DNA of 64,000 nucleotides, taken from the IMG/VR virus record IMGVR_UViG_3300035670_000112, positions 23,418 to 87,417 of that record, one strand, 5' to 3'. The position numbers were made by a program, and so were the translations under genes. Shown here piece after piece: positions 1 through 64,000 of the stretch. Each line of letters begins with the position of its first letter. The stretch's first letter is position 1. The notes under the pieces were generated by a model. It had not been told where the DNA came from. It worked only from the letters and a program-made list of their open reading frames with translations, and ran no database searches. Source of the DNA: a virus.

Positions 1-42
1 GAACATGCCGTATCAATGGCAAGGCATGTACTCAATATCTGA
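1..42 (+). CDS. C-terminal end of an upstream gene (partial)
   Basis: The first 13 codons of the window are open in the frame starting at base 1 and end in TGA at 40-42. This TGA overlaps the ATG of the next gene (TGATG), the tight coupling seen throughout this arm. Only about 13 residues are visible, so no family can be named. Confidence 0.45.
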   Translation, partial: EHAVSMARHVLNI

Positions 43-407
43 TGGCATCAAGGAACAGAAATGCAGGTCACGGCTGGGAAAGGGAATGCAGGGAACTGCT
101 TCTCAGATATTTTCCCAATGTGAAGACCTCAAGGGCAGAATCCAAAAGCAGGGATGATGAGAAGGTGGACCTGTGCAATACTGGACATCTGAACATCCAG
201 TGCAAGAATGTCTGTACAAGGGTGAACTATGTGGATCTACTCAATGAGATGCCTGATGAGGAAGGTCAGATCAATATGATCTTCGAGAAGAAGACCCGCA
301 AGACCCCTTCAGGGAGATTCCTCATGGAAGGCAAATATGTGCATCTCAGACTGGAGGACATGTTGAAACTGATGGACATCATTCATCTGGACACGGATAG
401 AAAGTAG
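42..407 (+). CDS. PD-(D/E)XK-type nuclease, resolvase-like
   Basis: A 121-residue protein with the layout of small restriction-endonuclease-fold enzymes. An N-terminal helix has G9, H10, G11 and E13; a basic stretch around R31 follows; then D43 and the strand I52-Q53-C54-K55, matching the E...D...QxK pattern of Holliday-junction-resolvase-like and phage nucleases. The role would be metal-dependent cleavage of phage or host DNA during replication, recombination or packaging. It starts inside the stop codon of the upstream gene and is followed four bases later by another small gene, so it belongs to the plus-strand early operon. The fold call rests on motif spacing only; substrate preference cannot be read from the sequence. 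Confidence 0.6.
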   Translation: MASRNRNAGHGWERECRELLLRYFPNVKTSRAESKSRDDEKVDLCNTGHLNIQCKNVCTRVNYVDLLNEMPDEEGQINMIFEKKTRKTPSGRFLMEGKYVHLRLEDMLKLMDIIHLDTDRK

Positions 408-410
408 AAC

Positions 411-677
411 ATGTTCGGCAACTCATTATCCAGCGGAACTGTCGAGGAGCTTGCGAAGCTTCTCAAAATGGATATCGACAATGTGATGAATTCCAACATC
501 GATACATTGCGATACAATGTGGAGGAACTCTATGATATTGCAGAGGAGAATGTGATGGCATCTGCAATGAACGGGGACTCAATAAGACCAGAGACGGAAC
601 GTTTCACTCACGTTAAAGGGGTATATTCCCTGCTGATGGGTGATATCGAGAACCTTCTCAACAGAACAATAGTATAG
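411..677 (+). CDS. Hypothetical protein, 88 aa
   Basis: A small, acidic, mostly helical protein of 88 residues with no membrane segment, signal peptide or recognisable motif. It begins three bases after the nuclease stop codon and ends 13 bases before the ubiquitin-like protein gene. It therefore sits in the same transcript as the modifier, upstream of the internal terminator at 1311-1351. I do not recognise the family. Its position makes it a candidate accessory of either neighbour, but that is inference from context only. Confidence 0.55.
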   Translation: MFGNSLSSGTVEELAKLLKMDIDNVMNSNIDTLRYNVEELYDIAEENVMASAMNGDSIRPETERFTHVKGVYSLLMGDIENLLNRTIV

Positions 678-690
678 AATCAATAGAAAA

Positions 691-1293
691 ATGACAATTT
701 ACATCAAACACGCAGGAAATTCAAAACCATTGGAGGTTGATTTCACAGGCACGACATTCGGTGAACTCAAGGCAGCAGCCCCTCAGGTCAACTGGGAGAA
801 CACGAATGTCATCATCCATTCGACACGTACACAGTTGATCAATGACAGTTCATTGATCCCGAATCAGGACAATCTGATCCTGTTGGTGGTACCTGCACGT
901 AACAAGGCAGGTGCACTGCCATATGCCTCACTGAAGCGGAATGATCTCCTTTCAGAGGTCAGAACGATCATCTCACAGGATCCCAATGCCTCCTCATACT
1001 TCGGGAACTACCCTCAGATGAAGACGGCTGCGATCCTTTCCCTTCTGAACGGTTACTCGTCAACTGCTTCCACTTCAAGTGCAGATGAACCTCTCATCTC
1101 ATCGATCGATGAGTTCAAGGTCCTTGAGCAGAAGTACGTTCAGTTGGTCAATGCAGTGAGCGATCTCAACGCATCGTTGGGAGCACTCGGCAATGTGATC
1201 TTTTCAGAGCAGCCTGAGGAGAGTGTCGGAGGAGTGAAGCTCAGTGAGCTTGATGCCGACTTCAGTTTCTTTGAGGCATCCCTCAGAGGTTGA
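691..1293 (+). CDS. Ubiquitin-like protein with helical C-terminal extension (PRTRC C/E-like or BilA-like)
   Basis: A 200-residue protein. Residues 1-70 read like a beta-grasp fold: strand (TIYIKHAG), strand ending at DFTG, a helix introduced by TFGELKAAAP, then strands NVIIHS and LILLVVPARN. A helical region (about 80-120) and an acidic tail follow. The last residues are ASLRG, so the chain ends in a single glycine; classical modifiers end in one or two glycines, although this may be chance in a protein with so long an extension. The gene lies directly upstream of E2-like, JAMM and E1-like genes, which is the strongest support for a modifier role. PRTRC protein C is a short ubiquitin-like protein, so the long extension is unusual. 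An intrinsic terminator follows 18 bases after the stop codon. Confidence 0.6.
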   Translation: MTIYIKHAGNSKPLEVDFTGTTFGELKAAAPQVNWENTNVIIHSTRTQLINDSSLIPNQDNLILLVVPARNKAGALPYASLKRNDLLSEVRTIISQDPNASSYFGNYPQMKTAAILSLLNGYSSTASTSSADEPLISSIDEFKVLEQKYVQLVNAVSDLNASLGALGNVIFSEQPEESVGGVKLSELDADFSFFEASLRG

Positions 1294-1310
1294 TGGTATA
1301 CCGATATGAT

Positions 1311-1351
1311 GGAAGGGGAGGCACAGGTTGCCTTCCTTTCCATTTTTTTTT
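1311..1351 (+). terminator. Intrinsic terminator between the modifier gene and the E2-like gene
   Basis: The arms 1311-1322 and 1330-1341 form a 12-bp stem with two G-U pairs, a 7-base loop, one A, then nine T (1343-1351). It lies between the ubiquitin-like gene (stop at 1293) and the E2-like start at 1378. It also shows that an apparent upstream extension of the E2 frame (from 1306) is not coding. Confidence 0.8.
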
Positions 1352-1377
1352 ATCATTCACAGAAAAATCCATTGACA

Positions 1378-2439
1378 ATGAAAGTATTCAGAATATATTC
1401 AGAGAGGTATCAGCAGCATTTCCATTTCAAGGGGGATGGCTTCACTGCAATGCAGACGGATCTGCAGGATTTCGGGAATGACGCGGAGTTCATTGACCTT
1501 TGGAGACAGGACGACACGGACATCATGATCTTACATGCCCCCTATCAAAGGTTATTGAAGACGGTCCATGACATTCTGGAGACCGCTGATGATCAGAAGG
1601 ATCTTTCCATAATGATCAGGTCATATCCCCAACAGGAACTGTATATAACCATACGGATAGGTGATGTGATCACAGACAATTCCCTTGAGATAGGCAATCT
1701 CATAAAGGATGTGTACATCATACAGCAGATGACTCTCTCCAGAACGGGATACAGATTGAATAAACCTCTGATGAGAAGAGGTACTTACAATGACCTTGAG
1801 ATCATGAATGAGTTCATACATCCCCATTCATCGAGGGAAGGCGTAATGTGTCTTGGGAACTCTGAGTTCAGTAGAGCCTATTTTAACAGAGTGATATTCA
1901 GGTTCGACATGTTCGAATATCTGATGTACCTCAAGGCATATCTGTCATGGGAAAGTCTTGAAGGGGGTCCTTACAGAAGGACGCATGAGTATTATGACAA
2001 CAGTATCGGTGTAAGGCCTAAGGTTCTCAGTGAGGGAACCATCGACAGTATCCTTAAAAGGATCGATCCCACAGGGTTCAGACCAAGGGTGGATATCTCA
2101 TCCTCATCGATGGAGATCAGGATAGAGGAGAGTGCCGTAAGGGAAATGTTCATTGCAGAAGGCGTACCGATGGCATCGCTTCATGGTAAGATCCCATCCA
2201 CGGAAAGCTTGAGTGATATCCCAAGACATGAGGTGTTCTCCAAACATCTTCTCCTAAAGATAAGATTCAGGGACGTTGAGATCGTTCCCCAGAGTGAAAG
2301 GTTCGATCCAGAGGTGTACAGGGAATATCTTGACAGCGTGTTCTCCTATGTTCCCAGTATCTACATAAAACAGTTGGAACACAGACTTCAGAGTGAACTT
2401 ATAGCAACATCACCAGAATTCAAATATGAATTGATATGA
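1378..2439 (+). CDS. E2-like ubiquitin-conjugating protein (PRTRC B-like or BilB-like)
   Basis: A 353-residue protein. Residues 148-159 read HPHSSREGVMCL, which reproduces the E2 active-site pattern HP-x-x4-G-x2-C-L with the spacing found in eukaryotic E2 enzymes (HPN...G..CL). The third position is His instead of Asn. Cys158 (codon 1849-1851) is the predicted thioester cysteine. The region before it (strands around LYITIRIGD and VYIIQQM) fits a UBC fold; the roughly 190 residues after it are not recognised. The start at ATG 1378 was chosen because the open frame upstream is occupied by a terminator hairpin. The stop overlaps the JAMM gene start by four bases (ATGA), so E2, JAMM and E1 are translationally coupled. 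PRTRC protein B is the likely family, on context and motif. Confidence 0.68.
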   Translation: MKVFRIYSERYQQHFHFKGDGFTAMQTDLQDFGNDAEFIDLWRQDDTDIMILHAPYQRLLKTVHDILETADDQKDLSIMIRSYPQQELYITIRIGDVITDNSLEIGNLIKDVYIIQQMTLSRTGYRLNKPLMRRGTYNDLEIMNEFIHPHSSREGVMCLGNSEFSRAYFNRVIFRFDMFEYLMYLKAYLSWESLEGGPYRRTHEYYDNSIGVRPKVLSEGTIDSILKRIDPTGFRPRVDISSSSMEIRIEESAVREMFIAEGVPMASLHGKIPSTESLSDIPRHEVFSKHLLLKIRFRDVEIVPQSERFDPEVYREYLDSVFSYVPSIYIKQLEHRLQSELIATSPEFKYELI

Positions 2440-3524
2440 AAGACACAGTAAAGACAAAGAAATACCCAGTGATAACAACCCCTTTGAGAGGGAGGATACT
2501 GATACCTGGTGGAGTGAAAAGAAAGATCGATCAACTCCATAGGAGCATCGGTAATGTGGAGTGGGCAGGATTCATAACCTATGAGAAGACAGCAGGATCG
2601 ATGTCAGTACCCAATGAACTTGTTCTCAAGGTACTGGACATATATCCCATGTCAATAGGCACACATTCCTATGTGGAGGCTGATAATCATGCCGATGACA
2701 TGTTGGACCTGTGTGACCGTGTACCGAGTTTCATGGGGTCCAGATACGGACTTGTGCATACACACCATACGATGAACACCTTCTTCAGTGGAACGGACAT
2801 CGATGAACTGCATGACAACGTGGACAAGTATTCCTCATACCTGTCACTCATAGTGAACATGAAGGATGAGTATACCGCAAAGATCGTCAGTCTTGTGGAC
2901 GTATCACCTAGAATGGTATCCATAAAGGAGGAGGATGAGGAGACACGGAGTGTACAGATAGGTGACGACACGGTACAGATGCTCATGGTCGACCTTGATG
3001 TGTCCATTGAGAAGGAACATGAGGACGATCCTGTGATATCACTCAGGATAGAGGAGCTCAGAAAGAGGAACAGAGAGAAGGAGACGGACTCTCAGAGATC
3101 CGTATCACCTACCTCAGGGACTGTGAGGACATCTTCTCCCCCTGTTCAGACAAGGTTCCCTTTCGACACATTCGACATGCCTATGACACATCATTATTCC
3201 GTGAACAGGTTCAATGCTGAGGTATATCTGAAAAGACTTCTCAGTCTTGACGATACGGTAGGCAATGTGGATCTCTACTCACTCCTGTTGGAAGAAGCAA
3301 GGGATGCCAATGACTACCCTGACTATATCGATATCTACTACGGGGAGATCGCAGAGGAATGCTATAACATGGCAATAAAGATGGTCGGAGGTGAGAAGGC
3401 CGATGAACTCATAAAGCTTGCAGTGGAAAGACTTTCCGACTATGAGAAGGACCCCAATGTCAGCCCTGTGGTCGCCAATGTGAAGCTGATAATGTCGTCC
3501 ATACTCAATGTACCCTCACTATGA
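2436..3524 (+). CDS. JAB/JAMM metallopeptidase, deubiquitinase-like (PRTRC A-like or BilC-like)
   Basis: A 362-residue protein with a complete JAMM zinc site: an upstream glutamate (E42 in VEWAGFITYE), then H108-T-H110, seven residues, S118, two residues, D121, exactly the HxHx7SxxD signature. In ubiquitin-like systems such enzymes process the modifier precursor or remove it from targets. Residues from about 195 to 240 are low-complexity and probably a flexible linker to a helical C-terminal domain. It overlaps the E2-like gene upstream and the E1-like gene downstream by four bases each. PRTRC protein A also carries a JAB domain, which agrees with the operon. The metal site looks intact, so an active peptidase is likely; the substrate is inferred from neighbours. 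Confidence 0.82.
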   Translation: MKDTVKTKKYPVITTPLRGRILIPGGVKRKIDQLHRSIGNVEWAGFITYEKTAGSMSVPNELVLKVLDIYPMSIGTHSYVEADNHADDMLDLCDRVPSFMGSRYGLVHTHHTMNTFFSGTDIDELHDNVDKYSSYLSLIVNMKDEYTAKIVSLVDVSPRMVSIKEEDEETRSVQIGDDTVQMLMVDLDVSIEKEHEDDPVISLRIEELRKRNREKETDSQRSVSPTSGTVRTSSPPVQTRFPFDTFDMPMTHHYSVNRFNAEVYLKRLLSLDDTVGNVDLYSLLLEEARDANDYPDYIDIYYGEIAEECYNMAIKMVGGEKADELIKLAVERLSDYEKDPNVSPVVANVKLIMSSILNVPSL

Positions 3525-4195
3525 AGACAGCACACATAAGATTCAACAGTGTCGACTGGTACGGTATACCCAAGGAGATGACCGTAGGAGGTGCAGGTAC
3601 CATAGGAAGTTGGCTTACCCTTCTGTTGGCAAGGTCTGGTGACCACGACATCATACTCTATGATGACGATACTGTCAGTGAGGAGAACATGGCAGGACAA
3701 CTGTACGGCAGGTCGCATGTAGGCATGCCGAAGGTGGAAGCGATGAAGGATATTCTGAACGGACTTGTGGACATGTCTGGCAACATAAGGCTGGACATAT
3801 ACGGCAAGAGGATACAGGAGGGCACTTACGTGTCCCCTGTATGTTTCTCGTGCTTCGATAACATGAAGGCAAGGAAGGACATGTTCAACAACTGGATGAA
3901 GAGGGATGACAGGGAACTCTTCATAGACGGTAGGATGAGCATTGAGACCTATGAGGTCTACACCGTAAGGAAAGGACAGGAGAAGGAGTATATGGAGACA
4001 CTGTTCGATGACTCCGAGATACCTGATCAGATATGTTCGCTGAAGGCAACATCACATACAGGGGCACTCATTGCTGGTAGGATGATGAGCATGTTCACCA
4101 ATCATCTGGCGAACAGTGTCTCAGGAATGGACATCAGATCGGTACCATTCAGCTTCAGAGAGGATATGGAATATCACATGATAACAACAGTATAA
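3521..4195 (+). CDS. E1/ThiF-like adenylating enzyme (PRTRC ThiF-like or BilD-like)
   Basis: A 224-residue protein with a Rossmann nucleotide-binding start (G24-A-G26-T-I-G29), the acidic strand ILYDDDTVSEEN (residues 45-56), Q60, and the GMPKVEAM segment with K71, all hallmarks of E1/ThiF/MoeB adenylation domains. D113 in CFDNMKAR matches the conserved magnesium-binding aspartate. Cys172 in ICSLKATS, just before the final helix, is a candidate catalytic cysteine. It would adenylate the modifier C-terminus and pass it to the E2-like protein. It is short, with one domain and no separate cysteine domain, as in other minimal bacterial E1 enzymes. It is coupled to the JAMM gene (ATGA) and to the next gene (TAATG). 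Confidence 0.8.
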   Translation: MKTAHIRFNSVDWYGIPKEMTVGGAGTIGSWLTLLLARSGDHDIILYDDDTVSEENMAGQLYGRSHVGMPKVEAMKDILNGLVDMSGNIRLDIYGKRIQEGTYVSPVCFSCFDNMKARKDMFNNWMKRDDRELFIDGRMSIETYEVYTVRKGQEKEYMETLFDDSEIPDQICSLKATSHTGALIAGRMMSMFTNHLANSVSGMDIRSVPFSFREDMEYHMITTV

Positions 4196-4554
4196 TGGAA
4201 ATAGTGGAATATGTTCCCAACAGGGAAAGATGGTCTGATGCTCCGAGGGTCAATGATGTTCAGATAGAGGGTGCAACATGTGTATCCCCGCTGTTCAAAA
4301 GTTACACGGTCAATTACAACTATGACAATGGACTGTTCGTAAAGGACCCTCATGTGGAAAATGTGATGCGTAACGTGGTACTCGCAGTATCGACAGGAAG
4401 GACGTTCAAACAGCTTCTGTATGAGGTGAGCATGCGACTCGACAGGTCATTGGATGACAGAGTAGGGAGAGAGACCTTTGCAAAGGTCATAGTGGAAGAG
4501 AGGATATCAGGGATATTGAACAGAATAAGGACAGAGAATGAAGGACAGGAATGA
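4195..4554 (+). CDS. Hypothetical protein, 119 aa, downstream of the E1-like gene
   Basis: A soluble 119-residue protein with an N-terminal strand-rich half (residues 1-55) and a helical C-terminal half. No metal or nucleotide motif is visible. Its ATG shares an A with the stop codon of the E1-like gene (TAATG), and its end overlaps the next nuclease gene by 17 bases. It is the last gene clearly coupled to the conjugation cassette and may be an extra subunit, target adaptor or unrelated. I do not recognise it. Confidence 0.55.
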   Translation: MEIVEYVPNRERWSDAPRVNDVQIEGATCVSPLFKSYTVNYNYDNGLFVKDPHVENVMRNVVLAVSTGRTFKQLLYEVSMRLDRSLDDRVGRETFAKVIVEERISGILNRIRTENEGQE

Positions 4555-5596
4555 TTATTTCAATTCAAGCGGTGTATCAAGGAGTCTCCTTGTAAAGCTA
4601 CTGGATCACCCCAGAAAGGTGAAGATGATGATGGACGGAGTCTATGCGGATCAGACCTCAGATGCACTTGAGAAGGGATCTGCATTCGATTCGCTCATGT
4701 TCGACACGCGACAGGAGTTCAACTCAAAATACCGTATAGCGGCAACAGCGAATCCGTTCCCTCAACGCAACACCAACAAGGGGAAGTTCGCATGTGAGTG
4801 TGAATCCATAGTGAAACAGATGATAGAGGCCGATGAGTTCTTTGACATCGATAATGTCTACGTGAAGGCCTATGCGGACTCTGGTATAAAGAATCCAGAT
4901 ATCAGAACCTCCATAAAGGAGTTCGAGGAAGCTGGAGGGAGAGCATATCTTGAGGAACTCTACGCCAATGCGAAATTCATCACGCTCTCTCAGGAGGAAT
5001 TCAACGGTCTGTCGGCCATGAAGGAGTCTCTGATGTCCCATGAGAACATCTCACATTTCTTCTGTGACAGTGTACCAGAGGATCATAGGGTGCTCAAAGG
5101 GAATGATGAGATGCTGTATCAGGTGGATGTAAGATGGCAGCAGGAGGATCTTGAGTGCAAGGCACTTCTGGACATAGTGTCGATAGACCATGAGAGAAGG
5201 GTCATAACAGGGATAGACCTCAAGACGACATCCTTCACATCTGCGGATACCACAGGCTCGATATTGAAGTTCAACTATCACTATCAGGCAGCATGGTACC
5301 GTCTTGCGTTGGAGGCATTCGCTGCTCAAAGATTCGAAGGATTGGACTATACCGTAAGTGATCAGTTCCATTTCATATTCGTCTATACGGACACTCTGTA
5401 CCCTCCCACGATATTCACCATGTCATCACATGACATGAAGTGTGCACGTGATGGGGGTCATAGATATGGAAGACCTGTCAAGGGTATCTGTCAACTGTTG
5501 AGCGATCTGAAATGGCATATTGACCATGATGCGTGGGACTATTCAAGGGACACCTATGAGAACGGTACCCTGATCTCCACCATCTATGACCGTTGA
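4538..5596 (+). CDS. RecE/Cas4-like PD-(D/E)XK exonuclease
   Basis: A 352-residue protein resembling phage exonucleases of the RecE/DUF3799 and Cas4-like group. The N-terminus (YFNSSGVSRSLLVKLLDHP) is the usual opening, followed by EKGSAFDSL at 45-53, where many relatives have a histidine instead of F50 or D51. The catalytic core is D212 in ALLDIV, then D227-L-K229 in GIDLKTT, and the YHYQAAWYR helix at 247-255. It would degrade or resect double-stranded DNA for recombination-dependent replication or repair. It overlaps the preceding small gene by 17 bases and is followed by an unknown gene and a uracil-DNA glycosylase, which together suggest a DNA-processing block. Confidence 0.72.
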   Translation: MKDRNDYFNSSGVSRSLLVKLLDHPRKVKMMMDGVYADQTSDALEKGSAFDSLMFDTRQEFNSKYRIAATANPFPQRNTNKGKFACECESIVKQMIEADEFFDIDNVYVKAYADSGIKNPDIRTSIKEFEEAGGRAYLEELYANAKFITLSQEEFNGLSAMKESLMSHENISHFFCDSVPEDHRVLKGNDEMLYQVDVRWQQEDLECKALLDIVSIDHERRVITGIDLKTTSFTSADTTGSILKFNYHYQAAWYRLALEAFAAQRFEGLDYTVSDQFHFIFVYTDTLYPPTIFTMSSHDMKCARDGGHRYGRPVKGICQLLSDLKWHIDHDAWDYSRDTYENGTLISTIYDR

Positions 5597-5598
5597 GC

Positions 5599-6444
5599 AT
5601 GGAAGGCATCATAAAGGCGACACAGGTATTCGCATCCATACACGTTCAGTTCGCTGTGAACTGCAATGTGACCGATGTGAAGGATGACAGGGGCTCTGTG
5701 ATCACTGTACTTGACAGTAATGGAAGAAGGCTGATCACTCTTGGTGATCTTCTGTACGTGAAGGACCATGGTTGGTATCAATGTAACCGTATGGACCGTT
5801 TACGTGTAAGTGACGGACATGCCATCTACAGGGTGATAACCGCTGAAAGGTCGGACACGTCACTTCTACTTCTTCCTATGTACGGAGGTGACAGAGAGAG
5901 CTTCAGGTTCTCAGACCTTCTGGTGAATGCCTATTGTTTCAGGGAGGGGTTCTCTCCAGGTAGAATATGGCTGCTGTACAGGATACCTCACAGTGATGAG
6001 GATGTCCTTACAGATACATTGGACAGTATATCGAAGAATCCATGGTATCTCACACATGAGAGTTTCGGTACTGAGCATATCGTGGTCACGATGTCCATCC
6101 CTGATGGGCATATCGACACTGTCCATAGGTTCTTCAGCGGAAAGTTCTCAAAGTTCACTCAGGAGTACAAGGAGTCGATATACAGATTCCATAATATCAA
6201 TGACAGATACAACAGACTCAGACTCGAGCTGGAAAGACATCCTGTTCTCAAACAGAGAATGGAGACGGATCTTTCCATCACGCTCGGTGATGAGGATGAA
6301 CTGAGGTCTGCAATAGTGGAGGATAGGGAGACACTTAAGGTATCCATGCTGATAGATGAGCAGAGAACTGGTATTGAGAAGCATCGTAGGGGAACAATGG
6401 TTCAAGGCACTCTACGGTCACATGATGTCAAAGGAATTCGATGA
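5599..6444 (+). CDS. Hypothetical protein, 281 aa
   Basis: A soluble 281-residue protein of unknown family. The N-terminal half is rich in predicted strands; residues from about 180 are helical and charged (around YKESIYRFHNIND and METDLSI). The ATG at 5599 is preferred to a TTG at 5593 because it lies two bases past the stop of the upstream nuclease. The 3' end overlaps the uracil-DNA glycosylase gene by 89 bases, an unusually long overlap here. Placed between two DNA enzymes, it may act with them, but nothing in the sequence shows a function. Confidence 0.6.
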   Translation: MEGIIKATQVFASIHVQFAVNCNVTDVKDDRGSVITVLDSNGRRLITLGDLLYVKDHGWYQCNRMDRLRVSDGHAIYRVITAERSDTSLLLLPMYGGDRESFRFSDLLVNAYCFREGFSPGRIWLLYRIPHSDEDVLTDTLDSISKNPWYLTHESFGTEHIVVTMSIPDGHIDTVHRFFSGKFSKFTQEYKESIYRFHNINDRYNRLRLELERHPVLKQRMETDLSITLGDEDELRSAIVEDRETLKVSMLIDEQRTGIEKHRRGTMVQGTLRSHDVKGIR

Positions 6445-7060
6445 CCTTGGGCATTTCATAATTGAGGAAAGGAAGAGATACAGGGTATTCCCTGCTCAGA
6501 AGGATGTGTTCAATGCATTCAGATCCACACCTTTCCATGATGTGAAGGTGGTATTCCTGGGGCTTGATCCTTACATACGTGAGGGTCAGGCCACAGGGTA
6601 CTCATTCGGTGTCGACATCGATACTGCGATCACAGTACCTCCATCATTGAGGAACATCATCAGAGAAGTGGAGAGTGACCTTGATGTCCTGTGTCTTGAG
6701 TTCGACCATTCATTGAAAGGTTGGGCACAGCAGGGGGTACTGCTGTTGAATACCGCACTCACGGTCAGAGAGGGACAGACAGGTTCACATCTTCTCCAAT
6801 GGAGCGGATTCACTCAGAGTGTACTGAAGGCATTGAACGATAAAGGGGACAATGTGATCTTCATACTGTTGGGAAAGGATGCCCAGTCGTATGCAAAGTA
6901 TCTTGACCCGTCAGTGACGAAGGTGATAATGGCACCCCATCCTGCAGCGGAATCGTATGCAGGGGGGAAAGCAGGATTCTTCGGTAGCAGGATATTCAGT
7001 AAGTGCAACAGCATGCTGTACATGCTCGGAAAAGAAGAGATAAATTGGAATATAAAATAA
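6356..7060 (+). CDS. ung: Uracil-DNA glycosylase, family 1
   Basis: A 234-residue protein aligning by eye with bacterial Ung. It has PAQKDVFNAF before the active site, the water-activating segment G69-L-D71-P-Y73-I, the uracil-binding LLLNTALTVREG (N132), and the C-terminal H195-P with the GFFGSRIFSKCN region that contacts DNA. D71, N132 and H195 are kept. The usual GQDPYH box is changed to GLDPYI, so the Gln and His side chains are lost. It should remove uracil from DNA. The ATG at 6356 is preferred to one at 6422 because the upstream residues (EQWFKALY) match the N-terminus of the family, at the price of an 89-base overlap with the previous gene. Confidence 0.85.
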   Translation: MSRELVLRSIVGEQWFKALYGHMMSKEFDDLGHFIIEERKRYRVFPAQKDVFNAFRSTPFHDVKVVFLGLDPYIREGQATGYSFGVDIDTAITVPPSLRNIIREVESDLDVLCLEFDHSLKGWAQQGVLLLNTALTVREGQTGSHLLQWSGFTQSVLKALNDKGDNVIFILLGKDAQSYAKYLDPSVTKVIMAPHPAAESYAGGKAGFFGSRIFSKCNSMLYMLGKEEINWNIK

Positions 7061-7063
7061 ACC

Positions 7064-7300
7064 ATGTATTTAGATTACAAGTGTACAGTTTGGATGAGGA
7101 TACGTATACCCGATGAAAGGAATGATAGGGAATACATCCTCAGGATGTTGAAGCAGGGGATGGAGCCTCTGTTCACAGATGAAGAATATGAGACCCTTTA
7201 CGATACCTCAGAGGATATGACAGTGGAGGATAACGATGGACAGTCCACAGTAGAGCTGTTCGATGACAATGGTAATGCAATATTCAGTAATGGAAAGTGA
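7064..7300 (+). CDS. Hypothetical protein, 78 aa
   Basis: A small acidic protein (78 residues) with an N-terminal strand (CTVWMRIRIP) and a helical middle. It begins three bases after the ung stop codon and overlaps the next small gene by about 11 bases. No family is recognised. It opens a run of four short overlapping genes ending at 7907, typical of phage early-region filler genes that often encode host-interaction proteins; that role is not shown by the sequence. Confidence 0.5.
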   Translation: MYLDYKCTVWMRIRIPDERNDREYILRMLKQGMEPLFTDEEYETLYDTSEDMTVEDNDGQSTVELFDDNGNAIFSNGK

Positions 7301-7505
7301 AAAAGCGATAATAAACAGATTGGAGCTTGCTTCAGAGCTTGCCCATAGAATGCTTGTGATGGAATGGAAGGACCGTTCTGAGAGCATGTTCAACGATCCG
7401 AAAGCGGGTATTACAGAATATTCTGATGATGCTCAGGAGATATTCAACCATCACTATGACACGATACTTGAAATAATAGAGGACATACGGTATGACGCAG
7501 CATGA
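7290..7505 (+). CDS. Hypothetical helical protein, 71 aa
   Basis: A helical, acidic 71-residue protein starting MESEKAIINRLELASEL. An upstream ATG in frame (7263) would overlap the previous gene by 38 bases, so 7290 is preferred, giving an 11-base overlap. Its end overlaps the next gene by 14 bases. No motif is recognised. Confidence 0.45.
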   Translation: MESEKAIINRLELASELAHRMLVMEWKDRSESMFNDPKAGITEYSDDAQEIFNHHYDTILEIIEDIRYDAA

Positions 7506-7740
7506 TAGAGTAGTGGCCCATATAGAGAGCAGATCGTGGTTCACCTATGACGGTATCAGTGCAGGAGTATTGAGCTTCAGTACCCGTGAACACGGTAACG
7601 TGGGAGATGAGGAGCCAGGTGAGGAGGATATACGGAAGGCACATCAGGTGGCAGGGGAGATACGTGAACGTTTCCCTGTAAGGAACATCGAGATATCCTC
7701 AGTGGATGAATGGACGTATATCCAATTCGAGATGATATGA
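7492..7740 (+). CDS. Hypothetical protein, 82 aa
   Basis: An 82-residue soluble protein with mixed strand and helix, beginning MTQHDRVVAHIESRSWFTYD. It overlaps the preceding gene by 14 bases and shares an ATGA stop-start with the following gene, so the frame is well supported by gene packing. I do not recognise the family. Confidence 0.5.
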   Translation: MTQHDRVVAHIESRSWFTYDGISAGVLSFSTREHGNVGDEEPGEEDIRKAHQVAGEIRERFPVRNIEISSVDEWTYIQFEMI

Positions 7741-7907
7741 ATGGAACATACGTGTATATCGTAACCCTTACCAAGGACGATGGGGTCACACGGTTCAAGG
7801 TTGCCATTACGGCCGCTGATGATAACGGACTGAGGGACAGGATAGCTGAAGCGTATCCTGATCACGATTGGTATTCACCAGTGGGTGAAAGATATCAATT
7901 GGTATAG
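7737..7907 (+). CDS. Hypothetical protein, 56 aa
   Basis: A 56-residue protein starting MNGTYVYIVTLTKDDG, likely a small beta-sheet fold followed by one helix. The ATG at 7737 is chosen over an upstream ATG (7710) because it forms an ATGA overlap with the previous stop codon. It is the last gene before the promoter and terminator region at 7899-7972, so it probably closes the first plus-strand operon. Function unknown. Confidence 0.45.
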   Translation: MNGTYVYIVTLTKDDGVTRFKVAITAADDNGLRDRIAEAYPDHDWYSPVGERYQLV

Positions 7908-7957
7908 TATCGATAGATATTATATTTGGATAACATGTGAGGGAAGCTGTATATTTG
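7899..7957 (+). promoter_or_regulatory. Two candidate Bacteroidota-type promoters in tandem
   Basis: Two copies of TATATTTG (7921-7928 and 7950-7957) match the Bacteroides -7 consensus TAnnTTTG. The first has TTG at 7899-7901 with 19 bases between; the second has TTG at 7926-7928 with 21 bases between. Both face the 81-residue gene at 7984 and the nucleotide-metabolism genes after it. The second -7 box is the loop of the terminator hairpin at 7941-7972. This is a motif-based prediction only. Confidence 0.5.
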
Positions 7958-7972
7958 CAGCTTCCCTTTTTT
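7941..7972 (+). terminator. Intrinsic terminator ending the first early operon
   Basis: The arms GGGAAGCTG (7941-7949) and CAGCTTCCC (7958-7966) form a perfect 9-bp stem with an 8-base loop, followed by six T (7967-7972). It lies 33 bases after the stop codon of the small gene ending at 7907. The loop is itself a TAnnTTTG box, so terminator and promoter are interleaved. Confidence 0.8.
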
Positions 7973-7983
7973 ACATTTCGAGT

Positions 7984-8229
7984 ATGGCGAATTTCTATAA
8001 CATACAGGGTCAATGTGCAGCTTTTGTGGCTGGTAGACTCAGTGACCTTCAATGGAGGAACATATCTCATGTGGAGAGAGATGGAAAGCAGTGTATACTG
8101 CATATGAAGAATGGGGATGTATATGAACTTTCAATTAAAAGAAGAGAAGATGAAAGAACCGATGCCTATGCACTCTTGCATAAGAGTGTGGTTGGAGAAG
8201 ACATCGACCCGAAAACCATCAGTTCCTGA
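7984..8229 (+). CDS. Hypothetical protein, 81 aa
   Basis: An 81-residue protein beginning MANFYNIQGQCAAFVAGRLSD, with strands around QCILHMKNGDVYELSI. The ATG at 7984 is chosen because everything upstream in the frame is promoter and terminator sequence. It ends five bases before the preferred start of the pyrophosphohydrolase gene, so the two are probably co-transcribed with the reductase. No family is recognised. Confidence 0.5.
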   Translation: MANFYNIQGQCAAFVAGRLSDLQWRNISHVERDGKQCILHMKNGDVYELSIKRREDERTDAYALLHKSVVGEDIDPKTISS

Positions 8230-8233
8230 ACTG

Positions 8234-8665
8234 ATGACAAGGGAGGATGCCGACTTCAACACGATGTTGATAAGAGAGGAAGTGAATGAGCTTCTGTCCG
8301 CACTGTCAACGAATAATGACCTTACAGAACTGTGCGATGCATATTTCGATGTGCTCTGGGTGGTCACCCAATCAGCAATGCTGAACGGGCTCAATATAAA
8401 CGACCTCTGCAGAGCGGGCTTTTACAGCAACATGTCAAAGTTCTGCAACACATACGAGGAGGCACTTGATACTGTGGAAGCCTACGCCAAGGGAGAACAT
8501 CCTGCAAAGTATGGTACACAGATCGAATGTAGGATAGACGAGAACAGGGATGGGAGTTTCACTGTAAAGAGAGCATCCGATTCCAAGATACTCAAGTCGA
8601 TCAATTTCAAAGAACCTGATTTTTCATTCATAGTACAGAGAGCAAAGGAACATGGGACAGTGTGA
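8234..8665 (+). CDS. MazG-like all-alpha NTP pyrophosphohydrolase
   Basis: A 143-residue protein with the metal-binding helices of the MazG/dUTPase-2 superfamily: E15-E16-x-x-E19 in LIREEVNELL and E32-x-x-D35...D39 in TELCDAYFDVLW. These enzymes hydrolyse (d)NTPs to monophosphates and pyrophosphate, here probably to tune the nucleotide pool or lower the host alarm nucleotide. The ATG at 8234 is preferred to one at 8111 because the upstream part of that frame overlaps the coding region of the previous gene. Residues from about 85 to the end form an extra C-terminal domain that I do not recognise. It overlaps the reductase gene by 14 bases. Confidence 0.68.
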   Translation: MTREDADFNTMLIREEVNELLSALSTNNDLTELCDAYFDVLWVVTQSAMLNGLNINDLCRAGFYSNMSKFCNTYEEALDTVEAYAKGEHPAKYGTQIECRIDENRDGSFTVKRASDSKILKSINFKEPDFSFIVQRAKEHGTV

Positions 8666-9212
8666 AGAGTACTTCAAAGGTGATGAGCTTGCAGTTTCAG
8701 TATGGCAGGGTAAATATGCTGCAGATGGGGAGATCACCCCTGATGACATGCATAGACGCATGGCAAAAGAGTTTGCAAGGATTGAAAAACAGTATTCTGA
8801 TTCTTCAGAACCCTGGGAAATAAGAGTTGTAAAGACTGAGAATCTGAGCAGATACGGAAAAGATAGAAAACCTCTTGTAGAAAGTGTGATATACGATCTG
8901 TTCAAGGATTTCAAGTACATAGTACCTCAGGGTTCCATTATGTACGGGCTTGGAAGGAATGATAAGTACATCTCATTGAGCAATTGCTTTGTCATTGATT
9001 CAGCAAAGGACAGTTATGGAGGCATCTTCAAGACCGAACAGGAGCAGATCCAATTGATGAAACGCAGAGGAGGTGTAGGTCATGATATCTCAAACTTACG
9101 TCCTGAAGGTACTGCAGTGAGCAATTCAGCGGGAACATCAACAGGAGTGGTCTCTTTCATGGAAAGATTCTCCAACGCTACAAGAGAGGTTGCTCAAGCA
9201 GGAAGAAGAGGT
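8652..9212 (+). CDS. nrdJ: Class II (B12-dependent) ribonucleotide reductase, exon 1
   Basis: Exon 1 encodes residues 1-187 of a reductase interrupted by a group I intron. It carries the N-terminal helical start (LAVSVWQGKYA), the substrate-site segment LSNCFVIDS with the first redox cysteine, and the glycine-rich GGVGHDISNLRP region, ending in AQAGRRG. Without splicing, translation would stop two codons later (AAA TAA inside the intron). Joining base 9212 to 9579 restores GRRG-ALMLSI, the continuous sequence expected for the family, giving a protein of 864 residues. The enzyme makes deoxynucleotides for phage replication. It overlaps the pyrophosphohydrolase gene by 14 bases. Confidence 0.88.
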
Positions 9213-9578
9213 AAATAAAAATGTGCCTCAAAACTATGTGAACCTATAAATATAGGGTGTCTGAGGAGATTCAGGCTAACGGTGGAAACTATAATTTTGC
9301 CAAAAAATTATAATAATACCGTGCTAAGCATTTGTATATTTATGTTTTTGTTAGAAGGAAGAAGAAATAATCCTATTCCAAAAGGTAAAAGAAAGGGATT
9401 GTTCTTTGAGTATACAAATGAAAGTGTAACGACTATCGAACGGGTAACTGTCACAGTTGACAGTGAGTAACCAAGTAGAGTACATTTAAGGTGAAATTCC
9501 TTAAGTGGAAGCGCATAGGTGAGTAGAAACGTAGTTCTACTTGAAGATATAGTCTAAACGTGAAGAAATTCACTTTTG
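9213..9578 (+). ncRNA. Self-splicing group I intron in nrdJ
   Basis: This is a 366-nt insertion between codons of the reductase. The 5' exon ends GAGGU (9208-9212) and pairs with GCCUC (9225-9229), giving a P1 helix with the diagnostic U-G pair at the splice site. AAUGU (9220-9224) pairs with the first bases of exon 2, GCAUU (9579-9583), as P10. The last intron base is G (9578). The element AAGATATAGTC (9544-9554) matches the conserved S/P7 strand, with GACTAT upstream at about 9430 as its likely partner. No homing endonuclease frame is present, so it appears to be a mini-intron that splices but cannot home by itself. Confidence 0.9.
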
Positions 9579-11612
9579 GCATTAATGTTAAGTATTGATA
9601 TCAATCATCCTGATGTTGCCAAGTTCGCAACGATCAAATCGGATCTTACAAAAGTTACAGGAGCAAATATATCAATAAGGGTCAATGATGAGTTCATGAA
9701 AGCTGTTGAGAATGATGAAGATTATATTCTCAGATGGCCCTGTGATAAAGAAATAGATGAGGAAATTGCTTTTAGACACCCATATAATGAAAGTATAATA
9801 GGCGAGTGGGGAAGTGTCACAAAGAAAATTAAAGCAAAAGAACTTTGGGATACTATCATTGAACAGGCAAGAAATAATGCTGAACCAGGTGTAATGTTCT
9901 GGGATAATGTGATGAAAGGCTCTCCTGACAGTGTATATGAGGAATACAGACCTGTCAGCAGTAATCCCTGTGGTGAACAGTTCCTTCAACCGTACGATAG
10001 TTGTAGACTGATGTGTCTGAATCTGTTCTCGTTTGTAAATGATCCATTCACTGATGATGCAGAGATCGATTATGATAAACTGTATCAGGTGGCCTATGAG
10101 CAACAGAGACTGATGGACGATCTTGTTGATCTTGAGATAGAGCATGTCGACCGTATCATTGAGAAGATAGAGAATGACCCACAGGATGACCTTATCAAGG
10201 GTACTGAACTTCAGCTTTGGAAGAACATCAGACAGACTGCACAGAGTGGTAGACGTACAGGCAGTGGTATAACTGCTCTTGGAGACATGCTTGCTGCAAT
10301 AGGAGTAAAATATGATTCTGATGAAGGTCTTGAGGTAGTTGAGAAAGTGATGTCGACCAAGATGAGAGGTGAGTTGGACTGTACGATCGATCTTGCCATT
10401 CTGAGAGGAAAGATTGAGGGATGGGATCCTAAAAAGGAATTCGGTACAGTAGTGGGTTATAAGGACACGAGATCAGTGGATATAAAGACTATAGGGAATG
10501 ATTTCTACCTTTCATTGATCAGAACCTTCCCTGAACAGGCTTCCCGTATGATCGATCACGGACGGAGGAACATCTCCTGGAGTACGATTGCTCCGACAGG
10601 CAGTGTAAGTATCCTTACAGGAACTTCAAGTGGTTGTGAGCCATTGTTCATGCCTTTCTATATGAGAAGGAAGAAGGTCAATCCTGACAATACTGATGTA
10701 CGGGTGGATTTCGTTGATCAGAATGGGGACTCATGGCAGGAATTTGCAGTATTGCATCCTAAATTCAAGGATTGGTGCATCACAGCATTCGGATTGAATG
10801 AGACTGCACAGGAAAGATTGAATGATAAGGATACTTTACAGAATCTTTTCACGAAGTCTCCATGGTACGGTGCAACTGCAAATGATATCGATTGGAAAAA
10901 ACGAGTGGAGATGCAAGCTGTGTTGCAAAAATATACTACCAATGCGATCAGTACTACACTTAACTTGCCTGAGGATACTACTACAGAGACCGTGAGTGAG
11001 ATATATCTGCACTCTTGGAAACAAGGTCTCAAAGGACAGACGGTTTATAGAGAAGGGTCACGTAGCGGAGTACTGGTGAATATAGATAACAAGCAGCAAA
11101 AGACATCATTTGAGTATCATGATGCTCCTAAACGTCCTTTATGTCTGCCTGTGGACATTCACACAACGGTTTCCAAAGGAGTCAAATGGAATGTCATTGT
11201 CGGACTGTTCGATGGTAGACCATATGAAGTGTTCGCAGTACCTTACTTCACCAATGAGACATCTCTGGAACTATGTAAGGTCAAAAAAGGAAGATACGAC
11301 CTGCTCAGGAACGGTGAAACATACAGTGAGGACATAACCTCTCAGATCACTGATGAGCAGGATGTACTGACGCGAATGGTAAGTACAGCATTGCGACACG
11401 GAGCTGATATCACATTCATCGTAGAACAGTTGAACAAGTCCCATGGTGATATCACCAGCTTCAGTAAAGCTATTGCAAGAACTCTAAAGAAATACATAGA
11501 TGAGAGGAAGATGGTATCAAGAGCAACCTGCACTGAATGTGGAAGTAATAACCTGGTTTTTGAAGAGGGTTGCCTTTCATGTAAGGACTGCGGTTCGTCC
11601 AAATGTGGGTAG
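9579..11612 (+). CDS. nrdJ: Class II (B12-dependent) ribonucleotide reductase, exon 2
   Basis: Exon 2 encodes the remaining 677 residues. It contains SNPCGEQ, with the thiyl-radical cysteine and neighbouring glutamate, followed by SCRLMCLNLF, then APTGSVSILTGTSSGCEP and the C-terminal barrel. The C-terminus ends in a four-cysteine ribbon (CTECGSNN...CLSCKDCGSSKCG), typical of adenosylcobalamin-dependent NrdJ. There is no ATP cone at the N-terminus of the joined protein. The open frame appears to begin at a TTG (9576), but that codon belongs to the intron end. Bacteroidota phages often carry their own reductase; a B12-type enzyme would work without oxygen, fitting a gut host. Confidence 0.9.
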   Translation, partial: ALMLSIDINHPDVAKFATIKSDLTKVTGANISIRVNDEFMKAVENDEDYILRWPCDKEIDEEIAFRHPYNESIIGEWGSVTKKIKAKELWDTIIEQARNNAEPGVMFWDNVMKGSPDSVYEEYRPVSSNPCGEQFLQPYDSCRLMCLNLFSFVNDPFTDDAEIDYDKLYQVAYEQQRLMDDLVDLEIEHVDRIIEKIENDPQDDLIKGTELQLWKNIRQTAQSGRRTGSGITALGDMLAAIGVKYDSDEGLEVVEKVMSTKMRGELDCTIDLAILRGKIEGWDPKKEFGTVVGYKDTRSVDIKTIGNDFYLSLIRTFPEQASRMIDHGRRNISWSTIAPTGSVSILTGTSSGCEPLFMPFYMRRKKVNPDNTDVRVDFVDQNGDSWQEFAVLHPKFKDWCITAFGLNETAQERLNDKDTLQNLFTKSPWYGATANDIDWKKRVEMQAVLQKYTTNAISTTLNLPEDTTTETVSEIYLHSWKQGLKGQTVYREGSRSGVLVNIDNKQQKTSFEYHDAPKRPLCLPVDIHTTVSKGVKWNVIVGLFDGRPYEVFAVPYFTNETSLELCKVKKGRYDLLRNGETYSEDITSQITDEQDVLTRMVSTALRHGADITFIVEQLNKSHGDITSFSKAIARTLKKYIDERKMVSRATCTECGSNNLVFEEGCLSCKDCGSSKCG

Positions 11613-11739
11613 ATAATCAGTAAAGTAATAGAGCGAAACTCTTGATCAGAGTAGAAACAGCCGTAAATTCCATGGATCAGCTCGGTGATAATGGTGGTAA
11701 CATATACCCACCCGCTCTTAACTTTTAATCAAAACAAAG
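11613..11739 (+). other. Intergenic stretch after nrdJ with small hairpins and a start-less open frame
   Basis: This is 127 bases without a convincing gene. Short inverted repeats are visible: CTCT/AGAG around TGATC (11639-11651) and GGTGG/CCACC (about 11693-11712). The frame from 11624 to 11728 is open for 34 codons and reads sensibly (ending VNSMDQLGDNGGNIYPPALNF in two parts), but it has no start codon except an internal ATG at 11672. It may be a gene remnant or a structured leader for the next operon. No promoter match was seen. Confidence 0.35.
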
Positions 11740-12153
11740 ATGAGTAAATGTGAAATATGCGGCAAGGAAGGTTTTCATAAACTGAGCTGCCCAACGCAGA
11801 AGGTAACTGTGTTCCTATCGGATGAAAAAACGGATAACTTCTTTGAAGAACAAGATAAAAAGTACCTGAACGGTATAAGAGATCAAATAGAGAAACTGAC
11901 TCCATCTGATTACGAGCCTATGCCTAAAGAAACAGTGTCAATATTCAACGCTCTTATCCCTACACTTGAAGGAGACGAAGTAGAGGAGTTCATCCGTAAG
12001 TCAGAATCAGCAGAACGGGCAACAATTGACTGGAGCAGACAGATGAAACAGATGGAGTTGATTCTTGAAAAGTCACGGGTATCCAGAAGGATATCCAAAT
12101 ACAGCAAGGGCAACGTTCCTGTGGTCAAACGAAGTAAAGACGTAGAAGAATGA
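11740..12153 (+). CDS. Hypothetical protein with N-terminal zinc-knuckle-like cysteines, 137 aa
   Basis: A 137-residue protein whose N-terminus (CEICGKEGFHKLSC) has a Cys-x2-Cys...His...Cys arrangement that could bind zinc. The rest is helical and charged, with a basic stretch (VSRRISKYSKG) near the C-terminus. The last codons (RSKDVEE) are repeated 552 bases downstream as part of a direct repeat. It shares an ATGA overlap with the next gene. Codon use from here to 14.8 kb is visibly AT-richer than in the first 8 kb, suggesting accessory origin. Function unknown. Confidence 0.55.
   Translation: MSKCEICGKEGFHKLSCPTQKVTVFLSDEKTDNFFEEQDKKYLNGIRDQIEKLTPSDYEPMPKETVSIFNALIPTLEGDEVEEFIRKSESAERATIDWSRQMKQMELILEKSRVSRRISKYSKGNVPVVKRSKDVEE
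12131..12151 (+). repeat. Direct repeat, copy 1
   Basis: The 21 bases ending one gene are identical to 12683-12703, and four bases upstream differ at one position only. The copy lies in the last codons of the 137-residue gene. Confidence 0.85.
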
Positions 12154-12485
12154 AAGCAGAAGAACTACGCATCGGGAATTGGGTCGAAATAAAAGACCAA
12201 GAAGTTAAGACATACGCACAGGTTGAAGGGTTAGGAAATCTCCAACACGTTGCTGGACAATTATGGTCAATTGAAGAACTTGAACCGATACCACTAACAG
12301 AGGAATGGTTGACGCGGTTCGGGTGGAATCCGCCTAAAGACATAAGCGTATCTTTTTCATTAACCACGAACGATATTCATTTTGTAGCGGGTAACTACTA
12401 CAAGAAAATTCAACACGTCCACCAACTTCAAAACCTTTTTTACTGTCTTTGTGGACAAGAATTAACACTAAAACAAATAGCATGA
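12150..12485 (+). CDS. Hypothetical protein common in Bacteroidota mobile DNA (LRIGNWV type), 111 aa
   Basis: A 111-residue protein starting MKAEELRIGNWVEIKDQ and containing IPLTEEWLTRFGW, then GNYYKKIQHVHQLQNLFYCLCGQELT. This pattern is familiar to me from many Bacteroides and Flavobacterium prophages and conjugative elements; no biochemical role is established. It is coupled to the upstream gene by an ATGA overlap and to the next small membrane protein by another. It lies between the two copies of the direct repeat, so it may be part of a small inserted cassette. Its presence supports a Bacteroidota host. Confidence 0.65.
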   Translation: MKAEELRIGNWVEIKDQEVKTYAQVEGLGNLQHVAGQLWSIEELEPIPLTEEWLTRFGWNPPKDISVSFSLTTNDIHFVAGNYYKKIQHVHQLQNLFYCLCGQELTLKQIA

Positions 12486-12664
12486 GAAAAGAATCTGCAC
12501 TTACGGTTGTAATTGCATTAATTGGAATGGCTGTATATTTTTGGCTTGGATATTATAACGGAATCAAGACACCAATGGAATCAGAAAATGAAATAATACC
12601 GATACTTAGAATTGAGCAAACAGAAAACAGAATAGACACAATTTACATATACAAAAGACCATGA
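12482..12664 (+). CDS. Small single-pass membrane protein, 60 aa
   Basis: A 60-residue protein with a basic start (MRKES) followed by a hydrophobic helix (ALTVVIALIGMAVYFWLGYY) and a polar C-terminus. The ATG at 12482 overlaps the previous stop codon (ATGA), and this start is preferred to one at 12449 that would run through the coding region of its neighbour. The topology (few positive charges at the N-terminus, then helix) suits an inner-membrane peptide. It is also inside the direct-repeat cassette. Function unknown. Confidence 0.5.
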   Translation: MRKESALTVVIALIGMAVYFWLGYYNGIKTPMESENEIIPILRIEQTENRIDTIYIYKRP

Positions 12665-12705
12665 GCAAAGAAAAAGTGAAAAGAAGTAAAGACGTAGAAG
12701 AATAG
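12661..12705 (+). pseudogene. 14-codon remnant repeating the tail of the 137-aa gene
   Basis: A short frame (MSKEKVKRSKDVEE) whose last residues copy the C-terminus of the gene ending at 12153. It looks like the stump of a gene whose body now lies upstream of a two-gene insertion, rather than a functional peptide. Confidence 0.45.
12683..12703 (+). repeat. Direct repeat, copy 2
   Basis: Identical over 21 bases to 12131-12151. The two copies bracket the genes at 12150-12664, which is what a recombination-mediated insertion or tandem duplication followed by deletion would leave. Confidence 0.85.
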
Positions 12706-12707
12706 CC

Positions 12708-12938
12708 ATGCCAGACATTACGATGTGTACGGGTGAGAAATGCCCACTTAAGCAGATATGCTACAGACATACTGCAAAGCCAGATCGTTATCAAACATAC
12801 TTTGCAAAAGCTCCTGTACTTGGAGGAACGTGTGAGTATTTTTGGAGGACAGAACCAAAGAAGTGCAAGTATGTAAAAAGGGAAGGTGAAAGCTGTACCC
12901 TGAATGATAACTGTACATACCCTAACTGTAAAGAATGA
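12708..12938 (+). CDS. Cysteine-rich small protein of Bacteroidota phages, 76 aa
   Basis: A 76-residue protein with eight cysteines: MCTGEKCPLKQICYRHTA at the N-terminus, GTCEYFW in the middle and KCKYV...CTLNDNCTYPNCKE at the end. The N-terminal pattern (CxxxxCPLxxxC) is familiar from many Bacteroides phage proteins of unknown function and looks like a small metal-binding module. It overlaps the dNMP kinase gene by four bases (ATGA). No signal peptide is present, so it is probably cytoplasmic. Confidence 0.6.
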   Translation: MPDITMCTGEKCPLKQICYRHTAKPDRYQTYFAKAPVLGGTCEYFWRTEPKKCKYVKREGESCTLNDNCTYPNCKE

Positions 12939-13711
12939 AAAAAAAAATGATAATATCGATTAGCGGAAAAGCAGGTTCTGGAAAGGACACTGTAGGAAAG
13001 ATCATTCAGCATTTGACATCTGAGTGGGCGGAAGATGAATATAAGGATTCCGACATGCTTGCTTTTAGAAGCGATTGGCAGATCAAAAAGTACTCTGACA
13101 AACTCAAGGACATAGTGTGTATTCTTATAGGATGTACCAGAGAGCAATTGGAAGATCAAGAGTTCAAAGAAACTCCATTGGGAGAAGAATGGACAAAATG
13201 GGGAATATTACGTCCCAACGGATCCAGAGTTATTGATATGCAGGCCACTTACGAAGAGGCTTTTGCAAGAAAGGAGAATGTCTGGCAGGATGGTTCCACA
13301 ATAGAGGAAGTTAAGTTGACTCCAAGAATGGTCCTTCAGTATCTGGGAACTGACTTTGCAAGGAATGTGCTTCATCCTGATGCTTGGGTGAATGCCTTGT
13401 ATTCTGAATACAGCCCGTTGTTTTACGAAAAAGATTCAGAAGGAAGAATTGAGATAGTTGAGGAAAAATGGATCATCACAGATTCAAGATTTCCCAATGA
13501 TGTCAAACGTACCCGTGAAATGGGAGGTATTCTTATAAGAGTGAACAGATCTGAATGTGAAGGTCGCAAGAATGAACACATTTCAGAAACAGCTTTGGAT
13601 GATTTTGATGAATGGGATTATGTCATTGAGAACAACGGAACCATTGAAGAATTGATAGAACAGGTAAGAACGATCCTTGAAGAAGAAGGAATCATAAAAG
13701 AGAAAGAATGA
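12935..13711 (+). CDS. Deoxynucleoside monophosphate kinase-like protein
   Basis: A 258-residue P-loop kinase. The Walker A motif GKAGSGKDT is at residues 11-19, and the protein has the long insertions of phage dNMP kinases (T4 gp1 type): the region around REQLEDQEFKETPLGEEW, PRMVLQYLGTDFARNVLHPDAWVNAL, and a Walker B-like strand followed by ITDSRFPNDV. Such enzymes phosphorylate dNMPs from degraded host DNA, feeding replication together with the reductase and pyrophosphohydrolase. It overlaps both neighbours by four bases. Residues near the C-terminus (ETALDDFDEWDYVIENNGTIEEL) match the family ending. Confidence 0.78.
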   Translation: MKKKMIISISGKAGSGKDTVGKIIQHLTSEWAEDEYKDSDMLAFRSDWQIKKYSDKLKDIVCILIGCTREQLEDQEFKETPLGEEWTKWGILRPNGSRVIDMQATYEEAFARKENVWQDGSTIEEVKLTPRMVLQYLGTDFARNVLHPDAWVNALYSEYSPLFYEKDSEGRIEIVEEKWIITDSRFPNDVKRTREMGGILIRVNRSECEGRKNEHISETALDDFDEWDYVIENNGTIEELIEQVRTILEEEGIIKEKE

Positions 13712-14142
13712 AAATAGATTGGAATGAGATACTTGGACCTATTAAGATAGCTGAGTTGACATATGGAAAGGATGCATCAAGATTCAATGGTCTGAACATC
13801 ATCATCAAGGAGATAAATGACGTATCTGACAGATGGTTGGATTTCATCAAAGAGAACTGTATCCCAAAAAATGCAGTCTCTGACAGAGGGAGTAAGGATA
13901 TACTTGATGCACTTAACTGTGTAATGACCGATATCGAAATGCTCAGGGACAATAAATGGCAACCTGATGAGGAGTCATGCAGATGTACACTTGAGAATCT
14001 TGAACTGATAAGGGATCATATCATGACACATGGGTCATATACTGACAATGAAAAGGTCATGTTTGAACGTAAAAGCAGTCCCTTAAAGGAAGGGGATATG
14101 AGTTATCCAGAATTGACAAAGCCTGAAGATGTCGAAAGTTAG
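13708..14142 (+). CDS. Hypothetical helical protein, 144 aa
   Basis: A soluble, mainly helical 144-residue protein, coupled to the dNMP kinase gene by an ATGA overlap. It has two cysteines in ESCRCTLENL. No family is recognised. The gene is the last before the first palindromic attC-like element, which starts 12 bases after its stop codon. Confidence 0.5.
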   Translation: MKIDWNEILGPIKIAELTYGKDASRFNGLNIIIKEINDVSDRWLDFIKENCIPKNAVSDRGSKDILDALNCVMTDIEMLRDNKWQPDEESCRCTLENLELIRDHIMTHGSYTDNEKVMFERKSSPLKEGDMSYPELTKPEDVES

Positions 14143-14154
14143 GGGTATCTTTGG

Positions 14155-14246
14155 TAACGTTTTGCAGCTAACATAAGTGGCTGCTTGTAAGAACTTCTGA
14201 ATTAAAAACAAATGCTTGTAGCAGCCATTTTTGTTAGGTGCTGTTA
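14155..14246 (+). repeat. Palindromic attC-like element, copy 1
   Basis: A 92-base element with nested inverted repeats: TAAC/GTTA at the ends (14155-14158, 14243-14246), CTAACA/TGTTAG (14168-14173, 14232-14237) and TGGCTGCT/AGCAGCCA (14178-14185, 14220-14227), with an unpaired centre. It begins TAACGTTTTGC and ends TTAGGTGCTGTTA, ends shared with a second element at 14476-14520. The GTTAGGT box matches the GTTRRRY rule of integron attC sites. Confidence 0.6.
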
Positions 14247-14267
14247 TAAGTTGTAAAAATTACGGTA

Positions 14268-14459
14268 ATGGAAAACGAAACAAAAAAATTAACACAAAAA
14301 GAATTAGAAGCAAGAGCATTAATTGCAGGTGATTTGCTACGAGAAGGTGAAGTAACAAGAGTTGAAACGTTCAGAGTTGAAATTGATGCTGCTCTTGGTG
14401 AAAATACTGGCGATTTGAAGTTTGAAAAGAACACAGACTTTGAAGATGGTACGATGTAG
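14268..14459 (+). CDS. Hypothetical protein in a cassette-like unit, 63 aa
   Basis: A 63-residue charged, helical protein (MENETKKLTQKELEARALIAGDLL...) with no recognised motif. It is the only gene between two palindromic elements with matching ends, like a promoterless gene cassette in an integron array. Base composition is AT-rich relative to the phage core genes. Function unknown. Confidence 0.5.
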   Translation: MENETKKLTQKELEARALIAGDLLREGEVTRVETFRVEIDAALGENTGDLKFEKNTDFEDGTM

Positions 14460-14475
14460 TAATTTTTATTGCTTA

Positions 14476-14520
14476 TAACGATTTGCTAAACAACGTTTCA
14501 ATGTTGTTTAGGTACTGTTA
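14476..14520 (+). repeat. Palindromic attC-like element, copy 2
   Basis: A 45-base element. The arms CTAAACAAC (14486-14494) and GTTGTTTAG (14503-14511) form a perfect 9-bp stem with an 8-base loop, inside outer TAAC/GTTA ends. It begins TAACGATTTGC and ends TTAGGTACTGTTA; the 13-base end differs from copy 1 at one position. Confidence 0.6.
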
Positions 14521-14530
14521 AACCGATAAA

Positions 14531-14767
14531 ATGAACGACATGGAAAAGATTTTAATAGCACTAAAGGTTATTCAAGTTGTTTCAAATATTGATAGAAAAA
14601 AGAACGGACTTGAGTATTTGGGTAGAGGGTTTTCTAAAGCATACAGACTAAATCCATTTAACCCGTTAAGTTACATAATTGTAATTGTGGCGATACCTAT
14701 GACGATAATTCTCTATGGATTTATAGGTTTTTTCAAGCAGGTAACAAATCCATTTGAATGGGACTGA
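14531..14767 (+). CDS. Small membrane protein common in Bacteroidota phages, 78 aa
   Basis: A 78-residue protein with a cytoplasmic-looking N-terminal half (EKILIALKVIQVVSNIDRKKNGLEYLGRG in two parts) and a C-terminal hydrophobic segment (SYIIVIVAIPMTIILYGFIGFF). The line NPFNPLSYI and the ending TNPFEWD are familiar from Bacteroidota phage and prophage proteins of unknown role. It follows the second palindromic element by ten bases. It may act at the inner membrane; nothing more can be said. Confidence 0.55.
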   Translation: MNDMEKILIALKVIQVVSNIDRKKNGLEYLGRGFSKAYRLNPFNPLSYIIVIVAIPMTIILYGFIGFFKQVTNPFEWD

Positions 14768-14777
14768 ATTAATTAAG

Positions 14778-14867
14778 ATGAACGACATCACTAAGCACCT
14801 GCTGAAAGAATACCTACCGATTGTAATTGCCTTTATCTTGGGAGTGATAATGGGTTTATATCTCTGA
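14778..14867 (+). CDS. Tiny membrane peptide, 29 aa
   Basis: A 29-residue frame: a short polar start (MNDITKHLLKEY) and a hydrophobic helix (LPIVIAFILGVIMGLYL). It begins ten bases after the previous stop and ends ten bases before the convergent terminator. It shares the first three residues MND with the gene before it. Small but plausible as a single-pass membrane peptide. Confidence 0.4.
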   Translation: MNDITKHLLKEYLPIVIAFILGVIMGLYL

Positions 14868-14877
14868 TGCATTATTT

Positions 14878-14912
14878 AAAAGGGGGAAGGGTTATTCCTT
14901 TCCCCCCTTTTT
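14878..14912. terminator. Bidirectional terminator between the two transcription arms
   Basis: GGGGGAAGG (14882-14890) pairs with CCTTTCCCCC (14897-14906) with one bulge and a 6-base loop. An A-run lies to the left and T5 (14908-14912) to the right, so the hairpin can end transcripts from either side. It sits exactly between the last plus-strand and last minus-strand genes. Confidence 0.8.
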
Positions 14913-14923
14913 GCAGTCATTGG

Positions 14924-15079
14924 TCACTTTACCTTCTTGAGTCTCGGATTAGCTTTTTTTGCAGCAGGTGATGCTTTTCTGGTAGATGATGCAAGGATTG
15001 CTCCTGCACTCTTCATACTCACTCCCTGTTGCTTTGCTATCTTAGACTGTACTGCTTTGAATCCTGGGTGCTTTTTCAT
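14924..15079 (-). CDS. Small lysine-rich protein, 51 aa
   Basis: A 51-residue, very basic protein read on the minus strand: MKKHPGFKAVQSKIAKQQG, then SMKSAGAILASSTRKASPAAKKANPRLKKVK in two parts. Small basic proteins of this type occur at the end of structural gene blocks in crAss-like phages. Its start overlaps the stop of the upstream gene (ATGA), which supports translation. It may bind DNA or be packaged; that is inference. Confidence 0.6.
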   Translation of the reverse strand: MKKHPGFKAVQSKIAKQQGVSMKSAGAILASSTRKASPAAKKANPRLKKVK

Positions 15080-15171
15080 TTTTTTACAGTTTTTGTTTTA
15101 CTGCCCTTCATCTTAATTGCTCCTCCACATTTCATCTTGGAGGGTTTTGTTGTGGTCATTGTTTTCTTCAT
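15076..15171 (-). CDS. Tiny basic glycine-containing protein, 31 aa
   Basis: A 31-residue frame (MKKTMTTTKPSKMKCGGAIK...) rich in Lys, with a CGG turn. It starts one base after the stop of the 95-residue gene and ends in an ATGA overlap with the next. Short Lys/Gly peptides like this are frequent in crAss-like phage virion operons; function unknown. Confidence 0.5.
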   Translation of the reverse strand: MKKTMTTTKPSKMKCGGAIKMKGSKTKTVKK

Positions 15172-15172
15172 T

Positions 15173-15460
15173 TCAGCATTTCCATCTTTTACGTGCCTGT
15201 CTCAATCTACTGTTAGGGTCCTTGGCAGCATCAGGATACATCTTCATCTGTCCTGCTGAACGGGCACAGAACGATTTTCTTCTTGCAGCTCTTGGACCAC
15301 TTGGGTCATCCTCTGTGACCGCTGTCTTCAATTTTGATCCTGGATTGGCCTTTCTATAGGCATTCACTCCTTTCTGTGTCATTCCTGCACCTGAGGAGGT
15401 GGATCTGTAATTCCCCCCTTTTCCTGTCGTCCTTTTTATCGGATTCTCTTTCTTTGCCAT
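15173..15460 (-). CDS. DUF6321-like small basic protein, 95 aa
   Basis: A 95-residue basic protein. Its centre and end (GAGMTQKGVNAYRKANPGSKLKT, split here by its motif, and DPSGPRAARRKSFCARSAGQM) match the pattern I associate with DUF6321, found in phages including crAss-like ones. It starts one base from the stop of the giant protein upstream and is followed one base later by a small basic gene. It is probably packaged or DNA-associated; the family has no established role known to me. Confidence 0.6.
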   Translation of the reverse strand: MAKKENPIKRTTGKGGNYRSTSSGAGMTQKGVNAYRKANPGSKLKTAVTEDDPSGPRAARRKSFCARSAGQMKMYPDAAKDPNSRLRQARKRWKC

Positions 15461-15461
15461 G

Positions 15462-18400
15462 TTAAAGTGATATGAAGTATTTCAATCTTTCCTCTGGATA
15501 GAACCAGTCTGTGACAGTCTCATACAATGGTATCTGTCTGTTTGCCCATACCTGTAGTTTGAGTGTTCCCTTGTTCCTTCCAGCCTTGTATTCCTTGAAG
15601 AAGTCATCATCGCTGAATATTGCAGAAGGATCGATCGTTTTGGTTATGCTCAGTATGGAGTCCAACTGATCCAATGCTGCAGAGGGTGACTGTACGATGG
15701 CAGTGATCTCAGTGGCATTCCATACAGGAATGAATATACCGAGGTCCGTGGAGAATCTCTGTGCCTGATATGCTGCCATATTGAGGAACCAGTTGTCATC
15801 ATCGTCCCCTGCAAGTCCTGTGAGTATACCTGCAAACACGGTTGCTGCAAGGAAATATCCCACTTCGATCATACTGCGTCTCATATTGGCCTGTTGCATA
15901 GGGGTCATCCTGTCATATATTTCCTTGGATGTAGCAAGACTGAACTGTCCAGCCTTTATCTCATTCCAGAGTGCAGTCATGAACCTTGCTCCCAGAGTAT
16001 AGTACATTCCTTCGATCTCCTCATTCAGAGTGTAGCTTTTGTAAGGTGATTCGAACCTTCTGTTTATGCCTGAGGGTATCCATTTTCTGAAGAGCATTGC
16101 TGCCCTTCCCAGCGCATATCTCTGTATCGCAGATCGGTCATTCGTATTGTAGATACCGTGCAGTTTCTGATTGACCGCCTGTATCTTCAGTGAGAAGTTG
16201 TCCATGTCTATATCGGTCACTTCCGATCCGTCAAGGTTCTTCACACCATCTATGAGCTCAAGTCTGCCGTTCTCCACAACAAGTGCATCATACAGTGATA
16301 TCTCATTGCCGTCTGGTCCCATGAGTTTTCTATTGTATGCAAGTGCAAGTGCCATACGGCTCTGCATCTGATGTTCCCCAAGATGGTTGAGAAGGAAGAA
16401 TGATGACTCTTTGAACATCCTTCCCCATTTTCCCCTGTCAGCATTCACGGATGACACCCTTGATTCGAAATCCTGAAGTGCATCGAACCTTTCAAGGAAC
16501 AGTCTCAGTTTGTTCGATGAGGTCAGATTGCCTGAATCTCCCATGAGTCCTGCGATACCTTCCCTTCCTGCCTGCCAGTATGCCTTACGTGCCTTTGAAA
16601 GGTCCTCGTGGGTCACATACTGTTTTGCAAATGCCTCCTCACGTACAAGGGCATTTCCCAAGGTGACGTTGGAAAGACCTGCGAATATGTTGAGTCCCAG
16701 TTTATTGATGGCAGTATACTTGGTGAGGGCATCTATTGCCTTCGATGAGGGGACATGACGGTCATTCTTGGTCTCACCATAATAGATCATGTCGATATAG
16801 GATCTGTATCTATCGTATATGTTGCCTCCTTCCCTACTCTCTGGTGTCCCTTTGAGTGATGCGAACTTGCTGAGAAGACCTGCATCCGCCACCTTTCTGC
16901 TTCTCATCACATGGTCACCTATCTCTATCACACTCTGAATATGTGTCAGATTCCTGTGTCTGTTCATCATGTTGGCATACAGTACCAGTGATGATGTCGC
17001 ATCCAAGGAAAGATCATTGGTATCCTTCAGTCGTGTAGAGTAGTATATCGGAACACTCTTTATCACCTTACCAGTCACATCGAAATGCTTGAGACCGTAG
17101 GCGGTATCGTCCTCAACCTTTGTGAGTGTCTCAACAAGTGATTCCTTTACAGCCTTCAATCCTCCCTCTGAAAGGGTCCTTTCCACAAGATCCTTCCGTA
17201 TCTGAGGGGCCAACGGACTGTTCCTGTAAGTATCATTCATATGGGAGTTCATCCTTGACCTTCTGTCCATGTAACCCTCATAGTAACGTTTCTTTGCAGC
17301 ACTGTTCATTATATCATCGAACTGTGGATTCGAATATATGGAGGCCTTCGGTACCGCAAATTCCTTTCTGAATCTGACATTACCGTTCATATCCTCCCAT
17401 ATACGGTCGTTCTTCCATCTGTTCAAAGAGTTCATGGCACGTTTGACCCCCTTTGCAATGTGCAGATCGTTCTTTATAAGATATGTCTGCCATGTGGTAG
17501 GGTGTGCAGATCTCACCTCATAGTACCTGTCGATGTCCTTCTGGAATTTAAGCTCCTGTTCGATGAATCTGCGCTCCTTGTCGGCAATGATGTTCTTGAA
17601 ATCAGGATTGAGATCATTGTTCCTCTCATACCATTCATTCTCTGATTCAATGTACTCCTGATCGATGTTTATGTCACGTTTCCTTATTCTGAGACGTTCA
17701 ATAGGATCCTCTGGAAGACCCAGTCGTCTGTGAAGCTCCTCATAGAACAGCTTTTTGCTCTCGTTGTACTGTGACATGTTGTAACGGGTCACAAGATTGC
17801 CTGTAGGCTTTCCTGTTGAATCCCTTTCGTACATCCATGCGGTATCTGCCACTCCTGATGCCTTCAGTTCATCATCAAGACGGAAGAGGTATTGCATATC
17901 ATCGTATGTCTGTCTCTGTGCGGCCAGTATCCTGTCCTTTACAAGTCTGTCAGTCAGTGCAAGCAGTTGATCTGGACTCTCTGCGAGAGATACAAGCTCC
18001 TTGTTGTACCAGTTGATGTCAGCAGATATGAAGGAGGGATCGGTGATCTTCATCAGTTCCTCAAGTTCCCTCTCAACTGCAGCATCCCTCTCTTCAGGGG
18101 TCATACGCTTATCCTTGTAATATGCCTCCAGAAAAGGTTTCATGGTGTACACATAAATGCTCCTTGAATAGTAGGAATAGTCATTGTCCATCTGTGTTAT
18201 ACCTGAATTGATGTTCTCCAGTGCCTCGATAAGGGCAACATGATGTTGAAGGTCTGCCTCCTGTGCACCAGATCTCTTCTGTGTCCTCATGTCGGAACGG
18301 GTCTCAACGAGAAGTGAGGATACCAGTGGTCTGTAGATGTGAAGATATTTGTACATGTCATTCACCACATCGGCAAATTGAGCAAGCTCATCATCGTACA

Positions 18401-20879
18401 TCCCATTCGCAAATGCACCTCTCATATGGTCAAGTCTGTTCAATATGCCCTCCGCTTCATCCTCAGCATGTGCAATGAACTTGATGATGCCCTGAGTGAC
18501 CCTTCCCTGCTTGAGTTTGGGATCCTTCTCAGTAAGGTCCTTTTCAATGGCCCTTATGAGTTCCTTCTCCTTGACATAGTATGGACCAGTACCTTTTATC
18601 TTCATTGCCTGAACCCTTGTCTTGAGTCCGTTCAATGCTGTCTCGAGTTCCTTGGTCATACCATCGAGCATCCTTGAGTTCCTGAACATCTTTCTGTCTA
18701 TCTGAAAGAACTGCTGGTCCTCTCCAGCCTGTATACGTTCCTTTATGGCAGCAGGATTCTCCATCACACTCTTTGATATGGCATCCAAACTTTCACGGAT
18801 CCTCCTTTCCTTCAATGCACTTCCCACTGAGAACATTCCGATGAAGGCATTCAATATCCTTTTCAGCAATGTCTTCCATTTAGGGGTCGCATCTATGTTG
18901 AACTCTGAGATCATGGAGTCCGTGAGCATCTTGCCTACGATCTCCATTCTCACTCTTTTCCTGTCATTGCCATAGGCCTCCATATATTGTTCGGAGTACT
19001 TTTTCCAGTAATTGGTCTCCTCGATCAATGATAACGCCTCCACTATACGTGGATCATCCTTCATCGCATATACTATGAAGTGGCTGACCTCCTCTGTAAG
19101 GGTGTCATATCTCTGGGAACCTTCTTTCACCGCTATCACCTTTCTCATCATGTCGGCAACTGCTGATGCGGTCAATTCCTTTCCATACTTCTTCTCATAC
19201 CATTTTCTGTACTCCTCATAGTTGACCAATGATATTCCGAGTTCTGACATTATGGAAAGCATCCTATTGTCAAGTGCAGTGTCCACAGGACGTGATCCCT
19301 CCTCCTGCTGGAACAATGTTGAACGGGGATCTATCTTTATGTAGAATATCTCCCTTCCCTTCTCCCCGAACTTGTTGGCCCTATGTACAGTGACAGCATT
19401 GTACCCCAGTTGACGGTTCACTCTGCCCACCTTGTTGACAGCATCCACATAACCGTTCTTTGTGATCATCAACCCTTCATTGTATCTCTTTATACCGTAT
19501 GATCTCAGAAGCTCATTCTCGATATCTGCCACTGTATTGAGAGAAGGTTCTTGAAAGAATACAGGAGTTTGACCTCTTTCAGTAAATCTTTTAAATCCTT
19601 CTATGTCTTGTTTACTTCCTAATATGTGAATATTATCAGCATCTAAAATAACTAATTGAGCATTATCATTTATAAATAATTCTTTACCTTGAAAAAAAGA
19701 ATCTATTTTTGTTTCTTCAATAAAGTCTTTTATAAAATTAGTATTATAGTTTGAAGCTAAAAATAATCTTTGATAAATACTATTTACTGTATTTTTACCA
19801 TATATATTAGGTTTAATTTCTTTCTTTTCAATTTCTTTAATTATGTCATTATAACTTTCTTCGTCAATATATTTTTTAAACTTATCAACTATACTCAAAG
19901 ATTTTTCTTCAGAAATGGTTTCTGCAAATGTTTGTGAAATTGTATTTTTAACATTTACAATTGCAGATATTACTGTTGGAGAAGTACCTTGTTTAAATTC
20001 CCCTTTTAAATACCTTTCTACTTTTTGTCTGTTATTTAAAAAATAATGACCTATACTAATTCTATCACCTGTAAAAATGTTACTAAAATTAAATTTATCA
20101 AACTTGCCATGTGGAGTACCATGATAAACAATATCCTTTACTTTACTATCAGGAAATATAGTATCTAAATATTGAGAATAAGCTTGTAGTGCTTGTTGTT
20201 TTTGTTGTGGAGTTATTTGAGTAGCTGTCGTTAATTCTTGTTGTGCTAATTTTAATCCTTCTAAAAATGCCTTATCTATTAATTCATTAGTATTATGAGT
20301 AAAGTTTTCGTATTGTAAAAGTTTTTTAGTTGCTTCTGAATTAGGATTTTGTTTAAAACTTTCTACTACAAGTTTTTTCATTAAACCTAAGCTATCAGCA
20401 GCTTTCATTTCTGCAACAGTTCCTTTACCTCTTATTTTGCTACCATGTCCACCTATTTTATTATAAGCATCATAAGTAGCCTTATCAAAACTTCCAGATT
20501 TATTAGATTGATAAGCATGTTCCACGCTACCATATTCTTTGCCTTCCCAATTAAATTTTCTTGGCGCTAAGTTAGACAATATACGAGTTGAAGAATTAGA
20601 CTCAGCTTGCCCCCAATAAACATTTATAGTTCCTTTAGTCTGTACTGTATTATCAAACCCTAAAGCTTCATATACTTGATTAGCTAATTCAGGATTAGAA
20701 TCAAATAGTTCTTGTACTCCTTCCTTTACTCCCATTAACTCACTTGCTGATGGAAATTGATCGGAATTGTTTCTTTGTTGCCATAATGCAACTTCGGCCC
20801 TCAATATTGCAGGGTTTATTCCAGTTGATCTCTGAAGTGCTATGAATTCAGGATGTGAAGTGTTGATACAGATCGACAT
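15462..20879 (-). CDS. Giant virion protein with NADAR and ADP-ribosyltransferase-like domains
   Basis: A 1,805-residue protein, the last large gene of the virion operon and likely ejected into the host. Residues 1-50 resemble the N-terminus of other crAss giant proteins (HPEFIALQ...WQQ...FPSASELMG). Residues 86-215 look like a NADAR/YbiA domain: ILSNLAPRKF, SVEHAYQSNK (118-127), KFKQNP-like ESFKQNP, and FTHNTN. Residues 248-422 look like an ADP-ribosyltransferase of polyvalent-protein type: VYHGT (251-255), IGHYFLNN (276-283) and LVILDADNIHILG (409-421); a clear catalytic Glu is not evident. EEVSH (596-600) may be a degenerate zincin. The rest is helical, with a hydrophobic segment near residue 1,700. 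Both enzyme-like domains lie in a block of much lower GC. Confidence 0.72.
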   Translation of the reverse strand: MSICINTSHPEFIALQRSTGINPAILRAEVALWQQRNNSDQFPSASELMGVKEGVQELFDSNPELANQVYEALGFDNTVQTKGTINVYWGQAESNSSTRILSNLAPRKFNWEGKEYGSVEHAYQSNKSGSFDKATYDAYNKIGGHGSKIRGKGTVAEMKAADSLGLMKKLVVESFKQNPNSEATKKLLQYENFTHNTNELIDKAFLEGLKLAQQELTTATQITPQQKQQALQAYSQYLDTIFPDSKVKDIVYHGTPHGKFDKFNFSNIFTGDRISIGHYFLNNRQKVERYLKGEFKQGTSPTVISAIVNVKNTISQTFAETISEEKSLSIVDKFKKYIDEESYNDIIKEIEKKEIKPNIYGKNTVNSIYQRLFLASNYNTNFIKDFIEETKIDSFFQGKELFINDNAQLVILDADNIHILGSKQDIEGFKRFTERGQTPVFFQEPSLNTVADIENELLRSYGIKRYNEGLMITKNGYVDAVNKVGRVNRQLGYNAVTVHRANKFGEKGREIFYIKIDPRSTLFQQEEGSRPVDTALDNRMLSIMSELGISLVNYEEYRKWYEKKYGKELTASAVADMMRKVIAVKEGSQRYDTLTEEVSHFIVYAMKDDPRIVEALSLIEETNYWKKYSEQYMEAYGNDRKRVRMEIVGKMLTDSMISEFNIDATPKWKTLLKRILNAFIGMFSVGSALKERRIRESLDAISKSVMENPAAIKERIQAGEDQQFFQIDRKMFRNSRMLDGMTKELETALNGLKTRVQAMKIKGTGPYYVKEKELIRAIEKDLTEKDPKLKQGRVTQGIIKFIAHAEDEAEGILNRLDHMRGAFANGMYDDELAQFADVVNDMYKYLHIYRPLVSSLLVETRSDMRTQKRSGAQEADLQHHVALIEALENINSGITQMDNDYSYYSRSIYVYTMKPFLEAYYKDKRMTPEERDAAVERELEELMKITDPSFISADINWYNKELVSLAESPDQLLALTDRLVKDRILAAQRQTYDDMQYLFRLDDELKASGVADTAWMYERDSTGKPTGNLVTRYNMSQYNESKKLFYEELHRRLGLPEDPIERLRIRKRDINIDQEYIESENEWYERNNDLNPDFKNIIADKERRFIEQELKFQKDIDRYYEVRSAHPTTWQTYLIKNDLHIAKGVKRAMNSLNRWKNDRIWEDMNGNVRFRKEFAVPKASIYSNPQFDDIMNSAAKKRYYEGYMDRRSRMNSHMNDTYRNSPLAPQIRKDLVERTLSEGGLKAVKESLVETLTKVEDDTAYGLKHFDVTGKVIKSVPIYYSTRLKDTNDLSLDATSSLVLYANMMNRHRNLTHIQSVIEIGDHVMRSRKVADAGLLSKFASLKGTPESREGGNIYDRYRSYIDMIYYGETKNDRHVPSSKAIDALTKYTAINKLGLNIFAGLSNVTLGNALVREEAFAKQYVTHEDLSKARKAYWQAGREGIAGLMGDSGNLTSSNKLRLFLERFDALQDFESRVSSVNADRGKWGRMFKESSFFLLNHLGEHQMQSRMALALAYNRKLMGPDGNEISLYDALVVENGRLELIDGVKNLDGSEVTDIDMDNFSLKIQAVNQKLHGIYNTNDRSAIQRYALGRAAMLFRKWIPSGINRRFESPYKSYTLNEEIEGMYYTLGARFMTALWNEIKAGQFSLATSKEIYDRMTPMQQANMRRSMIEVGYFLAATVFAGILTGLAGDDDDNWFLNMAAYQAQRFSTDLGIFIPVWNATEITAIVQSPSAALDQLDSILSITKTIDPSAIFSDDDFFKEYKAGRNKGTLKLQVWANRQIPLYETVTDWFYPEERLKYFISL
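19545..20790 (-). other. AT-rich inserted block inside the giant virion protein gene
   Basis: Within one uninterrupted reading frame, roughly these bases are strikingly AT-rich compared with the sequence on either side and the rest of the minus arm. The block covers residues about 30-445, which is exactly the NADAR and ADP-ribosyltransferase-like region. This indicates recent acquisition of both domains as one unit. Boundaries were judged by eye, within about 50 bases. Confidence 0.75.
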
Positions 20880-23800
20880 TACTGACAGGTTCTTTTCTGG
20901 TTACGCATCATTTCCTTGGTCTCATCTGGAAGAGCATTGAACTCCTCCTGAGTTATGTTGTTCTCTTCCATTATCATCATATCGATGTCTTCATTGGATA
21001 CAGAAGTGAGGGTCACATCTGCACTGACCTTCTTTGTTGTTACAGGAACCTTACTCTCCTTCAGTTCCATGATCTTTTCGAACATGCTCTTCACGTTCTT
21101 CCCTGAACCTATACGTTCCCTCAACTGTTGAAGTTGTTCTGGACTCAATCCCTGTATGCTCTTGAACAGAGGATGTGATATCATCGCTCCTTCCAAAGGT
21201 GCTATACTGTCAATGTCGAATCCTGGAAGTATATCGGATATTGTCAATACCGCCTCTGCCGCATCTACAGGTTTCACTGCTCTATCCTTTATCCTTGTAG
21301 GGGTGGCAGAGGGTTTTCTGGTGGAAACTATCTGAGTATATGTCATGGTATCGGACATTGCATTGTCATAATTGAACTCAAGGAACTCATTGTTTGAACC
21401 CAACAGAGGTACTTCCCTGTATATGGCATCATCCCTTTCGATAGAGTGGAACACCATCAGTGCCGACCTCATCTGTCCTTTCGTCTTCAATACCGTCCTT
21501 ATGAACTCCAACGGTTGCTTCTCAGTGTTATTGACCTTGTTCAGAGGTACCTTCACATATGTCACTCCCTCACTTACCATGAAGATACTGTCCGCATTAC
21601 TGGTATCGAAGTACTTGATGAATGGAAGACTGCGGTACATGTTCCTTATTATCTGAGAGGATATCTCCTTGGATATATTCACGGATCTCTCATCATCGAA
21701 CATGTTCCTATTGAACTGATTCTCCATATACTGTGTGAAGTATATGCCGTTATCGTCCTTCAATTCTGCCCAGTACATGGTAGGCAGAATGTCACTCAGC
21801 TTGCTCGGAGAGGTCACGAACCCTGTTGCAAATATGGAATATGCTGCAATGTCGTTCGCAAGTGATGATACTTTGGGATCCACATCACGCAACATTGAAA
21901 GGAACTCCATCTTGATAGACTGCATCTGTGTCGCATCGATACCTGTACGGTTCATCCTTATCACCTTCATACCTGATACATTCTCTGAGGGGATGACGTT
22001 CAGATACTTCAACAGTGGGATATAGGGGCTTTCAGGGTTCTCATTCATGAAAGTTGTAATGGCAGTCGGGGTATCATTGATCACCCGTTGGAACTCAGAT
22101 GCTCTGAAAGGTCCGAATGATGATGCCAGTGCTGATGATATCGCATAGTGCATAAGGTTGACCGTCTCTGGCTGTATCCTCTGTCCCAATGGAAGGGAGG
22201 CCTTCATAGCATTCTTGACCGTATGATAGATGGATTCACCATATCTGTCGGTGTAAGGTATGCCAGTTGAATTGTATATGTCTGCCAAGGATGCCTCAAG
22301 TCCTCTCTCTCTGAATGCTGCAGACCATCTGATAGGGTTGGACTCCACCATTGAAAGGAGTTCTCTCACCCCGTAAACGATGCCTAACTCCTCAGCATTG
22401 AGTATGGTATCGACATCATCGAGTTTACTGAGCGTATGTGCAACTGTCGGACCAGCGGCATTCTTGATGGAATCGTATCTCATTGCACGTGTCATAGGTG
22501 CAACAACACCTGTCGACACCTCTGCAACCCTTTTGAGCAACCTGTAGACGGCAAGTGAATTGACAAGTTCCAGATCGGTCATTGCCGATACATCCTTTTC
22601 ACCCATCTTCACAAGGTCCATTATGCTTCCTGTGCGTGTAGTAGGATCGAACTTCAATGCCTTTGTGCTCAAGTAGTTCACCATTTCATCATATGCAGCA
22701 CGTCCCCGTCTTCTGATATACTCATCAGTGATATCATCCATACCTGAAAGGTCGAGTCTGTCCACGGAACGGGCTCCTTTGGTAGCTCTGATGACCTGTG
22801 GAGTATTGAAGAACAGTACAGATGCCTCAAGGCCGAAACCCATTCTGACAAGGGTGGCTATCATATCAGCGGTCACCATGGTTATATTGAGGAATGATGC
22901 CACAGGATCCTTTCCGTTATCTACCGCAGCCGCAAGGAACTCCTTCAGCTTCACAAGGTCATCGAATGTGGTACCTTCGTCCTTTCCACTCAGACTTATC
23001 TTCTCCATCCCGTTGAATTTCAAAGGATATTTGAGTGTTACGTTACCTTGCATGACAAGTGCCTGATTGGACACATGGTTTGCAAATATACCGATAAGTC
23101 CGTTACCCGTCATATTCCTTTCAAATACTTCCCTTGAGGTTGAGTTCAACAGAGGGTTCAGAGTGTCGGTACCCATGGAATCCTTCTCGGTCTTTTTCGG
23201 GGAAACCTCCTTTACAAGTGCCTTGAGCGTCTCAAAGCCTCCAGGAGTGGTTATCTCCTTTGCAGTCCTTGCATCTGAGAGTACAGAGAATGCAATGTCC
23301 AATTTCAGATTGTCCCTTGATGCCTTTGTTTCCATCCCTGATGGTACCTTTCTGAGACTGTACTTTCTGAATGTACCCGTATCCTCATCAAAGGCAATTC
23401 CTTCCTTATTGGCAAATTCCCTACGTGAACGGAGTTCATCGAAGTCTGGGATCTCCTTCCTTACGATATCCCTCTTGAGTTTGGAAGACCATTGCATGGT
23501 CGATATGTATGACTGGAATCTCTCCTCAGCACCTTCCACCTCTGAACTGTACTCCTCTATGTTGTAAAGGATACCGTACAGTTTATCGATGTCAAAGTCA
23601 AGACCTGCTATCTTGGTGGCCTCCTCTGGAAGGATGATCTGCCCCCCTACACCCTGTGGAAGGAAACCTATGATCTTGATATGGAACATCGAATACTTGT
23701 GCTCTGTAGGTATACGGTAGAAGACTGCTTTCAGTATATCAGGGTCCACTCCCTCTATCTTCGATATGTCTATGATACCATTCTTGTCGGCATAACGTTC

Positions 23801-26800
23801 CAACGAACTCAATGTGACTGGAAGGATCGCTTCAAAATACTCTATGGATCTACCGTCCTCGCTCCATTTTATCTCAGGCTTCCTATAACCTTTCTCGGAG
23901 CCCTTTTCAAAACCGTATGAGGTGGCATTGTACAATGATGCACCTGCTCCCTTGTTGGTCTTCTGTTTGGTGACCCTGTTCTTGAAGAAGGAATTCATCA
24001 TGGTCTCCACATCATAGGCTATGCTCGGATGCCACAATGGAAGTACCGTAGTGTTCTCAGATCTTACGAGTTCACCATCCTTCTCCACATAGTATCCCTG
24101 ATGGGCGGTTGCCCAATCGAGTGCCGTGAGAAGATCATCAGGCTTCTCATTCTCTATGGCCTGCTGTCTCAATGCCTCGACTATCTTCGTATTGTCTGGA
24201 TTACCGTCAGCATCAGTGAACAATTTCTTCAGTTCATCGTATGATTCCTGTACGTTACGGTACAGTGCCTCATTGTAAAGTCTGAGTATCTCCGCACCCT
24301 CTGTAGGGACCCCGTTCAACATATAGGTATGAAAAGGATCGACATTCTCCACGACAAGTTTACGGTACTGTGTACCTTCCAGTATGTTGGTATCAAGATG
24401 GTGTTCAGGGGTAAGTTGCTGTCTACGGTAATCTGCATTCCTGAATCTATGGACATCCTCTTTTACAGCAGCTTCTATTGAATCCACTGCCTTGAACTTT
24501 CCTACCTTGACTGCAGAGGTGAACATGATTGAGTCTGTGATCCTCTTACTGGGATCGTATGTCCATGTTCCGTCAGCTTTGAACACGTATCCGAACTTTG
24601 ACATCATCGCCTCGAGTTTCGGACTTCCTACTGCCATTGCAGGGGTGATCAGCGTTTCTGAGTTCTTATGCTGTACAGGATTTATTCTTACGTGACCAGT
24701 CACTGGATCTATTGTCCTTGAATGGAGGAACTGGAACGGTTTTATAGGTTGATGTATGTGTCTGCTACCTATGTGTCGCATAGGATCACCGTTCACAAGT
24801 CCTGTATAGAATTCATATTTCTCCTCATTGAGTCCGTTGAATCCCAATTCCAACTGCATTGCACGTATGGGATCTATGATGGTGGCAGCATCGGTCTCAT
24901 TGAGTTCAGAGAATGCCTTTACAATACTTTCCCTGTCAGGATTGTCCCTGTGTATCCTTTCAATGTTCCTTATACCGTCAGACACCACATCTGAAATGTC
25001 AGCAGGGTCGTTCACATACAGTACACTGTACTCAGGGGCTATCCTTACGATATTCCCGTCCCTTGATGTGAACATGTTGGACTGATGGGCATTCATGTAA
25101 TCACCAGGTGACCAGATCTCCTTGATACGTTTGAATACATCGGTATAGTCCACCCTGCTGTCCCTGCTCTTATAGAATGCAGGGTCACCTCCGAAGGTGA
25201 ACAGGGTCTGAAGGTTCATAGCCAATGAATTGTGGAGGTATGACGATATGTTACGGTCGAATGATTCAGGGTCCATGAACCTTGAATCTATCAGACCAGT
25301 GTTGTCGAAGATGGTACCGTTCTCCTCTGCAAGGATCCTCTCAGTGTACAGGGACTTCAGTTCACTCTCTATGATCTTCGGTATCTCAGCCCCGACCGCA
25401 TCTATCACCTGTTGGTCATCCTTCAGGTCCTTGATATTCTCATTGAGCGATCTGAAAACCTGAAAGTAGAGTCCATTGAGAAGCATGTTGACTGGAATGT
25501 CATTCAACTGCTCAGGTATGCGTGCCTTCTCACTGTATGATTTTTTGCTGTCCTTCTGATCCTTCAACCATGTGTTATACTCCTGCTTGACGGGTTGTAT
25601 CCTCGATCTCAACCATTTTATCCTGTTCCACTCCTGAAGTGCAGAATCGATTATCGCCTGTCTGGACTCATCGATGTCCATCTTTTTGATCTTGATGAGT
25701 GCAGCAGATGTGGAATCCGATAGTATGGGCATAAGGAATATGCCGTTCGATTTAGGCGAAGTGGCATCATCGGCAATATTGAAATATGCGTTGATCCTGA
25801 ATGCCTCGAGTTCCTGTCCTGTGAGTTCTGAGTATTCCGTTCCCTTCCTCCTCTTCTCAGATTTGAGAGAATCCATCACACCCAGCTCCATCGACATTGC
25901 AACATCTCTGTCCATCATCATTCTGAAGAACGGAGAGGTTGAATAGAACGGATCCTCCATGTATGAATCTATGGTGGCCATTCTTGTGGCATTGTCAACT
26001 GTGGAGATGTTGCCTCTGAGATTCTGCATGAACCTTGATTGCAGGAGTGAGTATATCATCTCACCTGCACCGCTTCTGAAAGAGTGCTGATATGCCTGAG
26101 GAAAGACCTCCTGATAGACCTTGAGAATGGAATTGAGTGCCTTATCATTGTCAATGGTGCTTACGAACGGATTGTTACCCGTCTGTATCCTCTTCATATA
26201 GTATATGATGTTGGGAGCGAATGATTCAACGAATCTTCTCTTACCCCCAGGAATGGCATCCTGATCGTCAGGTATGGAGAACATCATGTTTATCTCCCTT
26301 TTGGTCAGAGGTAGATTCAGGAGTTTCATAAGATTGTATACCTTCTGAGCGTCCTCCCTTGATATGGGACCTTCCTTCTCCAATGGATCCCTGTTGATGT
26401 TCCTCTTGTAATCATCCCTCAATCTCTCAAATTCAGATATGCGTTCACTCAGATCCCCTGATACCTTCTCAGTGGATGGATCGTAGAACTTTGAATCATA
26501 GAAGGACTGCAACCATTGTTTCCTCATGTCACGTGTCATGTCACGATGGTTCGCATAGAATATCTTTGACCTTCCCTTCTCATTGCTCACTATGAAGAAT
26601 GGAGTGAAGGTACGTTGGGCAACATTGACCCAGAACTCTGTTATCACATGAGGGTCCTGCGTCATTGCGGTCGTTATGACCTTGTAACCTGGATTGAGCT
26701 TCACAAGCTCATCCAGTCTTGACAGCATGGTATCGACATTGGGAGAACCAGATATCTTCGATGCTATCGTATTGTAAACATTTGACGGATTCTCGAAAAC

Positions 26801-28555
26801 GGTCATCCCTCCGAACTTGACACCTTTCAACGGTATCATGGAGAACATCGCCTTCGCCTTCTGAGAGAATTTCTCCCTGCCTGAAAGGAACTTGTCCTTT
26901 ACAGCCCATGATTCCACCTGTTCCTCATCTTCCTCCATTATGCCCACCTCATCGATGGCATCAGAGGTCTTTGAGGCATCAGACATGTCATAGGTCATGT
27001 TTATACCGTAGTACTTGAGGTATCTTGCCGCCTTTACGGACAGTTTCCTCATTGTAAGGGTACCGTCCGCATTGACAGTCCCTATGGAGTTGAGTGTGCG
27101 TTCAAGTACCTTTCTGTCACTCTCATTCCTCTTGAGTGCCATGGAGTTCTGAATGACCCTGTGAACATTGGCATACAGTCCATTCAATGACAATGCAGGG
27201 TTTCTGGTCCTCTTCCCTCTCTTTATGATCTCCTTTATCAGATCCGCATCTGAAAGGCTCTCCATACCGTAAAGACTTCTGTACTTGGGAAGTACGGTAT
27301 TTATGAGGATACCGTTCATCAGACGTTTCGCATACTCCTCCTCCCTTATGTTGAGATACGTGGTACTGTCCACAGACCTGAATCTTGTGACATCCCTTTT
27401 GAACTTCACTCCTCCGAATCTCTTCACGATGCCCTTATTGTACAGACCTCTGCTCACTCTGTACATGTAATCGTTCATGGACGCAGCACCTTTGATACCA
27501 GTGCGTTCAGCAAGGATGCTTATGATATGCCACAGTCTTCTGAAAAGATCGAGGACATTCTCTGGAAGACCCCTCTCTTCCTTTGCCTGTGACAGTTGAT
27601 ATTCCATGAAACGGTCTGCCCAGTATTCCTCAATACCTATGGCACCTTTTGCAAATCTCTCACCTGCATCTATTATGGAAGCACGTTCCACATCATTCAA
27701 GAGTGTATGGAATACAACGTGAAACGCCTCGTGATAGAGTGTACCGGTCTTTGCCTGCTGTGATATGAATACCGCTGAGTTCCTGAAAAGTCCCCATAGT
27801 TCTGGACTTGCCTTACCTGCAATGGATCTCAGATCAGCAAGTACTGTCAATGGTACACCTGGATAATTCTCCTTGAACCACTGTGTCTCCTTCTGTTCAT
27901 CCCACAGTTCATAGCTTCCGTCAGTATCAATCACCTCACGTGAACGTTCATCGATGTCCTCATCGAACTCCGATATCGTATCATTGAAATCAGGTATGTC
28001 ATCCGATGGAGTGGTCACATCGATGGTCGGACCAGTTTGTTCAAACGGTATCTCAGGTTCACCCTTTCTCTTCAATATGGCTCTCCCTACAGGACCTTCT
28101 GAGGATACCTCCTTTCCGTTGGATGCACCTTCAGGTGTTATGTTTATGATCCTTCCGTCCTCTGTAAGTGCATACACCTCACCATTGAATTCGAATTTCT
28201 CATAGCTCACATACTTTGATTTCAGATGTGCCTTGTTGATGAGTCTGATGTCCTTTACAGGGTCGAGTACTCTGCCGTTGTTGGTGAAGGACACCTCACC
28301 GTTCTCCATATTGACAGTGACATTGAACTTCTGTGTACCATCCTTGTCAATGGTCAGTCTCTTCACATTCTTTGAAGGTGCTGCCAGAGGAACGTTCACT
28401 GCAACAGGCTTGATCTGCCTTGCAGGCATGTCCTTTATAAGGGACCTCTTTATCCTTCCTGAGGATGCAAGTGTTTCCAATTCACCATCAAGAAGGAGTT
28501 TTGCAAACTCCTCAAAACTGTATCTTCTACCTCCGTAACTTATTACACAGCTCAT
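20879..28555 (-). CDS. Virion RNA polymerase of crAss-like phages with N-terminal zincin
   Basis: A 2,558-residue protein. D1653-F-D-I-D1657 within AGLDFDIDKLYG is the metal-binding signature of the crAss-like virion RNA polymerase, a single-chain relative of two-barrel RNA polymerases. PEEATKIAGL just before it fits the same family. Near the N-terminus H275-E-A-F-H279, followed by EEYWADRF, is an intact zinc-metallopeptidase motif that may process virion proteins. In this family the polymerase is ejected with the DNA and transcribes early phage genes. The gene overlaps the ferritin-like gene by four bases and abuts the next giant gene (shared base 20879). Confidence 0.9.
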   Translation of the reverse strand: MSCVISYGGRRYSFEEFAKLLLDGELETLASSGRIKRSLIKDMPARQIKPVAVNVPLAAPSKNVKRLTIDKDGTQKFNVTVNMENGEVSFTNNGRVLDPVKDIRLINKAHLKSKYVSYEKFEFNGEVYALTEDGRIINITPEGASNGKEVSSEGPVGRAILKRKGEPEIPFEQTGPTIDVTTPSDDIPDFNDTISEFDEDIDERSREVIDTDGSYELWDEQKETQWFKENYPGVPLTVLADLRSIAGKASPELWGLFRNSAVFISQQAKTGTLYHEAFHVVFHTLLNDVERASIIDAGERFAKGAIGIEEYWADRFMEYQLSQAKEERGLPENVLDLFRRLWHIISILAERTGIKGAASMNDYMYRVSRGLYNKGIVKRFGGVKFKRDVTRFRSVDSTTYLNIREEEYAKRLMNGILINTVLPKYRSLYGMESLSDADLIKEIIKRGKRTRNPALSLNGLYANVHRVIQNSMALKRNESDRKVLERTLNSIGTVNADGTLTMRKLSVKAARYLKYYGINMTYDMSDASKTSDAIDEVGIMEEDEEQVESWAVKDKFLSGREKFSQKAKAMFSMIPLKGVKFGGMTVFENPSNVYNTIASKISGSPNVDTMLSRLDELVKLNPGYKVITTAMTQDPHVITEFWVNVAQRTFTPFFIVSNEKGRSKIFYANHRDMTRDMRKQWLQSFYDSKFYDPSTEKVSGDLSERISEFERLRDDYKRNINRDPLEKEGPISREDAQKVYNLMKLLNLPLTKREINMMFSIPDDQDAIPGGKRRFVESFAPNIIYYMKRIQTGNNPFVSTIDNDKALNSILKVYQEVFPQAYQHSFRSGAGEMIYSLLQSRFMQNLRGNISTVDNATRMATIDSYMEDPFYSTSPFFRMMMDRDVAMSMELGVMDSLKSEKRRKGTEYSELTGQELEAFRINAYFNIADDATSPKSNGIFLMPILSDSTSAALIKIKKMDIDESRQAIIDSALQEWNRIKWLRSRIQPVKQEYNTWLKDQKDSKKSYSEKARIPEQLNDIPVNMLLNGLYFQVFRSLNENIKDLKDDQQVIDAVGAEIPKIIESELKSLYTERILAEENGTIFDNTGLIDSRFMDPESFDRNISSYLHNSLAMNLQTLFTFGGDPAFYKSRDSRVDYTDVFKRIKEIWSPGDYMNAHQSNMFTSRDGNIVRIAPEYSVLYVNDPADISDVVSDGIRNIERIHRDNPDRESIVKAFSELNETDAATIIDPIRAMQLELGFNGLNEEKYEFYTGLVNGDPMRHIGSRHIHQPIKPFQFLHSRTIDPVTGHVRINPVQHKNSETLITPAMAVGSPKLEAMMSKFGYVFKADGTWTYDPSKRITDSIMFTSAVKVGKFKAVDSIEAAVKEDVHRFRNADYRRQQLTPEHHLDTNILEGTQYRKLVVENVDPFHTYMLNGVPTEGAEILRLYNEALYRNVQESYDELKKLFTDADGNPDNTKIVEALRQQAIENEKPDDLLTALDWATAHQGYYVEKDGELVRSENTTVLPLWHPSIAYDVETMMNSFFKNRVTKQKTNKGAGASLYNATSYGFEKGSEKGYRKPEIKWSEDGRSIEYFEAILPVTLSSLERYADKNGIIDISKIEGVDPDILKAVFYRIPTEHKYSMFHIKIIGFLPQGVGGQIILPEEATKIAGLDFDIDKLYGILYNIEEYSSEVEGAEERFQSYISTMQWSSKLKRDIVRKEIPDFDELRSRREFANKEGIAFDEDTGTFRKYSLRKVPSGMETKASRDNLKLDIAFSVLSDARTAKEITTPGGFETLKALVKEVSPKKTEKDSMGTDTLNPLLNSTSREVFERNMTGNGLIGIFANHVSNQALVMQGNVTLKYPLKFNGMEKISLSGKDEGTTFDDLVKLKEFLAAAVDNGKDPVASFLNITMVTADMIATLVRMGFGLEASVLFFNTPQVIRATKGARSVDRLDLSGMDDITDEYIRRRGRAAYDEMVNYLSTKALKFDPTTRTGSIMDLVKMGEKDVSAMTDLELVNSLAVYRLLKRVAEVSTGVVAPMTRAMRYDSIKNAAGPTVAHTLSKLDDVDTILNAEELGIVYGVRELLSMVESNPIRWSAAFRERGLEASLADIYNSTGIPYTDRYGESIYHTVKNAMKASLPLGQRIQPETVNLMHYAISSALASSFGPFRASEFQRVINDTPTAITTFMNENPESPYIPLLKYLNVIPSENVSGMKVIRMNRTGIDATQMQSIKMEFLSMLRDVDPKVSSLANDIAAYSIFATGFVTSPSKLSDILPTMYWAELKDDNGIYFTQYMENQFNRNMFDDERSVNISKEISSQIIRNMYRSLPFIKYFDTSNADSIFMVSEGVTYVKVPLNKVNNTEKQPLEFIRTVLKTKGQMRSALMVFHSIERDDAIYREVPLLGSNNEFLEFNYDNAMSDTMTYTQIVSTRKPSATPTRIKDRAVKPVDAAEAVLTISDILPGFDIDSIAPLEGAMISHPLFKSIQGLSPEQLQQLRERIGSGKNVKSMFEKIMELKESKVPVTTKKVSADVTLTSVSNEDIDMMIMEENNITQEEFNALPDETKEMMRNQKRTCQ

Positions 28556-29052
28556 GCGAACAACTTTTTCTCAAGCAATAGTAGATTCGTCTTTGTAGGT
28601 TCCACCCCCTCCAACATATTCAACATGTCCGAGTATTCTGCAACCGACTCTCTCTGAATGGTTCTGAAATGCTGTAAGAAATCGAATGTGCACAGATCTG
28701 GGAACTCGAATATCTTCATACTGATATCCTCATACTTCTCATACAGATCGTATTCAAGGTCATATGATTTCTCTATCACATCGATGAGAGAGGAGAACAT
28801 CGGAGGAGCAGGGATGATACTGAGATCAGGAAGTACGTTCCAATCGACCACATAGTCCTGTAACTTCTTTGCATGTTCGGTCTCTGCCACTGCCTCATTC
28901 TCGAAGAACTCAGCAGCCTTGAAGAATGCCTTATCTCTGCACCAGTTGGCTGCTGCTCTGTAAAAATAGAATGCAGTATATTCATCCTTTATACGTGGTA
29001 CGATCAGTTCTACCACTGCTTTCGGTAATTGTATCGGTTTTTTCATGGACAT
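28552..29052 (-). CDS. Ferritin-like diiron protein
   Basis: A 166-residue protein of ferritin length. It has E24 in IKDEYTAFYFYRAA, E57-x-x-H60 in AETEHAKKL, acidic residues around E100 in LEYDLYEKY, and the last helix HFRTIQRESVAEYSDML with Q133 and E135, a set that matches bacterial ferritin ferroxidase ligands. It would oxidise and store iron. It is translationally coupled to both the large internal protein upstream (10-base overlap) and the RNA polymerase downstream (ATGA), so it is expressed late with virion proteins. A ferritin in a virion gene block is unusual. Confidence 0.78.
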   Translation of the reverse strand: MSMKKPIQLPKAVVELIVPRIKDEYTAFYFYRAAANWCRDKAFFKAAEFFENEAVAETEHAKKLQDYVVDWNVLPDLSIIPAPPMFSSLIDVIEKSYDLEYDLYEKYEDISMKIFEFPDLCTFDFLQHFRTIQRESVAEYSDMLNMLEGVEPTKTNLLLLEKKLFA

Positions 29053-32000
29053 GTTCCTTCAAGGGTCACATCAAGTGCCTTGTATATCTTTTTCGTGTTA
29101 TTGATGATGAATGCTATGGAAGGGTCTGTACCCATTATCTCAGCTATCCTGTTGTTCAATTCCTGTTTCCTTGTTCTGTCCGATGTCTTCTTCATCTGTG
29201 CGTAAAGATCAGATATCTCTTTGAAAGATGCAAGTAACGGATCTTCAGTTGTAATTAGATCTGTAGCAACTTCTGCTTTAGCATCTGTAGTAACAGACGG
29301 TTGAGACCTCTGTCTCTCAAACTCAGCGGATTCATCATATTCTATATAAGGGACCGAGTCTATCTTCATTATGACAGACGTGTTAAGAAAAGGAGTGGAT
29401 GGATCCATATTGACAGTGAACCATCCTTTGGTGGACAATGTCCTGTTGTATCCCTGTCTGTTGATCTTGTTCACATCGGATCTCATAACCTTATCAGCTG
29501 CCCTGTTCTTCGCAGTTTCCCTTGTAAGTGGGGGAGATATCACTTCAACCCCTCCCTCCTTTGAGTCCTTCACTTCAACCATGGTATTCGAATTGAGGTC
29601 GAGTCTCAATTTGAAATGCACGTATGACATCAGCAATGTATTGGCCCTTCTCATCTCCTCAAAGAACTCTGATACATCGGATCTGTCGGTCTTCTCGAAC
29701 AGATCGAATATCCTGTCTATCTCCCTGTTCACCTTCATCATCTCATCAGGATGTGATGACAGTGTGGAGTTTCCCATTCTTATAGGCACATAGACACCAT
29801 TAGTGGAACGTATGAACATTATTGTTGCACCAAGATGGTTCAGAAGATGAGAGGCGGCCTGTCTGTCATAGGTGAAGTTCTCATCGATGTTCTCTGCACC
29901 GTCAGTAAGTATCTTGACCTGTCCGTCAATGTCCTTGTCTACAACTCCCATTATAAAGTCTTTGCTCACAAGATGTGGAGGTACGCTGGGATGACTGAAC
30001 GATGAATTGTATTTCGGTGCAGTCCTGTTGGATATCCTTACGGTATCTATGGATGATACGAATACTCCTTCCTTCATACCTGAGTTCCTCATCTCATTGT
30101 AGATGGATTCCCTCAATCTTCTTACGCTGTCATTGACAGATGCCTTTGAAGTGTCCTTCAACCTTCCCAATTTGACCTCTCGCTTTACCCCATCGACCTC
30201 TATCTCAGTACTTACTATGATCTGAAGGTTGTTCTTTCCTGTGGTCTCCCTGCGATTCCAGTCCTCATTGGTTATCACTGAGAATCTCAATGGTGCTCCC
30301 ACCATATTGATGTTCGGATCATTGAGTATACGGATCTCCTCTTCGGACTGAAGAGGGAATTTCACTCCGTCCATGCTGACAGTATTATAGTCATTGGGTA
30401 CAGGCAGTCCGTCCTTTGTGAACAACACCCTGTTATTGCCTTTTATCGGAGAGGCGAACCTTTCCTTGAACTCCTGTAAAGTGAGTGAACGTACTCCGCT
30501 CAGACCCTTTATGGTGACAGTATCATCAGGCTGAATCGTATACATGGCATACTGATTGCTCTGAACTATGGTATTCACCTCATCATGTTCCAATGGAGAG
30601 GTTGTCTGTGATTCCTGTGCATCCACACTGCTCTCACTCTCAATGGGGTCCTGTGTCTGAAACTGTCCATTCCTAAGATCCGTCTCCTGTGTCTCTGACA
30701 GTTTTGTCTTGTCCTTCATAAGACCTATGAAGGCATCCCTTACTTCACGATTATTAGTGTACAGATTGTAGAACTCCTCTACATCCTTTACAGCATCGAC
30801 CTTCTTACGGGCATTGTCCTTTCCAGTCAATGCCTTCTTGAGTTCCTGAAGCTCTGAATAGAACAGTACGGTGTTCGAGTATCTGCGTTTCATGGTATTC
30901 TCAAGATCGGCAGCACCGTATACTGGTACAGGCAATGTCTTCTCTCCCTGCTCCCTTATCGAACGCAGCTTCTCCTTCAATGGGGAATCCTTATCACCCC
31001 ATGTGGGAAGTCTGTCCATGGACATCATATTCTTCAGGGCACTCAGTGACATGTCTGGAGTGATCGCGTTGAGATATTCCTCAACCTCCCTGTTCTTTGC
31101 AGTCTCCTCTATCTCCTTCATGCCCTCCTCAGAGTATACTGCTGACAGATTCCTCTGATTCTCCTTCTGCTTCACCTCATTGTGTGTAGCAGCCTCTACG
31201 GCCATCGCTATGTTCGGATCGTGAGACGTTATAGGGTCTATGATGTCCCTGTTCTGTGCCTTTGCATTCTGCTCCATCTCTCCGATACGCTTGGATATTT
31301 CCGAGATGTCACTGTCAATACTGTCAAGTACCTTCTTCTTTCCAGTCTTCTCTGTGACCTGAGCATCATACATCGCTCTGTAACGTTGCAGTGATGCCAG
31401 TTTGAGCTTTGCCTTCTTGTATTCCAACTGCTCTGGTGTAAGTATGGAAAGAGCATTCTGATCTATGGCAGATGTCTTTTCCGCAATGTCCTTTGCAGCC
31501 TGTGCATTCAATCTCTGTTGATAGAGTGATGCAAGTTCCCTATGTTTGACGGCAGATGATTTTGAGGAATCGTTCATTATACGGGAATACTCCTCCCCTA
31601 TGAAATCGATGTCTGAAAGTATCTCCCTGTCACGTTTTCTCTTGTCTGCGATATCACCTTCGGACATTCCAGCGGCAGCAAGCTGTTCATCCGTCATATT
31701 GGAATGTGACTCGTAGAAGTCCCTAAGGTCCATCAACCTTCCTTCCCTTGCATACATGAGCGATTGATCCAACAGCAATGCACCGTCTATGGTATGTGCA
31801 GTGGTCATATCGAACTTGTCAAGACTTGCCCGTTTTGCAAGGTCAGCGGATCTCATATCATCCTGTCCCCTCAATCTGCTGTAAAGGGAAGGCAGATTAC
31901 CTACAGCCTGGAATACACCTCCACCGACAGCTCCGAGGAATGTTGCAGCATGCATCTCAGGATCACGGATGTAATCCTCCATTCGGTCACCGAACTCTGA

Positions 32001-33089
32001 AAGTTCCATGAAGTCCTTGCCTGAACGTGCTGCCTGCTGTGATTCCTTGGATATAACATATTGCAGACTCTCCTCAAGTCCTTCACTGGCGATACCTTTG
32101 ACATAATCCATCCCTATCTTTGCAAGGGATTCCCTGTTCGCTCTGGATGCAGCGGATGCTATGTTCGGACCCTTTGAGAGTATGCTGTATTGGAATATGT
32201 CCTGAGCAAGGTTGATCCAGTTGGCCTTCCATGTGTCAGCAGCAGCCTTTCCAGCACGTTGTTTCGCCTCCTCATCATTGATCCCCCTTGAGAGAAGATC
32301 CTGATAGGTGGAGTCATAGGTCTCCCTTGCCTCCATGGTACTCTCAATATGTCTTGATATGACACCTGAGGACACTACGGACATTGCCTGTGCAGCCTTT
32401 TCACCGTAAACGATCCTGTTGGCAGCCTGCAATGCAAGTGATGATCTTCTCGTGGCATTCGCAACCTTTGTCGTCTGAAGAAGTCCCCTTGCGGCACCTC
32501 CTGCCATCGATAGTCCCTTGCCTATTGCACCTACAGGTATCATTATGGAGAGAGTACTTGCAATGGATTCAGCATTGCTTGCCCACCATGTACCGTCACC
32601 TGGTGAGAATCCCTGCTGTCCCTCCTCCGTACGGTATATCGGTGTAGCCTCCGCTATGGATTCCTTACCTTTCTCCATGAGGTCTGCGAACCAGTTACCG
32701 TAATCCTTCTCTCCCTGATCTACAAGGATACCAGCATTCTCAAGGTCTGCAAAGTATGACAGTCCCTGAGCACCTCCTAAAATGACCTCCCCTGCACCTC
32801 TTGCAATGGTGTTCTTGAAAAGATCGAATGCAGATTGACTCTTCTCAAGCTGTGCCTCTATAGGCTTTGATGCATATATCGGTCGGTTGAGCTCAGCAGG
32901 ATCGATGTCGAACCCTGTCTCCACAGGTGTTCCTATCAACGATGTGTCAGGTGAAGGTGCAGTAGGTCTTGCAACCCTTCTTATGCGTGTATCTGGCTGT
33001 ACATCAGCCTCAGGAAGATTGTTCCTATCAAGCTGTACCTGAGTATCCAGTCGTGGAGTACCAGGTCTTGTGATCCTCATTCCTCTCAT
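29043..33089 (-). CDS. Large internal virion (cargo-type) protein, 1,348 aa
   Basis: A 1,348-residue protein. Residues 80-260 contain hydrophobic and glycine-rich segments (GAGEVILGGAQGLSYFADL and IASTLSIMIPVGAIGKGLSM), as expected for a protein that inserts into or crosses the host envelope during ejection. Long helical, charged regions follow. It lies between the 1,065-residue protein and the ferritin-polymerase pair, the position of the cargo proteins stored in the crAss-like capsid and tail. No enzymatic motif was found. Overlaps of 4 and 10 bases with its neighbours confirm the ends. Confidence 0.65.
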   Translation of the reverse strand: MRGMRITRPGTPRLDTQVQLDRNNLPEADVQPDTRIRRVARPTAPSPDTSLIGTPVETGFDIDPAELNRPIYASKPIEAQLEKSQSAFDLFKNTIARGAGEVILGGAQGLSYFADLENAGILVDQGEKDYGNWFADLMEKGKESIAEATPIYRTEEGQQGFSPGDGTWWASNAESIASTLSIMIPVGAIGKGLSMAGGAARGLLQTTKVANATRRSSLALQAANRIVYGEKAAQAMSVVSSGVISRHIESTMEARETYDSTYQDLLSRGINDEEAKQRAGKAAADTWKANWINLAQDIFQYSILSKGPNIASAASRANRESLAKIGMDYVKGIASEGLEESLQYVISKESQQAARSGKDFMELSEFGDRMEDYIRDPEMHAATFLGAVGGGVFQAVGNLPSLYSRLRGQDDMRSADLAKRASLDKFDMTTAHTIDGALLLDQSLMYAREGRLMDLRDFYESHSNMTDEQLAAAGMSEGDIADKRKRDREILSDIDFIGEEYSRIMNDSSKSSAVKHRELASLYQQRLNAQAAKDIAEKTSAIDQNALSILTPEQLEYKKAKLKLASLQRYRAMYDAQVTEKTGKKKVLDSIDSDISEISKRIGEMEQNAKAQNRDIIDPITSHDPNIAMAVEAATHNEVKQKENQRNLSAVYSEEGMKEIEETAKNREVEEYLNAITPDMSLSALKNMMSMDRLPTWGDKDSPLKEKLRSIREQGEKTLPVPVYGAADLENTMKRRYSNTVLFYSELQELKKALTGKDNARKKVDAVKDVEEFYNLYTNNREVRDAFIGLMKDKTKLSETQETDLRNGQFQTQDPIESESSVDAQESQTTSPLEHDEVNTIVQSNQYAMYTIQPDDTVTIKGLSGVRSLTLQEFKERFASPIKGNNRVLFTKDGLPVPNDYNTVSMDGVKFPLQSEEEIRILNDPNINMVGAPLRFSVITNEDWNRRETTGKNNLQIIVSTEIEVDGVKREVKLGRLKDTSKASVNDSVRRLRESIYNEMRNSGMKEGVFVSSIDTVRISNRTAPKYNSSFSHPSVPPHLVSKDFIMGVVDKDIDGQVKILTDGAENIDENFTYDRQAASHLLNHLGATIMFIRSTNGVYVPIRMGNSTLSSHPDEMMKVNREIDRIFDLFEKTDRSDVSEFFEEMRRANTLLMSYVHFKLRLDLNSNTMVEVKDSKEGGVEVISPPLTRETAKNRAADKVMRSDVNKINRQGYNRTLSTKGWFTVNMDPSTPFLNTSVIMKIDSVPYIEYDESAEFERQRSQPSVTTDAKAEVATDLITTEDPLLASFKEISDLYAQMKKTSDRTRKQELNNRIAEIMGTDPSIAFIINNTKKIYKALDVTLEGTCP

Positions 33090-36000
33090 TTATTGAGATT
33101 TGCATTCATGTAACTAGGGTCACCTCCAGAGGTTGCCTTCATTACAGCTATGGCGTACATCCAATCCTTGAGACCGCTTGCATTGTAGTCGGATCTTGGT
33201 GCCTGCAATCCCTTGGACAGTCTATAACCCTTCATTGTGGCATCATTGAACATGTTGAATGTATTCTCCACCACTGACAGATCAAGGTCGAGTGTATCTG
33301 CAATACTTCTCATGACATCCCTGTTCTTCTGTGAAAGCAGTGAAGGACTGTAATTGGCCGCTATGGCCTTCAGTTTGCTCACATTGCTCTTCAGTTCAGG
33401 ATCATCCGATCTTACAACTCCCCAGTTGTTCCACGATTCCTTGGTATTTGCAACCACACGTGCTGCAAGCTGCATGTTCTCCTCAGGTGACATCGCTGAA
33501 GGATGTTTAGGTGACTCTCCAGAGGAGATGAAACCTACTGCCTGCTGTATGTTCCCACCGTTGTTCTGATAGAACTTCCTGTCATTGAGTCCGAACAGTC
33601 CGTTGTCAAAACTCTCTATGTCCTTCTTTGAACCTATCTGCCCTGAGGATATCATGGCATTCACAGTATTGTCGTATGCAGGAGGAATGAACAGTTCGTT
33701 ACTCTGTTCTGTCAACCTTGTCTGTGAGTGGAAATACTCAAGGTCTGGAAGAGCGTTCGCAATGATCTCCTTTGCAGTTGACATCGGAATGTTCTTGAAC
33801 TGCATCTGTTGATCGGAAGGAAGTTCACTGATATTCTTGACCTCCCCGTACTCCACACCGTCACTGTCAGCCTTCCATACTACCACAGGTCCTGACAATG
33901 AGATGGTACCATTCGGATTCTTATGGGCTTCAAATGAGCCTCCGAGATCTGTGGCCTTCTCCTTATCAAGGAACTGCACATATTCTGCTGCATCGAGTGT
34001 CACCAGTTTATCAGCAATGCCGTCCATGAATGACAGTCTTGCCCTCTCATCGGCAGAGAACATCCTGTTCTGTGAAACAAGGTCCGTCACATCTATGTTG
34101 AAGGGTTTGAGGGTACTGTAGGTTGCCCCATTCTCCGTCATCTCATAGTTACCTCTCACATATGCCTTGTATCCCTCACCGCTGAAATCGAACCAGAGTG
34201 TCTTAGGATTGAATGTACTTCCAGCCATGAACTGCTTCTTCATATCATCAGTCATCGATGATGGTAGATTGTTCTCAATGGATTCCTCAAGATTCTCAAC
34301 ACTTCTACCATCGATGGAAACGAATGCAGACTCGGAATCCCTTGAACGGTCCACTGATATGTCTGCAAGTTCCTGATGCAATGGGTTTGCAGTTATGTCC
34401 GTCTTCTCAGTACCTTTCAGTTTAAGATTGATGCCCCTTGATGCGAATGTCCTTGAACCGTATGCATTCTTCAGATCCTGATCGAGTTGATCGAACAGTC
34501 TGCCTCTGGACGTATCCTTTATTCTTGCCTTGTTCTCCTTTTTCATATACTGATCAGCATAGTGATCTGCAGACATGGGCAGATTCTTTGACAATAACAG
34601 TTCCTGAGGGTTAAACACTCCGCTCATTGAAGGGTCTGAGTTCAAAGTGACCTTCTTGAGTTCTTCCTGTACCTTGGCTATATTGTTGCTCAGTTTCATA
34701 TTGTCCACACTTCCATCCTCATTCAATACTGAGGCGATATTGGGAAGATACTGTTTCATCCACTTGTCTCGGGTCTCCGCAGATGATAACAGTATGGAAG
34801 GAGGGGATACCTGACCTACCTTGAATCCTGTGGTGGACAACATGTTTGAGATGATATACCCATAGGATTCCGCCATGTTGGCCTGTCCAGCCTGTTCCTC
34901 AGGGGTCATCACTGGAAGCCCGTCATCCCCTATCTCAACATTCTTAGGCAGAGTGTTCAGTGATTTTGCATAGATGGCTCTGAAGTTGTCAAGTGCATCC
35001 ATCTTTGCATCAACCTCTCTGGAAGCAAGTGCCTCAAGTTCGGTAGGTGAATATACAGGTTCCACCACACGGACACCGTTCACTATCTTATACTTTCCAG
35101 TATTGGCACTCGGTTGCAACTTCTTCTTTGCAGCCTCCATGAGTTCCTGACGTACTGTCGCTCTTGACTGTGCATCCCAATCGGACTTCAATACTCCACG
35201 CTGTGATGCCCATGATACGAATGCATCATTACTGGTATTCCCTGTAATGAAGTCTGCAAATCCCCCTTCACCGCTGATACCCTTCTCGGCTATCTTGGAT
35301 GACAGTTCATTGTCCTTGATGTCTATCTCCGTAGTGGAATAATGTCCCTGTTGATCACCGAATATACTGTATCTTGAAGGTTGTGCTGGAGGAGCTACGG
35401 ACTGCTGTCCCCCCGACAGTGCCGCTGAATCCACATTTCCTTGAAAGTACGTGTATCTCTGAGCATCCGTATAGAAGTCATTGATAAGGTCTGGAAGGAA
35501 ATAGTTCCCTCCGTTCTCAGCCTTCTTGAACTCTATGTGCTTTGCAAGTGTGGGATCCGTCTGTCTATATTGATCGAGATTATACCCGTCCGAACTCAGC
35601 TGCTGCAATGAGGGTAACAGTTTCTCTGAGATGAGATCCATTGTGACCGCCTTACCCTTATAGGTGTAGTACGAACCTTTACCGTCAGGCCTCGTTTCCA
35701 ACTCTCTGCTATTGTTTATCTCTGCCTCAAGGGGTTCATGTAACCATTTGAATGATTCATGCTGTCCAGGTGTGGACAGTAGATTGTAATCCTCAGGATT
35801 CACCGCTATTCCCGCAGATATCTGTTCAGGGGTCAGTCCGAGAACGAACTCCCTTGAATTGGGATCGTATTTCTGATAGAGAGTACTTGTACCGTAATCT
35901 GGTTCAGCCATATTCTTGAGAATGAGTTCAGACAGTGCCCTGTCACTCTCAACGAATCTCACCCTCGGGTCGGATGCCCATTCAGACTGCAGTTTTGAGA

Positions 36001-36283
36001 TGCTGTACATCGCATTGCGCGTGTCACCCTCTCTGACCTTCATGGCTATCTCATCAAGCTGCTGTTTCCTTTCCTTGTTTATCTGTGCAGCGGTCTCCCT
36101 GCTCTCCCTTGAGAGTCCTGGTGATACTGTAAGTCCTGCCTCTGCCTTTCCGAGAAGTGCCTGCATCTGATCAGTACGCTGTTGCTTGTACTGTGCAAGT
36201 TGGAACATCTTCTCGAACGGATAGGGGTCATACACCTGAGCAAACTCTGCTGGAGTGTACTGTACGAATCTTCCTACTGGCAT
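33086..36283 (-). CDS. Large internal virion (cargo-type) protein, 1,065 aa
   Basis: A 1,065-residue soluble protein. The N-terminus (QYTPAEFAQVYDPYPFEKMFQLAQY) and a following coiled-coil-like stretch (about 50-130) are typical in form of crAss-like internal proteins. The rest is helical with no catalytic motif that I can see. It starts three bases after the stop of the lysozyme-like gene upstream and overlaps the next cargo-type gene by four bases. It is probably ejected or part of the tail barrel content; this is inferred from size and position. Confidence 0.6.
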   Translation of the reverse strand: MPVGRFVQYTPAEFAQVYDPYPFEKMFQLAQYKQQRTDQMQALLGKAEAGLTVSPGLSRESRETAAQINKERKQQLDEIAMKVREGDTRNAMYSISKLQSEWASDPRVRFVESDRALSELILKNMAEPDYGTSTLYQKYDPNSREFVLGLTPEQISAGIAVNPEDYNLLSTPGQHESFKWLHEPLEAEINNSRELETRPDGKGSYYTYKGKAVTMDLISEKLLPSLQQLSSDGYNLDQYRQTDPTLAKHIEFKKAENGGNYFLPDLINDFYTDAQRYTYFQGNVDSAALSGGQQSVAPPAQPSRYSIFGDQQGHYSTTEIDIKDNELSSKIAEKGISGEGGFADFITGNTSNDAFVSWASQRGVLKSDWDAQSRATVRQELMEAAKKKLQPSANTGKYKIVNGVRVVEPVYSPTELEALASREVDAKMDALDNFRAIYAKSLNTLPKNVEIGDDGLPVMTPEEQAGQANMAESYGYIISNMLSTTGFKVGQVSPPSILLSSAETRDKWMKQYLPNIASVLNEDGSVDNMKLSNNIAKVQEELKKVTLNSDPSMSGVFNPQELLLSKNLPMSADHYADQYMKKENKARIKDTSRGRLFDQLDQDLKNAYGSRTFASRGINLKLKGTEKTDITANPLHQELADISVDRSRDSESAFVSIDGRSVENLEESIENNLPSSMTDDMKKQFMAGSTFNPKTLWFDFSGEGYKAYVRGNYEMTENGATYSTLKPFNIDVTDLVSQNRMFSADERARLSFMDGIADKLVTLDAAEYVQFLDKEKATDLGGSFEAHKNPNGTISLSGPVVVWKADSDGVEYGEVKNISELPSDQQMQFKNIPMSTAKEIIANALPDLEYFHSQTRLTEQSNELFIPPAYDNTVNAMISSGQIGSKKDIESFDNGLFGLNDRKFYQNNGGNIQQAVGFISSGESPKHPSAMSPEENMQLAARVVANTKESWNNWGVVRSDDPELKSNVSKLKAIAANYSPSLLSQKNRDVMRSIADTLDLDLSVVENTFNMFNDATMKGYRLSKGLQAPRSDYNASGLKDWMYAIAVMKATSGGDPSYMNANLNK

Positions 36284-36285
36284 CT

Positions 36286-37839
36286 TTAAACGTCTCCGAA
36301 AATGTTATTGTACATCTGTTCAACTATCTTGTCGTTCCTTCTCATGTTCATCTCCCTCATAGTTGTCTGTGAAGCGAGTCCCATGTCTTTCAACACCTGT
36401 ATTCTCATAGATGTGGCAGCATCCTTGTTGGCCTGATTGTCAGCCATCTCCTGCATGACCACCTGATTGTTTATCTGCTGTGCCTGATTCAACAGTCCTG
36501 TCCTTTCATTCGCAATGCTCTCCTCCACACGTGCAGTCTCCTTTGCCTGTTGTGTGGCAAGCAGTGCCAGTGTACCGAGATCGAGTCTCCCCTGCTGTGC
36601 AGCGGACTGCTGTGCAGTGGCAAATGCATCCCTCACATCACGTTTAGGCATTGTTGCAGTAGGCAGCATCGGAGAGAATCTCGGATATCTGACCTTATCA
36701 TAGGATGATGATTCCCTCAATGCACTCAACAGTGGTCCCATACGTGCCGCATATGAACCGAGATCCGACAGGATTCCCATATAATCTGGACTGTTCAGTC
36801 CATTGGTACGTCTACGGTCGGATGTTCCTCCATCAGGGGATACCGTATATTCGGGTTCCACTGGTGCAGCAGGACGTTGCTCAGGACTGTTGAGACTCTG
36901 CATCGACTGTGCTGAAGGTGTCGCATAATATCTACTGGCATTCAGAAGTGCAGCAGGATCGAACTCCTTTGGAAGTTCCTCATCTACAGGTTCATCGATG
37001 TAGTTCCCTGACTGCTGTGCATACTGGTCTGCAAGATAATTGGCTATTGCATTTGAATCTATGCCTGCCCTTTTGTAGTCTTCCACAGACATTCCTGAAC
37101 CGTCAGGAGTAATGGTAGCCTGCTGCTGATCTCCACCATATTGGTCTGCAAGATACCTTGCTATTCCAACTGTGTTTATCTTGGCCTTTCTGTAGTCCTC
37201 TATCGCCTGCAGTTGTTCAGCAGAGGTCGGAAGTCCCAATGCTGCTGCTGTCTGATCAAGGGTGGGATCGATATAACCCTGTTGTGCAGGGATCCCCTGC
37301 ATATCATCCGTTATCTCGGTGGGAAGTCCTCCGTATCTTCTGTCGAACAGCTCCTGTTTCTGAGTTCTCACATCCTCAGGTATGGAATCCCATGATGACC
37401 TGGGATCATACACTGCAGTGTTGCTGAGTTCAGAATATGTCTCCATCCAGTCATCAGGACGCTTGCCTGTCAATCTGGATACATTACTACCGTGGAATGC
37501 CTCCCATCTTCCCTTGGAAAGTGGGGAGAAGTCCCCGTTCTCAACACTTGAGAGTACTCCATCCTTGTCAAGAAGGGCAAGTACGGCAAGTTTCTGTTCG
37601 TCTATGTTAGGACTCCATGCATCTATTCCGTAGGTATCGAGTACCTCCTTACGTGTACTTCCTATGAACTGTCCCATACCGAATGCTGTCGAATTGCCTG
37701 CACTGGTATTGAACCCTCCTATGTTTATACGTCCATTGAGCTTATCCGCCTCATGTTCCATTATCTTGTAAAGGAACCACTGGACGTTCGGATTCTCAAG
37801 TTTCTTCTGTAGCAATGCTACGTTGGTGTTGTTAGGCAT
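36286..37839 (-). CDS. Virion lysozyme-like protein (GH104/lambda-R-like N-terminus)
   Basis: A 517-residue protein. Residues 15-150 resemble lambda-type endolysin/transglycosylase domains: a candidate catalytic Glu in the EHEADKL helix, then TSAGNSTAFGMGQFIGSTR, LDTYGIDAWSPN, DEQKLAVLALL and GDFSPLSKGRWEAFHG. The middle contains a repeated motif (ARYLADQYGGDQQ and ANYLADQYAQQ), and the C-terminus is coiled-coil. Its likely role is local peptidoglycan cleavage during genome ejection. It is distinct from the GH19 endolysin in the lysis block. It lies between a second cell-wall hydrolase gene and the internal proteins. Confidence 0.62.
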   Translation of the reverse strand: MPNNTNVALLQKKLENPNVQWFLYKIMEHEADKLNGRINIGGFNTSAGNSTAFGMGQFIGSTRKEVLDTYGIDAWSPNIDEQKLAVLALLDKDGVLSSVENGDFSPLSKGRWEAFHGSNVSRLTGKRPDDWMETYSELSNTAVYDPRSSWDSIPEDVRTQKQELFDRRYGGLPTEITDDMQGIPAQQGYIDPTLDQTAAALGLPTSAEQLQAIEDYRKAKINTVGIARYLADQYGGDQQQATITPDGSGMSVEDYKRAGIDSNAIANYLADQYAQQSGNYIDEPVDEELPKEFDPAALLNASRYYATPSAQSMQSLNSPEQRPAAPVEPEYTVSPDGGTSDRRRTNGLNSPDYMGILSDLGSYAARMGPLLSALRESSSYDKVRYPRFSPMLPTATMPKRDVRDAFATAQQSAAQQGRLDLGTLALLATQQAKETARVEESIANERTGLLNQAQQINNQVVMQEMADNQANKDAATSMRIQVLKDMGLASQTTMREMNMRRNDKIVEQMYNNIFGDV

Positions 37840-37858
37840 CTCTGAATGTCTTTAGGGA

Positions 37859-39739
37859 TCAGAATCCTGCCATCGGATAGGATGACAGACCACGATAGGA
37901 ATTGTTAGGGTTTTTCACCTGTATATAACCTTCAGGGGATTCGTTCCCGAAAAGAGGTCTCACGACATCCTTCTGAGAGCGTTGTCCCTCCATAGCAGCC
38001 TGAAGCACTTTATTTCTGGCTTCCTCATTCTTGAGTCTATAGTATGCCTTGAGGTCGATTGTACCCTCTGGTAGGAATGATGCCGAAGAGAGCAATGGAT
38101 TGCCTGTGACATTTCCCAACATGCTTATGTAAGTGTTAGGGTCAACAGTACTTTTCGCTCTGTATGTGTTGTTGTGTACAGGCTCCTCGTAACTTCCGTC
38201 ACCTACATACTGATCATTGCCTGTGATCACTCCTATGTGTCCCCAATAAGGATACGCGTTACCACTCGGAAATTGAACATAGTCACCAGGAGCTGCCTGA
38301 TCCGATGGTATCTGTTCAAAAAGTGCCTTTCCCTCGTCACTGGTCATGAAATTCCTTACACCAGTATTGTTGTAATTGCTGTCAGGTATCCCTCTTACTC
38401 CAGCAATGTCCTCAAAACAATTGACTCCTGCAACACAGGTATTGTTCTTTGCATAGGGTACGAACAGGTCATCACCTCCAAGACTTACAGGAGTCTGTGC
38501 TCTGAGTGTCTTTTCGGTATCCTTTGACATTATGATATTCTCTGGTATCTTCAATTCATTGCCTCCTCCGTTGCCGTATAACTGTTTTCCCCCTCCGTGT
38601 GCATAGTGACCATAAATGTTCTTTGCACCTCCTTTTTTAAACATAGGGATATCCACTCCATCTGTGGTAATGACAGCATCTTCAGGAAAAGGTCCCATTG
38701 TACTAGGGGCATAGGATGAATTGCCGTAAGTGATCGTCCCTTCAGGAGCTGCATAAGGATATTTATCTGAAGAAGTATCGTCACTTCCTTGAAGTGCTCC
38801 GAAATTACCTCCTCCCATTACCTGCCTCTGTCCTCCTATCTTATCAGTGATGTAACTTTCCCCAAGGTTCTTTGCTATGGTATCGTCCATTGCTGACCCT
38901 GCTATGACGGCAGAGGAGTCCTTGACCGTCTTGAGTCCTTTTATGAGCTCTATTACGCCTCCTCCCATATATTTGTCTTTGGACAGTACACCTCCGTTAC
39001 CCATGCTCTGAAGGACTTGTCCTCCCATATTGCTTATGACATTCTGAGATTGCATCTGACCGTAACCGAAAGCAGTACCTGTCATGGTATCGTCCCCCAC
39101 TGCACGTTTTGTAGCCTCAGAGGATGAAAGTCCCATATCTGCCATCACTGTCTCACTGAAGGATTTACCAGTAAAGGATGCCATGGGGAATCCAAGGAAT
39201 ATGTCACCTATGAGCATCCCTGCCTCCTGTGCCTCTCCTATCTCACGGAGGGATCTTTCAGTAGGGGCATTCCTCATCTCCTGAACATTCCCCTGAGAGT
39301 ATCTCATCCTCGGATTGATCTCAGCGGGGTCATTCATGAATGTACCCTTGGCATTCGGTGTACTGTCAGGCATGAACGTACCTCCAGAGGCATATCTCAC
39401 ACCACCGTTGGCACCCATCTGAGTATTGTACATGTTGCGGAACGGATCGATCCCCTTCTCGTTGACCGATCTTTTCGCATGTTTGAGGGATTCCTCCCTT
39501 GCTATCTGTTCAATGGTGGCAAGAGAGATCGGGTCATCCTCTGTCAGACGACCGTTCCTATCAAGCTGTTTGAATCTCTTTGAAAGGGTCTCCCCTTCAG
39601 GAGAGCCCTTATCAAAGATGTATTCATTGCCGAGCTTTCCTATCTTTATACCGAATTCGCCTCCTTCGAGTTCCGAATTCTCCGTATAATCGATCCCCCC
39701 AAGCTCATGGGGCATACCTTTAAAGGACTTCAATTCCAT
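37859..39739 (-). CDS. Tail-associated CHAP/NlpC-type cell-wall hydrolase
   Basis: A 626-residue protein. The N-terminus (GMPHELGGIDYTENSELEGGEFG in two parts) carries the GG...E-EGGE motif seen at the start of several phage structural proteins. A glycine-rich middle follows. Residues about 425-530 look like a cysteine amidase: NNTCVAGVNCFED with the candidate nucleophile, then APGDYVQFPSG and WGHIGVITG with the candidate His. It would cut peptide cross-links during entry. A strong Bacteroidota-type promoter lies 7 bases upstream, so this gene begins a transcription unit that includes the ejection proteins and polymerase. Confidence 0.65.
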   Translation of the reverse strand: MELKSFKGMPHELGGIDYTENSELEGGEFGIKIGKLGNEYIFDKGSPEGETLSKRFKQLDRNGRLTEDDPISLATIEQIAREESLKHAKRSVNEKGIDPFRNMYNTQMGANGGVRYASGGTFMPDSTPNAKGTFMNDPAEINPRMRYSQGNVQEMRNAPTERSLREIGEAQEAGMLIGDIFLGFPMASFTGKSFSETVMADMGLSSSEATKRAVGDDTMTGTAFGYGQMQSQNVISNMGGQVLQSMGNGGVLSKDKYMGGGVIELIKGLKTVKDSSAVIAGSAMDDTIAKNLGESYITDKIGGQRQVMGGGNFGALQGSDDTSSDKYPYAAPEGTITYGNSSYAPSTMGPFPEDAVITTDGVDIPMFKKGGAKNIYGHYAHGGGKQLYGNGGGNELKIPENIIMSKDTEKTLRAQTPVSLGGDDLFVPYAKNNTCVAGVNCFEDIAGVRGIPDSNYNNTGVRNFMTSDEGKALFEQIPSDQAAPGDYVQFPSGNAYPYWGHIGVITGNDQYVGDGSYEEPVHNNTYRAKSTVDPNTYISMLGNVTGNPLLSSASFLPEGTIDLKAYYRLKNEEARNKVLQAAMEGQRSQKDVVRPLFGNESPEGYIQVKNPNNSYRGLSSYPMAGF

Positions 39740-39745
39740 GATTTA

Positions 39746-39776
39746 CAAATATACTTTATTACAGTTCATTTGTCAA
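39746..39776 (-). promoter_or_regulatory. Bacteroidota-type late promoter before the ejection-protein genes
   Basis: On the minus strand TTG (39776-39774, within CTTGACA) is followed by exactly 20 bases and TATATTTG (39753-39746), then TAAAT and the ATG at 39739. It matches TTG-N20-TAnnTTTG and shares ACTTGACA and TTTGTAAAT with the promoter at 61380-61410. The predicted leader is only a few bases. Confidence 0.7.
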
Positions 39777-39792
39777 GTAGATTTTTTTAATA

Positions 39793-42700
39793 TTATCTCA
39801 GAATCTTTCTAAAAAGATTCATTACATAGTGTAATCTTATCTCTTTATTATTGTTGTTCAGAAACTTGAACTTCTGCTTGACATAATGACTTCTTATTCT
39901 ATCCTTGGTGGATGCCGCATATATTATGGCATGTTTCCATTCTCTCATCAGTCTGCTGAATACCGTACGGTTACCTGTGGTCTGATAGGTGTTTGCAACC
40001 TCGAGTCCGCTGAAAGTCTCTGATGATATCTCGACCCCATTGGTGTCGAATACTTCAGTGAACCATCTGATGTTGTCAAAGATCTTGACAATGAACGGAT
40101 CCTTGTTCACCGTTATGGTGACATGTGATGTTGACGGAGGATCATCATAGAATACCCCCCTGTCACCCGTATCATGCATGTACAGTTTTGAAGGTGATGA
40201 ATTCCTATCAGGACTTATCAATGACCTTCTATCATTGATGTACATGATCGGAGTGTGACTTCTGAATGATACCCATATGTCCTTGGTATCATCATAGGCA
40301 AGTGTATATACCACAGGATCCCTACCTATCCTTTCAAATACCGTTATGAGAAACTCCCCGTTCACACTGTCATAGGTACAGGTCATGCCTACATATTCGG
40401 AACCCAGAAGTACAGGGGAATCGTTATTCTGCAACTGTCCTCTTGTATTGGCGAACAGCCATGAGCCTATCTTACCAGAACTTATGTCGGAAAGACCTTC
40501 TCCAGTATGCCTGTAGAAAGTAGATGTGTTGGCATCAAAGAAGATGATACCTGTCGGGGATACTGCAAAACTGAACTGATGTCTTGACCCTACATTCCTT
40601 GATATGTAGTCATATCTTGGAAGTACCCCTGATTTTCCGATTATGATGCCTGAACCTGAATTGTCGTTGAGTATGGAACGCTCGTTGACGGATGCTACCC
40701 CTACACCGTTTCTCTGGAACGCAAGTATCTGATTGCTTCTGTTTATGATCTGACGTATCTCCCCAAGGTCTCCCTGAATATCTATGTAGGTATCATTGTC
40801 GAACTGTCTCCAACTGTCACTTCTCTCTCCGTATACCTTTATTTTCGATGCCCATATTCTGAACGGATGCTCATACACTTCTGTAATAGATGCAGGCAGC
40901 GGATAAGATCTCTGTGTATCCATATGTTCAGAGAACAGATAGTTGTACTTGAAGTCCTCCCCGTAATCCAAAGGATAATCGTCAGGTGAAGGTATAAAGG
41001 TGGCATCCCCATACAGGTATCCTAAAGGACCGTGATTCCCATTTATGGTGTAACCTTCTCTGAGATCCGTATTCACAAAATTCTCACATGGATACCATAA
41101 TGCAGTGGCATGCTGGTTCAGTACATCAGAGGTGTTCGCGCTTATTGCAAAGTTCCTCAATGTCTTGAGTGTATCGAATATGTTGATGAAGGTATCCCCA
41201 CCGAATACCCGTATATTAGTGAATGTGGTCTGTCCCTCTGTAACTATGTTACACCCTGTTGAGATGTACACATTCCGTGATCTTGCAGAATATCCTCTAC
41301 CTCCATACTGAGCAAGATTGGGTCTTACATAGTTTGCAAGTATCTTATCAGGGCAGTCATTGGTGGCTCCGAGATAGTTCAGATAGGATCCCTGTCTTGA
41401 ACGTGTAAGACTGAACGGTAACTGTCCCCCATAGACAGAATTGGTCTGTACCTTGTAGAAACCGCTGTTGAGTTTGAGTACCATCGTATCTGTACCGTAG
41501 CATAGAGGGGCATTATAGTTTGGATCCTCCTTTGCCTCATTCTTATAGGTAAGGGAAGCGATGTTCACCTGACCTCCCATCGGACAGAATGCTGTCTCCT
41601 CAATGTTTATCAACGTATTGGGAGAGAATGAACTGTTAGGATTATGATTGCCATACCACGCAAGATGCCAGTTCAATGGGGCTTGTCTATAAAGTTTGAT
41701 ACCCATCATCAATGGGGTATTGCTACCTCCTCCCTGTACTATGGGACCGTTGTTACCATTTGTTATTGCTGCAGGAAGAAGTCCTGCCACTACTCTCAAT
41801 TTATCCCCTGATCGGTAATCTGTGACCTGTCTGAACAGCATGTCAGGTGAATGAAAGGTGACAAGATCGAATGACTTCTCAGTAGTGGACTGCTGATTCC
41901 CAAAAGGGAATGTTATTGAAGGGTTACCTGTCAACCATATGTCGCTACCGTTACCGTTGAGTCCGAATGTCTTCCCTGAAGGGCCTGATGAACTGTCGTA
42001 ATGTGTCACAGGATGATAGGTTGTAACACCGCCTATCGTGGAACTCCTTACAAGATGTACGATACCCTGACCGAGTATCGTTCTGTCCTCCTCATTGACC
42101 TTCACTCTCTTTATTCTGAACCCGTCTATCTTGGATGCAACGGATGGAGGGAGTGTGACATCGAATTTCACTCCCAATACGTTCATCTGCCATACTCCGT
42201 TTATATCCTCGAGTATCTTGAATATCTGATTGGGATCCGTAGGATGTTCATAGATGTCAGGCATCTTTATGTCAGCTATCCATTTGGCATAACCTTCAAC
42301 TCCGTCCTTTACAGGAACCCATGAGAACCTGTACGTCTCCCCTCTACGGTATCCCATGAAAAGATGTTTTGTATAGGGGGACTTGTAATCACTGTAAAAT
42401 CCTCCTACATTGTAGGTCACCCCGTCATTGAGTCCAAGATAGTTCTGTCCTCCGTTGTTCCATGGTAGTTTCCAAGGGAATGTATGATGGGAGATATCAT
42501 ATGGAGTTGTCTTTGAATCCGCAACGATGGATTCCATTGTGAATCCATATCTTATATGAGGTCCCTCCCCTCCAATGGTGACCCCATCCGATTGGAATTT
42601 CCAGTTGCTCTGATCGGGATTGATGGCATCATCGGTCTCTGGGATACCGAACGACTGAAGCAGTTGTGATGCATTGTATGTGGTGGAGACCCCCTGTTCA

Positions 42701-44082
42701 TTCTGCAGTTCACAGAACTGATTCTGATCGAATCTGTAGGCACGGGCATCGAACTCCACATCGAACTTTCTCTCCACCGTATTGGCAGCAAATAGTATGT
42801 TGTCCTTCTGTGCAAGTGCATGACACTTCTCAAAGAATACGAGTATGGCATTGAAATCACTTTCGGTGATCACCACCTGAGGTTCATTGCCAGTGACAGT
42901 GAATGTAATGGTATCCTGTGTCACAGGTATGTCGACTATCTTCCCTATGAGTGCAGTGGTGTTCGGGGATTCCTTCCGTAGTACCACCAGATCGAGATAC
43001 TGATACGTGGTATCTATATCATCTATGAAGACAGTGAACGACTTGCCTGTTATGATACTGTTGTCATTCCCTGTATATTTGGTGTACCCTCCGAAGATAC
43101 TGTCCTCAAGGATATCTATACTGTTCGAAGTATGTGAATACGAGGTCATTGCACCCTGTGAATTCCTCAGACAGTATGCAACCTGATATACTCCTGTCAC
43201 CAACTGTCCCCCGTTCTGAATACTCTTCAGTGCAGGCTTCTTCAGTGAGGATGTCAATCTCAGATCAAGGTCCTCTGGTCTTGTTGCCATCACCTGAGGA
43301 TCCTTGACATTGATGGATCTCAGAGGATTGAGACGGTCTGTCCAATAGAGTCTCTCAATGATCGAATTCTCCCTTATGCCCTCTATCCCTCCAGGGTTCG
43401 CTATGAGATTCCTCTGGGTCAGATTCAACATGTCGGAGTAGATCAATGTGACCGTAGGTACCATCACAAAAGGATCGTATGACAGTTTCCATATGCTACC
43501 GTAGGAACCTGTTGATGAATTGTCGTTGGTAGTGAAAAGGTAGATGATATCATCTATGAGATGCCAGCCTATGACCTTCTGCATTCCCTGAAAGGGCTGT
43601 ATGCTCAACACAAGGTCAGTATTCTGTACGAGTGTAGATGTATCTATATCGACAATATCGGACGTAGGGGACCATATTCTCAATCGCGAGCCTATCCTTG
43701 CAGTACGCAGATCGAGTGATTGGAACTGAGGCGAGTTCTGAAAACACTCCTCCAACTGATCGAAGAATGCATTGACAGAGCCTGAACCTATGATGGTATT
43801 CCCATATATGATCTGTCCGTTGGACAGTTCTATACCTGGGGAGTACGTCCATGATGGAATGAACGATGTACCCTCCATCTCGAAGGTGAAGATGGCGGGT
43901 ACATCTGGAATGGTAGTAAAATGACTGTTCCCTCTCACATTGGTTATTATGTGATCCGTAGCACCTTCATAGGCGTTGAGTCTCACATCAAGTGCATCCT
44001 CATAGGTTGAACTCTCCTTGAGTGAGTCACTTACATCCTTCACCATCCCCTTATTGAAGGTATTCAAGTGAGTTTCGGTCAT
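39793..44082 (-). CDS. Tail muzzle-like protein, 1,429 aa
   Basis: A 1,429-residue protein whose opening (HLNTFNKGMVKDVSDSLK, then EDALDVRLN) is the pattern of the muzzle protein of crAss-like phages and of P22 gp10-like needle-hub proteins. The body is strand-rich, consistent with a beta-propeller and Ig-like barrel at the tip of the tail. The C-terminus is basic and aromatic. In this family it closes the tail tube and serves as an attachment point for fibres. It overlaps the ring protein gene upstream by four bases. Assignment is by motif and gene order. Confidence 0.7.
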   Translation of the reverse strand: MTETHLNTFNKGMVKDVSDSLKESSTYEDALDVRLNAYEGATDHIITNVRGNSHFTTIPDVPAIFTFEMEGTSFIPSWTYSPGIELSNGQIIYGNTIIGSGSVNAFFDQLEECFQNSPQFQSLDLRTARIGSRLRIWSPTSDIVDIDTSTLVQNTDLVLSIQPFQGMQKVIGWHLIDDIIYLFTTNDNSSTGSYGSIWKLSYDPFVMVPTVTLIYSDMLNLTQRNLIANPGGIEGIRENSIIERLYWTDRLNPLRSINVKDPQVMATRPEDLDLRLTSSLKKPALKSIQNGGQLVTGVYQVAYCLRNSQGAMTSYSHTSNSIDILEDSIFGGYTKYTGNDNSIITGKSFTVFIDDIDTTYQYLDLVVLRKESPNTTALIGKIVDIPVTQDTITFTVTGNEPQVVITESDFNAILVFFEKCHALAQKDNILFAANTVERKFDVEFDARAYRFDQNQFCELQNEQGVSTTYNASQLLQSFGIPETDDAINPDQSNWKFQSDGVTIGGEGPHIRYGFTMESIVADSKTTPYDISHHTFPWKLPWNNGGQNYLGLNDGVTYNVGGFYSDYKSPYTKHLFMGYRRGETYRFSWVPVKDGVEGYAKWIADIKMPDIYEHPTDPNQIFKILEDINGVWQMNVLGVKFDVTLPPSVASKIDGFRIKRVKVNEEDRTILGQGIVHLVRSSTIGGVTTYHPVTHYDSSSGPSGKTFGLNGNGSDIWLTGNPSITFPFGNQQSTTEKSFDLVTFHSPDMLFRQVTDYRSGDKLRVVAGLLPAAITNGNNGPIVQGGGSNTPLMMGIKLYRQAPLNWHLAWYGNHNPNSSFSPNTLINIEETAFCPMGGQVNIASLTYKNEAKEDPNYNAPLCYGTDTMVLKLNSGFYKVQTNSVYGGQLPFSLTRSRQGSYLNYLGATNDCPDKILANYVRPNLAQYGGRGYSARSRNVYISTGCNIVTEGQTTFTNIRVFGGDTFINIFDTLKTLRNFAISANTSDVLNQHATALWYPCENFVNTDLREGYTINGNHGPLGYLYGDATFIPSPDDYPLDYGEDFKYNYLFSEHMDTQRSYPLPASITEVYEHPFRIWASKIKVYGERSDSWRQFDNDTYIDIQGDLGEIRQIINRSNQILAFQRNGVGVASVNERSILNDNSGSGIIIGKSGVLPRYDYISRNVGSRHQFSFAVSPTGIIFFDANTSTFYRHTGEGLSDISSGKIGSWLFANTRGQLQNNDSPVLLGSEYVGMTCTYDSVNGEFLITVFERIGRDPVVYTLAYDDTKDIWVSFRSHTPIMYINDRRSLISPDRNSSPSKLYMHDTGDRGVFYDDPPSTSHVTITVNKDPFIVKIFDNIRWFTEVFDTNGVEISSETFSGLEVANTYQTTGNRTVFSRLMREWKHAIIYAASTKDRIRSHYVKQKFKFLNNNNKEIRLHYVMNLFRKILR

Positions 44083-44816
44083 CTTCTGTATCTACTGTGA
44101 TTTTTTATTACCTGCATTTCACTGGTACTTCTGTACCCTCCAGTGTGATCATCCTCGAATGATACCAGTCTTCTGAACTGATTCGCTATACTTCTTGTCT
44201 TATCCCTGTTGGGAACAAGTGGTTTCGTCTGTGCCTTTCCTACATACCAGTCTCTCTCCTGTTTGAGAAGTTGATATGCCCCTCCCTGTATCTGTCCTCT
44301 CAACAGGAGTCGCATACCTATCCTTTCAGCTACATATGCGGTCGCTGCCTGTTTGAACACCTCGTCATCAGGTACCATCGGATAGCCTCTCTCATCGGTA
44401 GGGAATGCAAGATATGCCATCTCTACCTTCCCTGTTCTGAAATTGGTATATATGTGATCGTCACTCAACTTGTAAGTGAGATCTGCACTGCATGTCATGT
44501 CACGACAACCGTCCACATGTCTTCCGAAATGGAAACTGTCCGTTGAATATCTCATCGGAAGTCCCTCGCAGGTGCGTGTCTGTATTATCCTTACAAGATC
44601 ACATGGCAGTTCCCCTCTGCCGTCCACTATCTCTATATGGGGGCGGTCATTACCGTCCGTTATCCTATCAATGTACTGCATAGGGGCGTTTATAAGGTCA
44701 ATGACACTTCCCACCCATTCTGCAACATCTGTCCAGTCGACCTCAAGTGTGAATCCAGTGTCCCTGTATACACGTTCAACAATGGTCTCCAGACTCACAT
44801 ACTTTCCGTTCAACAT
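44079..44816 (-). CDS. Tail ring protein (P22 gp4/crAss ring-like), 245 aa
   Basis: A 245-residue protein with the arrangement of podovirus tail-accessory ring proteins: an N-terminal helical start (LETIVERVYRDTGF), a strand-rich insert around RGELPCDLVRI, the segment TGKVEMAYLAFPTDERGYPMVPDD in two parts, and C-terminal helices (AERIGMRLLLRGQIQ and YQLLKQERDWYVG). It immediately precedes the muzzle gene, which is where the ring protein contacting the muzzle lies in crAss-like phages. A four-base overlap couples the two. Confidence 0.65.
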   Translation of the reverse strand: MLNGKYVSLETIVERVYRDTGFTLEVDWTDVAEWVGSVIDLINAPMQYIDRITDGNDRPHIEIVDGRGELPCDLVRIIQTRTCEGLPMRYSTDSFHFGRHVDGCRDMTCSADLTYKLSDDHIYTNFRTGKVEMAYLAFPTDERGYPMVPDDEVFKQAATAYVAERIGMRLLLRGQIQGGAYQLLKQERDWYVGKAQTKPLVPNRDKTRSIANQFRRLVSFEDDHTGGYRSTSEMQVIKNHSRYRR

Positions 44817-44817
44817 C

Positions 44818-45090
44818 TTACATCATGTCTATAAGTGAGAATATATCCTCCCTACTCATCTCTTCCTGACGCTCCTCCTTGCTTTCCTCCTTCATGTTCT
44901 CCAGAGGATTGGTCTTAGAGAAGAATCTCCTGACCTCATCTATCCATTCCTCACTGCAATCCTTGCAGTCCCCTTTGGTCTTTGAACCGTACTTGTGTAT
45001 GTTCACAATGAAACCGTTCTCTATCTTCTCCACACTGACCTCTCTTGTGATACCGTCATATGTCTCACTTGTCCTTGTAAGCCCTTCCAT
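44818..45090 (-). CDS. Hypothetical protein, 90 aa, in tail gene block
   Basis: A 90-residue protein with an N-terminal strand region (VEKIENGFIVNIHKYGS), a CKDC pair at about 42-45 and an acidic helical C-terminus. It lies between two tail genes with gaps of one and two bases. Conserved small proteins are usual here in crAss-like phages, but I cannot name a role. Confidence 0.55.
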   Translation of the reverse strand: MEGLTRTSETYDGITREVSVEKIENGFIVNIHKYGSKTKGDCKDCSEEWIDEVRRFFSKTNPLENMKEESKEERQEEMSREDIFSLIDMM

Positions 45091-45092
45091 TC

Positions 45093-45599
45093 TTATCCTT
45101 CAAAAAAATCAACCCTTATCAATGGATCCTTCAATATCCTTGCAAGATCCCTTTTCAACTGTTTGACAGGTACGAACTTGTATCCCCATATGTTATGTGT
45201 ACGTGCCGCACCTTTCAACCATTTGAATTTGAACACGTATCCTCCAGAATGAATGTTCCTGTGGTATACATATCTCTTATTCTCCTTTGCTATAGGGTCC
45301 TCCTTCCAAAGATCGTTGGTGGCCTTATAGTCTATGGCAAGGTTCAACCTACCAGATGCCTTCCTTTTCGGTGAAGGAAGATTCTTCATCACTGCTATCC
45401 TTCCGAGATTGTAAGGTAGTTCCATGAATCTGTTATGCAGTATCATCTCCTCTGCCAATGCACGGTTAAGCTCCGCCACAGCACCGTTCAACACATGCTT
45501 CTTTACAACGAACCCAGAGGATTCCTCTACGGTATCGAGACTTTTCAGGTAGGCCCTGTATAGATCATCCGATCCTATGTCTATGATATTCTTAGCCAT
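45093..45599 (-). CDS. Conserved tail-region protein, 168 aa
   Basis: A 168-residue protein starting MAKNIIDIGSDDLYRAYLK. The start at 45599 is preferred to one at 45650, which would add 17 residues and a longer overlap with the gene upstream. The region GGYVFKFKWLKGAARTHNI and the C-terminal helix PVKQLKRDLARILKD are basic. It sits in the series of ring and connector genes before the muzzle. Probably structural or an assembly factor; no enzymatic motif is visible. Confidence 0.55.
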   Translation of the reverse strand: MAKNIIDIGSDDLYRAYLKSLDTVEESSGFVVKKHVLNGAVAELNRALAEEMILHNRFMELPYNLGRIAVMKNLPSPKRKASGRLNLAIDYKATNDLWKEDPIAKENKRYVYHRNIHSGGYVFKFKWLKGAARTHNIWGYKFVPVKQLKRDLARILKDPLIRVDFFEG

Positions 45600-46302
45600 T
45601 GTCAGAAGGTCTTGCTGAAGGCATTGCAGGGGGTGTATGTGTGGAATCATTGGTAGTATCGGTACCTATCTGATACTTCATCAATACCTGTTTCACCACA
45701 TATTCCTTCATGTACCCCCACATCCAGTCGGTCAATGGATATTGCATGTCATCCGAATAGCATGCCTGTCCTGTGCATAGATTGAATGCTGCCGCCTCAG
45801 TGGGGTCTGCAGCAACCATCCTTATGTTCACGGTGGTCATCATGTTCAACAGAGGATCCTTGGTGACTATGTAGATGTAACCGTTACGGAAGAAGGCTGC
45901 TGCCATCTTTCTGTTGAATCTTCCATTGCCGAAGAACAATGCCTCCCTATATGTCTTGAAACTGAAAGGCTTTCCCAATACATTGATAGGGGATACCCTT
46001 TCTATGGCCTCCCTGTGATGCAGAGCTATCGGTGTAGGTATCCTGTTCTGTGTTCTGAGTATTGTGCATGCGGATGAGAAGTCACAGCACTCCTCCACAG
46101 GTGCCTTTACAAGAGGGACACATCCGAGATCCTGAATGACCTCCTCTGGCACATATCTGTGCTTGTTCATCTCTGCTCTCAACCATATGGATCTCTGATT
46201 GTGTATCAGATCCTTGATAAGTCGCATATCAAGGACATCATCATCATGGATCTCAGGTCTTACAGCCTCTATGATCTGGTATGTCAATTCGTTAAGCGTC
46301 AT
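45592..46302 (-). CDS. Candidate tail ring/collar protein, 236 aa
   Basis: A 236-residue protein beginning MTLNELTYQIIEAVRPE, then DMRLIKDLIHNQRSIWLR, a helical opening common to head-tail and tail ring proteins of crAss-like phages. A beta-rich middle (FKTYREALFFGNGRFNRKM, YIYIVTKD) and a helical segment with YMKEYVVKQVLMKYQIG follow. The C-terminal 25 residues are Ser/Thr/Pro-rich and probably disordered. It overlaps the phosphoesterase gene upstream by 11 bases and the next gene by 8 bases. Confidence 0.55.
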   Translation of the reverse strand: MTLNELTYQIIEAVRPEIHDDDVLDMRLIKDLIHNQRSIWLRAEMNKHRYVPEEVIQDLGCVPLVKAPVEECCDFSSACTILRTQNRIPTPIALHHREAIERVSPINVLGKPFSFKTYREALFFGNGRFNRKMAAAFFRNGYIYIVTKDPLLNMMTTVNIRMVAADPTEAAAFNLCTGQACYSDDMQYPLTDWMWGYMKEYVVKQVLMKYQIGTDTTNDSTHTPPAMPSARPSDNG

Positions 46303-47473
46303 GTCCGTATGTCAGTCTTGATCTGTAGATCTCCTCTCCGTAGAGTTCTGTTATCTCGTAGTCCACTCCTGCAGTACCGCTGCCGAAGTTACTGTGTATC
46401 CATTTTGACGATCCGTACATGCTAAGGTTGTTGACGTAACGGAATCTCTTGGCATATCCAACGGAGGTCTGATGAAGGTCACCCTTCACCACATGGATAT
46501 ATTTTGACCGTATCTGTTTACGGTCTATGTAGTCATTTATGAAGTTCTCTGTCCTTGCATCGAGGAACAAAGGCAGTCCTGCCTTCATATCACTGTCATC
46601 CTTACCGTGACCGAATATGTAGGTGTGATCCCCCATGGTTATATGATCGAGCATCTTTGAGGTCACAAAGGTGTTTACATGGGGATATCTGGTCTGCAGA
46701 TATATCTGAACTGCTCTCAGGGCACCGTGACCCACTGCTCCAGAGTGGTTGTCGTTACTGGTGGCAATGAACCATATGTCCTTTGCAATATCATTCTCTA
46801 TCAGATACTCCATGGTACGCAGTGTGACCTCTATGTAGCAGTCGATCTGCTCCCTTCCAGACATGTTCTGAGGAAGAGTATGCCCTCCACGTACGGTCTG
46901 GCCGTTATTGCCATCAAGGGCATCACCGAGATCATAGAACACGAACTTCTCGAATTTTCCGAACTTCTTCTTCTGATCGAGTATTCTGTCCATCAGACGG
47001 TCATGTCTGTTGAAGATCTCCTCCCTGTCATATATGTTACTGTATATGCTGTTCATGGGATTGGATGCCCCTATATGCTTGTCCGTACTGAATATTGATA
47101 GCATGAGTGAGTTGTGTCCAGAGGATGCCTTCGCAGGTGTATAGCTCGGAACCCCTTTCTCCACTATCTGTCTGATGGAATCCAACAGATCGTTGGATGT
47201 TTCCGTATCCTCATCGCTTATATACGATACACCCATCTTTCCCTCAGGGGTGAACCATACCTTCTTTATTCTCATGTTCTCAGTGAGTGAGTCGGTATCA
47301 TTGGGGTGCATGTACTTGATCTTCTGACGTGCCTCTGCCTGTATCTCCTTCACCTGTTGTTCAGTGGACTCCATTCCGAGCCTTTTCAGTCGGGCACACA
47401 GATCACTTGATGATTTCTTTATCCAACCCTTATGTTCCAAAAGGAACGATAGTATCTCTTCTCTGTATCTCAT
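46292..47473 (-). CDS. Calcineurin-like metallophosphoesterase with N-terminal helical domain
   Basis: A 393-residue protein. Residues 1-55 are a helical, perhaps winged-helix, domain. From about 120 the two-metal phosphoesterase motifs appear in order: D131-x-H133 (STDKHIG), G183-D184-x-x-D187 (LGDALDG), N240-D-N-H243, H289 (FGHGKDD) and G331-D-L-H334. Such enzymes cut phosphodiesters in nucleic acids or nucleotides. All metal ligands seem present, so activity is likely. It is surrounded by tail and lysis genes and coupled to the ring gene, an odd place for a nuclease; it may be a virion component or act late. Confidence 0.75.
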   Translation of the reverse strand: MRYREEILSFLLEHKGWIKKSSSDLCARLKRLGMESTEQQVKEIQAEARQKIKYMHPNDTDSLTENMRIKKVWFTPEGKMGVSYISDEDTETSNDLLDSIRQIVEKGVPSYTPAKASSGHNSLMLSIFSTDKHIGASNPMNSIYSNIYDREEIFNRHDRLMDRILDQKKKFGKFEKFVFYDLGDALDGNNGQTVRGGHTLPQNMSGREQIDCYIEVTLRTMEYLIENDIAKDIWFIATSNDNHSGAVGHGALRAVQIYLQTRYPHVNTFVTSKMLDHITMGDHTYIFGHGKDDSDMKAGLPLFLDARTENFINDYIDRKQIRSKYIHVVKGDLHQTSVGYAKRFRYVNNLSMYGSSKWIHSNFGSGTAGVDYEITELYGEEIYRSRLTYGHDA

Positions 47474-47477
47474 ACGG

Positions 47478-47966
47478 TCATTTTAAAAACACATAGAGTA
47501 TGGTCGCAAAACCCACTCCAACGCAAATACTCCCTCCTATCAGCATCACTTTTCCGTCCGCTGCCTTCTTCCTCAGATCCTTTATCATGAGATCTGCATC
47601 CCTATTCCTCTGAATCTCATTCTTCAGCATGTTCTCCTTTATATCAAGCTGATCCTGAAAGGAAAGTGCATTACGTTGCAGTAGGTCCAATTGTCGGTCA
47701 CAGTCAAGTATGTCGCTACTGTACAGCAGATTGAGGGCTACCAATGAGTCCCTTTCCTCCTGGAGATGCATCCTGTTCTGATGGATCTCCCTTATTATCT
47801 TCATACCTACCTGATCGGTACGCATGAGATACTGTTGTATCAGTGGATCATAGACCAGATCGAGATGATATGTCCTACCATCTTCTGTGGTCCCTGAAAA
47901 TTCCTGACACTCCGCTGATATCCCCTTGAACATCAGCACCAGCAATATCCAAAATAGCCTCCTCAT
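47478..47966 (-). CDS. Spanin-like protein with signal peptide and C-terminal membrane helix
   Basis: A 162-residue protein: signal peptide (MRRLFWILLVLMFKGISA), an extracytoplasmic region, a long coiled coil (about 60-135) and a C-terminal hydrophobic helix (VMLIGGSICVGVGFATILYVFLK in two parts). The cysteine after the signal (AEC) is not a clean lipobox. Its first 92 bases lie inside the 3' end of the preceding gene in another frame, the nested layout of Rz/Rz1 spanin pairs. It would help disrupt the outer membrane at lysis. Confidence 0.55.
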   Translation of the reverse strand: MRRLFWILLVLMFKGISAECQEFSGTTEDGRTYHLDLVYDPLIQQYLMRTDQVGMKIIREIHQNRMHLQEERDSLVALNLLYSSDILDCDRQLDLLQRNALSFQDQLDIKENMLKNEIQRNRDADLMIKDLRKKAADGKVMLIGGSICVGVGFATILYVFLK

Positions 47967-48270
47967 TCTTCTTTTTTAGGTCTTCAATATCCTTCAGGAT
48001 CCTATTCATCTCCCCTTTTCTACCATCTCTGTCCTTCTGAATACGCACTATCTCAATATCCCTCTGTGCAAGAGTGTCCTTGAGAGAATTGAAGTCCTTC
48101 TGAAGGACCCTGTTCTCCTGTGACAGTACGTCTCTCTGAGATTGCAGATGATCGATGTAATTCCATCCTCCGAGCAAAGATACTGCATTTGTCATCAACA
48201 ATCCAAATATGACCATCCAGGCAATGATCTCCCTGTATGTCACAGGCTGTTTGAATACTCCGTTGCTCAT
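47875..48270 (-). CDS. Inner-membrane spanin-like coiled-coil protein (Rz-like)
   Basis: A 131-residue protein with one N-terminal transmembrane helix (IIAWMVIFGLLMTNAVSLLGG in two parts) followed by a continuous coiled coil from about 40 to 110, the topology of an i-spanin. It overlaps the endolysin gene by four bases upstream and the signal-peptide protein by 92 bases downstream. Context and topology together support a lysis role. Confidence 0.62.
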   Translation of the reverse strand: MSNGVFKQPVTYREIIAWMVIFGLLMTNAVSLLGGWNYIDHLQSQRDVLSQENRVLQKDFNSLKDTLAQRDIEIVRIQKDRDGRKGEMNRILKDIEDLKKKNEEAILDIAGADVQGDISGVSGIFRDHRRW

Positions 48271-48890
48271 GATCTTATAAGTGTCTTGAATCTTTCAGTG
48301 AGTTCGATCCTGTGCTGCAGTCCATTCGTTCCCCCATTTATTCTCTTAGTGAGTTCAGTTACAGTGTTCTGGTCAATTCCTCTGTTACAGATACTCCATA
48401 GTCCATTCATCTTGAAGAAATGTCTTGCGCTCTGAAATGCATACTCATCTGCCACTACATCAGGAGTATCGATAAGATCAGGTCTACTGATCCTATCAAA
48501 GAATTCTTGATAATTGTTCCTTCCAGTAAGTTGCAGAGCACCTCTTCCTCTGTATCTCCAACCGTCTCCGCTCAATTCGTCACCGTTCCCCATTCTGTTG
48601 GCGTATACACGGTTTGCGATACGTTCAGGTTGACGCTGATACGCTAAGGCAATGAGCTTGTCCGGAAAGTACTTTTTGAATACGGTCATAAGGCCATCTG
48701 CACTGTAGTTAAGGTTTTCCGTGAAGGTGATGAAGTTGCCTGTCTCATGACAGCATTGCGCGAAGAAGTGTACGGCCTCTGCATCTGTCATTTTCCAGTG
48801 ATCACGTGCTGCTTTCAGTGTATCCTTCCCGAATACCCCGTCATCATTCACTCCTATCTGTCCCTGTAGACAGGCTATTGCTTTGCTCAT
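48267..48890 (-). CDS. GH19 chitinase-fold endolysin
   Basis: A 207-residue enzyme. Residues 10-30 (GQIGVNDDGVFGKDTLKAA) resemble a short peptidoglycan-binding opening. The GH19 core follows: H48-E49-T-G-N-F, then TFTENLNYS with E58, FKKYFPD, RIANRVYANRMGNGDE and WRYRGRGALQLTGRNNY. E49 and E58 are the predicted acid and base. It cleaves peptidoglycan glycan strands at lysis. No signal peptide is present, so it depends on the holin encoded at 50120-50614. It is coupled to the Rz-like gene. Confidence 0.9.
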   Translation of the reverse strand: MSKAIACLQGQIGVNDDGVFGKDTLKAARDHWKMTDAEAVHFFAQCCHETGNFITFTENLNYSADGLMTVFKKYFPDKLIALAYQRQPERIANRVYANRMGNGDELSGDGWRYRGRGALQLTGRNNYQEFFDRISRPDLIDTPDVVADEYAFQSARHFFKMNGLWSICNRGIDQNTVTELTKRINGGTNGLQHRIELTERFKTLIRS

Positions 48891-48920
48891 CTTCCCTGAC
48901 CTGCGTAAGGTTTCTTTCTT

Positions 48921-49061
48921 CTATGCTTGTTTTCGCTTTTGCGATGCCTTCCGAGTTTTATCCTCGTCTTTGGTCTGAAAGTATTTGCAGTCTCTTTCCG
49001 TTTCACAGTCACATTGTATCGGGGCGATCATACACCATCTCACATTTTTGGATCTCTCCAT
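48921..49061 (-). CDS. Small cysteine-containing basic protein, 46 aa
   Basis: A 46-residue frame starting three bases after the stop of the upstream 226-residue gene. The central part has four cysteines (RWCMIAPIQCDCETERDCKYF) and the tail is basic (KASQKRKQA). The position and cysteine pattern suggest a real small gene of the lysis region, perhaps metal-binding. There is no membrane segment. Confidence 0.45.
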   Translation of the reverse strand: MERSKNVRWCMIAPIQCDCETERDCKYFQTKDEDKTRKASQKRKQA

Positions 49062-49064
49062 TCA

Positions 49065-49745
49065 TCAACATGATCTACAGTACCTGTCAAGATATTCCTT
49101 CATGTTGCACATCTGTTGTTCTGAAAGACAACCCGCCCTTGTCACTGAACTGTCCTCTGCGTATGACAGGGTGGTCAGAGTACTGTCGAGAGGTATGTCC
49201 GAAGATGTTATATCAGGTATGACAGGAATGTGATCGACATCGCCCCATGATGAATCATGGTAGATCGTGACAAGTACGCAGGTCGGATCATCACTGTCCA
49301 CCACGGCATTTCCGAACAGTGTACTTGAACCAGTATCCTGTAAAAAATCGTTCATAACGATAGCCAGTTGTTCAACTACTGCCTCCATATCATCCAATAT
49401 ACCATAATTTCCAGAGAAACTTATAGGATCTGTGGACTGATTGCCGTCAAACGATACGAATGGCAGACCAGCATCCACTATGATCAAAGGGACATCATAC
49501 TCATACTCCAGAGGTTCTGGTTCACTGTACTGCAATTTAAGTACAGCCTTGTACCATGTAAGGGAAGAGCTTATCGGAGAACATTGAAGCATCTCAAGGA
49601 ACGATTGAGCCACAAAATCCTTTGTAAGACAGCACAATGCACTCTCATTACCATACTTCAACAGTCTGTCCGTTCTGAGGACACTGGTCGTAAGGCAGCA
49701 TATCCTGTTCGTAGTGTATGCCTTTACTGCTTTCTCTGAACTCAT
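49065..49745 (-). CDS. Hypothetical protein, 226 aa, between holin and endolysin genes
   Basis: A 226-residue soluble protein with cysteines clustered at both ends (TNRICCLTTS, SALCCLTK; CLSEQQMCNMKEYLDRYCRSC at the end, in two parts). The middle is strand-rich and acidic. It overlaps the small signal-peptide gene upstream by four bases. The family is not recognised; the location could fit a structural accessory or lysis-related protein. Confidence 0.5.
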   Translation of the reverse strand: MSSEKAVKAYTTNRICCLTTSVLRTDRLLKYGNESALCCLTKDFVAQSFLEMLQCSPISSSLTWYKAVLKLQYSEPEPLEYEYDVPLIIVDAGLPFVSFDGNQSTDPISFSGNYGILDDMEAVVEQLAIVMNDFLQDTGSSTLFGNAVVDSDDPTCVLVTIYHDSSWGDVDHIPVIPDITSSDIPLDSTLTTLSYAEDSSVTRAGCLSEQQMCNMKEYLDRYCRSC

Positions 49746-49984
49746 TCTTCCCTTCTTTTAGGTCTTTTCAATTCAAGGAACAGTTCCTCGTTCAACTTTG
49801 TCTTCTTCTCCCAATCATAGCTTTCATTGATACGCAGTACATCATAGATGCACATGGTATCCTTTCTGAAAGCCTGAGATACCACTACTGTATCATGGCT
49901 GATCCTCTCGTAGGTCTGAGCAGCAGCTCTCATACTTGGCGCGATAGATGATAGCATCACGCAAAGCCTCATTATATGTTTCAT
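49742..49984 (-). CDS. Small exported protein, nested spanin-like partner, 80 aa
   Basis: An 80-residue protein with an N-terminal signal-like segment (MRLCVMLSSIAPSMRAAA, predicted cut before QTYE) and a charged helical C-terminus. Its first 92 bases overlap the preceding small membrane protein gene in another frame. This repeats the nested arrangement seen at 47478-48270, so the two could form a second spanin-like pair. Confidence 0.45.
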   Translation of the reverse strand: MKHIMRLCVMLSSIAPSMRAAAQTYERISHDTVVVSQAFRKDTMCIYDVLRINESYDWEKKTKLNEELFLELKRPKRREE

Positions 49985-50120
49985 TGATCTCCTGTTTAGC
50001 TTTCAATTCACCCTTGTAAACCGCTCCATCATATATGGAATTGCCTATCCATCCGAGAGCGGGAGCAACCACTCCTATGACCCCGAGTATCTTTGGCCAA
50101 TGTTTTTCCAGCAGTTCCAT
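49893..50120 (-). CDS. Small membrane protein, spanin-like, 75 aa
   Basis: A 75-residue protein with one hydrophobic helix (ILGVIGVVAPALGWIGNSIY) near the N-terminus and a charged helical extracytoplasmic part (KAKQEINETYNEALRDAI). It abuts the holin gene (shared base 50120) and overlaps the following exported protein by 92 bases. Topology fits a short i-spanin or a holin accessory (antiholin-like). Confidence 0.5.
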   Translation of the reverse strand: MELLEKHWPKILGVIGVVAPALGWIGNSIYDGAVYKGELKAKQEINETYNEALRDAIIYRAKYESCCSDLREDQP

Positions 50121-50614
50121 TATGCATCCTTCTTGAACTGCTTCATGATCCTCTCAATGAATGACGCGATGTCAAACCTGTCGTCTATGGCCACAATGTT
50201 CTCAAGTATCGACTTTCCTTCAACAGCCATTAGGAATGAGTAGGCTCCAGTGACTATCCATCCGAATATGTCTACCGACTCACCTTTCACCTGGAAAGAA
50301 TCGAGTCCGTGTACAACGATCAGAAATACACCGTACTGCATAGCCTTTACAACAGTTCTTCTCAATCCGTAAGAAGTGACTGCCTCTTTTTTCTTCAATG
50401 CCTTTGCTACACCAGTGATAAGATCGAGTGCCATGAACACTGTAAGAAACTTTAGAAATTCCCAATCTGCGAACAGGTACTTTTCGGTGAAAGTAAATAA
50501 TGGAGCCACAACGAATGTGACTGCCCATATCTTTATATCAACAAAGTTTGATGCAAACTTTACCGCACAGTCTCTGAAGACCTCCCAATCGTCTATGTTA
50601 TGACCTCTGTTCAT
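50120..50614 (-). CDS. Phage holin (Bacteroidota/TcdE-like holin family)
   Basis: A 164-residue membrane protein with about four hydrophobic segments: VTFVVAPLFTFTEKYLF, FLTVFMALDLITGVAKAL, QYGVFLIVVHGL and IFGWIVTGAYSFLMAVEG. The ALDLITGVAKALKKKEAVTS motif and TVVKAMQY after it are typical of the toxin-secretion/lysis holin family. It permeabilises the inner membrane to release the GH19 endolysin. The N-terminal 30 residues are cytoplasmic. It begins the lysis block, just downstream of the fibre genes. Confidence 0.8.
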   Translation of the reverse strand: MNRGHNIDDWEVFRDCAVKFASNFVDIKIWAVTFVVAPLFTFTEKYLFADWEFLKFLTVFMALDLITGVAKALKKKEAVTSYGLRRTVVKAMQYGVFLIVVHGLDSFQVKGESVDIFGWIVTGAYSFLMAVEGKSILENIVAIDDRFDIASFIERIMKQFKKDA

Positions 50615-50622
50615 TTACCGTA

Positions 50623-50775
50623 TCAGCTTTCCTCAACGTAAAAACCATTTTCGTCTTCACCGTATGGCCACCAAAATATGGTTGTCACCATGTCGCAACC
50701 ACGCGTTCTCGCTGCCTCACGATTGTATTCATCGCGTTCCTCCTCGGTATCGAAGTATAGTCTTTTAGATTCCAT
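50623..50775 (-). CDS. Hypothetical protein, 50 aa
   Basis: A 50-residue frame starting MESKRLYFDTEEERDEYNRE and ending with the aromatic, acidic segment TTIFWWPYGEDENGFYVEES. It overlaps the end of the fibre gene by 11 bases and ends eight bases before the holin gene start. Composition and packing look like a genuine gene; acidic 50-residue proteins with a WWPYGE-type motif are familiar from Bacteroidota phages. Function unknown. Confidence 0.55.
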   Translation of the reverse strand: MESKRLYFDTEEERDEYNREAARTRGCDMVTTIFWWPYGEDENGFYVEES

Positions 50776-51847
50776 AGTACGTCATTAACTCGGTTTCAAA
50801 TGTCGCCCGTTCGGCGTTGTCAAAGTCATTGAACGCAACGAAAGCCAAGAACTTGCTTGAGGTATTGCAGAATAATCCTATAACGGCTGAATCATTGAAT
50901 CGCCAGTTCTGCGTCTGATTGAAGTTGATGCCCGTGATAGCCACCACACATCGGTTGCCGATGATAGCACTGCCTAACGCCCCGCGTGTATTGGCTATCG
51001 CCACCCCATTGACGTAGTAACTTGGAGTGCCTGAGGTAGCTGTTGGACTTGATGCGTCCAAAGGGTTATTTGAAAATATACCCACGCCTGGATTGCTCCC
51101 GTTTGTAAATAACCACGCCTGACTGCCTGAGTGTATTCCGTTTATCTCACATACGATGAACAATGCGCCATTGGTTCCGCAAAGCGAAGACCGTGTGCGC
51201 ATGGCCTGTGTTCCGATCTGGTTTCGCCACGCTGAATAACCATCAGAATCGACCACCCTTGCGCTACTTTCAACTATCACGCCCTGATAGCTCGCGGTTG
51301 GTTGGAATACATCTCTATTATTATCGGTTTGGTCATACAATGTTGTAAGATATCCAGTATTCCCAGCACCTACCCATGTTACGGCAGTCCCATCGGTCAA
51401 TTCCTCTTCCGTGAAGTCGGCTGTGGCATTGTCGCTGCTTCTTCGGATGTTGACAACTGCCGTGGTATAGGACTGATAAAGTGAATATAAAGAACAAGCC
51501 ATATCGGGCTTGGACGTTACATAATCAAGAGCCTTGCCAATACTGTACACGTTCAAATCATTCGTTGTTGCCGAACCTCCGACACCGATTGCAGTTCCAT
51601 TCGCAGTTCCGCTGATTATCGCAGTCACTGTATGCGCATAAGTGTTTGATGCCTGTTCGATAACCTCATAAGTGTCAACAGCTATCGGAATGACGAACTT
51701 ATATGATGTAGCCGTGAAGCCGCTTTCGGTTATGGTGTATTCGATAGTGTCACCTATAACAGGATTTGCATTATCGACAGATAGTGTTGCAGTCCCAGAA
51801 AAACCACCAGAACCTCCTATTTTGGTCAATCCTACACCTATTGCCAT
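50765..51847 (-). CDS. Tail fibre/receptor-binding protein with arabinofuranosidase-B-like domain
   Basis: A 360-residue protein. Residues 15-100 look like an Ig-like or fibre domain (TATLSVDNANPVIGDTIEYT). From about 120 the sequence CSLYSLYQSYTTAVVNIRRSSDNATADF (written in parts: SLYSLYQSYTT, VNIRRSSDNATADF), TTLYDQTDNNRDVFQPT and later strands follow the pattern of the N-terminal concanavalin-like domain of alpha-L-arabinofuranosidase B (GH54 type). It therefore probably binds or trims surface glycan. Base composition and codon use (gcg, cgc) differ from neighbouring fibre genes, suggesting exchange. It overlaps the next small gene by 11 bases. Confidence 0.6.
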   Translation of the reverse strand: MAIGVGLTKIGGSGGFSGTATLSVDNANPVIGDTIEYTITESGFTATSYKFVIPIAVDTYEVIEQASNTYAHTVTAIISGTANGTAIGVGGSATTNDLNVYSIGKALDYVTSKPDMACSLYSLYQSYTTAVVNIRRSSDNATADFTEEELTDGTAVTWVGAGNTGYLTTLYDQTDNNRDVFQPTASYQGVIVESSARVVDSDGYSAWRNQIGTQAMRTRSSLCGTNGALFIVCEINGIHSGSQAWLFTNGSNPGVGIFSNNPLDASSPTATSGTPSYYVNGVAIANTRGALGSAIIGNRCVVAITGINFNQTQNWRFNDSAVIGLFCNTSSKFLAFVAFNDFDNAERATFETELMTYYGI

Positions 51848-51848
51848 G

Positions 51849-52163
51849 TTACAGATTGTAAATGATGCAGGTTCCTGATGTAAGTTCTATATCGGTTATT
51901 GCAGAGCCTTCAGGAACAGGAAGGTATGCACCTGCCTTTACAGTAGCTCCAGTCAGACCATAATCGGAAAGTCTATCGATCCCGTTCACATCAAATGTGG
52001 TGAACTCACAGTCTTCCTGACATACTATGGAATAACCATTGAGTCCAGAATATGCAATACCGCTTTCAAGGAGTTTGAATCCCTTATTGCCTGTTATCCT
52101 GTCAAGTTGGAGAAGTCTTTTCACAGCCTGTGCTATCTGTGACAATAATGATGTTGTTGCCAT
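51849..52163 (-). CDS. Small structural/fibre-associated protein, 104 aa
   Basis: A 104-residue protein: an N-terminal helical, basic part (MATTSLLSQIAQAVKRLLQLDRI) and a strand-rich C-terminal domain (GYSIVCQEDCEFTTFDVNGIDRL, in two parts, and the ending DIELTSGTCIIYNL). Such small beta proteins occur as fibre or head-fibre bases. It is one base from the receptor-binding gene. No specific family is recognised. Confidence 0.5.
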   Translation of the reverse strand: MATTSLLSQIAQAVKRLLQLDRITGNKGFKLLESGIAYSGLNGYSIVCQEDCEFTTFDVNGIDRLSDYGLTGATVKAGAYLPVPEGSAITDIELTSGTCIIYNL

Positions 52164-52167
52164 TTCT

Positions 52168-52899
52168 TTAAATTCCTTTAAGTATTGCTCTTATATACCA
52201 TCCATTTACCACGACAGTACAATTTGAATCTGCCGTTATTTTGAACTGCCCCCCGTTATTCAGCGTGTTTGAGTCACCCATGTAAATAGAATTGAATCTC
52301 GTTATCTGATGTGTTCCAGATGTTTTGAAGTTATGCTCCTGAATAAATGGTATAGTATATGCACCGCCTCCAGTTCCTAAATGAAGCAGAACATCAATAC
52401 TTGTATTTGATGATGCCGTAGTTACTGATATATCAAGTCTGATATCAACCATATCACCTACTTTCAGGTCTGTCCACACGAATTTATTTGTGGAAGAATT
52501 CCATAATGATGTAACTCCATCTGGAAGGTTTGACACGTTAGTGTAAGCACCTAGAGTATCATTTGTCAGGACTACTGCCGAGCCTCCACCAGTTACACTC
52601 AATGGTGTTCCTGACGTAGCATTATCATTGTAGTCAGCCCATCCTCCTGAGAAGTTGTCACCACCATCACTCTGTAGATATGCCTTTATTGTTGTAACAA
52701 GTTCATACAGACCATTCACAGACGGGTCATTTATCTTTGAGGGTTCTGAATTAAGGATCACAGTTCCAGTACTGTAAATGATAAGATTTCCATCCTTTAC
52801 AGCAACTGTAAGATCGGATTTAGGATAATAGGTGATGTTCTTCCCATCCGTATCATAGATGAGAAGTTCTGTCGCCTTATTTTCTATCCTGTAGCCCAT
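52168..52899 (-). CDS. Fibre/structural protein, 243 aa
   Basis: A 243-residue strand-rich protein. Residues 1-60 resemble a short capping domain (ELLIYDTDGKNITYYPKSD); residues 90-243 look like a jelly-roll trimer domain (VGDMVDIRLDISVTT, FIQEHNFKTSGTHQITRF, VVNGWYIRAILKGI). This is typical of phage distal fibre proteins. It shares a base with the next upstream gene end and is followed four bases later by a small structural gene. Receptor specificity is unknown. Confidence 0.55.
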   Translation of the reverse strand: MGYRIENKATELLIYDTDGKNITYYPKSDLTVAVKDGNLIIYSTGTVILNSEPSKINDPSVNGLYELVTTIKAYLQSDGGDNFSGGWADYNDNATSGTPLSVTGGGSAVVLTNDTLGAYTNVSNLPDGVTSLWNSSTNKFVWTDLKVGDMVDIRLDISVTTASSNTSIDVLLHLGTGGGAYTIPFIQEHNFKTSGTHQITRFNSIYMGDSNTLNNGGQFKITADSNCTVVVNGWYIRAILKGI

Positions 52900-53900
52900 C
52901 AGTCACGAGTCAGGCACAATATCACTGTGCAGTCACCGCTACCCGCAGTTGATTTACTTGTTTCGAATGTTATCTGCTCACCAGCACTGAACGTATTGTT
53001 CGCTGATGGGGTTGTTGACACGATGTTCCCAAGCACAAGACTTGTGGTTATATCGACCTGAGAACCAGTAAGAACAGTACCTCCGTGATCCTTGAATACG
53101 ATAGTGGCTGTATCTGAAGTGGCAGGCTTTGTCACAGTTGCATGAATTGCGTCAACAGTACAATCGTAGCACATAGTATACTTCAATACACCTATCTCTC
53201 CAGCGGTTGCAAATGAAACAGGTATCGCAACCATTTCCTTTCTTGAGGACGCGCTCAGTTTACCAGGGGTCACGGCAGCATCTTCGATCTTTGCTGTTGT
53301 AACTGCCTCATCGACAAGTTCAGCAGTATCAACTACCGAGCTACCAAGCGATACCACCCCTGCGGGTGTCATTGTCACATCACCACTCAGGGCTGCCGCA
53401 TTGAATCCAGCACCGTTCCCTATGAGTATCTGAGCGGATGTCAGTGCCTTTGCGCTCAGTACACCATTTGTACCAGCATCTCTTACAGGGATCGAATTAG
53501 CTGCAACGTCCTGAAACTTAGCGTAGGTTATCGACTGGTCAGCCAACTGCTTTCCAGCTATCGTGCCTATTGATGATGAATCTGATAGGACATCAACAGA
53601 CCATGAGGATCCATTGTATATGCATTCAACCACGAACGACCCTGTAAGGGCTTCATCATTGATGGTCTTTCCGAATACGGTAACAGTACTGCCAGATGGC
53701 GTTACTGCTGCATCCCATATCACATTCACTCTCTGTCCTGATGTAGGTGTCCCGCTCGGAGATACTACCAGATTACCCACAAGTGTTACTGTACCTGTGA
53801 TGAGATTGTCCTGACGCGGAAAATCAGGGTATGACGTGGTGTAATCAACAGGTATGCTTATAGTACCTGATGTGAGTGCCGCATATTGTTTTATCGCCAT
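52899..53900 (-). CDS. Tail/head fibre protein with repeat-containing shaft, 333 aa
   Basis: A 333-residue protein with an N-terminal beta domain and a shaft-like middle (GTIAGKQLADQSITYAKFQDVAANSIPVRDAG in parts, SAQILIGNGAGFNAAALSGDVTM, AVTTAKIEDAAVTPGKLS) built of short repeats common in trimeric phage fibres. The C-terminal part is a compact beta domain (YTMCYDCTVDAIHATV...). It is coupled by single shared bases to the collagen-like gene upstream and the fibre gene downstream, forming a fibre operon. Confidence 0.62.
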   Translation of the reverse strand: MAIKQYAALTSGTISIPVDYTTSYPDFPRQDNLITGTVTLVGNLVVSPSGTPTSGQRVNVIWDAAVTPSGSTVTVFGKTINDEALTGSFVVECIYNGSSWSVDVLSDSSSIGTIAGKQLADQSITYAKFQDVAANSIPVRDAGTNGVLSAKALTSAQILIGNGAGFNAAALSGDVTMTPAGVVSLGSSVVDTAELVDEAVTTAKIEDAAVTPGKLSASSRKEMVAIPVSFATAGEIGVLKYTMCYDCTVDAIHATVTKPATSDTATIVFKDHGGTVLTGSQVDITTSLVLGNIVSTTPSANNTFSAGEQITFETSKSTAGSGDCTVILCLTRD

Positions 53901-54577
53901 TATACAAGTTTTTTCATGAAGTACATCTTACCAACAGTCGTTTTCACAGGATACGAAGCACTTGACACCTCTACCTGAAAATCAGCATACATCAATGCTT
54001 CCACATCAGCCACTGTTATGGTCTGTGAGGATCTGTGAAAATGACCTATCTGGCCAAGTCCTCCTACGTAAAGATACAGAGGATCTGAGTACCCGCTTGC
54101 CCCTTGATACACGGTATAACTTGTCTCAACCTTCAGTGTTGTAGCCGATGTTCTTATGATATCTGTGACTATGGATGTCATGAACTCACTTTTTATTTGA
54201 AGTGAAGAGGCTGAAAGAAATCCCAGATCTATCAGTTGACCGCCCACATACAACTTCATTGAGTATGTGTTCGTGTCATGAGGTGTAGGTACGACTGTGA
54301 ACTCGAATCTTACAGTGTCCTTATTGTCTATGAAAGTATCAGCAGGGATGGTCCATGCTCCTCCTGTTGCGTTTGAATAACTGGTGGCAGAAACCGCAAC
54401 GGGAGCAGTTATCGTATCTATGAGAACAAATCCTGCAGGGCCTTCTGGTCCTGCTGGCCCTTCGTCTCCTTCAGGCCCTTGAGGACCTGTTGCTCCAGTA
54501 GGTCCCGCTGGACCCTGTGCAAGTTGAACACTTTCATCGAAGCATCCGTCATTGCATCCTGAACATCCTGTTGACAT
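53900..54577 (-). CDS. Collagen-like fibre protein, 225 aa
   Basis: A 225-residue protein. A cysteine-rich start (MSTGCSGCNDGCFDESV) leads into about nine Gly-X-Y triplets (GPAGPTGATGPQGPEGDEGP and continuing to about residue 49), predicted to form a triple helix. A beta-rich domain follows (residues 55-225). Collagen-like segments are common in phage head or tail fibres and give trimeric stalks. It lies six bases downstream of a gene of unknown function and shares one base with the next fibre gene. Confidence 0.7.
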   Translation of the reverse strand: MSTGCSGCNDGCFDESVQLAQGPAGPTGATGPQGPEGDEGPAGPEGPAGFVLIDTITAPVAVSATSYSNATGGAWTIPADTFIDNKDTVRFEFTVVPTPHDTNTYSMKLYVGGQLIDLGFLSASSLQIKSEFMTSIVTDIIRTSATTLKVETSYTVYQGASGYSDPLYLYVGGLGQIGHFHRSSQTITVADVEALMYADFQVEVSSASYPVKTTVGKMYFMKKLV

Positions 54578-54583
54578 ATCGTA

Positions 54584-55150
54584 TCATTTACAGCCACAGT
54601 CTGGAGAGGTGGATACCTCGCAGAGTGACTTCAATCGTGAAAGAATATCAGATGCCGCTGAGTCGTTGCAACCGTTAGCTGCAAACTGCAATGCCTTGTA
54701 AAGCATCCACATGTGCATGTACGCTGCAATCTTCTCCTTCTCCTCACAGAGGTCGAAGGTTCTCATATCAAGCATCTTATTGAATACACAGCACTGTATC
54801 TTACAGTAAGTGAATATCTTTATGGTAGTACTTACTGACGTGGAATCAGTGGCAACCGTGTATTCTATGGTGGTCCACCCGTCAGGTAGATCCACCTCAA
54901 TATCATTATAGGTGAAAGCACCAGTTACGGTGGATGTCACCTGATCCTCAAGATCGTTTATCTGTGTTACCGTTCCGTCAGATGCAGTGATCTCCATGGA
55001 TATCACAAGACCTGATGAATCGTAATCAGGATTAGGGGACCCCCATCCTCCAGGATTTGTCGCTACATCATAGACACCTGTGGCATCTGTCACACGCAGT
55101 CCTGTGCAACTGTTCAAAGAGCATGCTTTTATTATCGGTCTAAGTCCCAT
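54584..55150 (-). CDS. Structural-region protein, 188 aa
   Basis: A 188-residue protein with an N-terminal beta-rich half (residues 1-105) and a helical C-terminal half containing several cysteines (YCKIQCCVFNKMLDMRTFDLCEEKEKI in parts; CNDSAASDIL; CEVSTSPDCGCK at the end). The gene follows a strong hairpin at 55166-55206 and precedes the collagen-like fibre gene. The Cys-rich, helix-containing form resembles proteins encoded next to fibre genes in crAss-like phages, but no role can be assigned. Confidence 0.5.
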   Translation of the reverse strand: MGLRPIIKACSLNSCTGLRVTDATGVYDVATNPGGWGSPNPDYDSSGLVISMEITASDGTVTQINDLEDQVTSTVTGAFTYNDIEVDLPDGWTTIEYTVATDSTSVSTTIKIFTYCKIQCCVFNKMLDMRTFDLCEEKEKIAAYMHMWMLYKALQFAANGCNDSAASDILSRLKSLCEVSTSPDCGCK

Positions 55151-55165
55151 TGGCAGATATGATTC

Positions 55166-55206
55166 GATCTTCGGGGAAGGGCAATATGATACCCTTCCCC
55201 CAGATC
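55166..55206 (-). terminator. Strong intergenic hairpin without T-tract (attenuator or mRNA 3' stabiliser)
   Basis: GGGGAAGGG (55173-55181) pairs with CCCTTCCCC (55192-55200), extended by GATCT/AGATC (55166-55170, 55202-55206), with a 10-base loop. It lies between the end of the 461-residue structural gene and the 188-residue gene. It lacks a run of T on the minus strand, so it may reduce transcription or protect the mRNA end rather than fully terminate. Confidence 0.6.
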
Positions 55207-55217
55207 ATTATCAATTA

Positions 55218-56603
55218 TCAGATGGCAAGGTCACCATCAACCTGAGCAGCTACTGGAATGATATCCTCCAGGACATCAGTGATGTCATCGGCAGATGCTC
55301 CAGCATACCCAGGGGTAGTTGCAGGCACTGCAATGATCAGCTCTTTAGGAGATACTTCACCTTGGAAGTTGAATACAGTGTTCGAGAAGATCAAAGAGAT
55401 TTGATTGTACCCTGAACCCGTAACTGCAGGATCTGCAAGAAGATCCTGATCTGAATTGAACAGGAACGGTTCTCCCATCTCATACTGCTCTGCACGGAAC
55501 CCGTTAAGGAATTTCTCCAATTGGGCAACCTGTTGATATGTACCATTACCTTCAGATGCACTTGTGATGGTAGTGACAGCGGTTGAACCGAAGTTCTCGT
55601 TCAATGTCACATCGAAACGCACCTTTGCGTAACGCTTCTTCTTCACATCGAAAGGAAGTGCAGTACCTGAAGAGATGATACCCCAGTTTGCAGCCTCACC
55701 TACAGATGCAGGGATGACAGTGATATTACCAGAGTTGTCAACGTATGTACCTGATGCAGCCCAAACCTCACGGTCAAGTGTGATCACAGTACCTACGATA
55801 CTGACCACCTTGTAAACATCTGAAAGAAGGGCTACCGTACCTACAGCACCAGCAGCGGTTCCTATACGTAGGAAGTCACCTACTGCAAGCAACGTACCTG
55901 TGTTATAGGTAGGACCAGTATTCTCAGCAAGAATCTGTTTTGCCCCTTTGGTGACTGTCATATTGAAGTTGGAGTTATCAAAAACAAAGTCATTTGCCAA
56001 TGGTGTATTCACCACTGCTTTGAACTCCACAGGCTTCTGTCCGTTGGCATTGCTCACCTCACGGCTGAAATTCTGCACGAGTGACTTTACAAGTCCCAAT
56101 GCGATGTCTGCCTGACTGTCAGTAAGTTGAGACTGGTAGTAACCTGCCTTGATCTTCTCACTGTCGGTACCTGAAAGGAACTGATGTACAAGTACACCTA
56201 CCTTGTAAAGTCCGCCTGCGTATGTGGCAACATCAGCGATAAGACCGCTTGTACCATTGTAACCGATAGCTGTAGACTGTTCGGTTGCTGCCGCATATGC
56301 CTTCTTCTTTGCAACGGTGACGGTAGATCCTTTGATCACGTCCGATACAAGAGGGGCCTCATTTGCTCCCCGACTTACTGCAAGTACGAAATCCATGCCT
56401 GGAGTGGCTACCAAAGATACTCCTAGTACAGCAGAGGGAGATGCAGTTTCAAGGATACGTAGTCCCTGAGGGGTGAAGATTCCCACCTCACCAGCGTTTG
56501 CCAGAAATGTGGCATTCTTGATTGTGGTGGTGGTGATAGCAGACGAAGGGGTTCCACCCACAAGGATCTGCTTTGAATTGTTAATTGCACTTGGTGCGCT
56601 CAT
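55218..56603 (-). CDS. Structural protein, candidate auxiliary capsid or tail protein, 461 aa
   Basis: A 461-residue strand-rich, alanine- and threonine-rich protein (MSAPSAINNSKQILVGGTPSS...) with no catalytic motif. Composition and the clean 50-base leader before its start suggest an abundant virion protein. In crAss-like phages the gene a few positions after the major capsid protein can encode an auxiliary capsid protein; sheath-like proteins also have this size, but the rest of the genome is podovirus-like. A strong hairpin follows the stop codon, which would fit separate control of its mRNA. Confidence 0.55.
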   Translation of the reverse strand: MSAPSAINNSKQILVGGTPSSAITTTTIKNATFLANAGEVGIFTPQGLRILETASPSAVLGVSLVATPGMDFVLAVSRGANEAPLVSDVIKGSTVTVAKKKAYAAATEQSTAIGYNGTSGLIADVATYAGGLYKVGVLVHQFLSGTDSEKIKAGYYQSQLTDSQADIALGLVKSLVQNFSREVSNANGQKPVEFKAVVNTPLANDFVFDNSNFNMTVTKGAKQILAENTGPTYNTGTLLAVGDFLRIGTAAGAVGTVALLSDVYKVVSIVGTVITLDREVWAASGTYVDNSGNITVIPASVGEAANWGIISSGTALPFDVKKKRYAKVRFDVTLNENFGSTAVTTITSASEGNGTYQQVAQLEKFLNGFRAEQYEMGEPFLFNSDQDLLADPAVTGSGYNQISLIFSNTVFNFQGEVSPKELIIAVPATTPGYAGASADDITDVLEDIIPVAAQVDGDLAI

Positions 56604-56654
56604 TTCAATTGAGTTTTAAGTTAAGAATTGATCTATTGTCCGACCTTTTAAAGG

Positions 56655-57005
56655 TTAGGATGGGGTAATATCGGACGCTCCGTCTGAAGCTGCCCATACA
56701 CTTGTGGCAGAGGTACCGAGTGCACTGTAGATGAGACCATCGTCACCTACCACTATCTTGCCTATCACTTTCCCTGCGGTGTTGACAGCATCTGCGGCAT
56801 CCCCAAGGTCTGCAACAGGCACTACTGTAAGGTTCACACCTCCAGTGACATCACCTACAAGATCAGCGGTGAGTACGCCTTCAGAGGTGAAGAGTGAGTT
56901 CAGTTTGCTGACCAGTGCATTGAACTGCTTGGAGTATACCTTCAATCTGCCCTCCTCCAATGCAGGAAGATGGTTAGAGTTGGTCACTTTTGCAAATACG
57001 CTCAT
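56655..57005 (-). CDS. Small structural protein, 116 aa
   Basis: A 116-residue protein with a helical N-terminus (LPALEEGRLKVYSKQFNALVSKLNSLF in parts) and a strand-rich C-terminus (GKIVVGDDGLIYSALG). It shares one base with the stop of the gene upstream. The composition is like a head decoration or fibre-base protein. No specific family is recognised. Confidence 0.5.
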   Translation of the reverse strand: MSVFAKVTNSNHLPALEEGRLKVYSKQFNALVSKLNSLFTSEGVLTADLVGDVTGGVNLTVVPVADLGDAADAVNTAGKVIGKIVVGDDGLIYSALGTSATSVWAASDGASDITPS

Positions 57006-57730
57006 TATTCAATGATTTTTGAATTTTCAATTATCTTGGTCTGCAAAGATGCCTTTTCGGTAGTCTGCATTCCCAATTCGACAGCCATGTCAGCTATCCT
57101 TTCGTGATGTATGGGATCGAACTCACAGTAATCGGTATTGTCAGTAAGATCCACATCCTTTGCTCTCCTATAGTATGATATCCTGTAGTTGACCAGTTGG
57201 GCACCTTGGAACAATACTATCTCATGTCTTTTCCTATTACTGACGCTGAGAGGTGCCGTAGTGTTGCCTCTCTCTCTGTCAATTCTCCATACAAGTTCCT
57301 CGTAAGGACGCTTGTATGGATTCTTGACATTGACGTTATAATAGTCTTCCTTCACAGGTTTCACCTGAATACGTGCAGTCACCTGATTGTTGCAACTGTC
57401 CGTATAGGTGACATCACATTCCTCCTTGAGTGCCACCCAGAAAAGATCTGGAAGGTTGACAAAGAAGGAGTTCGGATGGTCACCAGAAGAAAAGGGAGCT
57501 GTGATGACCGCATGATCCTTCAACTCTGACAGATCCTTGGAACGCTTCTCGGTCTCCTCTGCACCTTTACGTGATATGTTGCCATATTCGTTGTACAGCG
57601 ATTTCTCAAAGATCTTCTGAGCACTGTTGAACAGTGTGGAATAATCCTGATCATCGTAACCTGGAGCGTCCTGAGATGCGAATGCATCGTATCGGAGCTT
57701 CATATATGAAAGAATCTCTGCGTTCGTCAT
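57005..57730 (-). CDS. Head-tail connector/ring-type protein, 241 aa
   Basis: A 241-residue protein. The N-terminal helices (NAEILSYMKLRYDAFASQD, LFNSAQKIFEKSLYNEYG) and the later LPDLFWVALKEECDVTY plus a C-terminal helix (HHERIADMAVELGMQTTE) fit the ring or adaptor proteins that stack under the portal of crAss-like podoviruses. It shares single bases with both neighbours, so translation is coupled. Assignment is inferred from order and fold impression. Confidence 0.55.
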   Translation of the reverse strand: MTNAEILSYMKLRYDAFASQDAPGYDDQDYSTLFNSAQKIFEKSLYNEYGNISRKGAEETEKRSKDLSELKDHAVITAPFSSGDHPNSFFVNLPDLFWVALKEECDVTYTDSCNNQVTARIQVKPVKEDYYNVNVKNPYKRPYEELVWRIDRERGNTTAPLSVSNRKRHEIVLFQGAQLVNYRISYYRRAKDVDLTDNTDYCEFDPIHHERIADMAVELGMQTTEKASLQTKIIENSKIIE

Positions 57731-58629
57731 TACTTCCCTTCAGATCTTGCGACCATCGCCTCAATGAGGATCCTGTGGTCACTGTTCTGCTTGTTGTTCA
57801 GGAATGCTATCGTAGCTGAAAGGTCTACACCCATAAGGTCACCACCTATCGTACGGTATGCTGTTCCGTCCTTCTGTATCGCATTGTACGTCAGTCCCTT
57901 GGTTATCAACAGACGTGTCTGCAGATTCGGGTCTCTGACCACTTTGAGGAATTTCCCTGGATCGACAGAGATGAAGTCTCCCACCTGTCCCTGCAACCAT
58001 GTGAGTGAAGCACTCAAAGGTACACGTTGACTCTTGAGTAGGAACAGTACATCTGAAAGTGTCTGTCTGTCCTCACGGAACTTGGAATACTCCACATAGG
58101 CATCTGTCATCAGATTTGCCGTGTTCGATCTCTTGTTGTCCTCATAGTCAAGCTCAACGATGGCATACTTGTAGGATGCCTTGTTGTTGATGCTCTCAGC
58201 ATCTGGAGCGATCGAATCCTTGTTCAACAGCAGAACCTTGTATGTGATGTAGTCCATGGGATCCGAAAGGTCCAATGTACGTTCATCCTTGGAAAGTCTG
58301 ATCGGTTTGAATATCGATCTCCAGAAATTGTTGTCCTTCTTGTGCACGGAAAGATCCCCTGCATTGACAGACAGTCCAGGATGTGACTCAAGGAACTCTA
58401 CCTCCTCCACACTCAACGGATTGATGTATACACCTGTCAATGATGATTTGGGTACCGTGTACGTGTTCACCGAATGTTTATAAAGGAATTCGGCCTCATG
58501 TCCTTTCGGCAGCCATCCCTTCTTCATTACAGGGATGACCTTCACCTTCTTACGTGGAAGCGAGAAGGAAGGAGTTGCTGTTGCAACCCCTTCTTCCGCC
58601 TCTACACTGCTTTTACTCTTACCTGCCAT
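57730..58629 (-). CDS. Conserved structural-block protein, 299 aa
   Basis: A 299-residue protein directly after the major capsid gene. The first 25 residues are Ser/Ala/Glu-rich and probably flexible; a basic segment (LPRKKVKVIPVMKKGWLPKGH in parts) and mixed helix-strand body follow. It contains DYITYKVLLLNKDSIAPD and a C-terminal region with SATIAFLNNKQNSDHRILIEAM in parts. This position in crAss-like phages is held by a conserved virion protein of unknown role. No enzymatic motif was seen. Confidence 0.55.
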   Translation of the reverse strand: MAGKSKSSVEAEEGVATATPSFSLPRKKVKVIPVMKKGWLPKGHEAEFLYKHSVNTYTVPKSSLTGVYINPLSVEEVEFLESHPGLSVNAGDLSVHKKDNNFWRSIFKPIRLSKDERTLDLSDPMDYITYKVLLLNKDSIAPDAESINNKASYKYAIVELDYEDNKRSNTANLMTDAYVEYSKFREDRQTLSDVLFLLKSQRVPLSASLTWLQGQVGDFISVDPGKFLKVVRDPNLQTRLLITKGLTYNAIQKDGTAYRTIGGDLMGVDLSATIAFLNNKQNSDHRILIEAMVARSEGK

Positions 58630-58657
58630 TTTCTCTCTTCTCTAAAGTAGGTCATTA

Positions 58658-60166
58658 TCAATACAGGATGTTCGGGATGATAGACTTCGTACGGCTCGGG
58701 TCGTACACTGCCACACCTACCTGACATCCACGGTGAACGGTATATCCATCGGTAGCATGGGCCATTACGCTCATCTTACCTGTAGGAGAGTACGGATCAC
58801 GGAATCCTGGCTCATAACCCCAGATGTTGTCAGAACCCTTCACATAGAACTTCTGGATGTTCGGCTCACCGTTGGTGGTACCGATGTCCATGATGTCATA
58901 GCGGTAGGATTCAGCAACACCACCGTTCGGGTGAAGGATCTTGTTACGCTCGCGGTCATCATACATGCTGTCCACAGAGATGGAGAAACGGATACCGTTA
59001 GGTCCCATGTAATCAAGGAACTGACCTCCGTAACCGTAGGCCATCGATACACCTGACATGCCTCCGTTGTTGCTCGTCTTGAACATACGGTCAGTATTGA
59101 ACAGAGGTTGGAACAACTGTGCATGGTTCTCAAGTGCAAGGTGGAACTGAGTCGCACCACGCTCACCTGTACGTGCAACGAAGTGACGCTGGTCGGTAGG
59201 CAGTTTTCCTTCGGAAAGATCTGTAAGGACGTTCAACAACCACTCGATCGAGAAGTCACTGTAGTACTCGGTACCAGAACTCTCCATCTGCTGACGGATA
59301 CCTGCACCCTGCTTCTTCACGTGACCTGACTTACCGATGTTGTAGTACTGACCATTGACACCACGGTTTGAACGTGCGAACATCAACAGACGGTTCTTTT
59401 CCAGACGGTACTGCTGATCGAAGACATAGTCCTCGTACTGCATCCATGTAAGGAATGTCTCCAGTTTACCGTTCTTCTGATCCTTGATCTTGAATCCAGT
59501 TGCGAACGGACGGTTCACCATGTTACCAGGAAGAGTATGCTGCATACGGATCATTGAGAACGTGTTACGCATACCGAAAGGTGACTCGAAGTTGATACCT
59601 CCGCCCTTCTTGGACAGTGTGTCCTCCACAAGTGACCAATCGCGTGACCAACGTGTACCAGGGGCAAGTTCCTCAACAGGTACGAAAAGATCGAGGTCAC
59701 CTGTGATCAGCTTCACTGGGTACAACCAGTTGCTGCCATCAGGGATCGGATCGGCCTGTATCTGCAAAGGATAGAGTTCATTCTTATGACCCACGATGAT
59801 GTGCTCATCCGTGAACCATTTCTCTGGGAATACCAGATAGAACTCGGTAACGACCTTACCAGGCTCGTCACCTACTGCCACCGCATTGCCACCAGGGGTC
59901 AGACGGGCCTCGATCAGAGGAACGTTCTTCTTACCGCTACCGATAAGTTCCCAAGTGAAGTCATCATCGGTCTCAAGGTATTTCACCTTGTACTGTGAGA
60001 GCTGTGAATCGAGGTCCACTCCGAAATTGGTCGTGTGGATCCTACGCATGATCTCGGTCGCCTTCTGAGGACGGCCCTGATAGATGCTGTGCAGGTGATT
60101 GGCAGATGTCAATCCTGACCAATGCTGTGCATCATACATCTGAAATTCTGAAAATTGAAGTGCCAT
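58658..60166 (-). CDS. Major capsid protein (HK97 fold, crAss-like)
   Basis: A 502-residue protein of the length of crAss-like major capsid proteins. It lies two genes after the portal, preceded by a scaffold-type gene, and has the composition of an HK97-type shell protein with strand-rich body and few cysteines. Recognisable segments include HWSGLTSANHLHSIYQGRPQ in parts, FARSNRGVNGQYYN, and near the C-terminus ESYRYDIMDIGTTNGEPNI and YTVHRGCQVGVAVYDPSRTK. It is flanked by a 24-base gap upstream and a 28-base gap downstream, unlike the overlapping neighbours, allowing independent translation. Confidence 0.82.
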   Translation of the reverse strand: MALQFSEFQMYDAQHWSGLTSANHLHSIYQGRPQKATEIMRRIHTTNFGVDLDSQLSQYKVKYLETDDDFTWELIGSGKKNVPLIEARLTPGGNAVAVGDEPGKVVTEFYLVFPEKWFTDEHIIVGHKNELYPLQIQADPIPDGSNWLYPVKLITGDLDLFVPVEELAPGTRWSRDWSLVEDTLSKKGGGINFESPFGMRNTFSMIRMQHTLPGNMVNRPFATGFKIKDQKNGKLETFLTWMQYEDYVFDQQYRLEKNRLLMFARSNRGVNGQYYNIGKSGHVKKQGAGIRQQMESSGTEYYSDFSIEWLLNVLTDLSEGKLPTDQRHFVARTGERGATQFHLALENHAQLFQPLFNTDRMFKTSNNGGMSGVSMAYGYGGQFLDYMGPNGIRFSISVDSMYDDRERNKILHPNGGVAESYRYDIMDIGTTNGEPNIQKFYVKGSDNIWGYEPGFRDPYSPTGKMSVMAHATDGYTVHRGCQVGVAVYDPSRTKSIIPNILY

Positions 60167-60190
60167 TTAAATTGGTTTGAATTTCAATTA

Positions 60191-61369
60191 TTAGATATCA
60201 ACACCGTCAAGAAGATTGAACATCCTGTTCTTCATCTCCCTTTCAGTGATACTTTCGAGAGAGGCTCCCCTCCCTCCATCATAAACCCCTTCGTTGGAAA
60301 GGTTCTTTTCAAGTTCCTGTATCGCGCTGCTCATGTTGCGTTTCGCAAGGAACGACATGTCAGGCTTCTCATCGAACAGTCCCATCTTTATGAAATAATG
60401 CAGACGTGTGTCGAATTTGAACGGATCCTCGGACCTCTTGTCGGAGACCACTGTACGCAGTCTTCCATCCTGTGTCCTACCTGTAGGACTGGTCATAGCC
60501 TCCGCCATCCATTTGGAAACCTCCTGAGACACTGGCAGACCAGGTATGACCTCCTTCATCCCTGCAACATTGGTGAAAAGCTGCTGACGGGTGTCCTCCT
60601 GACGCTTCTGCTCACTCTTAGCCTGCTGGATCTCCTCCTGTCTGCGGACCTCTGCGATCCTCTTCAGACTCTGAAGTGCAAGACGGGCATCTGCAACGTC
60701 ATCACCAGCCTTGAACGACTGTGCCGTACGTCTCTCAGCATCACGCTGATCGAAACCACGTGCAATGAGATCATTGTATATCAGACTCTTCCTCACGGCA
60801 AGTTTCTCCTCGGACGATTCATCAGTATCAAGATCGTTCTCAACGAACCTGTCCTCTGTGAACTCAGCGAGTTTGATCCCAGTGTTGTGATGCTTTATCA
60901 CGTTCTCAACTGGAACCCCTGCACGTATCGCCTCAAGTGCCTGCTTTGCCCTCTCATCGAGTCCTGAGAACTCGTTGTGAGAGATGGTCTTCTTGATGAG
61001 ATCCGCGAGTTTGGGAACATCGACATCCTTGATGTCCTGTTCATCCACTCCAGAGAGTACACCGTCCTTATAAAGTGCCGAGGCGAGTCTCGTTAAGAGA
61101 GGAGAAGAGGGAGCACTCTCTGGGGACGGCTTATCATTGACCTCGAACACAGGTGCCTCCTCCCTCTTCGTTTCTTCCACGGCAGGCAACTTCGGAGCGG
61201 CAAGCTCCACTTCAAAGGTCTCTTTGACAACTTCATCTCCCTTCACATCTGCAGCAATGGGGGCAGCGTTGTCCGTACTGGTCATATCATCAAGTGTGAA
61301 TACACCATCATTCTCAATACCATCGATATTGAAATCGAATATGTCAACTGTTGACAGATTATCTTCCAT
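60191..61369 (-). CDS. Candidate capsid scaffolding protein, 392 aa
   Basis: A 392-residue acidic protein that is low-complexity at the N-terminus (residues 1-90, rich in Asp, Glu, Ala, Pro) and helical beyond, with charged coiled-coil stretches around RIAEVRRQEEIQQAKSEQKR. It lies between portal and major capsid genes, the normal place for a scaffold. A Bacteroidota-type promoter lies 11 bases upstream, so scaffold and capsid can be expressed strongly and separately from the portal. No protease motif is visible. Confidence 0.65.
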   Translation of the reverse strand: MEDNLSTVDIFDFNIDGIENDGVFTLDDMTSTDNAAPIAADVKGDEVVKETFEVELAAPKLPAVEETKREEAPVFEVNDKPSPESAPSSPLLTRLASALYKDGVLSGVDEQDIKDVDVPKLADLIKKTISHNEFSGLDERAKQALEAIRAGVPVENVIKHHNTGIKLAEFTEDRFVENDLDTDESSEEKLAVRKSLIYNDLIARGFDQRDAERRTAQSFKAGDDVADARLALQSLKRIAEVRRQEEIQQAKSEQKRQEDTRQQLFTNVAGMKEVIPGLPVSQEVSKWMAEAMTSPTGRTQDGRLRTVVSDKRSEDPFKFDTRLHYFIKMGLFDEKPDMSFLAKRNMSSAIQELEKNLSNEGVYDGGRGASLESITEREMKNRMFNLLDGVDI

Positions 61370-61379
61370 TTCTAATTTA

Positions 61380-61410
61380 CAAAATTAATTCAATTAACAC
61401 CGTATGTCAA
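61380..61410 (-). promoter_or_regulatory. Bacteroidota-type late promoter before scaffold and capsid genes
   Basis: On the minus strand TTG (61410-61408, within CTTGACA) is followed by exactly 20 bases and TAATTTTG (61387-61380), then TAAATTAGAA and the ATG at 61369. Spacing and flanks match the promoter at 39746-39776. The gap to the start codon is short, suggesting a near-leaderless transcript. Confidence 0.68.
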
Positions 61411-61433
61411 GTCCCTCTTCTCCTTTTAAGGGA

Positions 61434-63806
61434 TCACTTTATAGACTTTTTGGCCTCTTTCCTGTCTTCTATGGCCTCTTTTGTACGTCTATCGAGTTCC
61501 CCCTCCTTTGCCTCATGCTTCAATTGCATATCGAGTTTCCTGACCTCATTCTGTTCGCTCAGAACATTGTCGGCACTTGGAGTGCCCTTGAGACGGAGTT
61601 CAAACTCCATCTTCGCCTTCTCAAGATCGATCTTCCCATCGGTCCTTATCTTCTCCAACTGGAGTGCCAGTTCAGCCTTGAACTGTTCTGCCTGCTGTGC
61701 GGCCTCATTCCTCATCTGCTGTATCTGCTGAACGGACTCCTGCTGTGACTGTGCATCCTGTTTCAACTGATCGAGCTTCTGACGTTCCGCATTCTCTATC
61801 TTACGTCTCACTGAACTGATGCTCGGATCACTGAGTATGTCCATTATCTGAGAGAAGTTCACCTTATCGTTCTGAAGACCTGCTTGAGCAAGCTGGATCA
61901 TCGTCTGATACAACTGCTGATACTCCATGTTCGTGTTGATCGTCAGACCGAAGTCTATCTCCCTGAAACTGTCACCGTCTGTCTCGGACATGACCTGTGA
62001 CATGTCATCAGAGACGTACTGCACATGCAGCTTCCTTCCCCTGTATGCATGTTTCGCAACCTCAAGGGTAGCTTTCAATGTGGCCAGTTTTATCCTGTCA
62101 TGGAAATGAAAGTACATCTCCGTCACGTGTGACGACTGCATTACCGCACGTTGCGTATTCCCTACAAGCTCACTGCTCGATATGGATCCCTCACGCTGTC
62201 TTGTGACACCTGAGATGTTGGCTATCTCCTCCTTGAGGAAGTTCAATATGTAAAGGTTCTGTTGCATGTATGAGCCCAGATCGAAGTTCATAGGGGATCT
62301 GTTGGTGTTCATGTTCCCTGCTATGCTACCTGTTGAGGACCCCTTCCTGCTCTCCTTGAAACTGTCTATCGGCAACCATCCCATCCTATCTGCAAAATAG
62401 AGTGCATCCTCCATCTCCATACCTTCAGGTATCATTGCAAGATCGAGATAGCCTATCACTCCCTTGTGCTTGCTGATGGTCTCCCACAGCTTGTACATCA
62501 TGAAATCATAATAGTATGAGTACGGTTTGAGTCTGCCCATCAGAGAGGTGGTAGGCTCTCCCTCCATCGTATAGTCACCTCCCACATATGGACACATCGT
62601 ACCCGTAGGGTTGGTCATACTGTATGCCTTTACAGGCCAGGGTCTCATCTTCACATATATGTTACGTGCGATACGTGTACCTTCCCACCAGTCGGTCACC
62701 CAGATGTACTTCTCTATCTCCTCACCCCTTTTGACATTGGGAACATAGAACTCGTCAACGAACCTGTAAAGCTGTTCACCCGTATTCCTGTCATAGTACT
62801 TCAGCTTACCTATCTTACGGTACGATCTCCATACCACCCTTGTGACAAGTACGGAACCGTCCTCCTTTATGGGTGACAGCATGTTCTCCGCAGGATATGC
62901 ATATGATGGCACCATGTTGCCATTGGCATCCTGCACCATACTGAAACTCCCTGCAAGCAGATCAGGCTGCTTCTCAACAGCTACCGCCTCATCGTTGGAA
63001 CTGTTCAGCGAGATCGTCATCCGTTCGATCTCCGTGACCTCCTCAGGTCTGAGATATTCATGGAACATGTCTATAACCGACCCCCTTGAATGGTACCCCC
63101 ACTCAACGATGATGTCGGCATCCTGTACATCTGCAGAATATCCCTTGCGTATCACCCTGACATTCGCAGGGTTGCATTTGCGTACCCTCGGATCCCCTCC
63201 GACTATATCGAACGAGTATATCTCCCTTCCAGCCACAAGACCGTCAAGGAACCCCATGTTCCACTTGTATTTCAGATTCTCCTTCTCGATCATGTGATTC
63301 AGGAGATGTGTTCCCCTACGCTCCCTTGCATCCTGATAGTCGAATGCAAGATAGTTCTTCAGATCATCCAGTTTCCTCTGCATCATCTCAGGTGGAAGAT
63401 CGGAGGATATCGCCTTTGTCAGTTCCTGACGTATGATGTCCATGATCTCCTTCTCCTTCTCTGTCACCGCATCGGGATTGATCACCTTCAACTTCCAATC
63501 GAACCTTCTCTTGGTCTCCTCACCCATCAGAAGGTTTATCTTCGTATTGGCTATCGGATAATGCTGAGGTTTGAAGGGGAAGTCATCGTTATTGATACCG
63601 AACGGATCGCACATGTCGAGCATGTCATCCACATCGAGTATGTTGTTGTAAAGGTCCATGTTGGTCCTCACCTCACGGTATTCCGTGTAGAAACTGTCTG
63701 AATACAGTCCCATATCAGTTGCGAGTCTTACGCACTCACGTGCCCATTTCTCATTCTTCTCCTTCTCACTCTTCTTCTGTGAGGGAAAACTCTCATTGCT
63801 TACCAT
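61434..63806 (-). CDS. Portal protein
   Basis: A 790-residue protein with the features of crAss-like/P22-like portals. An N-terminal region has PFGINNDDFPFKPQHYPIANTKINLLMGEE in parts (the opening of the wing domain), GDYTMEGEPTTSLMGRLKPYSYYYDFMMYKL in parts, the stem-and-crown section SSSELVGNTQRAVMQSSH, and a long C-terminal coiled coil (about 655-790), rich in Gln, Glu and Lys, that would form a barrel in the capsid. It forms the dodecameric DNA gate at one vertex. It overlaps the small gene upstream by seven bases and is followed by the promoter for the scaffold gene. Confidence 0.82.
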   Translation of the reverse strand: MVSNESFPSQKKSEKEKNEKWARECVRLATDMGLYSDSFYTEYREVRTNMDLYNNILDVDDMLDMCDPFGINNDDFPFKPQHYPIANTKINLLMGEETKRRFDWKLKVINPDAVTEKEKEIMDIIRQELTKAISSDLPPEMMQRKLDDLKNYLAFDYQDARERRGTHLLNHMIEKENLKYKWNMGFLDGLVAGREIYSFDIVGGDPRVRKCNPANVRVIRKGYSADVQDADIIVEWGYHSRGSVIDMFHEYLRPEEVTEIERMTISLNSSNDEAVAVEKQPDLLAGSFSMVQDANGNMVPSYAYPAENMLSPIKEDGSVLVTRVVWRSYRKIGKLKYYDRNTGEQLYRFVDEFYVPNVKRGEEIEKYIWVTDWWEGTRIARNIYVKMRPWPVKAYSMTNPTGTMCPYVGGDYTMEGEPTTSLMGRLKPYSYYYDFMMYKLWETISKHKGVIGYLDLAMIPEGMEMEDALYFADRMGWLPIDSFKESRKGSSTGSIAGNMNTNRSPMNFDLGSYMQQNLYILNFLKEEIANISGVTRQREGSISSSELVGNTQRAVMQSSHVTEMYFHFHDRIKLATLKATLEVAKHAYRGRKLHVQYVSDDMSQVMSETDGDSFREIDFGLTINTNMEYQQLYQTMIQLAQAGLQNDKVNFSQIMDILSDPSISSVRRKIENAERQKLDQLKQDAQSQQESVQQIQQMRNEAAQQAEQFKAELALQLEKIRTDGKIDLEKAKMEFELRLKGTPSADNVLSEQNEVRKLDMQLKHEAKEGELDRRTKEAIEDRKEAKKSIK

Positions 63807-63988
63807 CTTTTCCTATAAGTACGTTTAAAAACAGCTTCCTCCTTCTCCTTGGGTACGAATCTTGATGACATGCTCGGTCTTGCCTTGAGGAAGAACGGAT
63901 CTATGGGACGTTTGAAACTGTCCGTGACCTCATAGAGGTCATCCTCCACTCCGTACTTCTCAAGGTCTGCCCTGTATATCAGTACCAT
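63800..63988 (-). CDS. Hypothetical protein, 62 aa, before the portal gene
   Basis: A 62-residue protein (MVLIYRADLEKYGVEDDLYEV...) with a basic C-terminus (FKRTYRKRW). It overlaps the portal start by seven bases and begins about 12 bases from the window edge; a TAG just upstream (63991-63993) could be the end of a preceding gene, perhaps the terminase expected there. Function unknown. Confidence 0.5.
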   Translation of the reverse strand: MVLIYRADLEKYGVEDDLYEVTDSFKRPIDPFFLKARPSMSSRFVPKEKEEAVFKRTYRKRW

Positions 63989-64000
63989 CCCTAACGCTGA

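Follow-up and report, generated by a model that had tools for sequence, protein, structure and literature searches.

Does the segment between positions 691 and 4195 of this viral DNA encode a whole ubiquitin-like conjugation pathway, and what would a phage use such a pathway for? The window, the whole stretch that we analysed, is 64,000 nucleotides long and comes from a virus record of 87,417 bases. The segment holds four intact ORFs, all on the + strand, in the order ubiquitin-like protein (Ubl), E2-like protein, JAMM peptidase and E1-like enzyme (Table 1). Twelve bases lie between the Ubl and E2 genes, the E2/JAMM and JAMM/E1 junctions each overlap by 4 bases, and base 4195 is common to the E1 gene and the next downstream ORF; the initial annotation had described this gene order and the overlaps among the last three genes, and the ORF coordinates agree. 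The portal matches phrog_6547 (2e-113), with 36% identity to the crAss001 portal, and the major head protein matches phrog_11589 (2.8e-111). Both families are crAss-like, so the genome is crAss-like, as had been proposed. In our reading, to which we give a probability of about three in four, the locus is a phage-borne Ubl conjugation pathway in the core genome of one crAss-like branch and its Flavobacterium-phage kin. The genes and their order, invariant active sites, a beta-grasp fold and wide conservation carry this reading.

Table 1. Features of the conjugation locus and its replication neighbours (window positions unless stated otherwise)
Feature	Position	Strand	Evidence or remark
Primase	ends at window 42; record position G000:22521-23459		upstream replication neighbour
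RusA-like resolvase, replication neighbour	42..407	+	phrog_244 1.6e-6
Ubiquitin-like pro-modifier, 200 aa	691..1293	+	AF2 beta-grasp; Foldseek ubiquitin matches
Predicted mature Ubl, residues 1-74, C-terminus Lys-Ala-Gly	691..912	+	G74 conservation; putative cleavage
Candidate JAMM cut after Gly74	between 912 and 913	+	predicted
Helical C-terminal extension, predicted released	913..1290	+	AF2 model: linker, then helices
E2-like conjugating enzyme, 377 aa	1306..2439	+	predicted-fold matches to E2/UEV
E2 active-site motif HPHSSREGVMC (H172-P173-H174 ... C182)	1819..1851	+	homologue conservation
JAMM/JAB metallopeptidase, 362 aa, long C-terminal extension	2436..3524	+	Pfam Prok-JAB; family profile
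JAMM catalytic residues E42, H108, H110, S118, D121	2559..2798	+	75/75 distinct homologues each
E1-like activating enzyme, 224 aa	3521..4195	+	Pfam ThiF 1.3e-15; phrog_15670 2e-43
E1 nucleotide-binding Gly-rich loop, residues 24-29	3590..3607	+	G24, G26, I28 conservation
Candidate E1 catalytic cysteine C172	4034..4036	+	79/79 homologues; putative role
Exonuclease VIII-like (PD-(D/E)XK), replication neighbour	4538..5596	+	phrog_412 2.5e-27; Pfam DUF3799 1.6e-9

The Ubl was recognised by none of the Pfam, NCBIfam, PADLOC and PDB sequence searches. Structure prediction, which the initial annotation had asked for, gives residues 1-70 as a beta-grasp with pLDDT 93-98 and the element order E2-7 E14-17 H23-29 E38-42 E62-68, and Foldseek matched this model to ubiquitin, NEDD8 and ISG15 (TM by target up to 0.73, probability about 1). 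Confidence of the AF2 model falls just at Gly74, with a low-confidence linker at residues 71-80 and helices after it. Gly74 is conserved in 74/74 distinct homologues and is the sole invariant residue of the Ubl (alignment A6), which together with the fold gives the beta-grasp modifier with C-terminal glycine of a Ubl conjugation pathway. None of the 74 homologues ends at this glycine. The tail that follows has a median of 107 residues, is 50-200 residues long in some, 1-5 residues in 14/74 and exactly one residue (K, R, F, H or Y) in 9/74, and the helical extension is missing from many homologues. Since no Ubl ends at the glycine, JAMM probably matures the pro-modifier; judged from the alignment, the Ubl would be a pro-form whose Gly74 is exposed by the adjacent JAMM. 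The residue before the glycine is S in 63 and A in 9 of the 74 homologues, a motif that is mostly Lys-Ser-Gly, and a predicted mature tail of Ser/Ala-Gly rather than Gly-Gly counts against a conjugation reading.

The E2 likewise matched nothing in Pfam, NCBIfam, PADLOC or PDB sequence searches, and no phage match came from tblastn with the window E2 as query; 74 phage records were found with the crAss001 E2 as query instead. Its model, with a mean pLDDT of 74 and values >84 in most of the core, runs in an E2-like order of helix, four strands, HPH...Cys and helices. Structural comparison with the PDB returned E2 or UEV proteins as all of the best 16 matches, with a best E-value of only 0.044, and in a viral library other crAss-like E2s came first and the African swine fever virus (ASFV) E2 was at rank 11. 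The HPx/Cys signature named in the initial annotation proved highly conserved: C182, H174 and G184 are found in 79/79 homologues and H172 in 69/79, and we take its spacing to be that of the eukaryotic HPN...C motif. Thus an E2 (UBC) fold with a putative catalytic Cys is supported by the model, but more weakly. Because no Pfam model matches the E2 and Ubl families, both offer new sequence families for studies of ubiquitin-system evolution.

In the JAMM peptidase, the five ligands had been placed exactly, and they supply the E, HxH, S and D of the catalytic site without exception. Pfam Prok-JAB scores the window JAMM alone only at E 0.0032, and the family profile matches CSN5 and archaeal JAMM1. 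The E1 profile matches UBA5, MccB, ThiF and MoeB. Its nucleotide-binding motif, also noticed initially, keeps G24, G26 and I28 in 78/78 homologues, and D50, N56, Q60, K71 and D113 are each 79/79. C172 is equally invariant and has a counterpart in PRTRC ThiF, where a conserved Cys stands in a similar PSCS context; hence the E1 has a nucleotide site and a Cys, the latter being probably catalytic from its conservation. Matches of Enterocloster phages to the E1 were spurious, as the 602-aa protein concerned is not an E1. The initial annotation had noticed neither the invariant Gly74 with its tail nor E1 Cys172, nor how widely the cassette is conserved.

From these parts we infer every reaction step of a cycle. 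The pro-Ubl would be trimmed by JAMM after Gly74, Gly74 would be adenylated by E1 and then probably carried on E1 Cys172, and the Ubl would be handed to E2 Cys182. E2 would then attach the Ubl to target proteins with no recognisable E3, and JAMM could take it off again. A sulfur-carrier pathway of the ThiS/MoaD or CysO-Mec type, for which a 'thiamine biosynthesis' label would be right, starts from some of the same parts: the E1 belongs to the ThiF superfamily, and Ubl-E1-JAMM trios have been found in sulfur metabolism (PMC1779556). However, the cassette has a dedicated E2-fold protein with an invariant Cys and HxH, the adjoining genes are replication genes, and neither a rhodanese nor a class V aminotransferase (cysteine-desulfurase type) was found in the virus record. 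With an E2 present and such sulfur-partner genes not found, we regard a sulfur-carrier role as highly improbable.

Conservation across phages bears on the conjugation reading more broadly. In an IMG/VR scan we found 136 relatives and took 80 of them forward to profile analysis, and the conservation counts rest on 74-79 distinct homologues per protein. The Ubl was detected by profile in 72/80 loci and by inspection in L028, L041, L044 and L048; L029 has coordinates identical to L028, and L052, L063 and L092 start within the cassette. All 77 loci whose contigs reach far enough keep the order Ubl-E2-JAMM-E1, as do the 11 annotated phages examined, among them crAss001 and DAC15 of Bacteroides and the Fpv phages of Flavobacterium; in a twelfth, cr106, the Ubl is split by an insertion. 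A survey of related genomes had been proposed at the outset, with absence or breakage of the cassette in close relatives as the refuting outcome. This outcome did not occur: in these relatives the cassette is present with intact active sites. Pairwise distance matrices of the four families correlate with one another (Mantel r 0.70-0.88, 0/500 permutations), so the four proteins travel together. The same families in the same order across divergent phages, together with these correlated distances, exclude a chance grouping. A fifth conserved gene was also sought downstream of E1, and the gene at that place splits into 23 mostly unlinked clusters, none of which we claim.

Relatives of the E1 were found by tblastn in 80 phage records, with 40% identity in Flavobacterium Fpv phages and 31-36% in Steigviridae (crAss001, DAC15, cr111 and others). 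One branch of the E1 tree holds the gut Steigviridae and the other holds Flavobacterium phage Fpv3 with metagenome contigs. The window E1 sits in the latter branch, in a fully supported clade of eight and away from the gut Steigviridae, and therefore the initial assignment to a virus of 'gut Bacteroidota' is unsupported. Moreover, the cassette is not common to all crAss-like phages: a portal search returned 139 records, including 7 named CrAssphage, 2 Cellulophaga and 2 Azobacteroides, and none of these three names appears among the E1 matches listed.

Several known systems resemble the phage cassette. PRTRC has a C-terminal-Gly Ubl, an E2-like protein, a JAB and a ThiF in the same relative order, and kinship with it had been suggested. 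PRTRC operons from plasmids read ParB-E-C-F-B-A-ThiF. In profile comparison (hhalign), the phage families scored 99% with ThiF and weakly, 50%, with A, and only 0.3% for E2 against B and 0.2% for Ubl against C. No ParB, protein E or protein F was found in the phage cassette, whose neighbours are primase, RusA-like, exonuclease and UDG genes. PRTRC membership is therefore rejected, and E1 and JAMM match PRTRC ThiF and A at superfamily level only. According to Iyer et al. 2006 (PMC1779556), E2s of operon type 6d, which we equate with PRTRC, have no upstream histidine, whereas the phage E2 has one. In addition, the arginine of the PRTRC ThiF motif N-x-x-R-Q is missing in phage E1, which reads N-M-x-[GN]-Q; this, the weak E-values of the E2 fold, the tail other than Gly-Gly and an E3 that was not recognised are observations against the pathway reading. 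Thus the initial description of a full conjugation cassette in a crAss-like phage stands, without PRTRC kinship and without 'gut Bacteroidota'.

The antiphage system Bil (BilABCD) encodes Ubl, E2, JAMM and E1, in this order, in four separate genes. The phage cassette has the same arrangement, a likeness in component order. Unlike Bil, the cassette is phage-encoded and fixed in a replication module, and its Ubl is a single beta-grasp with a putatively removable tail. Type II CBASS (Cap2/Cap3) shares the E1 and JAMM superfamilies, and phage E1 matches E1-E2 models. However, the phage E1 and E2 are unfused, the cassette has its own Ubl, and no cGAS-like nucleotidyltransferase was recognised beside it.

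What the modifier would be attached to may be suggested by location. Primase, RusA-like, helicase, exonuclease and UDG genes surround the cassette; the primase family lies in its upstream neighbourhood in 73 loci, and in annotated relatives it stands between primase and UDG/exonuclease genes. From this position among primase, helicase, exonuclease and UDG genes, we tentatively suggest, as the role that fits best within the pathway reading, that the cassette modifies proteins of the phage or the host while DNA is replicated or the cell is taken over. Among bacterial and archaeal genomes (84,980 species), the cassette was found on three small MAG contigs only, two of them with all four genes, and these contigs are probably misbinned phage. 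Given its fixed place in the replication module and such rarity in cellular genomes, the cassette looks more like a core gene set for infection than like an accessory island of defence genes.

Evolutionary rates may give hints about substrates. Close-pair dN/dS medians rise from 0.21 (E1 and JAMM) through 0.33 (Ubl) to 0.45 (E2). E2 changes fastest of the four, above all in its flanks (pN/pS about 0.75, against 0.56 in the core), which would fit substrate selection. If E2 is the likely substrate selector, its rate would also suit a weapon against competing phages, in which virion proteins of rivals are tagged as reported for Bil, a system with these same four components in the same order. Interference of bacterial Ubl conjugation with phage assembly is mentioned in the Borg paper (PMC12660748), which cites Hor et al. 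2024. However, the cassette is fixed beside primase with wide, vertical-looking conservation, unlike sporadic defence islands, and Ubl, E2 and JAMM have no PADLOC match. The cassette's constant position among replication genes and its presence in both branches of the E1 tree speak for a core role in infection more than for an accessory weapon, and, as it is fixed rather than sporadic, we consider a weapon distinctly unlikely. Counter-defence, in which host immune proteins would be tagged or de-tagged, for example by reversal of host CBASS or Bil-type conjugation, is unlikely as well. JAMM could deconjugate, phages in principle do counter ubiquitin-like defences, and the E2 flanks are relaxed or diversifying. 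Nevertheless, de-tagging needs JAMM alone, yet the loci examined retain Ubl, E2 and E1 too, with their active sites intact.

A role in replication or takeover would have wider consequences. Known roles of bacterial Ubl conjugation are largely antiviral, and a pathway in the core genome of cultured phages would reverse that. It is quite possible, though less likely than not, that a lineage of bacterial DNA viruses has a Ubl tagging system of its own, which processes, conjugates and removes the modifier and is central to genome replication or host takeover; such a viral, non-defence use would have arisen before gut Steigviridae and the Flavobacterium-phage branch diverged. Annotated relatives carry the labels 'hypothetical', 'metalloprotease' and 'thiamine biosynthesis protein'. 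The last of these is misleading on abundant human gut phages and is corrected here, and in cultured relatives it seems to have hidden a core viral pathway from notice. We found no publication that describes a ubiquitin-like system for crAss-like phages, and an earlier description is possible in subscription papers or preprints outside our search. Since cultured phage-host pairs exist (crAss001, DAC15, Flavobacterium Fpv), phage tagging targets are directly testable.

Two other phage arrangements can be set beside this locus. Phage lambda tail proteins I and K (PMC1779556) also pair a phage Ubl with a JAB, but without E1 and E2, and they are located in tail genes. Xanthomonas jumbo phage PhiXhv-12 has a Ubl-like protein, an E2-like protein with HPH...CLG and a homologous E1 side by side. 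Pfam Prok-JAB found no JAB in its 227-kb genome, a blunt test in which the window JAMM itself reaches only E 0.003. Its Ubl-like protein differs from the phage Ubls described here in that it ends exactly in Ser-Gly-Gly (SGG).

E2 (window 1306-2439, with its homologues) was the fastest-evolving component of the cassette, and dN was approximately equal to dS in several close pairs of loci, such as L021/L022 and L031/L032. In E1 (window 3521-4195), residues 56-60 of the family read N-M-x-[GN]-Q, whereas PRTRC ThiF has N-x-x-R-Q at the same place; the arginine of the PRTRC ThiF type was absent from nearly all members, position 59 being G in 68/79 and N in 9/79. The gene directly 3′ of E1 is fast changing and, together with the downstream genes of relatives, fell into 23 clusters; its product could be a substrate adaptor or a target, or could be unrelated to the cassette.

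A second phage ubiquitin-like protein (Ubl) set was found in the Xanthomonas phage PhiXhv-12, in which JAB was not detected.

Coordinates of features discussed in this section
Feature	Location	Remarks
Ribonucleotide reductase, first ORF	window 8652-9218	Pfam barrel domain
Ribonucleotide reductase, second ORF	window 9576-11612	Pfam barrel domain
Gene directly after E1	window 4195-4554	
PhiXhv-12 Ubl set, 140 aa	within L013:2736-6612	C-terminus ...KASGG
PhiXhv-12 Ubl set, 892 aa	within L013:2736-6612	HPH...CLG motif
PhiXhv-12 Ubl set	within L013:2736-6612	ThiF homologue

Cassette genes are interrupted in several relatives. JAMM is broken up in L020, L030, L052, L067, L071 and L093, by a clear group I intron in L020 (L020:5684-6137, 79.5 bits); E1 is additionally interrupted in L067 and L071, and Ubl of cr106 (L008) is split by an HNH gene.

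In the window, the split of the ribonucleotide reductase gene at 9218/9576 is probably an intron, because barrel-domain coordinates of the two ORFs adjoin (1-76, then 79-523) and a sub-threshold group I intron match (E 2.7e-6) ends at 9575. Upstream of the window, a DnaB-like helicase gene is apparently interrupted by a GIY-YIG-like homing endonuclease ORF (G000:18883-19692, whole-record numbering).

Follow-up and report, generated by a model that had tools for sequence, protein, structure and literature searches.

The question raised by this locus is how a NADAR domain and an ADP-ribosyltransferase (ART)-like domain came to sit near the N-terminus of a giant phage protein, and what they may do there. 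The DNA analysed, referred to as the window, is a stretch of 64,000 nt taken from an IMG/VR virus record of 87.4 kb (bases 23418-87417). It encodes a crAss MCP (phrog_11589, 2.8e-111) and portal (phrog_6547, 2e-113). The giant protein is encoded by an uninterrupted ORF of 1,805 aa with an ATG start (15462..20879, on the minus strand, as are all features of this protein given below), in agreement with the single reading frame of 1,805 codons noted in a preliminary description of this DNA. Its residues 519-1799 align to gp49 of crAss001 with 28-29% identity (3e-90, tblastn). The upstream neighbour (20879..28555, minus strand) is a gp50-type virion RNA polymerase protein of 2,558 aa, in the same position and order as gp50-gp49 in crAss001. 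The homology of the body and the gp50-gp49 order place the ORF among the Crassvirales gp49-type cargo proteins, and on these alignments it is an ortholog of the crAss001 virion cargo protein gp49. The two proteins share the body, the gene order and an N-terminal Cys, whereas crAss001 gp49 is only 1,349 aa long and has no match to the payload block of the window protein. Both gp49 and gp50 were detected by mass spectrometry in crAss001 virions (PMC10172136), therefore we infer packaging of the window protein by homology, and it is probably ejected into the host together with the DNA. The earlier placing of the two domains as an insertion in a virion protein holds through this ortholog.

An early cysteine was observed as a separate feature of these proteins. 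In a survey of loci L001-L108, L149 and L150 and the window ORFs 15462-20879 and 20879-28555, 81% of the giant ORFs (at least 800 aa; 58 distinct starts) have a Cys among residues 2-8, compared with 11% of ORFs of 120-500 aa. It is present in crAss001 gp49 (MAKKC) and gp50 (MSKRC) and absent from gp44-gp47, and is possibly a signature of this giant cargo class.

The window protein is built from two constant parts with a foreign block between them. The constant N-terminal module, residues 1-51 (MSICINTSHPEF...FPSASEL; 20727..20879), shares residues 4-48 with the sister locus L149 (49% identity) and with N-termini in L011, L015 and L019. The constant gp49 body, residues 437-1805 (15462..19571), is 53-59% identical to L149 and 38% identical to a second sister, L150. 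The GC content falls to 0.20-0.36 across about 19500-20850 against about 0.45 in the flanks, and GC3 is 0.31 for residues 1-48, 0.12 for 49-82, 0.14 for 83-219, 0.08 for 220-436, 0.51 for 437-560 and 0.53 for the remainder. Both measures confirm the AT-rich block of the preliminary description, but its borders at 19545-20790 were set about 30-60 nt too far out on either side. The left border lies at gene nt ~154 (window 20726), where an 88.5% nucleotide match to L107 begins; this independent contig matches the window over the first joint (joint A, described below) and the NADAR domain, and its sequence upstream is unrelated. The right border lies at gene nt ~1308 (window 19572), and homology to the sisters restarts at residue 438. 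Residues ~52-436 (window 19572-20726) are thus an imported block.

Close relatives were obtained by a search with the MCP; a search for them with residues 431-943 found none. The sister L149, with an MCP 89% identical to that of the window, retains window residues 4-48 and 438-1805, and its slot holds an unrelated payload of ~557 aa, with no Pfam match, in place of the NADAR-ART block. In L150, from a phage with an MCP 82% identical to that of the window, the block is absent. The allele lacking the block, for which the preliminary description had proposed to check sister phages, thus exists, and another sister has a different payload. The gp49 body itself has a GC3 of 0.23 in L149 (G062) and of 0.53 in the window, a large composition shift between close relatives.

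Three joints, conserved at the DNA level, delimit the domains of the block. Joint A (EGVQELFDSNPELANQVYEALGFDN, gene nt 154-231, 20649..20726) precedes the NADAR domain, and its DNA is conserved in about 50 loci. Joint B (TQITPQQKQQALQAYSQYLDTIFPDSKVKDIVYHGT, gene nt 658-765, 20115..20222) lies between the NADAR and the ART-like domain, its end overlapping ART strand 1. Joint C with its end (NIHILGSKQDIEGFKRF..., gene nt 1246-1308, 19572..19634) closes the block, and the body homology follows from residue 438. Joints B and C were recognised by DNA islands and by a codon test. Comparison of the gene with loci collected by peptide patterns revealed DNA islands at about nt 151-225 (A), 661-765 (B) and 1246-1290 (C), mostly 75-97% identical to many loci. 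The depth of DNA-similar loci is zero before joint A and in the ART core and 0-2 after joint C, and the NADAR domain forms its own plateau between A and B because loci were also fetched with the NADAR. The depth at A and B is inflated, since part of the loci had been gathered with DNA patterns of the joints; the codon test avoids this by using only the peptide-pattern loci, with the expectation taken from the codon usage of each locus. At identical residues the same codon is used at rates of 0.86 (A), 0.81 (B) and 0.75 (C) against expected 0.53, 0.56 and 0.56, whereas regions of these proteins that served as controls, with less than 30% amino acid identity, gave 0.53 against 0.545 expected.

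The joints are spread among distant phages. In 41 IMG/VR stretches, joint A occurs in a nearly exact form of 33 nt. The carriers are mostly crAss-like, the crAss MCP family being matched in 25 of 42 records and most of the unmatched ones being fragments below 66 kb; their MCPs are 24-40% identical to that of the window or not alignable. Among 84,980 bacterial and archaeal genomes, joint A occurs in two short contigs that carry giant ORFs with joint motifs and are probably mis-binned phage. Each joint has a single copy in the window genome, by which a reading as dispersed repeats was rejected. A search of the joints for hairpins of recombinase or attC-like sites found folding no better than in shuffled sequences (z -0.45, -0.14 and -0.07).

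The intervals between the joints carry various payloads. Elsewhere the A-B interval holds a GNAT domain (L006), an AAA_33/zeta-type kinase (L014) or a NADAR and, with weaker support, a ParB-like (L009) or an SprT/MPTase-like domain (L028); several further domains are unassigned, and for many payloads the Pfam match is weak or absent. Some cassettes are shared almost from joint to joint: L012 and L019 have 926 nt in common at 87%, from 11 nt before A through the end of B, L018 and L022 are 90% identical over a stretch of 568 nt running from A to B, and L014 and L016 are 89% identical over 419 nt running from B to C. Among the 42 alignment ends of all non-close pairs, 17 lie at most 35 nt from a joint edge against 9% expected, a count in which the shared-cassette pairs are partly dependent, L012 and L018 (used in two pairs) being related phages. 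Tandem arrangements were also observed, with two ART units each closed by joint C in L008 (6425-11488) and joints in the order B-A-B-C within one protein in L014 (3-5804).

The joints might instead be ordinary protein elements, such as inter-domain linkers, ART edges or processing sites, which spread with the domains and have no role in exchange; the likeness of their DNA would then be a trace of recent spread and nothing more. Their amino acid identity is high, and metallopeptidase processing of polyvalent proteins has been proposed (PMC5512222). Protein constraint explains part of the conservation of joints B and C, since they overlap ART strands, B the first and C the last. However, synonymous positions are conserved above the codon-usage expectation and the shared cassettes end at joints, and this explanation is weakened most by joint A, whose DNA is conserved although it is flanked by unrelated sequence on both sides. 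We consider it rather unlikely.

We propose that residues ~52-436 are a recombination-fed payload cassette occupying a swap slot close to the N-terminal end of the gp49-type cargo protein, which we regard as likely. That the slot is one in which payloads are swapped with the joints as exchange points appears, from the sequence comparisons, a shade likelier still. Even between distant crAss-like phages the joint DNA is so alike that, in mixed infections, recombination of the homologous or annealing type could swap the intervening payload in frame. The A-B part (NADAR) and the B-C part (ART-PolyVal-like) would both have come recently from an AT-rich relative. The cargo protein would then be packaged, as in crAss001, and ejected along with the genome, whereupon the NADAR might hydrolyse ADP-ribose adducts or NAD-derived signals of host defence and the ART might modify host factors. 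A Sak4-like annealing protein is among the products of the window genome, and for annealing recombinases of phages short and diverged homology is sufficient (PMC3945230). We infer recombination as the route of exchange from how the sequences are distributed. The payload of L149 is not flanked by joints A, B or C, therefore that replacement need not have used them. What the preliminary description had missed is the payload slot itself, whose edges are conserved in their DNA and of which the block is one filling.

A broader idea, which we put forward tentatively and rate at somewhat less than even, is that crAss-like phages draw on a common pool of effector domains for the RNA-polymerase-linked cargo that they eject, and that a few DNA-conserved in-frame joints keep these domains interchangeable even across very distant phages. 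The NADAR-ART block would be one filling of such a natural plug-in system, which would supply payloads for counter-defence to be injected. The proposed exchange would give phages whose genomes can hardly be aligned a concrete and testable route to renew, in frame, the enzymes injected at the onset of infection. As the joints are short and easily recognised, a scan for them should uncover many further effectors and counter-defence enzymes that uncultured crAss-like phages inject; the breakpoints can be checked in existing metagenomes.

Related systems have been described. The polyvalent proteins of phages and conjugative elements of Iyer et al. 2017 (PMC5512222) are giant virion-injected proteins combining ART, GNAT, ParB, metallopeptidase and other domains; some are fused to virion RNA polymerase, and recombinational cassettes are suggested for one locus. 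The window protein resembles them in uniting disparate domains, a NADAR, an ART-like domain and the gp49 body, in a single frame and a single giant polypeptide, whereas that paper mentions neither NADAR nor crAss, and its accessible text describes neither joints with conserved DNA nor a fixed slot for payloads. In the packaged NAD/ADP-ribose systems of Iyer et al. 2022 (PMC9503650), ARTs and NADARs are proposed to be packaged in the virion and to act early; that paper does not mention crAss and its NADARs are typically standalone, whereas the window NADAR is in tandem with an ART-like domain in RNA-polymerase-linked cargo. Short conserved flanks of variable modules, proposed to serve homologous exchange, are known from the boundary sequences of mosaic phages (PMC3029335) and from the glycine-rich motifs of T-even gp38 (Tetart 1998, as cited in PMC12529663). 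The joints resemble boundary sequences, with DNA conserved at module edges and unrelated sequence beyond. These precedents concern whole genes or receptor-binding segments, unlike the in-frame enzymatic payloads of probably ejected proteins across very distant phages here. ART and NADAR in injected proteins are thus an already published theme (PMC9503650, PMC5512222), whereas the slot with DNA-conserved joints in crAss-like cargo proteins appears to be new; literature searches for these joints found no description of them.

The NADAR domain (residues 83-217, 20229..20633) was assigned by profile, fold and motif evidence. Its region matches PHROG 1017 (3.5e-7), and the Pfam NADAR family PF08719 gave an E value of 0.008 and 16.9 bits, under the gathering cut-off of 35.1. 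A score below the cut-off is not defining for the fold, and the domain is a divergent compact NADAR member. The AlphaFold2 model built from 19 sequences has a pLDDT of 77.7; its top PDB match (VIA) is 8bau, a Phytophthora NADAR-ADP-ribose complex (Z 10.0, rmsd 3.7, 127 aligned), followed by E. coli YbiA (2b3w, Z 9.3), the third match reaching only 3.8. The only two high-Z matches are thus NADARs, and on this model the assignment, already made in the preliminary description, is solid. The motifs on which that description relied are present, at residues 117 (GSVEHAYQSNK), 193 (FTHNTN), 250 (IVYHGT) and 276 (IGHYFLNN). Glu120 and Lys127 of GSVEHAYQSNK are seven residues apart, the same spacing as the published E43/K50 pair; they are nearly invariant among 18 relatives and align with T4 gp30.3. 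His195 (FTHNT) is invariant among the relatives, consistent with the use of a histidine by gp30.3-type phage NADARs; in this column of the MAFFT alignment T4 has a lysine, with the His of LKHS a few columns off, and the T4 register was set by eye. T4 gp30.3, a phage-type NADAR, shares the LSN-A and E..K motifs and the catalytic His type, but it is a standalone protein of low overall identity, whereas the window domain is compact and lies inside a giant cargo. A comparison of the NADAR alignment with gp30.3 by hhalign gave only a local match of 32 residues (E 0.011), phmmer and profile searches of PDB by sequence gave nothing useful, and neither the NADAR nor the ART block had a tblastn match in 50,697 INPHARED phages. 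NADAR domains were also found outside joints in other giant proteins (L001, L003, L004, L089, L090 and others), therefore the domain also travels by other routes. In L005 (6878-9532) the NADAR itself is split in frame by about 100 aa of foreign sequence, a nested insertion.

The NADAR probably acts on ADP-ribosyl substrates. The preliminary description had gone further in suggesting that a NADAR delivered by the virion could reverse DNA ADP-ribosylation of the DarT type and the ART could modify host proteins at the same time, so that the phage would be armed before any of its genes is expressed. This is compatible with the NADAR fold with Glu120, Lys127 and His195 in place, with gp49 as a virion protein in crAss001 and with the removal of guanine ADP-ribose in vitro by a phage NADAR (PMC11125620). 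However, in the same study the tested phage-type NADAR gave no rescue from DarT1 toxicity in cells, and DarT2 thymidine adducts were untouched by every NADAR tested. In addition, Iyer et al. favour small ADP-ribose derivatives as the main substrates of phage NADARs (PMC9503650). DarT is thus disfavoured, and we regard it as unlikely to be the main target; the scheme of pre-expression arming as a whole is equally doubtful. If it enters the host along with the genome, the NADAR could take ADP-ribose off guanine or consume NAD-derived defence molecules.

The ART-like domain has its core at residues 250-415 (19635..20132), recognised by profile and alignment. A Pfam search with the ART region after VYHGT alone gave no match. 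The joint-trimmed window core scored 35.7 against a profile of the neighbours' ART cores, compared with a maximum of 17.0 among 60 shuffles. In addition, the positional counterparts in L006, L008, L009, L010, L012 and L018, bounded by the same joints, match ART-PolyVal (PF18760, Tox-ART-HYD2 clade) above the gathering cut-off. By alignment, the histidine of strand 1 is His253 (VYHGT) and the tyrosine of strand 2 is Tyr279 (GHYF); the candidate acid of strand 5 is Asp393 (KIDSFF), matched by eye to YDSLL and NDSII of relatives. The profile and the positional homologs bear out the earlier ART call, less firmly than for the NADAR. The structure model is poor, with a pLDDT of 58 and no informative Foldseek match, therefore the ART activity is uncertain, and we take an active and an inactive enzyme to be about equally probable. 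T4 Alt modifies host proteins, and the window ART could act likewise.

The block might also be a decaying passenger that has lost the ART acid and whose NADAR at most binds ADP-ribose. The expected ART strand (NAQLVIL) has no clear acid, the ART model is poor, and neither the tryptophan nor the second arginine of the classical site is obviously matched in the compact NADAR. On the other hand, the block contains no frameshift or stop, and the NADAR is 59-81% identical to its relatives, with the catalytic positions invariant or nearly so. Decay is therefore improbable, more so than the DarT scheme. An assembly chimera, a low-GC contig fused into a 45% GC genome, would fit the sharp GC change but is rejected as extremely improbable, since the frame is open through 1,805 codons, both borders coincide with domain joints, the match of the independent contig L107 is 88.5% and not 100%, and L149 has a different payload in the same slot.

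Other genes of the window were noted in passing. The large subunit of ribonucleotide reductase (8652-11612) is in two pieces, 8652-9218 and 9576-11612, and positions 9459-9575 match group I introns (E 3.3e-6, under the Rfam gathering threshold), which suggests an intron in the gap. At 2436-4195, a weakly JAB-like gene adjoins a ThiF-family gene.
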